In this document: positions 1 through 36,424 of the stretch, one piece after another | Position numbering within the stretch: the stretch's first letter is position 1 | Layout of the letters: each line of letters opens with the position of its first letter | From: Rhodospirillaceae bacterium | Lineage (GTDB): Bacteria; Pseudomonadota; Alphaproteobacteria; Rhodospirillales; JABHCV01 | Length of the DNA stretch: 36,424 nt | Assembly (NCBI GenBank): GCA_014382375.1 | Contig: JACNJU010000106.1 | Span: 1-36,424, forward strand | Direction: 5' to 3' | Position numbers and translations under genes: made by a program | Notes under the pieces: generated by a model | What the model was told of the DNA's origin: nothing | Databases searched by the model: none | Seen by the model: the letters and a program-made list of their open reading frames with translations, nothing else

Positions 1-454
1 CCACACTGGGCCCGCCAGGGATTTTCCCGGCTTCTACACGGCCCCGTTGACCACGGCGGGTCTTTACGGCGAGGTCTTTCAGGAACAAGGCGTTCATGGT
101 GCCTTTAAGGCCGATGTGGAGTTCGTTGACATCTCCTTCGGAGACGGTGGTGATACGGACATCGGCGTGGGTAAGGCGTTTGTATATGGCGGCAATGTCT
201 TCCTGATCCCGGCTGATGCGGTCCAGCGCCTCGGCAATGACCACGTCGAAGTCGCCCCGTTTGGCTGCCTGCATGAGAGACAACATGCCGGGGCGGTTGC
301 TTAAAGTGCCGCCAGAGATGGCGTAATCGGTGAAGACGCCGGATACGGTGATGCTATTGCGCTCGGCATGTTCACGACACAAGCGTACCTGATCATCAAT
401 AGACGTTTCGGATTGCAGGTCTGACGAATAGCGGGCGTAAATGGCGGCGCGCAT
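1..454 (-). CDS. Large serine recombinase, N-terminal part (runs off left edge)
   Basis: The minus strand is open from an ATG at 454 to the window edge, giving 151 residues with no stop. The product begins MRAAIYARYSSDLQ, which matches the catalytic-serine motif (Y-A-R-x-S) of resolvase/invertase-type recombinases. It continues with SIDDQ and the family block EALDRISRDQEDIA. The later stretch LKDLAVKTRRGQRGRVEAGK resembles the linker into the C-terminal recombinase domain of phage and transposon integrases. A GGAGG site lies 8-9 bases before the ATG and supports the start. It would cut and rejoin attachment DNA through a serine-phosphodiester bond. Whether it is intact cannot be seen. Its presence beside other mobile remnants suggests that this flank is part of an integrated element. 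Confidence 0.85.
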   Translation of the reverse strand, partial: MRAAIYARYSSDLQSETSIDDQVRLCREHAERNSITVSGVFTDYAISGGTLSNRPGMLSLMQAAKRGDFDVVIAEALDRISRDQEDIAAIYKRLTHADVRITTVSEGDVNELHIGLKGTMNALFLKDLAVKTRRGQRGRVEAGKIPGGPSV

Positions 455-865
455 GATCAATTTTCCTCCCTGTTCCTCCGATGAGTAGAGTCCGATTTTT
501 TAAGACTGTCAACAGATCGCTGAGAGAGAAAAACCTGAAGGGCGGCATGCCGGGCAAGCAGACGCACGAGCAAACGCAAATTGGTTCGTCCATGCGTCGT
601 CGCAGGGGTGGTTGGAGGGCGATCCGGTTTGTAGCCCTTCATGGGTCTATTGCTCAGTCCAGGCCGCTGGTTCGGAAGTCTCGCTGCTGGCGGGCCAATG
701 GCCGATTGGGTGTGGGGATGTTTCCATTTTCGTTGCCTGAACCTTTCAATCGATAGGAACGATTCAAGCAAAATGGCGGGCAGGCCGGAAGTGTCGAAAA
801 CGGTACGCCCAAAAACGACACCCCTGAAAGGGTGTGCTGGGGTGCGCTGGTTATAAGATATCGAT
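455..865. other. Gene-free stretch upstream of the recombinase
   Basis: No open frame here shows a recognisable domain, a Shine-Dalgarno site or typical codon use. The frames that are open read as low-complexity or arginine-rich peptides. The right part leads directly into the 10-bp repeat array. The promoter for the leftward recombinase gene should lie near 460-520, but I do not see a convincing -35/-10 pair. Confidence 0.4.
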
Positions 866-1110
866 GTTGGCAGTAGTTGGAAGGAGTTGGCAATAGTTGG
901 CAGGTGTTTTGGCAGTAGTTGGTCGAAGTTGGCAATAGTTTTGAAGTCGTTGGTACGAGTTGGCAATAGATGGCAGGAGTTCTGAAAAACCGTTGGCAGG
1001 AGTTGGCAATAGTTTTGGCAGTAGCTGGTACGAGTTGGCAATAGTTGGCAGCAGTTTTGGCAGTAGTTGGTCGGAGTTGGTAATAGTTGGCAGTAATTGG
1101 CACGTTTTGG
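866..1110. repeat. Array of about 23 imperfect 10-bp tandem repeats (consensus GTTGGCAATA)
   Basis: The stretch can be parsed almost without gaps into decamers beginning GTTGG, for example GTTGGCAATA, GTTGGCAGTA, GTTGGTACGA and GTTGGCAGGA. A few units are expanded to 11-13 bases with GTTTTGG. There is higher-order structure: the trio GTTTTGGCAGTA / GTTGGTCGAA / GTTGGCAATA recurs near both ends. The period equals about one helical turn, so every unit presents the same DNA face. On the minus strand it reads as a repetitive YCQLLPT-type peptide, but no ribosome site or domain supports a gene. It could be an iteron-like protein-binding array or a slippage-expanded repeat of the neighbouring mobile element. 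Confidence 0.8.
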
Positions 1111-1111
1111 A

Positions 1112-1394
1112 CTGTCATAGAGGGGGCAGGACATGGAAAGTGGGTCCACTTCCCTCCTGCACAGCCAAAGGCCGAGAACTTATTCGCACCTGCGGCGCTC
1201 AACGGGGTAAAGGGCGAACCCCAAACGGGGCGCATTTCATAGTCAAAACCGTTTCTAATTTTTACTGAACAGTGGCAGATTTCATAGCCTCTTAAACTGA
1301 TAAACGTTGAGCGCCGAAGGCGCGAATAAGGTCCAACGAAGGTGGCAAGAGGAAAGGTGTAAGCACTTTCCATGTCCTGCCCCATTAACGACAG
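1112..1394. mobile_element. 283-bp MITE-like element with about 90-bp imperfect terminal inverted repeats
   Basis: The left arm (1112-1204) and the reverse complement of the right arm (1305-1394) align over nearly their whole length. Both begin CTGTC, share the exact block GGGCAGGACATGGAAAGTG, and end with TTATTCGC followed by CGGCGCTCAACG. About 100 bp of unrelated sequence separates the arms. There is no coding capacity. Long inverted arms around a short core fit a non-autonomous transposable element or a large palindromic repeat family. No clear target duplication was seen at the ends. The left end abuts the 10-bp repeat array, so one may have inserted next to, or arisen with, the other. 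Confidence 0.75.
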
Positions 1395-1632
1395 GAAAAG
1401 TCAGAGAATCTATGAGACCCTGGAGGACGGCTAAGAAATCTGGAAGGAAATGATTGTAGGCTGAATTTCACCTGACAGACACCGCGTCAAAATCGGTAAC
1501 TGTCAGATCAGGTCGCGACTACTACACCTGATGTTAGCCGGCAAGGAGCCAAGCATCTCAAAAACCGCATTGCGTAGGCTTTCCCCCTTTATGGGGTTGG
1601 GCAGCACCATCAGGCCGTTTTTTAAATTTGGA
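1395..1632. other. Gene-free stretch with a small inverted repeat
   Basis: No gene is supported. CTGACAG at 1472-1478 and CTGTCAG at 1500-1506 form an inverted pair, followed by GATCAGGTC. This resembles sequence often left at insertion-sequence ends, but no transposase fragment is visible. The stretch separates the long inverted-repeat element from the primase remnant. Confidence 0.35.
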
Positions 1633-2159
1633 TTAAGCTTCCCGAATATTGTTAAGCAATTCATCGCCGTCTACCGGTTTGTCCCAAGATTCAATTTCCG
1701 GAAAAATAAAGGGGCTGTTTTCGGAAGTATTCGCAGACCTGCGGCCAGCGACAACGTCGTCCAAGGTGAATACGCGTACACCTAAATCTTCTGCGGCCAT
1801 GGTGCGACGTTGGTAGTATTCAACCGGAGGAAGATCCGCTAACTCTGTTACAGTGGCATCCGTCCGGTCGGGTGGCGGCGGTTCCGTTGCCTCGCTCAAG
1901 AGATTCTTGAGGTCACCCTTATCCCAACCTTCAGGAAGTTCGTTGGCTAGGCCCCATTTTTTGGAAAATCATCAGGAACATCCACGACGCTAACAGAGGC
2001 GGTTCCGGCTTCATGGGCTAGTTTTGCCACATCTTCAGCATACTTGGTACCGGGTTCATCATGCTCAGGCCAGATGATCACATTCCGCCCTTGGACGATC
2101 TCGGCCACATGGCCGTCACCGGGCTCATCTTCAGTAGCGGGTTCTATTGCCTGACCCAT
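1633..2159 (-). pseudogene. Frameshifted remnant of a Toprim-type phage/plasmid primase-helicase
   Basis: Read leftward, the first part contains GRNVIIWPEHDEPG, then a Val-Asp-Val-Pro segment. This is the Toprim-like acidic pattern (W-P-x-x-D-x-x-G) typical of primases and DUF3987/DUF3631-type helicases on phages and genomic islands. The frame stops at TAG 1947-1949. A one-base shift inside the six-T run at 1957-1962 restores homologous sequence: a Trp-Gly block, ELPEGWDKGDLKNLL, and then the linker with EYYQRRTMAAEDLGVRV, ending at 1633. The N-terminal part is missing and the fragment joins unrelated sequence near 2160. It is therefore both truncated and frameshifted. The left portion alone could still be read as an 88-residue peptide, but with no sign of function. 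Confidence 0.75.
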
Positions 2160-2196
2160 GCCTATCGTTTGGGTCAACCGAGCTTTGGGTCGCAGT

Positions 2197-3009
2197 TTAA
2201 TAGAAAAATTCAATACTGACGACGCCGTTGGGCTGAATGGATACGGAGGCTTCTTTGCCGCCCAGATTGCCGTGCCAGGTCCGGATCGTATAGGTTCCAG
2301 GCGGCACGTTGTCGATGAAGAATTCGCCATCGCTATCGACAACGGCGTAGTAGGGGTTACGTGAAACGAACACAAAACCGAGCATGAAATTATGGGCGTC
2401 GCACATGATTCTCATGCCGACGTTTTTCTTCAGTCCAATACGTTTGCTGACGATATCCCCCCTTTGCGGTTGGGAAACGCTGAAACTCGAAAAATTGGTT
2501 TTTCCGATCATTTCGTAGGCATGGATATTGTGGAGGATGGTATCAGAATTGATGATCTCTACCTCGCCGCCGTTGGCCAACACCGACAGATGCGGAATGA
2601 ATCGACAGCCCAGTTGGTTGATAGTTATTTTTTTCGCGGCCGCCGGGAACGGTTTACCCGATGAGATGTTTTCAAGATAGACGACGGTATTGAGCAACCC
2701 ATCACCGTTCGCCTGGACCAGTGGGATGTCACGGTGTTCCAGCCCACATATCTTTTGGTTCTTGAAAATCGGCACGCGCTTGACCAATGGAATGGCGTTG
2801 CCAATATGGACTTTCCCCCGAATGCCGCCAGCGTCAACGGGGTCCTTGACTTCGTAAGCGCCGGCATCATGGATTCCTGTAACGACCAGGACGAAACACA
2901 GCGCCAGCAAAAGAAAGGCGCCGGTGAGGCTCCAGGAAGTTGCCGCTTTGGCGGCTCCGGAATCATGGCCTATGTTGCCACCCAACCTATTGTCATTATT
3001 GTTATTCAT
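2197..3009 (-). CDS. Membrane-anchored cupredoxin-like protein with carboxypeptidase-regulatory-like domain
   Basis: The 270-residue product has an Asn-rich N-terminus, then one hydrophobic segment (about 28-47) that acts as a signal anchor, placing the rest in the periplasm. Residues about 60-220 look like a cupredoxin fold. Candidate type 1 copper ligands are His160 (LHNIHA), then Cys203, His206 and Met209 in CDAHNFM. The last about 55 residues, with DSDGEFFIDNVPPGTYTIRTW, match the carboxypeptidase-regulatory-like beta domain. The gene is a clear paralogue of the one at 15140-15922: both share NQxGCRF, INSD/RNSD, HNI, EMIG, the AHNFM ligand block and the PPGxYT tail. It is transcribed divergently from the histidine kinase, so the two may share a control region at 3010-3131. 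A role as electron carrier or copper/redox sensor is inferred. Confidence 0.75.
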   Translation of the reverse strand: MNNNNDNRLGGNIGHDSGAAKAATSWSLTGAFLLLALCFVLVVTGIHDAGAYEVKDPVDAGGIRGKVHIGNAIPLVKRVPIFKNQKICGLEHRDIPLVQANGDGLLNTVVYLENISSGKPFPAAAKKITINQLGCRFIPHLSVLANGGEVEIINSDTILHNIHAYEMIGKTNFSSFSVSQPQRGDIVSKRIGLKKNVGMRIMCDAHNFMLGFVFVSRNPYYAVVDSDGEFFIDNVPPGTYTIRTWHGNLGGKEASVSIQPNGVVSIEFFY

Positions 3010-3131
3010 TGTACTGTCGTTCTTGAGCCAAGGTGTCTCAGGGTGCCGATGGTGTGACGAGATTACAGGCTAGAGGTATCGAACGTCCAGATGCTGAAGT
3101 ACGCAGACGACGATTATATGAAGGTCGACGC

Positions 3132-5465
3132 ATGACATCAGAGTCGGGAGGAATTTCACTCGGTATTCGCGGTCGCCTGGCGATCTGGTTCGCACTCGGC
3201 GCCGTCGGCGTTCTTCTTGTTTCGGCTGCCGTCGTTTATGTGACGGGACTGGTTTCGATCCAGGGCACCCTGGGTCAGACCTATTGCCAGATTGCCAGTC
3301 GCGTCACCGGACAGTTTGAAACCCATTTCACGCAAAAAACATCGCTGATCCGCAATATCGCCATCGACATACTGACGACCGAAGCGGTAATGGAAAACAA
3401 TTACCTGTATCGCAGCCATCCCCAGGAATGGATCGACGCACGGATCAATCGCCTGAACACGGAATGGCGGGAAATAGCGGATGACAAACTGCGCAGGGAA
3501 TACTTCCATCCGCAGCTATCGCAGCGTTTGTCAATCCTGGCCGGCCTTGAAGGAGCCCTGGTCAGAAAACTCTCGGTTTTTGATCGGCACGGGGTCCTGA
3601 TCGGTTCGACGGCGACGACGGGAGACAGGGTCGTCAGGGACAAGGATTGGTACCGGGCGGTAACGAGCAAAGACGAGCACTTTACATATCTGGATATGGA
3701 CACGACTGGGAATATATTGAAAGTGGTGATGCCGGTTTGGGGCGGCGTCGAGATCGCCGGATATGTTTATGGCGAACTGGAATACCAAATTTTTTCCCGC
3801 GATGTGTTGTCATTGCGTTTCGGACAGACAGGTGAAGCCGTCGCTGTCGACTACGCCGGCGTGCCATTACAGGGGCAGGCCCGGTCGTTCCTGATTGCGG
3901 CAATGTCGGAAAAAAGACCGTCACATATCGTTCCCGCCGAGGGATTCATCCCCGGTGAGGAACCTTATTGGGTTTCCATTGCCGCTGGCAGAGGTGATGG
4001 GTTCTGGGACCGCCTCGTCTGCGTCGCGCCGATTGCTCAGATCAATAAACTAAGAGACGTCTTTTCTTTGCCGTCATGGTCGGTGGTCGTCACCCAGTCG
4101 CCTGACGAAAGTTATGCGGGACTTAGAAAATCTTTGGGATCGTTTGCTATCGCCGGTTTTTTTGGTGTTACTCTCGTCGGCTTTGCCGGCGGCCTGTTGG
4201 CCTGGACGATGACAAAACCGCTTCGCGATTTACGCGAAGGCGTTCGTCAGTTCGCCCGTGGCGACAGGGATCATCCGGTAAAAATTTCAAGCTCGGATGA
4301 AATCGGCGAACTGGCCGAGGAATTCAACCGTATGGCCCAGAGGGTCAGCCAATCGGAAAATGAACTTGCGGCCTTCGCCCAGGCCGTTGAAGGTGCCGCC
4401 GATGCGATTATTCTGACGGATCCAGATAGCTATATCTATTACGCCAATTCATCATTTGAGAGGGTTACGGGTTATTCGTCAGATGAGGCTATCGGTTTGC
4501 GGCCCGCAATCCTCAGGTCAGCCAGGACACTTCCGCAAACGCATCGCCAAATGTGGCAAACAATTTCCGAAGGGCGGCCCTGGAGGGGCGAGGTCTGGAA
4601 CCAGAAAAAAAGTGGTGAAATCTATCCGGCTGATCTGACCATCAGCCCGATTCTCGACGAAAATGGTAGTATCGTTTCGTTTTTGGGTATCCAGCGCGAC
4701 ATTACACTGACTCGGACTTATCAGGAGCAACTCGAAAAAGAAGTTGAAGAAAGAACTAGGGAGATTACCGATACCCGGTCCTTGGCGGTCCTGGGCCGGA
4801 TGGCCAGCATGATTGCCCACGACCTTAGAAACGCGCTGTCGACAATCAAGATGAATCTGCAAATCCTCAACAGGAAGCACCCCAGTCCGAGTGATCCGGA
4901 GCAGGAACATTCCCAGATCGGTCTCGATCAGGTCCGATATATGGAAGAATTTTTGAGCGATATGTTGAGTTATGCGCGCCCGGAAAAACTGCAGTCCGAC
5001 TGGTATGATATCGAGAGGATTGTCGAAGAGGCCCTGACATCAGTGGCGCACCATATCGGGGAACACGAAATCGAGGTCGTGCGTGACATCGAGAAAGGCT
5101 TGCCGAAAATCTATTGTGACCGTTTCAAAATCATGGCTGTGTTGGGGAATCTGATTGAAAACGCCATTCAGGCGTTACCAGATGGCGGTGCCCTGACGAT
5201 TTCAGCCCGATTGCAGGAGCAATCCCCTGATCCGTGGGTTCTGGTCGAAGTCTCCGATGCCGGTTGCGGCATCGCCGAGGACGTCATTGGCGATGTCATG
5301 GAGCCGTTTTTTACGACACGCACCAAGGGCACGGGGTTGGGTTTAGCCATCGTTAAAGGTATCATTGAGCGCCACGGCGGCGAAATGTCCCTGGTCTCGC
5401 AGGTTGGTGTTGGCACACAGGTCTCATTCACCCTGCCGACGGCGAAAAGCGATTCAAAAGGCTGA
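3132..5465 (+). CDS. Membrane-bound PAS sensor histidine kinase
   Basis: I chose ATG 3132 (777 residues) because GAAGG lies about 8 bases upstream. An upstream ATG at 3033 in the same frame would add 33 charged residues. Order of domains: a membrane segment (about 17-38), a periplasmic sensing region of about 290 residues containing DKDWYRAV, typical of Cache-like domains, a second membrane segment near 4150-4215, HAMP (to about 4350), PAS (about 4365-4700), a short coiled coil, then HisKA with the phospho-acceptor His563 in IAHDLRN. The ATPase domain carries NLIENAIQAL (N box), SDAGCGIAED (G1) and GTGLGLAIVKG (G2). All catalytic motifs are intact. Its TGA overlaps the ATG of the regulator gene, so the pair is co-translated. 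It is likely to sense the substrate or redox state of the downstream respiratory locus; the ligand is unknown. Confidence 0.9.
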   Translation: MTSESGGISLGIRGRLAIWFALGAVGVLLVSAAVVYVTGLVSIQGTLGQTYCQIASRVTGQFETHFTQKTSLIRNIAIDILTTEAVMENNYLYRSHPQEWIDARINRLNTEWREIADDKLRREYFHPQLSQRLSILAGLEGALVRKLSVFDRHGVLIGSTATTGDRVVRDKDWYRAVTSKDEHFTYLDMDTTGNILKVVMPVWGGVEIAGYVYGELEYQIFSRDVLSLRFGQTGEAVAVDYAGVPLQGQARSFLIAAMSEKRPSHIVPAEGFIPGEEPYWVSIAAGRGDGFWDRLVCVAPIAQINKLRDVFSLPSWSVVVTQSPDESYAGLRKSLGSFAIAGFFGVTLVGFAGGLLAWTMTKPLRDLREGVRQFARGDRDHPVKISSSDEIGELAEEFNRMAQRVSQSENELAAFAQAVEGAADAIILTDPDSYIYYANSSFERVTGYSSDEAIGLRPAILRSARTLPQTHRQMWQTISEGRPWRGEVWNQKKSGEIYPADLTISPILDENGSIVSFLGIQRDITLTRTYQEQLEKEVEERTREITDTRSLAVLGRMASMIAHDLRNALSTIKMNLQILNRKHPSPSDPEQEHSQIGLDQVRYMEEFLSDMLSYARPEKLQSDWYDIERIVEEALTSVAHHIGEHEIEVVRDIEKGLPKIYCDRFKIMAVLGNLIENAIQALPDGGALTISARLQEQSPDPWVLVEVSDAGCGIAEDVIGDVMEPFFTTRTKGTGLGLAIVKGIIERHGGEMSLVSQVGVGTQVSFTLPTAKSDSKG

Positions 5466-6826
5466 TGGTGATGACGAGAATACTTGTAATTGACGACGAA
5501 CAGGCGAGTTGCCGAACCCTGAAACTGCACTTTGAAGACCGCGGCTTCGATGTCGAAACTGCAGGCGCCGCCGAAGAAGGCCTGGCTTTCATCAAGTCTC
5601 AACCCTTCGATCTGGTGATCAGCGATATCCGCATGCCCGGACGCGATGGCCTGTCGCTCTTGAAAGAGGTTCGCCAATTGTTGCCGGAGCTGCCGTTCAT
5701 CATGATCACCGCTTTCCAGGATCTTGACAGCACGGTGGCCGCCATGCGTGGCGGCGCCGTCGATTATGTGCCCAAACCGATTGATCTTGAAGAGTTGGAG
5801 GCCGCCGTCGACAAGGCCGTCATCAAGCACATCGATCAATCCGACGACGATATCGTCCTCGCGCTGGATGACAAATCTGGGATCATCGTCGGACGCTCTC
5901 CCGGCATACAGGAAGTTTTCAAGCTGATCGGTATCACCTCGCAAAATCGCGTTAATGTCCTTATTCACGGGGAACCCGGTACAGGCAAGGATGCCGTTGC
6001 CAAGGCCATTCATAACGCCGGGGCTGTGGCCGATACCGACAAACCGTTCGTCGCCGTCAACTGTTCTTCGTCAGACGACACGTTTCTGGAAAGCGAACTG
6101 TTCGGATGGGTGAGCGGAGATCCTTCCAACTCCGACGCAGCCCGGCCCGGCAAAACCAGCCTGGCCGGCGCGGGTACATTGTATCTTGACGAGGTCAATG
6201 TGCTTTCCCCACACCTTCAGGGGAAACTGTTGAAGTTGCTGGAAGATAACGAATACACACCGACCGGTGGAACCCGACCGCTCAACGCCTCATGCCGGTT
6301 CATTATGGCGTCCAATGACGATCTGGCCCGGCAAGTCGCGTCCGGGAAGTTCCGTGAAGACCTTTTCTACCGACTCGGCGTCTTCACCATCAGCGTTCCA
6401 CCGCTCAGGAAGCGCAGAGAAGATATTCCGCTGCTCGTCGAGCGGCTGGTCAACAAGATCAACAGGGAGGCGGGCAAGGTCATTAAGCGCGTCCCATCCG
6501 ATTGCATGGATGTCCTCGTTGCCTATGACTGGCCCGGCAATGTGCGTCAGCTTGAAAATATATTGATGAAGGCCATTGTCATCGCTCCAGGAGAAGTCTT
6601 GAGTGCCTCGCTCCTGCCTGAGGAAATCATTAGTGGAAAGAAATTCTCACCCTCTTCTGGCGAAAAGACCTCGGCCATGTCGCTCAAGGAACTGGAGCGC
6701 GAACATATCCATTCTGTGCTGGTTGCAACCAACTGGCACAAGGGAAAAGCATGCCAGATTCTCGGCATAAGCCGTCCCCGGTTGGAGCGCCGGATTGATG
6801 AGTTTGGTTTCGTCCGCGACGAGTGA
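5465..6826 (+). CDS. NtrC-family response regulator lacking GAFTGA
   Basis: The 453-residue protein has a receiver domain (about 5-120) with phospho-acceptor Asp54 in ISDIRMPG, Thr82 and Lys104 (PKP). An AAA+ domain follows with Walker A GEPGTGKD (169-176), Walker B TLYLDE (239-243 region) and FREDLFYRL as the arginine-finger block. A Fis-type helix-turn-helix is at the end (KACQILGISRPRLERRI). The sigma-54 contact loop, normally ELFGHxxGAFTGA, reads ELFGWVSGDPSNSDA here, so the GAFTGA residues are absent. Regulators of this kind in alphaproteobacteria can act with the housekeeping sigma factor; that is family knowledge, not shown here. It overlaps the kinase gene by one base (TGATG) and lies just upstream of the peroxidase genes, which makes it their probable regulator. 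Confidence 0.9.
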   Translation: MVMTRILVIDDEQASCRTLKLHFEDRGFDVETAGAAEEGLAFIKSQPFDLVISDIRMPGRDGLSLLKEVRQLLPELPFIMITAFQDLDSTVAAMRGGAVDYVPKPIDLEELEAAVDKAVIKHIDQSDDDIVLALDDKSGIIVGRSPGIQEVFKLIGITSQNRVNVLIHGEPGTGKDAVAKAIHNAGAVADTDKPFVAVNCSSSDDTFLESELFGWVSGDPSNSDAARPGKTSLAGAGTLYLDEVNVLSPHLQGKLLKLLEDNEYTPTGGTRPLNASCRFIMASNDDLARQVASGKFREDLFYRLGVFTISVPPLRKRREDIPLLVERLVNKINREAGKVIKRVPSDCMDVLVAYDWPGNVRQLENILMKAIVIAPGEVLSASLLPEEIISGKKFSPSSGEKTSAMSLKELEREHIHSVLVATNWHKGKACQILGISRPRLERRIDEFGFVRDE

Positions 6827-6904
6827 GCGGGAGTCTCTTGCGTCGGCCAGTATTTTTTAAAAGTTGTCTCTTCATTTCATACAAGCCCAGGGGCGAAGTT
6901 GAAC

Positions 6905-6944
6905 GAAACGTTAAATTGACACTTTCCATATATTAAAACGTTTC
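6905..6944. promoter_or_regulatory. Inverted repeat in the promoter region of the respiratory locus
   Basis: The 345-bp gap between the regulator gene and the first peroxidase gene holds GAAACGTT (6905-6912) and its exact reverse complement AACGTTTC (6937-6944), spaced about 3 helical turns centre to centre. A further half site, GCGTTTCTTAAA, occurs at 7124-7135, just before the ribosome site of the next gene; CGTTTCTTAA also occurs at 6939-6948. TTGACA lies between the arms at 6916-6921, but no -10 box sits at the proper distance. The gap is AT-rich compared with the genes. The arrangement fits an operator for the neighbouring response regulator; binding is inferred. Confidence 0.45.
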
Positions 6945-7171
6945 TTAATTTACCTGCTAAGGCCCTGTTTTGCATGTAAAGCTTGCTCATCGGCATGCAT
7001 CTGAAAAGCGCTAATAAAATGAACAATTTAGCGAATTGATCCGGACAAACTACACGCTCAAACTCTCCCCCTGATTTAAGGATGTGGGCTTCTCTTTGAT
7101 TAAAGGGTCCACGAATTTATGAGGCGTTTCTTAAAGCATGCAAGTGCGCCTTGAAAGGGAGGGTAAAGCTG

Positions 7172-8302
7172 ATGTTACGATGCTTTCCAAAATCTATGCG
7201 TCTTGGCGGGGGGCTGAATATAGCCTTGGCCTTGGCGATTGCTATGTCTTTCACATTGCCTTCTAGCAACACGCTCGCTGATGAGGCAGGACCGGTTGAA
7301 GCGATCAAGGTCGACGCCAAAAAGGCGGCCTTGGGAAAACGACTGTTTTTTGATAAACGGCTTTCCGGCGATTCATCGCAAAGCTGTGCGACCTGCCATA
7401 TCCCTGAAAAGGGGTTCTCCGACGGCCTGGCGCTATCCAAGGCTTATCCTGGGTCCGAAGGGTTTCGCAACACGCCAACCCTGATCAACACGGCGCTTAA
7501 GGCGTCCTGGTTCCATGATGGACGCCTGGGCACCAATCTGAACGACGTGACCCGCGAGTCGCTGACCGAAGATTACGTCATGAACATGGACATGCGGATC
7601 ATGCAGGAACGTATCAAGCAGGATCCTGTTTATATTCAGATGTTCAAGGATGCCGGTTGGAGCGAGCCGTCCAACGGTTCCGTTCGTAACGCCATTCCCG
7701 AATACCTGAAGACCCTGACTTCGCGGGGCTCGCCGTTTGATAAAGGTACAATGTCGGCGGCGGCAAAACGCGGTTCCAAGGTATTTCAAGCCAATAATTG
7801 CGCCAGTTGCCACAGCGGTAACCGCTTTACCGATGACAAGCCGCATAACACCGCCGTTCCCGACAACCCGGACATCTGGTCCGACCCGCTACGCCATCAC
7901 ACCTATGTGGCGTTTGGCATGTTCATGGGGATCGAGAACATCTTCAACATCCGCCGTGATGTCGGCGCTGATGTGCGCTCGCACAAGGTTGACGGCACCG
8001 ATGTCGGAAAGTTCATGACGCCGACCCTTCGCGAACTGAAGTACACGGCCCCCTACATGCACAACGGCACCATCAAAACGCTGGCCGATGTTGTCGCCTT
8101 TTACAACAACGGTGGCGGCAACGATGCCAACAAGGACAAGGCGATGAAACCTCTGGGCATGTCGGTCGCAGATCAAGCCGATCTGGTGGCCTACCTGGAA
8201 TCCTTGAGCGGAGATCCGCTTACCAGTGCAGAGCATGTGTGGAAAGACAAAATCCCGGCCAACTACACGGCCATCGCGGATTGGCTCAACACCCCGAACT
8301 AG
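7172..8302 (+). CDS. idrP1: Diheme cytochrome c peroxidase, IdrP1-like
   Basis: The start at ATG 7172 (376 residues) has a GGGAGGG site 8 bases upstream; a TTG at 7151 would place the start before that site. A signal peptide (hydrophobic run ending near NTLADEA) sends it to the periplasm. Two heme c sites, CATCH (72-76) and CASCH (210-214), and the conserved late block TAPYMHNGTIKTLADVV are hallmarks of bacterial diheme peroxidases (CcpA/MauG family), which reduce H2O2 with electrons from cytochrome c. It is first of four tightly packed genes, followed by a second peroxidase, a Rieske protein and an AioA-family enzyme. In characterised iodate reducers two such peroxidases accompany IdrAB and are thought to remove H2O2 formed during catalysis. 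Naming P1 or P2 is by order only. Confidence 0.8.
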   Translation: MLRCFPKSMRLGGGLNIALALAIAMSFTLPSSNTLADEAGPVEAIKVDAKKAALGKRLFFDKRLSGDSSQSCATCHIPEKGFSDGLALSKAYPGSEGFRNTPTLINTALKASWFHDGRLGTNLNDVTRESLTEDYVMNMDMRIMQERIKQDPVYIQMFKDAGWSEPSNGSVRNAIPEYLKTLTSRGSPFDKGTMSAAAKRGSKVFQANNCASCHSGNRFTDDKPHNTAVPDNPDIWSDPLRHHTYVAFGMFMGIENIFNIRRDVGADVRSHKVDGTDVGKFMTPTLRELKYTAPYMHNGTIKTLADVVAFYNNGGGNDANKDKAMKPLGMSVADQADLVAYLESLSGDPLTSAEHVWKDKIPANYTAIADWLNTPN

Positions 8303-8312
8303 GAGCAGAACG

Positions 8313-9452
8313 ATGACAACGTTTAAGACCAAAACCACTACCATCGGGTTGGCTATCGGGGTTGCCATGGCCACCCTCGCCGGGCCGGTACGGGCGGATA
8401 TAAATGCCCCTCTGGCGGCCCTCGGGCCACCACCAATCCCGTCCGATAACAAGCAGACACCGGAAAAAATCGAACTCGGTAAGATGCTGTTCTTCGATAC
8501 ACGTCTCAGCGGCGATGCCTCGGTAGCGTGTTCGACCTGTCACGAACCGAAACAAGGCTGGGGTTTCTCGGGCGATATTTCGCGCGGTTATCCCGGCACG
8601 GTCCACTGGCGCAATAGCCAAACGATCGTCAACTCCGCCTACTATGGCAAGTTGTTCTGGGCCGGTTCGGCCAAGTCTTTGGAAGCCCAGGCGCCTTCCG
8701 CCGCCAAGGGGGGTGTTGCCGGCAACCTTGAAGACGATATCGGCACCGCACGCCTCGCTTTCATTCCCGAATACCGCAAGCGCTTCAAGGCAGTCTTCGG
8801 CGACGAATATCCGAGGCTGAATAACGCCTGGCGGGCAATAGCCTCGTTCGAACGTTCCATGGTTCAAAGGGATACTCCCTTCGATAAATACATGAACGGC
8901 GACAAAACTGCATTGTCGGAAGAAGCGGTTCGCGGCAAGGGGCTGTTCGAAGGCAAGGCCAACTGCATCGAATGCCACAACGGCGCTCTGTTCAGCGATC
9001 AGAAGTTCTACAACCTCGGTGTGCCACGCGCCGAACGTTGGTTAGACGATGGCCTGGCGCAGATCACCTTCAGGTTCGAGAACTACGCCAAGGGCGTGAC
9101 TCAGAAAATGTACCGGGAAGTCAAGGATGACGCGGGTTACTACTTCCGCACCAAACTTGATCAGGACAAAGGCAAGTTCCGCACACCAAGCCTGCGCTAC
9201 ACGCTGTACACCGCGCCCTACATGCATAACGGCACCTTCTTCGACCTACAGGAAGTCGTCGAGTTCTATAACGCCGGTGGGGGTGAAAACGAGTTTTCGG
9301 CCAGTAAGACCAAACTGATCAAGCCTTTGGGCCTGTCCGAAGGTGAAATCGCCGATCTGGTCGCTTTCCTCGAATCGCTTTCCGGCGATGAGATCAAAGT
9401 CGATACACCGAAACTTCCGCCTTACGCAGCTTTGCCTAATCCGGTCAAATAA
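8313..9452 (+). CDS. idrP2: Diheme cytochrome c peroxidase, IdrP2-like
   Basis: ATG 8313 follows AGGAG by 7 bases and gives 379 residues with a signal peptide ending near VRADI. An upstream in-frame start at 8226 would lie inside the previous gene and lacks a ribosome site. Heme motifs are CSTCH (73-77) and CIECH (218-222). The stretch KFRTPSLRYT and the block TAPYMHNGTFFDLQEVVEFY match diheme peroxidases. It is clearly related to the preceding gene in the ELGKMLFFDTRLSGD versus ALGKRLFFDKRLSGD block, but diverged strongly elsewhere. It probably works in the periplasm alongside the first peroxidase and draws electrons from the local cytochrome c pool. It lies 10 bases after the upstream stop and 13 bases before the Rieske gene. 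Confidence 0.8.
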   Translation: MTTFKTKTTTIGLAIGVAMATLAGPVRADINAPLAALGPPPIPSDNKQTPEKIELGKMLFFDTRLSGDASVACSTCHEPKQGWGFSGDISRGYPGTVHWRNSQTIVNSAYYGKLFWAGSAKSLEAQAPSAAKGGVAGNLEDDIGTARLAFIPEYRKRFKAVFGDEYPRLNNAWRAIASFERSMVQRDTPFDKYMNGDKTALSEEAVRGKGLFEGKANCIECHNGALFSDQKFYNLGVPRAERWLDDGLAQITFRFENYAKGVTQKMYREVKDDAGYYFRTKLDQDKGKFRTPSLRYTLYTAPYMHNGTFFDLQEVVEFYNAGGGENEFSASKTKLIKPLGLSEGEIADLVAFLESLSGDEIKVDTPKLPPYAALPNPVK

Positions 9453-9465
9453 GGGAGATATTGAA

Positions 9466-10083
9466 ATGACTATAAAGAAAACTCTCGAAAGCCCTGTGGC
9501 CGGATCGGACTTTCCGGTAAGCCACAACCTGGCCAACAGTGAAATGGCCAAAAGCGACAAAAAAGGCGGCAAGTGCCTGGTTAACCGTCGCGAGTTCCTG
9601 CTCACTTCGGGGGCTACCGTTTCGGTTATCTTGCTCAGCGGGTGTGCTGGCGTCGCCGCCAATACCCCGGCGATGGTCTCGACTTACCCACGCAAGCTGG
9701 TCGCCAAGTTAAGCGAACTGAAACAGGATGAACCGGTCGACTTTAGTTATCCTGACGAAGGCGCTTATTCGGAATCGATCATCGTCAAGCTGGGGGTCGA
9801 AGGCGGCGGCGGTATCGGAGTTGATCGCGACGTCGTCGCATTTAACAACACCTGTACCCATCAGGGTGGCCCCCTGTCGGGAACCTACAAGGGAGACACC
9901 AAGTCACTCGGTGCCTGCCCGCTACATCTGTCTACCTACGATCTGACCCGTCACGGGATTCTGATCTCGGGCCAGGCATACCAGAGCCTGCCGCAGGTGC
10001 TGCTAGAGCTTGATGGTGACAACATTTACGCGGTTGGCGTTTTCGGCCTGATTTTTGGCCGTCACGACAACCTGCAGGGTTAG
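9466..10083 (+). CDS. idrB: Tat-exported Rieske iron-sulfur protein, small subunit of the AioA/IdrA-type enzyme
   Basis: ATG 9466 is preceded by GGGAGAT and yields 205 residues. A twin-arginine signal (NRREFLLTSGATVSVILL, 40-57) is followed by a hydrophobic core, so a folded complex is exported. The [2Fe-2S] ligands are Cys130 and His132 (CTHQGG) and Cys151 and His154 (CPLH). The two extra cysteines that form a disulfide in many Rieske proteins (CTHxGC, CPCH) are replaced by Gly135 and Leu153, which predicts a lower redox potential. By analogy with AioB it would sit on the large subunit and pass electrons between the [3Fe-4S] cluster and a periplasmic carrier. It lies between the peroxidase genes and the large subunit gene, with 13 bases on each side. 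Confidence 0.85.
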   Translation: MTIKKTLESPVAGSDFPVSHNLANSEMAKSDKKGGKCLVNRREFLLTSGATVSVILLSGCAGVAANTPAMVSTYPRKLVAKLSELKQDEPVDFSYPDEGAYSESIIVKLGVEGGGGIGVDRDVVAFNNTCTHQGGPLSGTYKGDTKSLGACPLHLSTYDLTRHGILISGQAYQSLPQVLLELDGDNIYAVGVFGLIFGRHDNLQG

Positions 10084-10096
10084 GGAGGAACATACC

Positions 10097-12766
10097 TTGT
10101 CTACACCATATTACATCCCAAATACCGACGTCCCGCTGCCGCCGAAGAATGCGGAAGTCCTGACCACGGCATGTGACTATTGCATCGTCGCCTGCGGTTA
10201 CAAGGTGTTCCGCTGGCCCACCAACAGCGCCAATGGCGGCCCGAAAGCCGAGCAGAATGCATTCGGGGAAGATTTCCCGGTCTCTGTGTTAGGCTCGTGG
10301 GTTGCCCCCACCCAGCACAATGTCGTCATGCACAACGACAAGCCGCACAATGTTGTGATCCTGCCCGACAAAGACACCACGGTTGTCAACACCAACGGCG
10401 ATTCGTCGATCCGTGGCGGCTGCATTGCGGAAAAATGCTACAATCCGCAAACACCGACACGCGACCGTCTGAAATCTCCCCTGGTCAGAATCTACGGCAT
10501 TCTGCAACCGGTTAGTTGGGAGTTCGCCCTTGATATCGCCGCAAAAGTGGGCAGCCATGTCCTCGAAAAGCACGGTGAGCTGGCCTACGGGGTAAAGACG
10601 TACTCGTATCAATATATCGAGAATACTTACGCCATTACCAAGTATGCGTTGCGTCATATCAAAACGGCCAACTTCACCTTCCATGACACACCGTCCAACG
10701 TCTCTTCGACACCGGGCTTCCGTGATGCCGGCTTCGATAACTTCGGTGCGGCATATCAGGATTGGCATGACGCCGATACGCTGATGATGTGCGGTACCGA
10801 TCCTTATGAGACCAAGACCATTCTTTGGACTCAATGGATCATGCCGGCCATTCAAAGAGGCCAGAAGACGATCATGATGGGGCCGCGTCGCACCGCTGGC
10901 GTTGCCTATTCTGAACAGAATGGTGGTCTGTGGCTGGACGTTAATCCCGGAACCGACTTGTTGGTGGTCAACGCCATTGCGCGCACCATCGCCGAGAACA
11001 ATTGGCAAGATGCCGATTGGATCAAGGACTGGGTCAACGACAAATGGGGCTCCAATTCCGGCTTCGGCCAGGGCACCCGCAACACACCATGGCAGTGGCG
11101 CACCACTTGGGGCAAATTCCAGACCGCCGGTTACGAGGACTGGAAGAAGTGGCTTCTTTCCCAGAAAGAATTCACCGTCGAAAACGCCGCCAAGGTCTCG
11201 GGCGTCGATGCCGCCAAAATCCGCACGGCTGCCGAATGGATGGCCAAACCGGTGGGCGGTGTACGGCCAAAGACCTCGATCATGATCGAGAAGGGCTTCT
11301 ATTGGTCCAACAACGTCGGCAACACTCAGGCCATTTCGGCATTGGGCATCATCTGCGGGGCCGGTGGCAGGCCCGGTCAGATGATCGGACGTGCCGGTGG
11401 ACACCAACGTGGCGGTCAGGGCGGTGGCAAATATCCGCGCAATGCTTCGCCAATGAAGGTGCCGGGTCGTCGTCGTCGGGCTTTGGATACCGATACCTGG
11501 ACAATTGCCGGACACACCCGGTTTGCCCATGTCATCGGCACCACCTGGATCCAGTCCATGTGTGGGTCACAGCAATTGGCCGAAAGTTTCCAAAAATTGG
11601 TCACCGCCAACCCACATCAGGTGCGCTCGTATGATAAAGATGAAATCATAGAGACCCTGAAAAAGCGGGCTGATTCGGGCGGCATGGTGGTCGTTAACCA
11701 GGATATCTATTTGGTTGATCCGATCGGCGCCCAATTTGCCGACATCGTTTTCCCCGCCGCTACCTGGGGCGAGGAAGACTTCATGCGGGCCAATGGCGAA
11801 AGACGCCTCAGGCTGTACAGCAAGTTTTATGATGCGCCGGGCGATGCAAAACCCGACTGGTGGATCATTGCCCAACTTGCCAAGCGCATGGGTTTCGATG
11901 GCTTTGACTGGAAAAACTCCAACGAAGTGGCGGAGGAATCCGCTCGCTTCTCACGCGGTGGCCGCAAAGACTTCAACATGATCAAAGTGGCTGCTCACCG
12001 GGAAGGCAAAACCCTGCACGAAAAAATGCGGGAACTTGGAACCGACGGTATTCAGGGACCGGTAACGATGGAGGATGACGGTACCCTGGTTGGTTCCGTC
12101 AGGCTGCACGATACCACCCGCAAGCTGTCGGAAGCCGGCGCGGCTGCCGGCAACGTCTTTAACAAGAAACTGACGCATTTCAATAGTCAGACCGGACGTT
12201 GCAACATTCAGAAGTCTCCGTGGTCGCTGTTCTCGGACTATTGGGAATGGCTCAAGCCGAAGGGTGACGAACTGTGGTGTACTTCGGGACGTACCAACGA
12301 GCGTTGGCAGTCAGGTTTCGATGATGACCGGCGTCCGTACATCCATCAGCGCTGGCCTGATAACTATGTCGAAATCAGTCCTGTCGATGCCAAAGCACGC
12401 GGCATCGAAAGCGGCGACCTTTTGATGGTCTACTCCAACCGGGTCCCCGGCTTGAAGGAAACCACCCTTGCCGTCGAAGGCGATGACTATTCGTTCTCAG
12501 GTCAAATGAAGAACGGCAATGTCACCCTGACGAAAGCGGCCGTAACCGGTGTCGCAATCGTCACCCGCCACATTAAGCCGGGCGTCCTGTTCATGGACTT
12601 CCTGCACAAATCACAGCCGGCGAACGCCCTTGAAGGACGGATCGTCGACTGGATCAGTGGCAACTACAACTACAAGATGGGCGTGGCGCAAGTGAAGAAG
12701 ATCGGGGAGTCCAAATACAAACGGTCTTTCCGGACGATGTCCTTCGCGCCGCGTGACATCATCTAG
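10097..12766 (+). CDS. idrA: AioA-family molybdopterin oxidoreductase, probable iodate reductase catalytic subunit
   Basis: I start at TTG 10097 (889 residues) because GGGAGG lies 8 bases upstream and the sequence then begins MSTPYYIPNTD; the longer frame has no ribosome site. Cys26-x2-Cys29-x3-Cys33 (CDYCIVACG) would bind a [3Fe-4S] cluster, with Ser103/Ser104 (SSIRGG) replacing the fourth cysteine, as in arsenite oxidase. There is no signal peptide, so export probably rides on the Rieske partner. Molybdopterin blocks include TDPYETKT, PRRTAGVAYSEQN and GRAGGHQRGGQGG. Against AioA recalled from memory, the substrate-site His and the R-x-G-G-H pair are kept, but the Glu of the arsenite site appears to be Ser. 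With two peroxidases and a Rieske gene next to it, the iodate reductase clade is the best fit. An AioA-like enzyme for another substrate cannot be excluded. Confidence 0.75.
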   Translation: MSTPYYIPNTDVPLPPKNAEVLTTACDYCIVACGYKVFRWPTNSANGGPKAEQNAFGEDFPVSVLGSWVAPTQHNVVMHNDKPHNVVILPDKDTTVVNTNGDSSIRGGCIAEKCYNPQTPTRDRLKSPLVRIYGILQPVSWEFALDIAAKVGSHVLEKHGELAYGVKTYSYQYIENTYAITKYALRHIKTANFTFHDTPSNVSSTPGFRDAGFDNFGAAYQDWHDADTLMMCGTDPYETKTILWTQWIMPAIQRGQKTIMMGPRRTAGVAYSEQNGGLWLDVNPGTDLLVVNAIARTIAENNWQDADWIKDWVNDKWGSNSGFGQGTRNTPWQWRTTWGKFQTAGYEDWKKWLLSQKEFTVENAAKVSGVDAAKIRTAAEWMAKPVGGVRPKTSIMIEKGFYWSNNVGNTQAISALGIICGAGGRPGQMIGRAGGHQRGGQGGGKYPRNASPMKVPGRRRRALDTDTWTIAGHTRFAHVIGTTWIQSMCGSQQLAESFQKLVTANPHQVRSYDKDEIIETLKKRADSGGMVVVNQDIYLVDPIGAQFADIVFPAATWGEEDFMRANGERRLRLYSKFYDAPGDAKPDWWIIAQLAKRMGFDGFDWKNSNEVAEESARFSRGGRKDFNMIKVAAHREGKTLHEKMRELGTDGIQGPVTMEDDGTLVGSVRLHDTTRKLSEAGAAAGNVFNKKLTHFNSQTGRCNIQKSPWSLFSDYWEWLKPKGDELWCTSGRTNERWQSGFDDDRRPYIHQRWPDNYVEISPVDAKARGIESGDLLMVYSNRVPGLKETTLAVEGDDYSFSGQMKNGNVTLTKAAVTGVAIVTRHIKPGVLFMDFLHKSQPANALEGRIVDWISGNYNYKMGVAQVKKIGESKYKRSFRTMSFAPRDII

Positions 12767-12778
12767 ACGCTCCCTCCT

Positions 12779-12814
12779 GGGCATGGTCTGGGGTCCCCCA
12801 CCCCGGGCCATGCC
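12779..12814. terminator. GC-rich hairpin after the molybdoenzyme gene
   Basis: GGCATGG (12780-12786) pairs with CCATGCC (12808-12814), and an inner GGGG/CCCC stem strengthens it. The sequence after it contains only a short T stretch (GAGCTTTTG) about 10 bases downstream, so it is not a classical intrinsic terminator. It sits in the largest gap (117 bases) between the molybdoenzyme block and the HEAT/cytochrome block. It may cause partial termination or protect the 3' end of the first transcript. Confidence 0.55.
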
Positions 12815-12883
12815 TATCGGAGCTTTTGTTCAAATTAAATAATTTAGGATTTCCACAAGGGTCCAACGGAAACAGGTCGAACT

Positions 12884-15106
12884 ATGAATCAATCAAGCGC
12901 CGAACCTTCACAGGTGGTGAAATCTTCCGCAAGAAAAGATGGCGACGTCTGCAGTGCCCTTTGTGATGTCCTTCTCGGTGGCATCGATATTCACCGGGTC
13001 CTGGCCGCCCAGGCCTTGGGCCATATCGGTGGCAATGAGGCCGTCGACGCCCTGATTAAAGCGCTATTGGACGAGGACGAGGATGTCCGAACCGATGCGG
13101 CCACGGCGTTGGTCCGTCTTGGCGATTCAAGGGCCGACAAACAACTCCTAGAAAACCTGATCGGCGACCCGTGCCCGGAAGTGAAACTGGCCGCCATGAC
13201 CGCCCTTGCCGCAACCCGAAACAGCGAAGTCGTGCCGTGGTTACTGCGCATTCTGGCGAGCCGGGACGAGGACATCGTCTGGGATGAAGACGAATTCTAC
13301 GCGACCGGCTGGGACGACTGGCTCGACATGCAACTCAAGGCGATTGAGGGGCTGGCCAACCTAGGTGTCGAAGAAGCCGTTCCGGGTATCGTCACCGCGA
13401 TAAACGACGATGAAGCGCAAGATATCACCGATGTCGCAATGAAGGCTCTCGCCCGGATCGGCCCCTCGGGGATCGCCGCTCTCGCCGCCTACCTTGAAAA
13501 TGACGACGCGCGCCTGCGCCGTCACGCCGCTTTGGTGATATCGCGTTGTGACGGTCCCGTCGCACAGAGCGCCGTGCTGCGGGCAATTGGTGATCCATCA
13601 AGTGAAGTCCGTCTCGCAGTCGCCAGAGGGCTTGCCGAAAAAAATCCGGCTGACGAACGCCTCGCTGTCCTGCTACTCGATGATCAACCGCAAGTCCGCG
13701 CCGCCGCCGTCCCGCTGTGCGGGGCGCATCATGAAAGCCGGCTTGATCTGCTGCTTGATGACAAGGATATGAACGTCCGGCTGGCGGTCCTCAACTTGCT
13801 CGCCGACCATCCTGAATTGAGCAATATCCCGCTCCTTGTGGATCGGCTGCGCGCATTGATGCAGTCGCCATCTAAACTCATCGCGGCTTCCGCCGTCGGT
13901 GCCTTCGCCGTTGCCGAGCCTGACAAGGCGGCATCTGAACTGGTCGATCTGATGGCAGGTGAAAACATTTCAACGGAAGTCCAGCGGGGCGTCATCAGCG
14001 GCCTGAAGGCGGTCGGCGGTGATGAAGCCGTGCAGGGCCTGATCGGCGTCGTGGCATGCGACGACAGGCAGGTCCGCCTCGAAGCGATGTCGGCAATCGC
14101 CGATCTGGCCGCGCAAACCGCTTGGCCCAATATAGCGGGCGATACCCTTCTCGCCGCCGTTTCCGGCGACCTTGTCGCCGCACCGGAAATAGAGCCGGAA
14201 CAAGAAAAAGACGAAACGGCTGACGACCAAGAGGAAATTGTCGGCGAAGCACAGGAAGCTGAAGAAGCCGTCGTTGCCGAACCGGAAGACGATGTATTCC
14301 CGACCTCGACGCTTGAATCGATCCTCGGCGGGTTTAAATCTCAAGCCGAAGCGCCGCCCCCTGAAGACGTCGAGTTGACCGATGAGGACATGGAATTTCT
14401 AAACCTGACGGGGGCCGGAAAGAAAGGCAGGCGGACGATCCCTGTGGTTCCCGATGTCGTTGCGCACGAAGACGTCAGGATGTTTGCGGCGCGCTTGCTC
14501 GGCAATTTTCCCCATTCGGGAGTTACCCTTGCACTTCTGGACCCGCTTTGCAGCGGGGAAAAGGAATTACAGCAAACGGCCATCGATTCCCTGGCCCACT
14601 TAGCGGAAAATTTGTCGGAACTGCCCGTCGAAGTGCTCGAAGCCCTGAAAGCCGAGGCCAAATCCGAAAACCGGGACATCCGCAGGCAAGCGGTGCGGGC
14701 CTTGGGCTGCAGCAAGGATGCTTCTGTGGTGATGGTCTTGATTAACACCCTTGATGATGAAGACAGCTTCGTGCGCAGGGAAGCCATTCGCTCACTCGGG
14801 CGTCTCGGCGAGGCTGGTGCCGGCGTCGGTCGGCTGTTGGCCGATCCGGACGCCTTTGTCCGGCTCACCGCTGCACAGGCATTGGCCGAAACGGCGGCGC
14901 CCGGTGTCGTCGAAACGCTTGTCGAATTTTCATACGCCTTCGAGGGTTATCACGGACGCGAAACCGCCCGGATGCTCACGGCCATCGACAGGCAGGCGGC
15001 CAACGCCTTGTTTATCAAAACGCTGCATGACGAAGAACGCAAGCGGTACTGGAAAGTGGCCATCGAGGGCCTTGAAGAACTGAACCGAAGCCAGATTTCG
15101 GCGTGA
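12884..15106 (+). CDS. HEAT-repeat protein, cytoplasmic, with acidic insert
   Basis: The 740-residue product has no signal peptide or membrane segment. Two arrays of about 30-residue alpha-helical HEAT/PBS-lyase-like repeats are visible. One covers residues about 20-400, for example AAQALGHIGGNEAVDALIKA and DVRTDAATALVRLGDSRADK. The other covers about 520-735, with RRQAVRALGCSKDASVVMVL and VRREAIRSLGRLG. They are separated by a strongly acidic, Glu-rich linker (about 425-500), probably disordered. Such proteins are scaffolds; some bind bilins or hemes or act as assembly factors for metalloenzymes. Its place between the molybdoenzyme and the cytochrome genes suggests a chaperone for cofactor loading or Tat export of the complex. 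That role is inferred. The ribosome site before ATG 12884 is weak. Confidence 0.8.
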   Translation: MNQSSAEPSQVVKSSARKDGDVCSALCDVLLGGIDIHRVLAAQALGHIGGNEAVDALIKALLDEDEDVRTDAATALVRLGDSRADKQLLENLIGDPCPEVKLAAMTALAATRNSEVVPWLLRILASRDEDIVWDEDEFYATGWDDWLDMQLKAIEGLANLGVEEAVPGIVTAINDDEAQDITDVAMKALARIGPSGIAALAAYLENDDARLRRHAALVISRCDGPVAQSAVLRAIGDPSSEVRLAVARGLAEKNPADERLAVLLLDDQPQVRAAAVPLCGAHHESRLDLLLDDKDMNVRLAVLNLLADHPELSNIPLLVDRLRALMQSPSKLIAASAVGAFAVAEPDKAASELVDLMAGENISTEVQRGVISGLKAVGGDEAVQGLIGVVACDDRQVRLEAMSAIADLAAQTAWPNIAGDTLLAAVSGDLVAAPEIEPEQEKDETADDQEEIVGEAQEAEEAVVAEPEDDVFPTSTLESILGGFKSQAEAPPPEDVELTDEDMEFLNLTGAGKKGRRTIPVVPDVVAHEDVRMFAARLLGNFPHSGVTLALLDPLCSGEKELQQTAIDSLAHLAENLSELPVEVLEALKAEAKSENRDIRRQAVRALGCSKDASVVMVLINTLDDEDSFVRREAIRSLGRLGEAGAGVGRLLADPDAFVRLTAAQALAETAAPGVVETLVEFSYAFEGYHGRETARMLTAIDRQAANALFIKTLHDEERKRYWKVAIEGLEELNRSQISA

Positions 15107-15139
15107 TTGACCAAGAAGTAAAGAAAGGATCGAGTCCCC

Positions 15140-15922
15140 ATGAAAACGAATTTATTACGCAAAGGCCTGGCCGTCGCAGTCGCGATGATGATGTCTGCCC
15201 CGTTTGCCGCAAACGCAGCCAAGGATACGTATAAGGTCATCGCCGTCGGCGGCGGCGCCACGGTTAGCGGCAAGGTGATGTTCGAAGGGGCGCTGCCGTC
15301 GGATGCGGTTGAGAAAATTCTCATCACCAAGGATCAAACCGTGTGTGGCGAGGGCGAGCGAGAGGTCGTCTGGGTCGATGTCAAGGACGGCGCCTTGCGC
15401 GGTTCCTTCGTGTTCCTCGACAAGGTCAAGGAAGGCAAGGATTGGGGGGTGCCTAAGGAGGGGGTTTACCTGATCAATCAGCAGGGTTGCCGGTTCCACC
15501 CATGGGCGCAGGTCATCAAACCCGGTACGGTGACAATCCGTAACAGTGATAAAGGCGTGCTGCACAATATCAATGCCCGCGAGATGATTGGCGTCGAAAA
15601 AGGCCGTGTCGTCAAAAAGGGCATCTTCAATTTCGGCCAGCCCGACCCCGGTGACCTGGTGCAGGATTTGAAAACCCGGCGTGGCCCCTACATCGGCATC
15701 AACTGCGAAGCCCATAATTTCATGTTCGGTTTCATGATGGCCCCAAGCCATCCCTACGCGGTCGTGGTCGGCGAGGACGGTTCGTATTCCATCGACGGTA
15801 TTCCGCCCGGCAACTACACACTGAAGGCGTGGCATCCGCGATACGGCGTCCAGAAGAGCAAGATCACCATCGAAGCGGGCGGTTCGCTGGAGCAGAGCTT
15901 TACCTTCAAGGATGAAGGCTAA
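15140..15922 (+). CDS. Periplasmic cupredoxin-like protein with carboxypeptidase-regulatory-like domain
   Basis: The 260-residue product has a typical signal peptide ending at about ANAA, so it is soluble in the periplasm, unlike its anchored paralogue at 2197-3009. Candidate type 1 copper ligands are His142 (VLHNINA) and Cys189, His192 and Met195 (CEAHNFM). The C-terminal DGSYSIDGIPPGNYTLKAW is the regulatory-like beta domain. An additional pair, Cys69 and Cys117 (QQGCRFHP), is conserved with the paralogue and could form a disulfide. The gene lies 33 bases after the HEAT gene and 56 bases before the first bd-like gene. It could shuttle electrons between the Rieske/molybdoenzyme pair and the membrane cytochromes. 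Confidence 0.75.
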   Translation: MKTNLLRKGLAVAVAMMMSAPFAANAAKDTYKVIAVGGGATVSGKVMFEGALPSDAVEKILITKDQTVCGEGEREVVWVDVKDGALRGSFVFLDKVKEGKDWGVPKEGVYLINQQGCRFHPWAQVIKPGTVTIRNSDKGVLHNINAREMIGVEKGRVVKKGIFNFGQPDPGDLVQDLKTRRGPYIGINCEAHNFMFGFMMAPSHPYAVVVGEDGSYSIDGIPPGNYTLKAWHPRYGVQKSKITIEAGGSLEQSFTFKDEG

Positions 15923-15978
15923 CAAACGCCCTTAAGAGCAAAAACGAGTAGCGACATGGAACAGGGGAATAAGTGGAA

Positions 15979-18138
15979 ATGAGAAAGCTGTTCAACCGCT
16001 TAGCAAGACCGGGAGTGGCCGTTATCGCCATCCTGGCCGTTGTTCTGTTCGCCTCTCAGGCGTTGGCTCAGGAAGGCAATGTTTACCGGCAATTCCTGGG
16101 CCTCGATTCCAGGCGTCTGGTCTGGTTCCTGGCCCAGATGCATCTCTATTTCGGCGCTTTCGTCCTCGGCGTACCGATGTTCGCCTTGGTCATCGAGATC
16201 GTCGGCTGGCGTTCCAAAGACGAAAAATACGACAAGCTGGCCTATGAGTTCACCAGCCTGCTCAGTGTCGCTTACGCAACAACGGCGGCGCTCGGGGGTT
16301 TGATGGCGTTCGCCCTGGTCACACTGTATCCGACCTTCTGGGGTTTCATGGCCGGTGTCTTCAAGGACATCATGTTCATGTACGCCCTGATGTTCTTCTT
16401 CGAAACGTTCTTCCTGTATCTCTACTACTACGGCTGGAAAGCCATGAAGGGGGGCCGTGAGTTTGGCCGTCCCCTTCAGTTGATTCTGAAAACTCTCGGG
16501 GTCGCTGCCATTGTCTTCACCGTTGCTTTCGCCTTCGGCACCTTCGACCCTGAAGGCGGTATGCGCACCGACACCCGCGTCTTCTTCATTGTTTTGTATT
16601 TTATTCCGATCACCGCCTGTCTGTTTATGGTCAAAAATCTGAAGACCACACATATTGCCATTGGCATCTTGTTGAATGTCGCAGGCACCCTGATTATGCA
16701 ACTCGCCAATAGTATGGCCGGCTATATGATGAGCCCGGTCGGCGTCAACGAGGCGCTCGAGATCACCGGCACCACTTGGCAGGCTTTTGAGAACATCCTG
16801 GCGACCCCGATCGCCATTCACCGCATGCTCGGTAATCTGGCCTTCGGCGGGTTGGTCGCCGGGTCCTACGCGGCGGTAAAGTTCATTGGCGCGAAAACCA
16901 TCGAGGATAAAGCCCATTACGACTGGATGGGCTACGTCGCCAACGTGGTTGCAGTTGCCGCCCTGATCCCGCTGCCGTTCGCCGGTTATTACCTTGGCCG
17001 CGAGATCTATTCGACCAGTGCCGTCATGGGCAACAATATGATGGGTGGTGATTTCTCGTGGACCTTCATCATCCAGGCGATGCTGGTCGGCTCGCTGTTT
17101 CTGATTTCCAATTATTACCTGTGGAGCGGCATGACCCGCATTCCCGGGGCCGAGCGCTATTACAAATTTATCAAGTTCATTCTGTTCGCGCTGATCTTGT
17201 CGTTCGCGATCTGGCTAACACCGCACAACCTGCCGCTGTCCTCATTGGAAGTCGGTGAAATGGGCGGTAGTCAGTATCACCCGATGCTCAAGTTCCTGGG
17301 CTTGATGCCAGCTAAGAACGCGGTGGTCAACCTGATCATCCTGGCGACCTTCTTCAGCTTCCTGCTTTACAGGCGGGGCAACAAGCTCGTTCCGGTATCA
17401 ATCCGGGAGCAGGGCAAGACCGCCAAAATGGTCATCATCGGCTCTGGCGTGGTGGCCATTCTACTGGTCGGCCAGTATGCACTGACCATGATGACCATGA
17501 ACCCGGCCGATCTCGACCTGCCAGCCGACCGCGCCTACTACATGCGTATTATGGGCTACTTGTTGATCTTTGAATGTGTCATGGCGGTGGTTACTGTCGT
17601 GCTGGCGTTGAATGATCGCGGCAAGCTGGGCCAGGGTCTCTATATGGGGGTCACCGCCTTTAACGTCGCCATATTCCTTGGTGTCTGGGGCTTTGTTGTG
17701 ATGGAGAAAGCCTCCCCGGTGCTGCGTAATGTCGCCGTTGCGCAATTCCTGCAACTGATCAGTTGCCTGGTCCTGGTCACCGCCATCGACCTGTTCCTGT
17801 GGAAAGGCGCGAAAGAAGTCGGCACCCTGAAATGGGGCAAGATGACGTCGCGCAGTCAGTATGCGCTGTTGCTGTTGACCATTGTCATCACCATGAACAT
17901 GGGCCTGATGGGCTTCATCCGTTCCGGTCTGCGTGGCGACTGGCATATCTTCGGCATCATGCGCGATACCTCGGACTGGGGGGCGACGCCGACCAACTTC
18001 GTCATGACCCAGCAAGTCGGCGGCGCGGTTCTGCTTTTCCTGGTCGCCTGCGCTTTCATGTTCTGGCTCGGCAGCTTGCTCACCAAGGCCAACAACGAAG
18101 AGTCCTCTTCTGCTGACAACGGGAGGTCCGCAGAATGA
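15979..18138 (+). CDS. Cytochrome bd-like membrane protein, copy A
   Basis: The product of about 719 residues begins with a signal-like segment (to about ALAQ) and then has some 14 hydrophobic helices. I prefer ATG 15979, 10 bases after AGGGGA; GTG 15973 is too close to that site. His55 in AQMHLYFGAF lies in the first core helix, where CydA proteins carry a high-spin heme ligand. Further His residues shared with copy B are in IHRMLGN, AHYDWMGY, TPHNL, YHPML and WHIFG. Compared with copy B (607 residues) it has two extra stretches, near residues 150-210 and around 500-600. Overall it resembles the bd-like putative terminal oxidases first noted in Nitrospira rather than true CydA, and no CydB partner is present. 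It probably reduces O2 or exchanges electrons between quinone and cytochrome c. Confidence 0.7.
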   Translation: MRKLFNRLARPGVAVIAILAVVLFASQALAQEGNVYRQFLGLDSRRLVWFLAQMHLYFGAFVLGVPMFALVIEIVGWRSKDEKYDKLAYEFTSLLSVAYATTAALGGLMAFALVTLYPTFWGFMAGVFKDIMFMYALMFFFETFFLYLYYYGWKAMKGGREFGRPLQLILKTLGVAAIVFTVAFAFGTFDPEGGMRTDTRVFFIVLYFIPITACLFMVKNLKTTHIAIGILLNVAGTLIMQLANSMAGYMMSPVGVNEALEITGTTWQAFENILATPIAIHRMLGNLAFGGLVAGSYAAVKFIGAKTIEDKAHYDWMGYVANVVAVAALIPLPFAGYYLGREIYSTSAVMGNNMMGGDFSWTFIIQAMLVGSLFLISNYYLWSGMTRIPGAERYYKFIKFILFALILSFAIWLTPHNLPLSSLEVGEMGGSQYHPMLKFLGLMPAKNAVVNLIILATFFSFLLYRRGNKLVPVSIREQGKTAKMVIIGSGVVAILLVGQYALTMMTMNPADLDLPADRAYYMRIMGYLLIFECVMAVVTVVLALNDRGKLGQGLYMGVTAFNVAIFLGVWGFVVMEKASPVLRNVAVAQFLQLISCLVLVTAIDLFLWKGAKEVGTLKWGKMTSRSQYALLLLTIVITMNMGLMGFIRSGLRGDWHIFGIMRDTSDWGATPTNFVMTQQVGGAVLLFLVACAFMFWLGSLLTKANNEESSSADNGRSAE

Positions 18139-19121
18139 AAAGCTCGATATGGAAAATATTCGGATTTTTGGTCCTGACCGTCGTCCTCTATAACTGGATC
18201 GGCTACGCCATCACCGATCTATCGGGCGGCAAAAAAGATATGTCGGGCGCCGTTGAAATCAGTCCGGAAGGTGGTGAAACCCTGTATTGGGGCAAGGGAC
18301 GATGCTACACCTGCCACAGCCTCGGCGGGCAGGGCAGCGCCGTTCGCGGTCCCAATCATGGTCAGTTTGGCGAGAAATTCCCCATGCCCATGGGGTCGCG
18401 CGCCACTGAGCGGGCCATAGAACGTACCGAGAAGACCGGCACACCCTTCACCGCCGTCGATTACATCGTCGAAAGCATGGCCGAGCCCGGCGCCTATGTG
18501 GTTAACGGCTACAAGAACGAAATGGCCGTCGTCTATGCACCGCCGATTTCTCTCAACCTGAACGAAATCAAGGCCATCGTCGCCTACCTGATGGTCCAGG
18601 GCGGCGATTTGGATATGGAGGCCATCGATACCGCTCCGTCAGAAATCTCTACCAAACTTTATTCTAAAATCCAGGCGGCGCAGGCTGCCGGCGGCGGCGA
18701 CCCCGGCGCCGGTGAGACCGTCTTCGAGGACAACTGCGAGGAATGCCATTCCCTGGAAGGCGAAATGATCGTTGGCCCCGATCTTTCGACCATCGGCGAT
18801 AAGGGCATCAAGTTTATCTCTGAAAGCATTCTCAACCCGGCCAAGTCGATCACCCCCGGCTTCGAGACCTACGAGGTCGAAACCAAGGATGGCACCAAGA
18901 TCGTCGGACTGAAAACCCGCGATGAGGGTGGCGAGGTCGACATTACCAAGAAGAACGGCGATGTCGTCACCGTCGTGCAGTCCGATATCAAGACAATCAG
19001 CGTCGATGCCAACGCCTCGGTCATGCCCGAGGATCTGAACGAGGCGATGACGGTCAAGGACTTCCAGGATCTGCAAGCCTACATGATTATGCAGAAGGCC
19101 GAAAAGAAGGACGGGGAATGA
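18135..19121 (+). CDS. Membrane-anchored diheme cytochrome c, module A
   Basis: The gene overlaps the bd-like gene by ATGA and has GGAGG 8 bases upstream. The 328-residue product has one N-terminal anchor (about 8-27) and two heme c domains: CYTCH (57-61) and CEECH (201-205). The second domain, with ILNPAKSITPGFETYEV and the later VMPEDLNEAMTVKDFQDLQAY, resembles the heme-binding domain common in large planctomycete cytochromes, with a beta insert between heme site and distal methionine. The paralogue in module B is at 25103-25915; that one is shorter and lacks the beta insert. It likely docks on the bd-like subunit on the periplasmic face. Confidence 0.8.
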   Translation: MKSSIWKIFGFLVLTVVLYNWIGYAITDLSGGKKDMSGAVEISPEGGETLYWGKGRCYTCHSLGGQGSAVRGPNHGQFGEKFPMPMGSRATERAIERTEKTGTPFTAVDYIVESMAEPGAYVVNGYKNEMAVVYAPPISLNLNEIKAIVAYLMVQGGDLDMEAIDTAPSEISTKLYSKIQAAQAAGGGDPGAGETVFEDNCEECHSLEGEMIVGPDLSTIGDKGIKFISESILNPAKSITPGFETYEVETKDGTKIVGLKTRDEGGEVDITKKNGDVVTVVQSDIKTISVDANASVMPEDLNEAMTVKDFQDLQAYMIMQKAEKKDGE

Positions 19122-19125
19122 TACG

Positions 19126-20088
19126 ATGATGTCTAGACTCAACAAATTCTGGACGACTGTCCTTACGATTATCGTCATTTACCTGCTCATCAAGTTCGGC
19201 ATTCCAGCGGTTGCCAGGCAGGTTACCGGCTTGCCGTTCCCCCTGCCGGTACCTGGGGCGCTTATCTTCATCTATATGGTGTTGGTCCTGGTCGCCATGT
19301 TCCTGCTCGTCACTTTCGACGATGGCCCCTTAAACGAGTTCTTGCGCCCGATTAAGCGTTTCCTGCGCGGAGATTTTACAAAGCCGGTGCGGACCATCGG
19401 CATCGTTCTCATCTCCTTGGCCGTTGGTTGGTATGTCTACGACAACGTGGTGCCGAAAATAACCGCCCCGCTGGCCCTTCGTATCCAGCACCCGTCTTCA
19501 AACTTTCCGAAAAAGATGGAAGACGCGCAAAACCCCATGACCAACCCGACCGAGGCGCAGGTCGCGACCTTCATCGAGCAGGCCAAGGCAGGCGAAGTCC
19601 AGTTCATCGAGCAGGTAATGCCCGACATTGAGGCGTGGATGGATGAAACCGGCGAGGAAGATCCATTGCTCGCTATTAACACCCCCGCGATCAAGAAATT
19701 CCGTGCCGCCGTTGAGGCAGGCAACGTCGATAACGAAACGGCGCGGGCCGCCCTGCTTGAAGTGCGCCTGTACATGGGCCGCGCCCTTTACGCCATGAAT
19801 TGCAGGGCTTGTCACGGCGATAGCGTCGCCGGTGATGGACCTATGGCTGACGGTTTCAAGCTGCGGCCGATCAACTTTACCGATAACGGCACCATCGAAA
19901 CCATTGTCGAAGGTTACACCTTCTGGCGTGTCGAAAATGGCGGTCCCGGGTTGCCCCTTGAAGCGACGCCGTGGGATTCGGCGATGCCCGAGTGGAAAGT
20001 CAGCCTCAGCGAAGAAGAGCGTTGGTTGATCATCATGGCCGAGTACGACCTGGCCGAAAAAACGCCGCGTATGCCGGAAAAACATTGA
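19126..20088 (+). CDS. Polytopic membrane protein with C-terminal monoheme cytochrome c, module A
   Basis: The 320-residue product has three hydrophobic helices (about 9-27, 44-64 and 90-106), the last followed by a long periplasmic part. The single heme site is CRACH (226-230), followed by GDGPMADGFKLRP and the distal Met region AMPEWKVSLSEEERW. The module B paralogue at 25928-26695 has the same architecture. ATG 19126 and 19129 are both possible; a GGGGA site is 8-11 bases upstream. It is spaced 4 bases from the previous gene. It is likely a structural and electron-transfer subunit of the bd-like complex. Confidence 0.8.
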   Translation: MMSRLNKFWTTVLTIIVIYLLIKFGIPAVARQVTGLPFPLPVPGALIFIYMVLVLVAMFLLVTFDDGPLNEFLRPIKRFLRGDFTKPVRTIGIVLISLAVGWYVYDNVVPKITAPLALRIQHPSSNFPKKMEDAQNPMTNPTEAQVATFIEQAKAGEVQFIEQVMPDIEAWMDETGEEDPLLAINTPAIKKFRAAVEAGNVDNETARAALLEVRLYMGRALYAMNCRACHGDSVAGDGPMADGFKLRPINFTDNGTIETIVEGYTFWRVENGGPGLPLEATPWDSAMPEWKVSLSEEERWLIIMAEYDLAEKTPRMPEKH

Positions 20089-20106
20089 GCCGTGGGAACC
20101 GATAAC

Positions 20107-21768
20107 ATGAACAGAAAAGAAAACATGACATTCGGAATACTCGGTGCAGGCCTGATGCTTATGGCCTTGCTGATTCCGACCGCGAGCGACGCCAAGACGG
20201 TGCCCAGTGGACCGATGCCCGAAGCGACAGAGGCTTACATCGAGCAGGGTCGCCAGATCTATATCCGGCGCTGTAGTTTCTGTCACGGATTGCTCGGCGA
20301 CGGCGGAGGCCCGGCGGCGGATTATCTGGACCCCCGCCCGCGTGATTTTACTCTCGGCACCTATAAGTTCCGGACCACAGCGTCCGGCGAACTGCCGACC
20401 GATAATGATCTTTTCAGGACCGTCAGTCGCGGCCTGCCGAGTACCGCCATGCAGGCTTTCGACAACGACGTGATCAAGAACGGTTTGTCCGAAGAAGAAC
20501 GCTGGCAGGTCATTTCCTACATCAAGACCTTTGCCATCGAGTTCGATGACCCTGACCTTGATCCTCTTAAAACCGGTAAGACGGTATCGCTTCCGGCCAG
20601 TCTGCCGCCCTTCAGCGCCGAACTGGTGGCCAAAGGCAAGGAAGTATTCGAGAAAGCCAAGTGCTGGAGCTGCCACGGCAAAAACGGTCGCGGCGACGGT
20701 AACAAGGAATTCCGCAAGGATGACTGGGGCTTCCCGATCCGCATTCGCAACGTCACCCATCCGTGGAAGATCAAGGGCGGCAGCGAGGTCGAGGAAATCT
20801 TCATGCGCTTTACCACGGGCATCAACGGTACGCCGATGCCGTCGTTCGTCAAATCCCTGCCCGAGGAAGATCGCTGGGCCCTGGCCAACTACATCAAATC
20901 CCTGCAGCATGATTTGACCAAGCATCAAGTGCTGAAAGTCCTCAGCGTGGAAGGCGACGTGCCTGCTGATCCTGCGGACGCGGCCTGGGCGAATGCCCAG
21001 ACCATGGACATTCGGCTGGCAGGCCAGGTCATCGCCCCGCCGCGCTGGCAGAACCCGAGCATCGAGATGGCCACCGTTCAAGGCATCGCCAATGACAAGG
21101 ACATCGCCTTCAAGCTGACCTGGGACGACCCGTTTAAGGACATCAAGCACGACGCGGCCAAGGAATTCAATGCGGCGGAAATCCAGAAGGTTGGCCTGTA
21201 TAGCTCTTACGTGGCGGCCAACGATATGATCCCACGGGCGCTCGATACCTTCCGTGATTCAATCGCCTTGCAATTCCCGGTCAAGACGCCTTCGGGCACG
21301 CAAAAGCCCCACTTCTTCCGCGGAGAGTCGTCCAATCAGGTCAACTTGTGGGTCTGGAACGCCGACCTTGCTGAGGGCGGCGGGGAAGGGGCGGTTGAGG
21401 CCAATGCGCGCGGTTGGCGCCAGCAGCCAAAGCCGCAGAAGGAAGCTCAGCGTCAGCTTGTTTCGAAAGCCAATTGGGATCAGGGACAGTGGACCCTGGT
21501 TATCAAACGTCCGCTGCTGACAAGTGACAAAAACGATGTTCAGTTCGAGGCTGGCAAGTTTATTCCTGTTTCCTTAAATGCCTGGGACGGCTCGAACGGT
21601 GAACACGGCCTGATCATGAGCCTGTCGACATGGAACTACGTGCTTATCGAAGCGGCCATGCCGATCAGCGTTTACATTTTTACGGCGCTTGGTTTCCTGA
21701 TCACCGGCGGCTTGTTGTTCTGGATGGCGAGAAAATCCGAAGCGGCCCCCGAATCCGAATCGATATAA
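20107..21768 (+). CDS. Diheme cytochrome c fused to EB_dh/NxrC-type heme b domain, membrane-anchored, module A
   Basis: I start at ATG 20107 (553 residues), 9 bases after GGGAA; a GTG at 20092 is less likely. A signal peptide is followed by two cytochrome c domains with CSFCH (56-60) and CWSCH (186-190). Residues about 285-515 match the ethylbenzene-dehydrogenase-type heme-binding domain: FKLTWDDPF, DSIALQFPVK, KPHFFRGESSNQVNLWVWNA and GQWTLVIKRPL. That domain is found in the gamma subunits of type II DMSO-reductase enzymes and in nitrite oxidoreductase (NxrC), where it binds heme b. A C-terminal helix (about 520-540) anchors it. The module B paralogue is at 26692-28233. It gives a possible chain heme b, heme c, heme c within one chain. 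Confidence 0.8.
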   Translation: MNRKENMTFGILGAGLMLMALLIPTASDAKTVPSGPMPEATEAYIEQGRQIYIRRCSFCHGLLGDGGGPAADYLDPRPRDFTLGTYKFRTTASGELPTDNDLFRTVSRGLPSTAMQAFDNDVIKNGLSEEERWQVISYIKTFAIEFDDPDLDPLKTGKTVSLPASLPPFSAELVAKGKEVFEKAKCWSCHGKNGRGDGNKEFRKDDWGFPIRIRNVTHPWKIKGGSEVEEIFMRFTTGINGTPMPSFVKSLPEEDRWALANYIKSLQHDLTKHQVLKVLSVEGDVPADPADAAWANAQTMDIRLAGQVIAPPRWQNPSIEMATVQGIANDKDIAFKLTWDDPFKDIKHDAAKEFNAAEIQKVGLYSSYVAANDMIPRALDTFRDSIALQFPVKTPSGTQKPHFFRGESSNQVNLWVWNADLAEGGGEGAVEANARGWRQQPKPQKEAQRQLVSKANWDQGQWTLVIKRPLLTSDKNDVQFEAGKFIPVSLNAWDGSNGEHGLIMSLSTWNYVLIEAAMPISVYIFTALGFLITGGLLFWMARKSEAAPESESI

Positions 21769-21781
21769 GGAGAAACGAAAT

Positions 21782-22444
21782 ATGAAAACGTTTATGTCAC
21801 TGATCACGGGGCTGGCCCTGACAGGCTTCATGGCAGGGAACGCCCTGGCCGATGCCGCCGCCGGGAAAGCGGCGTTTGAGGCAAACAAGTGCGCCGAGTG
21901 TCATTACACGCAAGGCCCGGCCCAGGAAAAAACCATTGACGATGTTTGGGCCAAGAAGGGGCCGGAACTGTGGTACGCCGGTTCCAAGTTCAACGCCGAC
22001 TGGCTGGGGGCGTGGCTGGCCGATCCCAAGCCGATCAGGCTTCTGGCCTTTAATTCCCTGTCCGACCCCAACCCCGGCGACCATCCGAAACTGGCCGCGG
22101 GCGACGCCGTATCGGTCAAGGATTTCCTGATGAGCCTGACCGCAGCAGAGGTCGAGGCCGGTTCTGTCAAGGCGAAGAAAAACCCCAAGGGGAAATTGAT
22201 TTTCACCAAGAAAATGCCGTGCTCTGGCTGCCATCAATATCCCGACAAGAGTGGCAACAGGGGTGGCAAGAGTGGTCCGTCGCTGGTCGAAGCGGGACTG
22301 CGGTTGAATCCGGACTGGATACTCGCCTACTTGCAGCATCCGGCCGTCTTCAAGCCGGTCAAGGACATGCCCAATTTCGTCGGCATCTTAAGCGACAAAG
22401 ACATGATCAACGTGTCGCGTCACATCGCCAGTTTCAAGCCTTAG
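21782..22444 (+). CDS. Periplasmic diheme cytochrome c
   Basis: AAGGAGA lies 8 bases before ATG 21782. The 220-residue product has a signal peptide (cleavage near ALADA) and two heme sites, CAECH (37-41) and CSGCH (147-151), in two similar halves, each with a WxxxWL or WILAYLQHP helix and a following proline-rich loop. KDMPNFVGILSDKDMINVSRHI supplies a probable distal methionine. This gene has no counterpart in module B. As a soluble two-heme carrier it could link the bd-like complex to the Rieske/molybdoenzyme pair. Confidence 0.8.
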   Translation: MKTFMSLITGLALTGFMAGNALADAAAGKAAFEANKCAECHYTQGPAQEKTIDDVWAKKGPELWYAGSKFNADWLGAWLADPKPIRLLAFNSLSDPNPGDHPKLAAGDAVSVKDFLMSLTAAEVEAGSVKAKKNPKGKLIFTKKMPCSGCHQYPDKSGNRGGKSGPSLVEAGLRLNPDWILAYLQHPAVFKPVKDMPNFVGILSDKDMINVSRHIASFKP

Positions 22445-22457
22445 GAGTAATGACAAG

Positions 22458-22835
22458 ATGAACAGGACAATGAAAAGCATCATCTTCGCAACGACGCTTG
22501 TCATCGCCGTAATGGCTGGCGCGGTGCCATCTGTCGCCGAAGATGTCGAGAAGGTCTTCAAGTTTTACTGCGCGCAATGCCACGGTGAGAGCGGCGACGG
22601 CAAAGGCATCAACGTGACCGAGGATTTTCCGGTTACGCCCAGGGCCTTTAACAACGCCGCAGAAATGAACAAGCTGACCGACGCCGACCTGCGCAACGTC
22701 ATCCATGAAGGCGGGCCGATTGCCAGCAAATCCGAAATGATGCCGCCTTGGGGCAAGACGCTGAGTGACGAGGATATCGATAACCTGGTCATCAAATTAC
22801 GCGCCCTGTGTCAATGCAAGGGCAAGCAGGGCTAA
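22458..22835 (+). CDS. Small periplasmic monoheme cytochrome c
   Basis: AGGAG precedes ATG 22458 by 8-10 bases. The 125-residue product has a signal peptide ending near SVAED, one heme site CAQCH (38-42) with GESGDGKG after it, and a likely distal Met in EMMPPWGKTLSDEDI. This is a compact class I type (cytochrome c-552/c6-like). It is the last gene before a 430-base stretch that holds only tiny open frames. It is a probable soluble electron carrier. Confidence 0.85.
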   Translation: MNRTMKSIIFATTLVIAVMAGAVPSVAEDVEKVFKFYCAQCHGESGDGKGINVTEDFPVTPRAFNNAAEMNKLTDADLRNVIHEGGPIASKSEMMPPWGKTLSDEDIDNLVIKLRALCQCKGKQG

Positions 22836-22851
22836 AGGATCAGAAGAGGGG

Positions 22852-22956
22852 TCAGAAGACGTAGAAATATAAAATCAGAACGATAACGACGGCGTTGATT
22901 GCCATCCCGAAGAAGATAAAGCCGTTGGCGAATTTGGTTTTTTTATCGGTGCTCAT
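22852..22956 (-). CDS. Possible 34-residue single-helix membrane protein, antisense
   Basis: The minus strand has an ATG at 22956 and TGA at 22852. The peptide has a charged N-terminus (MSTDKKTKF), then one long hydrophobic helix ending in FYVF. That is a plausible small membrane protein. There is no Shine-Dalgarno site in front of the ATG, and it is opposite to all its neighbours, so it may be chance. It ends 16 bases beyond the stop of the plus-strand cytochrome gene. Confidence 0.3.
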   Translation of the reverse strand: MSTDKKTKFANGFIFFGMAINAVVIVLILYFYVF

Positions 22957-23033
22957 AGTTACCGAATCTACGGACGAAAGACGTCCCGGTCAACAACAAG
23001 AAACAGGCAGTGCGGAAAAGTACGGGGAAGATC

Positions 23034-23132
23034 ATGAACGCGGAAACTGAAAACAAATACCCCTGGGCGGGACCTGCGCTTTTCATCGTCGTCGCCTGCG
23101 GCTGCCTGGCATTTTTTATCTGGCTTCTTTAA
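23034..23132 (+). CDS. 32-residue single-helix membrane protein
   Basis: GGGGAAG lies 3-9 bases before ATG 23034. The peptide MNAETENKYPWAGP is followed by a hydrophobic helix ending in FFIWLL and a stop. Its size and topology are like those of CydX/CcoQ-type small subunits that stabilise terminal oxidases. It sits directly ahead of the second bd-like gene, with another tiny gene between them. It is too short for family assignment. I think it is real because the ribosome site, the helix and the position agree. Confidence 0.6.
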   Translation: MNAETENKYPWAGPALFIVVACGCLAFFIWLL

Positions 23133-23147
23133 TCAGCGAGGGAACAC

Positions 23148-23264
23148 GTGAGCAATTCATACCTGGCATTCGCCGCCGCCGCCGCCTTCTTCGGCGTCCT
23201 GTTCTTCGCCCTTGATTACGCGCTGATGAGCGCCCAGGGGCTGACTCTGTTCTTCCACGGCTAA
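23148..23264 (+). CDS. 38-residue membrane peptide
   Basis: GAGGGA stands 5-6 bases before GTG 23148. The peptide begins MSNSYLAFAAAAAFFG and forms one hydrophobic helix with a short polar tail (YALMSAQGLTLFFHG). It ends 10 bases before the start of the second bd-like gene. With the 32-residue gene before it, it forms a pair of small membrane peptides leading into module B. They are possible accessory subunits of the bd-like complex. Confidence 0.6.
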   Translation: MSNSYLAFAAAAAFFGVLFFALDYALMSAQGLTLFFHG

Positions 23265-23274
23265 GGATATGTCA

Positions 23275-25098
23275 ATGAGGCCAAGACTTTTAAGTAGAAT
23301 GAGTGGAGCGCTGCTGGTGCTTTTTCTTGGCCTGTTCTTCGTCCCGATGGAATTGCCGGGGCTCGATTCCGGCACGGCATTTGCCGCCGAAGCGGTCGCC
23401 GCCGATGCGGTTGTCGAAGTCTCTCCCTATCAACCTGCACCGAATTTAGTCGAAAAAGATTATCCGACATTCCTTGGCTTCAACGGACGGATTTTTGTCT
23501 GGATCGCCGCCCAATTACATCTGTGGTTCGCCGCCTTCGTCCTCGCCGTGCCGATTTTTGTCTTCATCATCGAAGCCATCGGCATGAAGACCCGGGACAA
23601 ACGCTACGACAACATGGCTTACGAATTTATCAAGGTCAGCCTGACGGCCTATTCCCTGACAGCCATCGTCGGCGGCTTGATGACCTTGGGCTTGCTGGTC
23701 TTCTATCCGCATGTCATGGCCTATATGACGTCGATCTTCAAGGAGACGATGATCTTCTATGCGCTGCTGTTCTTCGCCGAAAGTGCCTGCCTGTACATTT
23801 ATTATTACGGCTGGCACTGGCTGCAGGGGCCGTTCAGGAAATGGGTCCACCTGACCATCGGCTTGCTGCTCAACGCCGTCGGCACGGTTCTGATGTTGCT
23901 GGCCAATTCCTGGCTGACCTTCATGATGAGCCCGGCCGGGGTTGACAGCGCCGGAGTCTTCAATGGCCAAGTTTGGGACGCCATGCATAACTTCCTGTGG
24001 AACCCGATCAACCTGCACCGCTTCGTCGCCAATATCGCTTACGGCGGCTCCATCATCGGCGCTTACGCGGCCTACAAATTCCTCAGCGCCCGCACACCCC
24101 AGGAAAAGGCCCATTACGACTGGATGGGCTACAACGCCAACTTCGTCGCCATCGCAGGCCTGCTGCCGCTGCCGTTCGCCGGATACTATCTGGTCGCCGA
24201 AATTTACGCCTACAGTCAGCAGATGGGCATCACTCTGATGGGTGGGATTTTCGCCTGGCTGTTCATTATTCAGGCGGTGCTGATCGGCACCCTGTTCCTG
24301 TCGGCCAATTATTACCTGTGGTGTGGCCTGGGGCGCAGTGAAGGTGGGATTCGCTATTACAAGTACATGAAATATCTGGGCTTCGCCCTCGTCGCCGCCT
24401 TCCTGGTCTGGTTCACGCCGCACACGCTGGTGCTGTCCAACGAAGAACTCAAAGCCCTTGGCGGGCCTTACCATAAGTACCTGGGTCCGCTTGGCATCAT
24501 GCCGGCGAAGAACACTGCCGTGAACATCATGATTCTGATGACCTACTTAAGTTTTCTCTACTACCGGCGGGCCAACAAGATCGCCACGGTCAATTGGGTC
24601 AAGGCCGGCAACACCGCGCAGATTGCCCTGTTTACGATGGCCATCGCCAACATCTTCTTCCTTGGCATCTATCACGGCTACTTCACCAACACCGTTTACA
24701 AGGTAGCGGCGTCAATTCCGCAGGTGTTGACGACGCTTACGGTGATTGTGATGTCAACGGTGATCGACTCGATGATCTACAAGAACTCCACGGAGGTCGC
24801 GCCCCAGCGCTGGGGGCGTGTGCCGCCGCGCTCGCAATACGCCTTGTTCCTGCTGGCAGTTTCTTTCACCTGGCTGATGGGACTGATGGGCTACATCCGG
24901 TCAGGCATTCGCCAGCACTGGCACGTGGTTGACGTCTTCCGCGACAACTCGCCCGATGCCTTCACTCCTTCGCTGGGTTACGCGACCAACGTTATCTCGG
25001 TGGCGACGATCATGTTCATGGCGATGGTTATCTTCGTCTTCTGGCTGGCGCAAATCAGCGGGCAGAAGACGGATGCCGCCGGGTTCTGGAAGGAATAG
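23275..25098 (+). CDS. Cytochrome bd-like membrane protein, copy B
   Basis: I prefer ATG 23275 (607 residues), 8 bases after AAGG; ATG 23269 lies too close to it. A signal-like segment ends near TAFAAEA, and about 12 hydrophobic helices follow. The first core helix carries His82 in AAQLHLWFAAF. Conserved with copy A are LHRFVAN, KAHYDWMGYNANFVA, TPHTL, PYHKYL, GIMPAKN and HWHVVDVFRDNS. The order of helices is the same as in copy A, without its two inserts, and there is no CydB-like gene. It starts the second copy of the four-gene module. It is likely the quinone- or O2-reactive membrane core of a complex with the three cytochromes that follow. Confidence 0.7.
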   Translation: MRPRLLSRMSGALLVLFLGLFFVPMELPGLDSGTAFAAEAVAADAVVEVSPYQPAPNLVEKDYPTFLGFNGRIFVWIAAQLHLWFAAFVLAVPIFVFIIEAIGMKTRDKRYDNMAYEFIKVSLTAYSLTAIVGGLMTLGLLVFYPHVMAYMTSIFKETMIFYALLFFAESACLYIYYYGWHWLQGPFRKWVHLTIGLLLNAVGTVLMLLANSWLTFMMSPAGVDSAGVFNGQVWDAMHNFLWNPINLHRFVANIAYGGSIIGAYAAYKFLSARTPQEKAHYDWMGYNANFVAIAGLLPLPFAGYYLVAEIYAYSQQMGITLMGGIFAWLFIIQAVLIGTLFLSANYYLWCGLGRSEGGIRYYKYMKYLGFALVAAFLVWFTPHTLVLSNEELKALGGPYHKYLGPLGIMPAKNTAVNIMILMTYLSFLYYRRANKIATVNWVKAGNTAQIALFTMAIANIFFLGIYHGYFTNTVYKVAASIPQVLTTLTVIVMSTVIDSMIYKNSTEVAPQRWGRVPPRSQYALFLLAVSFTWLMGLMGYIRSGIRQHWHVVDVFRDNSPDAFTPSLGYATNVISVATIMFMAMVIFVFWLAQISGQKTDAAGFWKE

Positions 25099-25102
25099 CG
25101 TC

Positions 25103-25915
25103 GTGAAACAATTCCTTGCCGTCATCGGATTTTCACTCCTGACCATCGCCGGGTTCGCAGGCTTCTCCAACTACGGTATCCCGCGCATCGAACCGGCGCC
25201 GCCGCCGGTGCAGGAAAAGATCGATCTTTCCGCCATGACCATGGATCAGTTTATCTCCCTCGGCGAAAGGGTTCTCAATGGCAAGGGGACGTGCAAGCTG
25301 TGCCACAACGAACTCGGTCGCGCTCCGCTGCTAGAGCAGATCATCCCGAACACCGAAAAACGCCTGGCCGACGCCAAATACAAGGGCGAGGCCCACGACC
25401 TGGAAGGCTACATCCTTGAATCCATGGTCAATCCTTCAGCTTATGTGGTCGCCGGTTTCGGCAAGTCCGGCTCCAACGACACGGTCAGCCCGATGCCCGA
25501 TGTGTCCGGCGGATCCATCGGCCTGACGGAACCCGAGCTTTTGGCCGTCATTGCTTACCTGCAGGATTCCGGCGGCGCCGAAGTCACTGTCGAAATTCCG
25601 ACCGATGCCGGTGATGCGGCAGCCGAAGAAGTGACAGCCGAAGAGCGCGAACCGTTGGAAGACCCGCTTGAAATCGCCGCCGAATTCGGCTGCGGAGCCT
25701 GTCACATTATTGGCGAGGATGAAGGCGATATAGGTCCCGATCTGACAAAAATCGGCGCCACCCGTGACCGTGATTATCTGCGCCGGGCGATCCTTTACCC
25801 CAATGCCGAAATCGCCGAGGGTTTCGAAGCGGATATCATGCCCGATGACCTGGGCGATACCATGTTCGCCGTCGAGGTCGAGCGTCTGGCCGAATACCTG
25901 GCAAGTCTGAAATAG
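25103..25915 (+). CDS. Membrane-anchored diheme cytochrome c, module B
   Basis: GTG 25103 has AAGGA 8 bases upstream and starts 4 bases after the bd-like stop; the longer open frame overlaps the previous gene. The 270-residue product has an N-terminal hydrophobic anchor (about 4-22) and heme sites CKLCH (64-68) and CGACH (197-201). An acidic Glu/Ala-rich linker (about 165-190) separates the domains. The distal Met is probably in DIMPDDLGDTMFAVEVE. It corresponds to the module A gene at 18135 by position, length of the first domain and the YILESMVNPSAYVVAGFG block, but lacks the beta insert of the second domain there. Confidence 0.8.
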   Translation: MKQFLAVIGFSLLTIAGFAGFSNYGIPRIEPAPPPVQEKIDLSAMTMDQFISLGERVLNGKGTCKLCHNELGRAPLLEQIIPNTEKRLADAKYKGEAHDLEGYILESMVNPSAYVVAGFGKSGSNDTVSPMPDVSGGSIGLTEPELLAVIAYLQDSGGAEVTVEIPTDAGDAAAEEVTAEEREPLEDPLEIAAEFGCGACHIIGEDEGDIGPDLTKIGATRDRDYLRRAILYPNAEIAEGFEADIMPDDLGDTMFAVEVERLAEYLASLK

Positions 25916-25927
25916 GAGGAGAATGCG

Positions 25928-26695
25928 GTGAAAATACCCCGACTGCTGCAAGCCATTCTCGTCCTCGCGGGCGTTTACGGCGGTTTCGTTCTGGTCTTCG
26001 ATGTCATCCTGGAGCAGGTGATCCCGTCGAGTTTGCTCAATATGTACATGTTCTTCGTCGTTGCCGGCACCTACATGGTGTTCACCTTCAACGAGGAAAG
26101 CACCGAGGAAATCGTCGCCCCGATCAAGGCATTGGTCGAAGACCCGTCGAAGAAAATGATGCGCAACGTCGTTTTCCTGGTGGTGCCGCTGTTCTTTGGT
26201 TGGTTCACCTTTCAACAGATGAAGCCCAGCTTCGAAGCGCCTTTGGAGCTGAGGACCATTCACCCGGCGCCGCCCTCGGCGGTCAAGGTTTATGGCAAAC
26301 GCTATAATCTTCTGACCCTGGAAAATCCGTTTCGCAAGTTTGAAAAGGAAGATCCGGAAAAATTCGCCGAACTGGTAAGGCAAGGCGGCGCTGTTTACAT
26401 CAAGAATTGTCAGTACTGTCATGGCGACAAGCTCGACGGCAAGGGCCCGTATGCGCAAGGGTTGAACCCGGTGCCACTGAACTTCCAGGACATCGGCACC
26501 ATCGCCCAGCTTCAGGAAGCCTACTTGTTCTGGCGCATTACCACCGGCGGCCCCGGCCTGCCCAAGGAAGCGACGCCGTGGCTTTCGGCGATGCCCGTCT
26601 GGGAGAATTTCCTCAGCGAAGACGAAGTCTGGAAGGTCATTTTGTTCCTTTACGACTACACCGGCTATTCGCCCCGGTCCTGGGAGCACGAATGA
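25928..26695 (+). CDS. Polytopic membrane protein with C-terminal monoheme cytochrome c, module B
   Basis: AGGAGG lies about 7 bases before GTG 25928. The 255-residue product has hydrophobic helices at about 7-27, 36-54 and 80-96, then a periplasmic part with CQYCH (161-165), GDKLDGKGPYAQGLNPVP and a distal-Met region AMPVWENFLSEDEVW. It is clearly related to the module A gene at 19126: both share an LRxxHP block, INF/LNFxD, a Y-x-F-W-R motif, GGPGLPxEATPW and SAMPxW. It lacks the helical insert that precedes the heme in module A. Confidence 0.8.
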   Translation: MKIPRLLQAILVLAGVYGGFVLVFDVILEQVIPSSLLNMYMFFVVAGTYMVFTFNEESTEEIVAPIKALVEDPSKKMMRNVVFLVVPLFFGWFTFQQMKPSFEAPLELRTIHPAPPSAVKVYGKRYNLLTLENPFRKFEKEDPEKFAELVRQGGAVYIKNCQYCHGDKLDGKGPYAQGLNPVPLNFQDIGTIAQLQEAYLFWRITTGGPGLPKEATPWLSAMPVWENFLSEDEVWKVILFLYDYTGYSPRSWEHE

Positions 26696-28233
26696 TGACT
26701 TTTAAATTTATCCATGGATTGGTCTTCCTGGCTTTAATGGCAGGCGTCTTCGCCAGCGGCCCGTCGGTGGCGGCGCCCGGCGACGTCGAAAACGGCGAAA
26801 AAATCTACATGAAGCGGTGTGTCTGGTGTCACGGTGAAGAAGGGGAGGGCGACGGCCCCGCAGGCGATCTGCTGGTACCGCCACCACGCGATTTCACTTC
26901 CGGCCTGTATAAAATCAAGACCTCGCCGTTTGACGAAGACTTCCCCAACGACGACGATATCTTCCGGATGATTTCCGACGGCATGCCGGGAACCGATATG
27001 CCGGCCTGGAAGGACATCCTGAAAAATGAACAGGACCGCTGGGACCTGGTGGCCTACCTCAAGGCTTTCGCCGAGCTGGAAGAAGAACCCGGTACGATGG
27101 TCGATTACGGGGCCCCAGTGGCGACGTCTGTGGAAAGTATCGCCAAGGGCCAGAAATTATTCCATGACGGCGAGCGCTGTTCGGAATGCCACGGTCAGGA
27201 CGGCAAGGGCGACGGCATCAAGAAACTGAAGGGCGACAACGGCGAGCGCACCTGGCCACGCAATCTGACCAAACCGTGGACCTTCCGCGCCTCTAACGAC
27301 ACCAAGGATATCTTCACCCGTATCTCGACGGGCATCCCCGGCACCCAGATGCCGTCTTTCGCCAACCCGAAAAGCAAGACAATGCTATCGGTTGAGGAAC
27401 GTTGGCATGTCGCCAACTACGTCAATTCCCTGGCCAAGACCGACAAGACGGTGCGAGCGGTCAATACGGTGGTCAAGGCCAACCGCATCGAAGGCGATGT
27501 CCCATCCGATCCGGACGATCCCGCGTGGGACACGGCCGAGCTGACAACCTTCATGATGGTGCCGCAGATATTCGAGAAGGAACGGGTGTTCACCTATACC
27601 AACGACACCATCACGGTCAGCGCTTTCTATAACGACAAGGAAATCGCCATGTTACTGGAATGGGACGACCGCACCAGGAGCATCCCCGGCGATCCGAACA
27701 TCGATAAAATTGCCGACAAGGTGCCGTACGAAGACAGGGTCTCCGTGCAGCTGCCGGTGACCATCCCCGAAGGCACGCAGAAGCCATACTTCATCAACGG
27801 TGATACCGAAAACCCGGTCAATCTGTTGTCATGGCGCAGTGGCACTGCGACAAGCCCGGAGTCGGTCAGTGTGGCCAACGCCACCGGTTCGGAAAACATC
27901 GAGGAACGCGACGCCGCAAACTTCGGCTTGATGGCCAAAAGCGCCTACAAGGATGGAACATGGCGGGTGGTTATGAAACGGCCGTTAAGCACCGAAAATG
28001 CGCAAGGCGATTTGCAACTCGTCGAAGGCCGCTTCATCCCCATCGCCTTTGCCAACTGGGACGGTTCCAACAGCGAAAGCGGAACCAAACATTCGCGCAC
28101 GACATGGTACTGGCTGCTGCTGAAGCCCGCCAATAGCGCTAAGCCGTACATTCTGGCTTTGATCGTCGCCGGCATCATCTTTGGCGGCCTGCTGTGGTGG
28201 GCGAAAGCCGCGAGAAGGAACGGGGAGGTCTAA
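26692..28233 (+). CDS. Diheme cytochrome c fused to EB_dh/NxrC-type heme b domain, module B
   Basis: The gene overlaps its predecessor in ATGATGA; GGGAG lies 6 bases upstream. The long open frame that begins at 26407 is a shadow of the previous gene up to this point. The 513-residue product has a signal peptide, heme sites CVWCH (43-47) and CSECH (163-167), an ethylbenzene-dehydrogenase-type heme b domain (about 255-470, including IAMLLEWDDRTRS, RVSVQLPVTIPEGTQKPYF and NPVNLLSWRSG) and a C-terminal anchor helix (about 485-503). It has the same layout as the module A protein at 20107. The pair supports duplication of the whole four-gene block. Confidence 0.8.
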   Translation: MMTFKFIHGLVFLALMAGVFASGPSVAAPGDVENGEKIYMKRCVWCHGEEGEGDGPAGDLLVPPPRDFTSGLYKIKTSPFDEDFPNDDDIFRMISDGMPGTDMPAWKDILKNEQDRWDLVAYLKAFAELEEEPGTMVDYGAPVATSVESIAKGQKLFHDGERCSECHGQDGKGDGIKKLKGDNGERTWPRNLTKPWTFRASNDTKDIFTRISTGIPGTQMPSFANPKSKTMLSVEERWHVANYVNSLAKTDKTVRAVNTVVKANRIEGDVPSDPDDPAWDTAELTTFMMVPQIFEKERVFTYTNDTITVSAFYNDKEIAMLLEWDDRTRSIPGDPNIDKIADKVPYEDRVSVQLPVTIPEGTQKPYFINGDTENPVNLLSWRSGTATSPESVSVANATGSENIEERDAANFGLMAKSAYKDGTWRVVMKRPLSTENAQGDLQLVEGRFIPIAFANWDGSNSESGTKHSRTTWYWLLLKPANSAKPYILALIVAGIIFGGLLWWAKAARRNGEV

Positions 28234-28236
28234 GCC

Positions 28237-28446
28237 ATGGCAGAAAGCCCAAAAGGTGTTGTGACAAAAATATTCGGCGTGGTCCTGATCATTCTCGGCT
28301 CCCTCGACATGATGCTGTCGTGGCGCGGGGGAATGGAAGTCAATCCGTTTCATATCGGGATTTTTGCCAGCGGTATCGTCTTGTTTGCCCTTGGTGCCGC
28401 CATGGGCGCGTCTCGCCGCCAACACAATAGAGGAGAAAAAGTATGA
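28237..28446 (+). CDS. 69-residue two-helix membrane protein
   Basis: GGGGAGG lies 8 bases before ATG 28237. The peptide has two hydrophobic segments (about 8-25 and 38-57) with a short loop containing WRGGMEVNPFHIG and a basic tail. I do not recognise a family. It overlaps the next gene by ATGA and follows the cytochrome fusion gene by 3 bases. It may be a small accessory subunit of the module B complex. Confidence 0.75.
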   Translation: MAESPKGVVTKIFGVVLIILGSLDMMLSWRGGMEVNPFHIGIFASGIVLFALGAAMGASRRQHNRGEKV

Positions 28447-28961
28447 GGATATCTAATTTCCTGATGGCTTTGCTGGCTGTCGCGCTGTTTGCCGCTACTC
28501 CGGCGCGCGCCGAGATTCAGTTGCCGGAAGAAGATCAGATCGTTGCAAATTATCAGGCCATGAAGGAATTTCGCGCCTTCTATGATGAAGTCGAAGCGGC
28601 GCTCAAGGCCGAGAACGTCAACCGTATTATGGCGCTTTACGCCGACGATTATCTGCATCAGGGCATCACCAAACGGCAACTTCGTTTCATGTGGCTGGAA
28701 ATTTTCAATGCCTATGATGATCTCTATTCGATTCATGCGTTTTCGAATATTCACGTCACCGGTGGTGACGCCATCCTCAATTGCACCGGCGCCCTGATGG
28801 GTATCGAAAAAAAGGGTAAGGATTTCCTCGCCGTTGACCGCTGGATCAAGCTCAACCACTGGCTGACGCGGGTCGATGGCAAATGGAAGATGGTCGGCGG
28901 TGCCTCCCATACGGGGGCAACCCTGAGAGAGTCCAAGGATGATAGCCATCCGTTGTTCTAA
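28443..28961 (+). CDS. Exported SnoaL/NTF2-like protein
   Basis: GAGGAG lies 8 bases before ATG 28443. The 172-residue product has a signal peptide ending near ARAEI. It then has a cone-shaped NTF2/SnoaL-like (DUF4440-type) fold signature: an AFYDEVEAALKAENVNRIMAL helix, YADDYLH, beta strands around GDAILNCTGALMG, and a closing TRVDGKWKMVGGASH strand. The family includes ligand-binding and enzyme members, and no catalytic set is clear. It may bind a small molecule or heme, or assist assembly in the periplasm. Confidence 0.7.
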   Translation: MRISNFLMALLAVALFAATPARAEIQLPEEDQIVANYQAMKEFRAFYDEVEAALKAENVNRIMALYADDYLHQGITKRQLRFMWLEIFNAYDDLYSIHAFSNIHVTGGDAILNCTGALMGIEKKGKDFLAVDRWIKLNHWLTRVDGKWKMVGGASHTGATLRESKDDSHPLF

Positions 28962-29000
28962 GCAAAATAAAATCAAATGAACCGATAAAAGGATGTTCCC

Positions 29001-30680
29001 ATGACGCCACAAAACCAGACTCAGAAGATTGCCGCCGAGGACAGCGAAGCCATGGCCGGAGCTGCCAAACTGGGCCGTGTGCTGGTCGCCCTCGACGCTT
29101 CTGAATATTCCGACCGGGCGTTGGAAGAATCTGTGCGGCTGGCGAAGACGGCGGATGGCGAGATCACCGGGATTCACGCCTATGCGGCGCTGCTGCATGA
29201 TCGTCGTTTCAAGCAGATGGAGGGCGGCCTTCCCGAACGCTATCTTGAAGAAGAAGAAATGATGTATCAGCGCGATGTTCATGACAGCCTGATCACCAAA
29301 GGCCTGAACATTATTTCCGACAGCTATCATGATGTCGGTGAAGAAGTTTGCAAAAAGGCGGGGTTGCCTTTTCACCGCCTGAGCCCCGAAGGCAAAAACT
29401 ATGCTCGTGTCATCGAAGCGGCTGGGAGCGGCAATTATGATGTCTTGGCGTTGGGCGCACTGGGGCTTGGAGCGGTGCCGGGTAGTCTGATCGGCACCGT
29501 CTGCGAGCGCGTCGTGCGGCGCAGCCCGATCGATACATTGGTGATTAAGGATTCCGGGCGGGCCATCGGCGATGGCCCGATTGTTGTCGGTATCGACGGT
29601 TCGGAATTGTCCAACGGCGCCCTGAAAACGGCGCTCGATATCGGTCGCCGCCTCGGCGTCCCGGTCCATGCCGTCGCCGCCTACGACCCTTATTACCATT
29701 ATGTCGCCTTCAACATGATCGCCGGTGTGCTCAGCGATGAAGCGGGCAAGGTCTTTCGCTTCAAGGAACAGGAACAGTTGCACGAAGAACTGATCGATGA
29801 CGGCATCGCCAAGATCTATCAGTCGCATCTGGAAATCGCCCAGCGCACGGCCGTCGAGGAGGGCATGGAACTGACCACCAAGTTGCTCGACGGCAAGGCG
29901 TTCAAGGTGATCGCCGATTATTTGAGCGAGGTCGGCGCCAGCCTGCTTGTCATCGGCAAGACCGGGGTGCATGCGGACGCCGGATTGGATATAGGCGGCA
30001 ATGCCGAAAACCTTTTGCGGACGACCCCGTGCCATATCTGGTTCGGCCAGACCACCTTCACGCCGCCCATGGATATGGTCGCCGAAGAAACCATTTCCTG
30101 GAGTCATGAGGCCGAGGCCGTTCTGGCCAAGGCACCGGAATTCGCCCAGGGAATGGCCAGAAAAGCGGTTATTCGTCATGCTCAAGAGCACGGCCATACC
30201 TTCATCACCAAGGACATCGTCAATGTCGTCGCCCAACAACTGATGCCGAGAGGCTGCCCGGCCCACCGGGCCAAGGAAACCGGTGAAGCGGCGCTGAAAT
30301 GGGACCCCCAGGCAATGGCGCTGGTCGACGATCTTGGCGACAACGACATCGCCGCCGGCGTCATGCTGCGGGCGGAAAAGAAAGCCCGCCGCGAGGGCGC
30401 CGACGAAATCGGCGTCGCCCATGTGCAGCCGTTCCTCGACAAAGAGACGGCAAAGGACGGCGGCTTCACCTGGGCCACGGCGGCGCTGGCCCGTATTTCA
30501 CGGGTCCCCGATGCGATGCGGATAAAGACCAAGGCCCGCATCGTTGAAGTTGCCAGGGCGCGAAATGTCACGGAAATTACCCTTGAAATCGTCGAGGCCG
30601 GGTTGGAAGAAGCTCTCGAAGCGATGCACGAGGCGATGTTCGAGGGTGGACATACCAAAACCCTTGATGAGGAGGACTAA
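29001..30680 (+). CDS. Tandem universal stress protein with two C-terminal PCP_red domains
   Basis: AAAAGGA lies 8-9 bases before ATG 29001. The 559-residue protein has two UspA-type domains (about 25-175 and 190-350), recognised by VLVALDASEYSDRALEES and IVVGIDGSELSNGALKTA, with matching late blocks LGALGLGAVPGSLIG and VIGKTGVHAD. Two copies of the short PCP_red helix-turn module follow. One starts at Trp367 (WSHEAEAVLAKAPEF, then ITKDIV); the other starts at Trp491 (WATAALARISRVPDA, then ITLEIV). PCP_red occurs in light-independent protochlorophyllide reductase subunits and in the radical SAM protein encoded next. Combining Usp with PCP_red points to a tetrapyrrole-related regulatory or carrier role, which is inferred. 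Confidence 0.75.
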   Translation: MTPQNQTQKIAAEDSEAMAGAAKLGRVLVALDASEYSDRALEESVRLAKTADGEITGIHAYAALLHDRRFKQMEGGLPERYLEEEEMMYQRDVHDSLITKGLNIISDSYHDVGEEVCKKAGLPFHRLSPEGKNYARVIEAAGSGNYDVLALGALGLGAVPGSLIGTVCERVVRRSPIDTLVIKDSGRAIGDGPIVVGIDGSELSNGALKTALDIGRRLGVPVHAVAAYDPYYHYVAFNMIAGVLSDEAGKVFRFKEQEQLHEELIDDGIAKIYQSHLEIAQRTAVEEGMELTTKLLDGKAFKVIADYLSEVGASLLVIGKTGVHADAGLDIGGNAENLLRTTPCHIWFGQTTFTPPMDMVAEETISWSHEAEAVLAKAPEFAQGMARKAVIRHAQEHGHTFITKDIVNVVAQQLMPRGCPAHRAKETGEAALKWDPQAMALVDDLGDNDIAAGVMLRAEKKARREGADEIGVAHVQPFLDKETAKDGGFTWATAALARISRVPDAMRIKTKARIVEVARARNVTEITLEIVEAGLEEALEAMHEAMFEGGHTKTLDEED

Positions 30681-30683
30681 TCC

Positions 30684-32006
30684 TTGTCGGCCTTCCCAGC
30701 CACCACTCTCGAGGCTCCTTTCCTTGTTGCCCTTAATCTAACGCAACGCTGTAATCTGCAATGTGCGCATTGCTATCTCGATGCGGGAACCCGCCGTGAC
30801 GGCGATGAGGTCGAATTGAGCACGGCGGAAGTCAAATCCGTGATTGACGACATCGCTTCTTTAAGTGATGAAACCATGGTTGTGCTGACCGGTGGCGAAC
30901 CGATGATGCGGCGCGATCTGGCAGAACTGGCGAGCCATGCCAATAACCGTGGTCTGATGGTTGTCGTCGGCTCCAACGGCACGTTGCTCAACGACGCGCG
31001 GGCGAAAACCCTTAAAGAAGCCGGTGTCCAGGGCGTCGGCATCAGTATCGATTCACTGAACCCCGCCTATCATGACGACTTTCGCGGCAAACCCGGCGCC
31101 TGGGAAAAAGCCATGGCGGGTATCGACGCTTGTCGCAACAACAAGCTGCGTTTCCAGATTCATTTTTCGGTGACCGATGACAACGCCCACGAGCTCGACG
31201 ATATGATTGCCTTCGCTCGGGAATCCGGCGCCTTTGTGTTTAATGTGTTCTTCCTGGTGTGTACCGGGCGCGGCGAGAAAGTCACCAATATTTCCCTTGA
31301 GACCTACGAGAAGGTGCTGGCGCGCGTCACACAGGCTGCGCGCGACGAAAGCGGCCTGATCGTGCGCGCCAAGTGTGCGCCGCATTTCAAGCGCATGGCC
31401 CTGGAACTCGATCAATCATGGCCGGTGACCACGGCGCACGGTTACGAGGCCGGTGGCTGTCTGGCCGGCACACGCTATGCCAGGGTCACCCCCATGGGCG
31501 ATGTAACCCCGTGTCCGTACATGGAAAATTCGGTCGGCAACGTGCGCAATACATCGTTTTCGGATCTTTGGCGCGATGCCCCGGTGTTCAAGCAACTGCG
31601 CGCACCGGTTTTGGAAGGCCGCTGCGGGGCTTGCGAATACACCAAGCTGTGCGGCGGTTGCCGAGCCCGTCCCCTGGCCCGTGACGGCAACATGATGGGC
31701 GAGGACTTCCTGTGCGGTTATGAGCCCCAGGGCGGCGCCGTTATCGAACCGTTGGGCGCGCAGGAAAGCACCATGGCATGGACGCCGGGCGCGGAAGAAT
31801 GGTTAGGGCGGATTCCCTCCTTCGTGCGGCGTTTCGTGCGGGTGCGGGCGGAAAACTTCGTCCGCGAGCAAGGCGGAGATGAAGTCACCGCAGAGGTCAT
31901 GGGCGCCCTGGCCCGGAAAAAATTCAAAGGCCGCGGCAAGCCGTCATCGCTGTCCCCGGGCGGGCCTGCGGCGTCATTGCTGAAGCGCTTGGGGGTCAAG
32001 CGATGA
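30684..32006 (+). CDS. Radical SAM/SPASM protein with C-terminal PCP_red domain (heme-biosynthesis type)
   Basis: GAGGAGG lies 9 bases before TTG 30684, 3 bases after the preceding stop. The 440-residue protein has the radical SAM [4Fe-4S] motif Cys23-x3-Cys27-x2-Cys30 (CNLQCAHC), the GGEP block LTGGEPMMRRD, a SPASM domain with a cluster of cysteines (CPYMEN, CGACEYTKLCGGCRA, LCGYEP) and a PCP_red module from Trp366 (WTPGAEEWLGRIPSF). The closest functional relatives are AhbD (heme b from Fe-coproporphyrin) and NirJ (heme d1 side-chain removal). Followed by a protoporphyrinogen-oxidase-like gene, it probably modifies a tetrapyrrole or a small peptide for the cytochrome complexes. The exact substrate cannot be assigned. 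Confidence 0.8.
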   Translation: MSAFPATTLEAPFLVALNLTQRCNLQCAHCYLDAGTRRDGDEVELSTAEVKSVIDDIASLSDETMVVLTGGEPMMRRDLAELASHANNRGLMVVVGSNGTLLNDARAKTLKEAGVQGVGISIDSLNPAYHDDFRGKPGAWEKAMAGIDACRNNKLRFQIHFSVTDDNAHELDDMIAFARESGAFVFNVFFLVCTGRGEKVTNISLETYEKVLARVTQAARDESGLIVRAKCAPHFKRMALELDQSWPVTTAHGYEAGGCLAGTRYARVTPMGDVTPCPYMENSVGNVRNTSFSDLWRDAPVFKQLRAPVLEGRCGACEYTKLCGGCRARPLARDGNMMGEDFLCGYEPQGGAVIEPLGAQESTMAWTPGAEEWLGRIPSFVRRFVRVRAENFVREQGGDEVTAEVMGALARKKFKGRGKPSSLSPGGPAASLLKRLGVKR

Positions 32007-33409
32007 GCTTTGATGTCGCCATTATCGGTGGTGGTGTGTCGGGCCTGAGCGCGGCTTACGATCTGAGCGGGCGCGGCTATAAGGTCGTCGTGCTGGAACG
32101 TCAGGTCAGGTCCGGTGGAAATGCTCAATCCGAAAGGATCGATGGCTTTCTCATGGAGCATGGTCCCAGTTCGATCAATGCCCAGGCGATGGAGAGCGTT
32201 GGACTATCGCGCGATCTTGGCCTTGAATCATTGCGAACAGATCTCGGTGCGCAGGTTAAATCACGATACCTGGTCGGAGACGGGCGCTTGCAGGGCATTT
32301 CGACCCATCCGTTAGGCTTCCTGATGTCGGGATATCTTTCGCCCCTGGCGCGGTTGCGGCTGATGTTTGAAATTGCCGTTCCAAGGTACAATGCGCAGAG
32401 CGAAGAAACGATAACAGAATTCTGGAGCCGCCGTTTCGGCCGTGAATTCACCGACAAGGTGATTGATCCGCTGGTAGCAGGGCTTTACGCGGGCAAGGCC
32501 GATGACCTATCCGTTAATGCCGTTTTCCCGAGCATTGTCGCGATGGAGAAAAAATATGGCTCGATTTCCCGCGCCGTCCTGAGCAAACGATTTGCCAGCG
32601 GTAAAATGCCGGGACGCAGGCTGTTTTCCTGGATGGATGGTATCGGAACTTTGCCGTCGGCGTTGGCAAGCCAACTTGGCGGCACCATACGGACCAACGT
32701 TGTTGTCACTTCTATAACGCGCTCCGCCAAAAGTTTCGAGATTTCAACGGCTAAAACCGGCACCCTGTCGGCGCGCGCCGTCATTGTCGCCACGCAGCCG
32801 CATGTATCTGCGTCTCTGCTGGAGGCAATGGATGGGCCGGCAGCAGAAGCGATTTCTGAAATTTCCGCACCGCCAATCGCCGTCGCGTTCCTGGGCTATA
32901 AACGCAATCAGGTGGACCATCCGCTTGACGGATTGGGATTCCTGGCCCCGGCCGGCGAAAATCGTCCCTTGAGCGGCGCCTTGTTCCCCTCAAGCATGTT
33001 CAAGAACCGTGCGCCCGAAGGCCATGTTGCCATGTCGGGTTATGTCGGCGGTGCGCGTGCGCCGGAGATGGCTTTAATGCCTGCTGAAGATATTACGGCT
33101 TTGGCGCGTGATGAGTTTCGCGATCTCCTGGGGGCAAAAGGCGAACCGGTCGTTGCGCGTGTGCGCCAGTGGTCCCAGGGATTGCCGCAACTGACAACGG
33201 GCCACGGTCAGCGATTGCAGCGTATCCATGACGCTGAACAACGTCATCCCGGCTTGTTCGTGACGGGTAATTACTTCACCGGCCCGGCGGTCGCCACCTG
33301 TCTGACGCAGTCACTGGAAACATCCTCCAGGGTGCATGGCTATCTGGGTGGCCGGAATCATTTTGACGAGCATGAGCAAGCCGCTATGTTCGGTTCTGCA
33401 TACGCCTGA
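32003..33409 (+). CDS. Protoporphyrinogen oxidase-like FAD protein (HemG/HemY type)
   Basis: ATG 32003 overlaps the radical SAM stop in ATGA. The 468-residue product begins with the dinucleotide-binding motif VAIIGGGVSGLSAAY, then VLERQ, GGNAQS and MEHGPSSIN, characteristic of the oxygen-dependent protoporphyrinogen/coproporphyrinogen oxidase family. FGREFTDKVIDPLVAGLYAG and the C-terminal GLFVTGNYFTGPAVATCL support this. It would oxidise a porphyrinogen to a porphyrin at the membrane surface. Being coupled to the radical SAM gene, it probably serves heme supply for the many cytochromes encoded upstream, or a special heme of the bd-like proteins. Amine-oxidase relatives acting on carotenoids are less likely. 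Confidence 0.75.
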   Translation: MSFDVAIIGGGVSGLSAAYDLSGRGYKVVVLERQVRSGGNAQSERIDGFLMEHGPSSINAQAMESVGLSRDLGLESLRTDLGAQVKSRYLVGDGRLQGISTHPLGFLMSGYLSPLARLRLMFEIAVPRYNAQSEETITEFWSRRFGREFTDKVIDPLVAGLYAGKADDLSVNAVFPSIVAMEKKYGSISRAVLSKRFASGKMPGRRLFSWMDGIGTLPSALASQLGGTIRTNVVVTSITRSAKSFEISTAKTGTLSARAVIVATQPHVSASLLEAMDGPAAEAISEISAPPIAVAFLGYKRNQVDHPLDGLGFLAPAGENRPLSGALFPSSMFKNRAPEGHVAMSGYVGGARAPEMALMPAEDITALARDEFRDLLGAKGEPVVARVRQWSQGLPQLTTGHGQRLQRIHDAEQRHPGLFVTGNYFTGPAVATCLTQSLETSSRVHGYLGGRNHFDEHEQAAMFGSAYA

Positions 33410-33431
33410 TTTTTCCTTTCGCGGCATAACA

Positions 33432-34073
33432 ATGAAAAATTCCAGACTATTCCTGCTCTGCTCGCTCGTTGGGTTGGTGCTGGCCGTTTCAGTGTCCGGC
33501 CCGATTTATTCGGCGGCAGATGATGACAGCATGCTGGCCCGATATGGCCAGTACGGCGGTCCGTTCAGCCTCGTCGATCATCATGGTAAAATCGTCACTG
33601 ACAGGGATTTTCTCGGTCAGTACGTGTTGATATTTTTCGGATATACCTATTGCCCGGACGTTTGCCCGACGACCATGCAAGTGATAGGGGACGCCCTGGA
33701 TGCTCTCGGCGAGAAGGGGCGGAACATTCAACCGGTCTTCGTCAGTGTCGACCCCGAGCGCGATACACCAGCGGAACTGGCCGGCTACGTCAGCCACTTT
33801 CACCCGCGTATGATCGGCCTGAGCGGAACAAAAGATCAGATTCTCAAGCTCGCCGACGATTACGGGGCGTCCTATTTCAAGGTCTATCAGATGCCTTCAA
33901 CGGATGCTGCCGATGATACCGAAGACGGCAAGTCCGATTACCTGATCAGTCATTCGGCGGCCCTCTATCTGATGGGGCCGGATGGAAAATTCATCACTCT
34001 TTTTCCGTTCGGGACGTCATCCGGGGAGATTGCCCAGGGGGTCAGCACTATCCTTGAGCCCGCCAGTCAATAA
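33432..34073 (+). CDS. SCO1/SenC-type copper chaperone
   Basis: ATG 33432 gives 213 residues with a signal peptide (hydrophobic run to about IYSAA); the ribosome site is weak, and an upstream in-frame start would lie inside the previous gene. Copper ligands are Cys74 and Cys78 in YCPDVCP and His174 in SHSAALYL, with FVSVDPERDTP as family support. SCO proteins deliver copper to, or reduce, the CuA site of cytochrome oxidase. No heme-copper oxidase is encoded here, so the client may be one of the cupredoxin-like proteins, or a copper site in the bd-like proteins. It is the last gene of the long plus-strand run and meets a minus-strand gene 4 bases away. Confidence 0.85.
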   Translation: MKNSRLFLLCSLVGLVLAVSVSGPIYSAADDDSMLARYGQYGGPFSLVDHHGKIVTDRDFLGQYVLIFFGYTYCPDVCPTTMQVIGDALDALGEKGRNIQPVFVSVDPERDTPAELAGYVSHFHPRMIGLSGTKDQILKLADDYGASYFKVYQMPSTDAADDTEDGKSDYLISHSAALYLMGPDGKFITLFPFGTSSGEIAQGVSTILEPASQ

Positions 34074-34077
34074 AAAT

Positions 34078-34581
34078 CTACCAGTCAGAGGGCATGGGCA
34101 GCGGGTCACCGCTATTGCTCCGCAAAAAGGCGATCAGGTCGGCCCTGTCTTGTTCTTTCTTCAGGCCGGGGAAGGTCATGCGGGTGCTGGGAACAAATTT
34201 GAAAGGTTTGGTCAGGAATTTATCCAGTTCCTCGTATCCCCAGTGGGTGTTCATGGTTTGCATGTCTTGTGAATAACGGAAGTCATCCTTTGAGCCAAGT
34301 TTACGGCCGACGACATCCCACAGATTGGGCCCCGTCTTGTTCGCCCCGTCTTGTTCCAAGGTGTGACAACTCCGGCAGCGGCGTTTGAAGAGTTTCTCAC
34401 CCTTGACAGGGTCGGCGATGTCAAGGCGTCGCGACATTTCACTGCTCACCGAAGCCACTTGATTGCCATTGATGATCCGCTGCCCGGCACTTGCAGGCGC
34501 TGGCGCGTTCAGTAATGCTGTTGCCAAGACGACGAGAGCAAATAATCCTGAATGGATGGCGGGTCGTGCAAAATGCTTCAT
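34078..34581 (-). CDS. Class I cytochrome c (c550-like)
   Basis: AGGA lies 7 bases before ATG 34581. The 167-residue product has a signal peptide (to about APASAG), the heme site CRSCH (69-73), and typical class I surroundings: KTGPNLWDVVGRKLGS, SQDMQTMNTHWGYEELDKFL and the distal Met in RMTFPGLKKEQDRADLIAFL. It resembles alphaproteobacterial cytochrome c-550/c2. It is convergent with the SCO gene and could be the soluble electron donor or acceptor for the locus. Confidence 0.9.
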   Translation of the reverse strand: MKHFARPAIHSGLFALVVLATALLNAPAPASAGQRIINGNQVASVSSEMSRRLDIADPVKGEKLFKRRCRSCHTLEQDGANKTGPNLWDVVGRKLGSKDDFRYSQDMQTMNTHWGYEELDKFLTKPFKFVPSTRMTFPGLKKEQDRADLIAFLRSNSGDPLPMPSDW

Positions 34582-34731
34582 TAGGGGATCCTAATATTTA
34601 ATTTGGACACAGTAATAGGCCAACTTTCGCCGCTGTTCAATAATTTTTTCGCTCATATTTTCGGGAACGGATAGCGTCTTTGAAGGCGCAATAACCACTT
34701 GAAAAATAACAGTACTATTGAGGAGAGACCG

Positions 34732-35226
34732 TTACGTCCCGGCGCGGAAATAGCGGATCAGGAAGGAGCCGGAGCGGCCCAGATAATAGCCGGTGACAAG
34801 GCCTGTCATGGCGACAATTTTGGCGGTGAAACCAACATCGGCCCGCAATTCCGGGGTCACGTACAACTGCCGGCCGAAATATATGCGTGCGCCGATAAAT
34901 ACCAGGATCAGGGAAAGCGTCATCCAGGTTCCCGGCAGGTCAATCGTTCCGGCTATTCGGTCGAAGTTGATTGGCGTCTTTTCGGCTATCCACAAGCTGA
35001 TTCCGCCAGCCACAACTGTCGCCGCCGTCCAGGCCAGGATACCGCCGACGCTGACGTTATATGAATTGAATATCTGGTTGGCGGAAATGACCAAAAAAGT
35101 ACTGGGCAGGATATAAAGTTGCCGGTAACGAATGGTCCTTGGGTTGATTGCGCGCACCCCGACCCAGACCAGGAAGACGATCAGAACAATAGCCAACACG
35201 GGCATGCTTGAAAGGGTGTAAATCAT
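34732..35226 (-). CDS. Five-helix integral membrane protein, DUF6622-like
   Basis: The 164-residue product has about five hydrophobic helices (at roughly 8-24, 38-54, 62-80, 100-115 and 132-150) and no soluble domain. I do not recognise a function. The general pattern resembles the small DUF6622/CcdC-like membrane families. The ribosome site is weak (AAGG about 12 bases upstream). A 150-base gap separates it from the cytochrome gene downstream. Confidence 0.65.
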   Translation of the reverse strand: MIYTLSSMPVLAIVLIVFLVWVGVRAINPRTIRYRQLYILPSTFLVISANQIFNSYNVSVGGILAWTAATVVAGGISLWIAEKTPINFDRIAGTIDLPGTWMTLSLILVFIGARIYFGRQLYVTPELRADVGFTAKIVAMTGLVTGYYLGRSGSFLIRYFRAGT

Positions 35227-35461
35227 CTGTTTAATTCGCCTTGGTTAATGACAAAAATCCCAATAATCAGAGTCGTTGGGGAGCTGATAGGATTATCGCT
35301 AATCAACATCGTTACGACGCCATATCAATAAACGGCACTTGTCTATATATCAGTGTATGAAGGTATTGAGAAAACCAAGATGGTTGCGGTCCACGTGAAC
35401 TGCCGACACACAGCCCTACAGGACCGCGTAGTTCTTGTCCGCCGCATGTGCAGGAGTTAGG

Positions 35462-35875
35462 GTGGCAGCGATGTTCCTCATTATTTCAACAGCTTGGGCG
35501 GTTATCGCACTGGTGCTGCTCATCGTGGCTTGGCGGCTGGCCCGTGTCGGCAGAATTAAACTTCACAGGAACATCATGATCCTGCTGACTGCTGGTGCCT
35601 GGATCTTCATCATCAACTACATATTAGTGCAGCGGTATGGCGGGGGACTCGGGTCATTCCCGAGTGAGTACGTTCCTTGGATAGCATTTCACGGGTCTTT
35701 GGGGCTGGTTCCGCTCATCGGCGCGACCTGTCTGGTTGTTGGCAGATTGATGATGGGTCGGAACAAGTTCAGCACCCATTTCAATCAGCACCACAAAGCA
35801 TATGGCCGCACGTTTATTGTGGTTTGGTTCTTTACCCATCTTGGCGGCATATACAATGCATTCTTCCTGCGCTGA
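35462..35875 (+). CDS. DUF420-like membrane protein
   Basis: GGAG precedes GTG 35462 by 5 bases; ATG 35471 is the alternative. The 137-residue product has four hydrophobic helices with His residues at the helix edges: IKLHRNIM, AFHGSLGL, QHHKAYGRTF and FFTHLGGIY. This layout is typical of DUF420 (YozB/CtaM-related) proteins, which assist cytochrome oxidase maturation in some bacteria. Its presence near the SCO gene fits a role in heme/copper oxidase assembly. The function is inferred from the family and location. Confidence 0.65.
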   Translation: MAAMFLIISTAWAVIALVLLIVAWRLARVGRIKLHRNIMILLTAGAWIFIINYILVQRYGGGLGSFPSEYVPWIAFHGSLGLVPLIGATCLVVGRLMMGRNKFSTHFNQHHKAYGRTFIVVWFFTHLGGIYNAFFLR

Positions 35876-35985
35876 TGAGTGATGCCGAGCGCTCGTGTTT
35901 CGCCCATCCAATGTTCTGGGCTCCGTTTATCGTTGTAGGGGAAGGCGGAGTATACAAAGTCAGGTAAATATTGCCTCCGTGTTAA

Positions 35986-36017
35986 CGGAAGTCAAATAGG
36001 CCCTGATTTCACTTCCG
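35986..36017. repeat. Strong imperfect hairpin
   Basis: CGGAAGT (35986-35992) pairs with ACTTCCG (36011-36017). After one C-C mismatch a further AAAT/ATTT pairs, leaving the 8-base loop AGGCCCTG. It lies 110 bases after the DUF420 gene and just before the MITE. CTTTA follows, so weak terminator activity is possible. Confidence 0.5.
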
Positions 36018-36020
36018 CTT

Positions 36021-36182
36021 TACCCCAGATTGTGTTGCAAAACTCTGACTGCGACCACCTTAGCGCAACGATAGAATCAAAACCACCTCGGCCACGAATC
36101 AATCTTGCCTAAAGGGGCCGCTGAGCGAATCAATCTTGCGCTCAGCCGGGTTAGAAATAGTTTTGCAACACAATACCCCAGA
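36021..36182. mobile_element. 144-bp MITE with 15-bp perfect inverted repeats and 9-bp target duplication
   Basis: The direct repeat TACCCCAGA occurs at 36021-36029 and 36174-36182. Between the copies, TTGTGTTGCAAAACT (36030-36044) and AGTTTTGCAACACAA (36159-36173) are exact inverted repeats. The inside has no gene, but holds CGAATCAATCTTGC twice (36095-36108 and 36126-36139) and a GCTGAGCG/CGCTCAGC hairpin. The 9-bp duplication suggests mobilisation by an IS1- or IS5-type transposase encoded elsewhere. The intact ends and target duplication suggest recent insertion. Confidence 0.85.
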
Positions 36183-36424
36183 AAACGGACGTCATTCAGC
36201 GAGTAGGGGGATGCGAATAGGCGGTGCTAAGTAATTCCAAAATCCAGCTCATGCACCGGTTTTAACCCTACATTTAGATGTATTTTGATAATGTAGGAGC
36301 TTGATTGTTGCATGCCGGGGATTTCAACCTCACAGTAAGAGATCTGGGTGGGATTTGCAAAATTCGTGGGAAATCTGCGCCTTCATCAAGTATGGAAGAA
36401 AACTGTAGATTTCCAGTTGACCGT
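36183..36424. other. Gene-free right edge with one hairpin
   Basis: No gene is supported; a short ATG frame is open at the very edge but cannot be judged. CCTACATT (36267-36274) and AATGTAGG (36290-36297) form an 8-bp stem around an AT-rich loop. The region is AT-rich compared with the coding part. Confidence 0.4.

Follow-up and report, generated by a model that had tools for sequence, protein, structure and literature searches.

An Idr-like molybdoenzyme operon followed by two bd-like/alternative-NxrC modules on a candidate respiratory island

Introduction

Two sets of four genes in the same order, each encoding a cytochrome bd-like protein, a diheme c-type cytochrome, a three-helix monoheme c-type cytochrome and a diheme c-type cytochrome with an EB_dh domain, lie in a 36,424-nt stretch of DNA from a Rhodospirillaceae bacterium (the whole stretch analysed, hereafter the window), and they raise the question of which enzyme such paired membrane modules would serve. 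It is not settled, for organisms that oxidise nitrite or reduce iodate or N2O, how electrons cross between quinone and a periplasmic molybdenum or copper enzyme without bc1.

A single module is already on record as the bd-like/alternative-NxrC cluster of Nitrospira, Nitrospina and anammox bacteria; Lucker 2010 is reportedly cited for the Nitrospira bd-like/alt_nxrC cluster, and de Almeida 2016 is said to be the anammox complexome study. The original prediction knew of no complex of such composition, yet the cluster has been published: in the accessible part of Mundinger 2019, alt_nxrC_2 is grouped with bd-like_3 and a pair of membrane c cytochromes, and a copy, bd-like_4, lies a few genes further down (PMC6606698), and in that of Lucker 2013 a conserved cluster is given an alternative-complex-III-like role (PMC3578206). 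In the literature searched, outside which lay most subscription papers, neither a purified complex of the module nor a link between iodate and bd-like proteins was found.

Gene content of the window

The features on which the argument rests are the following.

3033..6826, plus strand: sensor kinase and sigma-54 response regulator (Pfam HisKA/HATPase_c/PAS and Response_reg/Sigma54_activat)
7151..9452, plus strand: two MauG/CcpA-like diheme peroxidases (idrP-like), the second from 8313; two CxxCH each
9466..10083, plus strand: Rieske subunit, IdrB/AioB-like (TIGR02694, 117.7 bits, cut-off 95.65; NRREFL stretch of Tat type)
10088..12766, plus strand: molybdoenzyme, IdrA/AioA-like (TIGR02693, 421.6 bits, cut-off 359.05; tree; active-site column)
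12884..15106, plus strand: HEAT-repeat protein between the molybdoenzyme and module 1 (PF13646, 181.7 bits)
15140..15922, plus strand: secreted cupredoxin-like protein (H...C..H..M pattern, read by eye)
15979..18138, plus strand: module 1 bd-like protein, bd1 (PF01654, 45.6 bits, cut-off 26.2)
18135..19121, plus strand: module 1 membrane-anchored diheme c (two CxxCH, one hydrophobic segment; TIGR02603, 98.9 bits)
19126..20088, plus strand: module 1 three-helix monoheme c (one CxxCH, three hydrophobic segments)
20092..21768, plus strand: module 1 diheme c with EB_dh and C-terminal helix, alt_NxrC-like (PF09459, 68.3 bits, cut-off 33.3; two CxxCH, C-terminal hydrophobic segment)
21782..22444 and 22458..22835, plus strand: linker c cytochromes between modules 1 and 2 (two CxxCH and one CxxCH, respectively)
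23269..25098, plus strand: module 2 bd-like protein, bd2, 609 aa (PF01654, 62.7 bits, cut-off 26.2)
25097..25915, plus strand: module 2 membrane-anchored diheme c (CxxCH and hydrophobic-segment reading)
25928..26695, plus strand: module 2 three-helix monoheme c (CxxCH and hydrophobic-segment reading)
26692..28233, plus strand: module 2 diheme c with EB_dh and C-terminal helix (PF09459, 88.5 bits, cut-off 33.3)
29001..33409, plus strand: Usp with PCP_red, radical SAM with PCP_red, and protoporphyrinogen oxidase-like protein (profile matches)

The predicted four-gene order was thus found twice, with PF01654 and PF09459 in each set, and five CxxCH were counted in each module, as had been claimed. 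The product of bd1 is 721 aa long if translation starts at the in-frame GTG at 15973. A PF01654 search of the window genome (G000) returned two matches, which are bd1 and bd2 themselves, and no Rfam family matched in the window. What the earlier interpretation missed, while right about a bd-core module present twice and anciently diverged, is the Idr-like operon about 3 kb upstream on the same strand.

The module 2 EB_dh protein matched 6h5l_B (153 bits) and EbdC (2ivf_C, 47.7 bits) in the PDB. The heme b of EB_dh domains has Met/Lys ligation (PMC8387239); at the Met common to EbdC and NXR-C, 94 of the 103 aligned EB_dh rows, those of Nitrospira included, carry Gln, and the common Lys is kept in 36 of the 103. 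Both ligand positions are inferred, because the published residue spacing fits the alignment columns poorly, and with neither of them conserved, the proposal of one b heme per copy is doubtful.

The molybdoenzyme groups with Idr-like proteins

Two diheme peroxidases, an IdrB-like and an IdrA-like subunit stand together in the window in the Idr gene order. The peroxidase pair gave MauG/MbnH-type NCBIfam matches, all under cut-off, and by reading of the sequence a Tat-type signal is present on the IdrB-like but absent from the IdrA-like protein. A second cupredoxin-like copy, 35% identical to that at 15140..15922, lies at 2197-3009 on the minus strand. A comparable pair, kinase plus sigma-54 regulator, occupies the equivalent place before the Idr-like genes of the Azonexus hydrophilus plasmid.

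As both subunits exceed the cut-offs of TIGR02693 and TIGR02694, the molybdoenzyme could be an arsenite oxidase from which the modules accept electrons. In a tree built without a proven IdrA, however, it falls in the Idr-like clade, split at 100/100 from six AioA rows, to which it is 28–31% identical. Moreover, the glutamate scored in the active-site column, which we take to be the AioA substrate-site residue, is present in 6 of 6 AioA and in none of 40 Idr-like rows, and no peroxidase gene was matched in the AioA stretches L163 and L164. By the tree split and the missing glutamate an arsenite oxidase identity was rejected, and modules fed by arsenite are very improbable.

To Azonexus/Thiothrix-type rows the enzyme is 49–50% identical, with a pocket motif that differs from theirs. 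In the iodate reducers Pseudomonas SCT and Denitromonas IR-12, idrABP1P2 likewise joins a peroxidase pair to IdrA and IdrB (PMC8692401, PMC10989891, both as far as accessible). The window thus has peroxidases, Rieske subunit and molybdoenzyme in common with that operon, whereas in the window two quinone-type modules follow, the idr cluster of IR-12 being described without a quinone oxidoreductase in the accessible part of PMC8692401. The position of two modules directly behind Idr-like genes suggests a supply of electrons from the membrane to Idr.

History of the two bd-like genes

Between the modules, the bd-like proteins are 40% identical over 469 aa (E 8e-113), the diheme c pair 26% (E 2e-14), the monoheme c pair 31% (E 7e-46) and the EB_dh pair 37% (E 1e-104), and at the DNA level the modules share two significant short patches and nothing beyond. 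In the bd tree (13 of the 25 collected bd1 rows, root drawn at midpoint), bd1 forms a single clade (100/100), and the bd2 group of double-module loci is joined by the bd2 sequences of blocks standing alone, L030, L032 and L037 among them (100/100); the bd2 block is also found alone, without bd1. On this sequence evidence the pair did not arise by local duplication, bd1 and bd2 being two distinct, old lineages. A recent tandem duplication was ruled out on these groupings, so that "tandem duplicated" holds as a description of the arrangement but not of its history, and the claim that the copies diverged long ago stands. The two Nitrospira bd-like proteins are mutual sisters (100/100); the Nitrospira duplication is therefore separate from the bd1/bd2 split.

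The suggested relation to Nitrospira-like lineages was borne out, since the four gene types recur in unchanged order in seven fetched Nitrospira-type loci, with two bd-like genes about 5.5 kb apart and, as neighbour, a weak homologue of the cupredoxin-like protein at 15140..15922. In three Nitrospira-type loci that were checked, c and EB_dh genes follow only the second bd-like gene, with no CxxCH gene behind the first; a doubling of the whole four-gene module may thus not have been described before. The window differs from these clusters in the four extra helices of bd1 and in having no NXR-type enzyme: TIGR03479 had no match in G000 and none over cut-off in 48 genomes (a search run without an NXR-bearing positive control), with matches above 700 bits in G311, G317, G324 and G326 only. 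By that same uncontrolled search, no NXR partner was seen in the window genome.

Fold and ligand residues of the bd-like proteins

AF2 models of bd1 (pLDDT 76.9) and bd2 (pLDDT 81.1, pTM 0.83) match the CydA fold with Z of 33.2 and of 34.4 (over 346 residues), respectively; the four additional helices of bd1 were read from these models. The next-best fold was that of the alternative complex III membrane subunits ActC/ActF (Z 21.5 for bd2 and 21.8 for bd1), a likeness seen in the fold of the bd-like subunit; PDB sequence searches gave no sequence relation of these proteins to alternative complex III.

The CydA residues His19, His186, Met393 and Glu445 were followed through the alignment as what we take to be the heme ligands of cytochrome bd. 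His19 is kept in 84 of 85 bd-like rows. Glu107 is kept too, and the 9r2g alignment sets His186 against H250 (85 of 85), a mapping made partly by eye because MAFFT and hhalign put His186 elsewhere. The Glu99 position is Tyr in 85 of 85 rows; that of Met393 is L/V/M/A and Glu445 is not kept, with the C-terminal mapping uncertain owing to low identity. While sharing the fold of cytochrome bd subunit I, the bd-like proteins do not hold its full ligand set.

Were they terminal oxidases, reducing O2 with electrons of the c cytochromes, the CydA fold, the kept His19 and Glu107 and probably His186 would be expected, and bd-like proteins in other Nitrospira and Manganitrophus clusters are labelled "putative oxidases". 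Against this stand the Glu99-to-Tyr exchange, the unkept Met393 and Glu445 and the replacement of the Q-loop by helices reported by Lucker 2013 (PMC3578206, accessible part), and such a role has a small chance of being right. The bd-like proteins have the predicted CydA fold but appear from sequence to be without O2-site and quinol-loop residues. With canonical quinol-site residues seemingly absent, quinone binding is an assumption.

Recurrence of the island and its linkage to Idr

A contig scan of genomes, nearly all of them MAGs, kept 80 loci, among which 23 carry both bd1 and bd2. All ten genes stand in window order in 20 of the 23 (one with a SCO1 match interposed), so the order is not a matter of chance; L044 has all ten with two swapped, and L014 and L036 are incomplete stretches. 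The linker pair of diheme and monoheme c also precedes bd2 in L030, L032, L037 and L046. Rather than scattered singly, the genes recur as a block in the loci seen.

Idr-like genes, their clade confirmed by tree, were found in 22 of the 23 double-module genomes tested, while of 397 other genomes, drawn from the phylum as a sample, 4 have a relative at about 50% identity or above (Fisher P = 1.3e-31, the two groups being searched by different methods). Among genomes reached by bd-like searches, with an Idr-linked single-module clade (24 genomes), G445, G263 (same locus as G321) and L014 set aside, Idr occurs in 28 of 31 bd1-bearing and 3 of 31 bd1-less genomes among the matches listed, which may miss short bd1 fragments (Fisher P = 8.8e-11). 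In G445, Idr has a short piece of bd1 next to it. Idr without bd1 is seen in three genomes, namely G326 (44% identity) and the pair G022 and G570, whose contigs end before bd1 would show; bd1 without Idr occurs in G301, G448 and G502.

Of 23 fetched stretches, 17 have bd1 downstream of idrA in the same orientation, at a distance of 2.6–3.4 kb (3.2 kb in the window), and an 18th is rearranged; HEAT matches lie in 16 of the 17. This adjacency extends over Alpha-, Beta- and Gammaproteobacteria and records titled Deltaproteobacteria, and one Nitrospirota genome has Idr and bd1 on different contigs. In the Idr-linked single-module clade, a second such clade, Idr is present in 21 of 24 genomes (absent from G579, G580 and G590) and bd1 in 0 of 24 among the matches listed. 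Idr does not need the module, since six Idr-like operons (L130, L131, L132, L159, L160, L161) have none in the stretch read and three Idr-bearing genomes (G014, G235, G380) have no bd-like match among those listed.

These last cases, together with the description of Idr islands as mobile (PMC8692401, accessible part), would fit an Idr-like operon and a bd-like array that are neighbours through shared mobility or regulation, with no joint function. The same-strand linkage at near-fixed spacing over several classes and the second Idr-linked module clade speak against it, and we regard mere neighbourhood as improbable.

bd2 blocks beside N2O reductase

Clustering of 325 leftover flanking ORFs gave lineage-specific clusters, and their follow-up led to the clade III lactonase-type N2O reductase (L-NosZ, NCBIfam NF052460), a periplasmic terminal reductase that adjoins bd2 blocks in four genomes. 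The accessory genes for Usp, radical SAM and protoporphyrinogen oxidase-like protein were matched near many modules, the radical SAM protein being NirJ2/AhbD-like under cut-off; bd2 block, Usp, radical SAM and L-NosZ stand together in L030, L041 and L046, and genome G037 has bd2 block and L-NosZ in L165/L166. These loci share the bd2 block with the window and differ from it by a copper reductase in place of Idr and by having no bd1 among the matches listed.

Of the 60 genomes searched for L-NosZ, 16 have it (8 with a score above cut-off), mostly on a contig other than the module's: 2 of 23 double-module genomes, 8 of the 19 single-module genomes that have neither Idr nor bd1 among the matches listed (4 above cut-off) and 0 of 8 searched genomes of the Idr-linked single-module clade. 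Further genomes with it are G324, G326, G444, G445, G448 and G462. For several deltaproteobacterial single modules, clustering and follow-up found no partner.

Direction and route of electron flow

We consider it somewhat probable that the window holds an Idr-type respiratory island in which the modules couple quinol oxidation to the reduction of iodate or a similar oxyanion, with bd1 dedicated to Idr. The CydA-fold protein of each module would exchange electrons with the quinone pool, if it binds quinone as supposed; their passage through the periplasm would fall to the cupredoxin and to the anchored c cytochromes, whose c hemes number five in each module; and the periplasmic IdrA/IdrB-like enzyme with its two diheme peroxidases would use them. 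Module 1 would, as it appears, be dedicated to Idr, and module 2 would be a more general unit, found also alone beside N2O reductase. The analysis establishes the genes with their order and recurrence, the phylogeny, the co-occurrence and the predicted fold; from these we infer that the subunits form one complex with b hemes in the bd-like protein, that iodate is the substrate and that electrons run towards it. Idr–bd1 co-occurrence, same-strand spacing, the second Idr-linked module clade, L-NosZ beside bd2, the low share of double-module genomes with RuBisCO and the CydA fold count for a quinol-to-Idr flow; genomes with bd1 and no Idr, Idr without modules, the differing pocket motif of the molybdoenzyme, RuBisCO in G000 and the single-module clade, the bc1-type cytochrome b that G000 also carries and the seeming absence of quinol-site residues count against it, as does the association of the same kind of module with nitrite oxidation in Nitrospira.

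That association is the starting point for a use like that with NXR, in which the Idr-like enzyme would oxidise its substrate and the modules would hand high-potential electrons on to a c oxidase and also, by reverse transport, to quinone in support of CO2 fixation. Such a use has been proposed for the homologous module of Nitrospira and Nitrospina (PMC6606698, PMC3578206, in their accessible parts), and reverse flow would be compatible with RuBisCO, which G000 carries and which was detected in 7 of the 8 Idr-linked single-module genomes tested. However, with RuBisCO alone scored among CO2-fixation routes, it was found in just 9 of 23 double-module genomes, the two-peroxidase gene set is that of iodate reducers (PMC8692401, PMC10989891, accessible parts), and the L-NosZ adjoining bd2 blocks is a reductase by annotation, all of which makes oxidative use unlikely. 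Autotrophy was likewise not seen as a common denominator of the double-module genomes on the same RuBisCO count.

Beyond the favoured flow from quinol to Idr, we tentatively suggest that bd-like/alt_NxrC could be an exchangeable quinone adaptor for NXR, Idr and clade III NosZ; bd1 could then be a new Idr-dedicated quinone oxidoreductase that moves together with its enzyme on an island of about 20 kb, providing the link missing from the Denitromonas idr cluster on record, and the IdrA subclade of the window type may reduce an oxyanion other than iodate. If one adaptor family does serve all three, the host that grows most readily could be chosen for work on its mechanism. Among the sources searched, the bd1 and bd2 lineages, the Idr partner operon and bd2 beside clade III N2O reductase are new. 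The titles of several MAGs with Idr-linked islands (ETNP, Arabian) suggest an origin in oxygen-poor marine waters, and the island may thus be relevant to iodine cycling in the sea.

Two four-gene modules and their predicted structure

The four-gene set was predicted to occur twice, and both sets are indeed present, at 15979-21768 (module 1: bd1, dic1, mono1 and altC1) and 23275-28233 (module 2: bd2, dic2, mono2 and altC2). Each combines a bd-like membrane protein with three c cytochromes: a membrane-anchored diheme c (dic), a monoheme c with three helices (mono) and a second diheme c that carries an EB_dh domain and a C-terminal helix (altC). Protein identity between paired copies is 26-40%. 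A profile search of the own genome found PF01654 matches only at these two window sites. Among 80 kept loci, bd1 and bd2 occur together in 23, and all ten genes are in window order in 20 of the 23.

The five c hemes predicted per copy are matched by five CxxCH motifs in each, and motif counts are mostly constant across scanned loci (two in altC1 in 24/24; one in mono1 in 23/24; two in dic1 in 21/25), whereas the single b heme is doubtful. At the position of the Met that EbdC and NXR-C have in common, 94 of 103 EB_dh rows have Gln, and the common Lys is kept in 36 of the 103. Met/Lys ligation of the EB_dh heme has been reported (PMC8387239); its residue numbers fit the two aligned columns poorly, so that the column result makes the b heme doubtful, no more.

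For the AF2 models of bd2 (pLDDT 81.1, pTM 0.83) and bd1 (pLDDT 76.9, pTM 0.78), the best fold match is cytochrome bd subunit I, at Z 34.4 for bd2 and 33.2 for bd1; membrane subunits of alternative complex III come next, at Z 21.5 for bd2 and 21.8 for bd1. By the helix lists, the bd1 model has four long helices more than bd2. Compared with E. coli CydA, the bd-like proteins keep His19, Glu107 and probably His186, but not Glu99, Met393 and Glu445, the C-terminal mapping being uncertain at this identity.

Relation to Nitrospira and origin of the array

The composition had been thought to lack precedent; however, the single bd-like/c/EB_dh module is already known. Bd-like matches were found in 39 of 118 Nitrospirota genomes, and the seven fetched Nitrospira-type loci carry a bd-like pair with c and c/EB_dh genes behind the second only; a gene-by-gene reading of three of the seven shows no CxxCH gene behind the first bd-like gene. 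Thus, those loci, with two bd-like genes and one c/EB_dh set, do not show the doubled four-gene module, whereas the window has two complete sets. What the analysis adds is the doubled module, which includes a bd1 lineage of its own, the close link of this module to Idr-like (iodate reductase-like) enzymes and the bd2/L-NosZ neighbourhood.

In a 50-row IQ-TREE phylogeny, bd1 forms one clade (support 100/100), the modules outside it form a group at 99/99, and the two Nitrospira proteins of a pair are mutual sisters (100/100). Furthermore, the block xdic-xmono-bd2-dic2-mono2-altC2, which includes the linker c genes before bd2, was found alone in several genomes. The most fitting reading of the array is a pair of anciently diverged paralogous modules that adjoin each other; on this reading bd1 and bd2 separated before the Nitrospira pair did.

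Association with Idr-like operons

Upstream of the modules lie genes for a kinase, a regulator, two diheme peroxidases, a Rieske protein and a molybdoenzyme, a gene set that passages of PMC8692401 and PMC10989891 describe for iodate reducers. The molybdoenzyme belongs to a 40-row Idr-like clade that 100/100 support separates from the six AioA rows (46-row tree, no proven IdrA among the rows). The AioA-type glutamate, which lies at the AioA substrate site, is present in 6/6 AioA and 0/40 Idr-like aligned rows.

Idr-like genes were found in 22 of the 23 double-module genomes (own genome counted). In 17 of 23 fetched stretches, bd1 follows idrA on the same strand after a gap of 2.6-3.4 kb. Of the remaining six, one is rearranged and five have no bd1 within the stretch, one of these five being a second Idr copy. 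Two records with Deltaproteobacteria in the title, as well as two further MAGs of the window-type set, have the genes similarly adjacent. Across the genomes reached by bd-like searches, with bd1 status taken from among the matches listed, Idr accompanies bd1 in 28 of 31 genomes; of the 31 that lack bd1 and lie outside the Idr-linked single-module clade, 3 have Idr. Within that clade Idr is found in 21 of 24 genomes, none with bd1 among the matches listed. As background, 4 of 397 further genomes drawn from the phylum have an Idr-like relative. A search of an open-licence library gave no paper that links iodate with bd-like proteins.

Several individual loci were also recorded. L145 (G311:C19) is a second, divergent Idr-like operon without adjoining bd1; the module-linked operon is present in its genome too. 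One deltaproteobacterial genome (G324; C29, C72) carries two bd1-type genes (72% and 69% identity), together with bd2, Idr, an NXR/Clr-type match and L-NosZ. The Vibrio sp. THAF190c megaplasmid (L130) carries a P1-P2-B-A operon (IdrA-like protein 66% identical), and bd-like modules are absent from the 38.7 kb covered. In a MAG titled Dehalococcoidia (L052), the array is near-identical to that of Acidiferrobacteraceae L020 and is probably misbinned or very recently transferred.

L-NosZ and other neighbours

A protein over the NCBIfam cut-off for L-NosZ, the clade III lactonase-type nitrous-oxide reductase, adjoins bd2 blocks in Gallionellales (L046) and Mariprofundus (L030), and relatives adjoin modules in locus L041 (83% identity) and genome G037 (70%). 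L-NosZ was present in 16 of 60 genomes searched, just 2 of the 16 being among the 23 double-module genomes.

Other window features are as follows.

2197-3009, minus strand, secreted cupredoxin-like protein, divergent from the kinase gene
15140-15922, secreted cupredoxin-like protein, before module 1
29001-33409, Usp and radical SAM proteins, each with a PCP_red domain, beside a protoporphyrinogen oxidase-like gene

The two cupredoxin-like proteins are 35% identical, and weak relatives adjoin Nitrospira modules. The radical SAM protein is NirJ2/AhbD-like, below cut-off (327.8 of 500 bits). The Usp, radical SAM and protoporphyrinogen oxidase-like genes recur with modules linked to Idr and to L-NosZ and might point to an unusual heme. 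Near the contig start (866-1102), degenerate short tandem repeats built on GTTGGCAG give rise to repetitive open frames, which are probably not genes.

Proposed direction of electron flow

Electrons would pass from quinol through the module to a periplasmic carrier (c hemes, cupredoxin) and on to IdrAB; complex formation, quinone binding and the substrate we infer. Against a reductive role count the NXR precedent and RuBisCO, which is carried by the own genome and, in the Idr-linked single-module clade, by 7 of 8 genomes. Quinol may also be oxidised by other routes, since the own genome has a bc1-type cytochrome b and three Idr-like genomes (G014, G235, G380) gave no bd-like match. Quinol-to-IdrAB flow in a reductive role is favoured because of the Idr gene set, the L-NosZ neighbours and the presence of RuBisCO in only 9 of the 23 double-module genomes.
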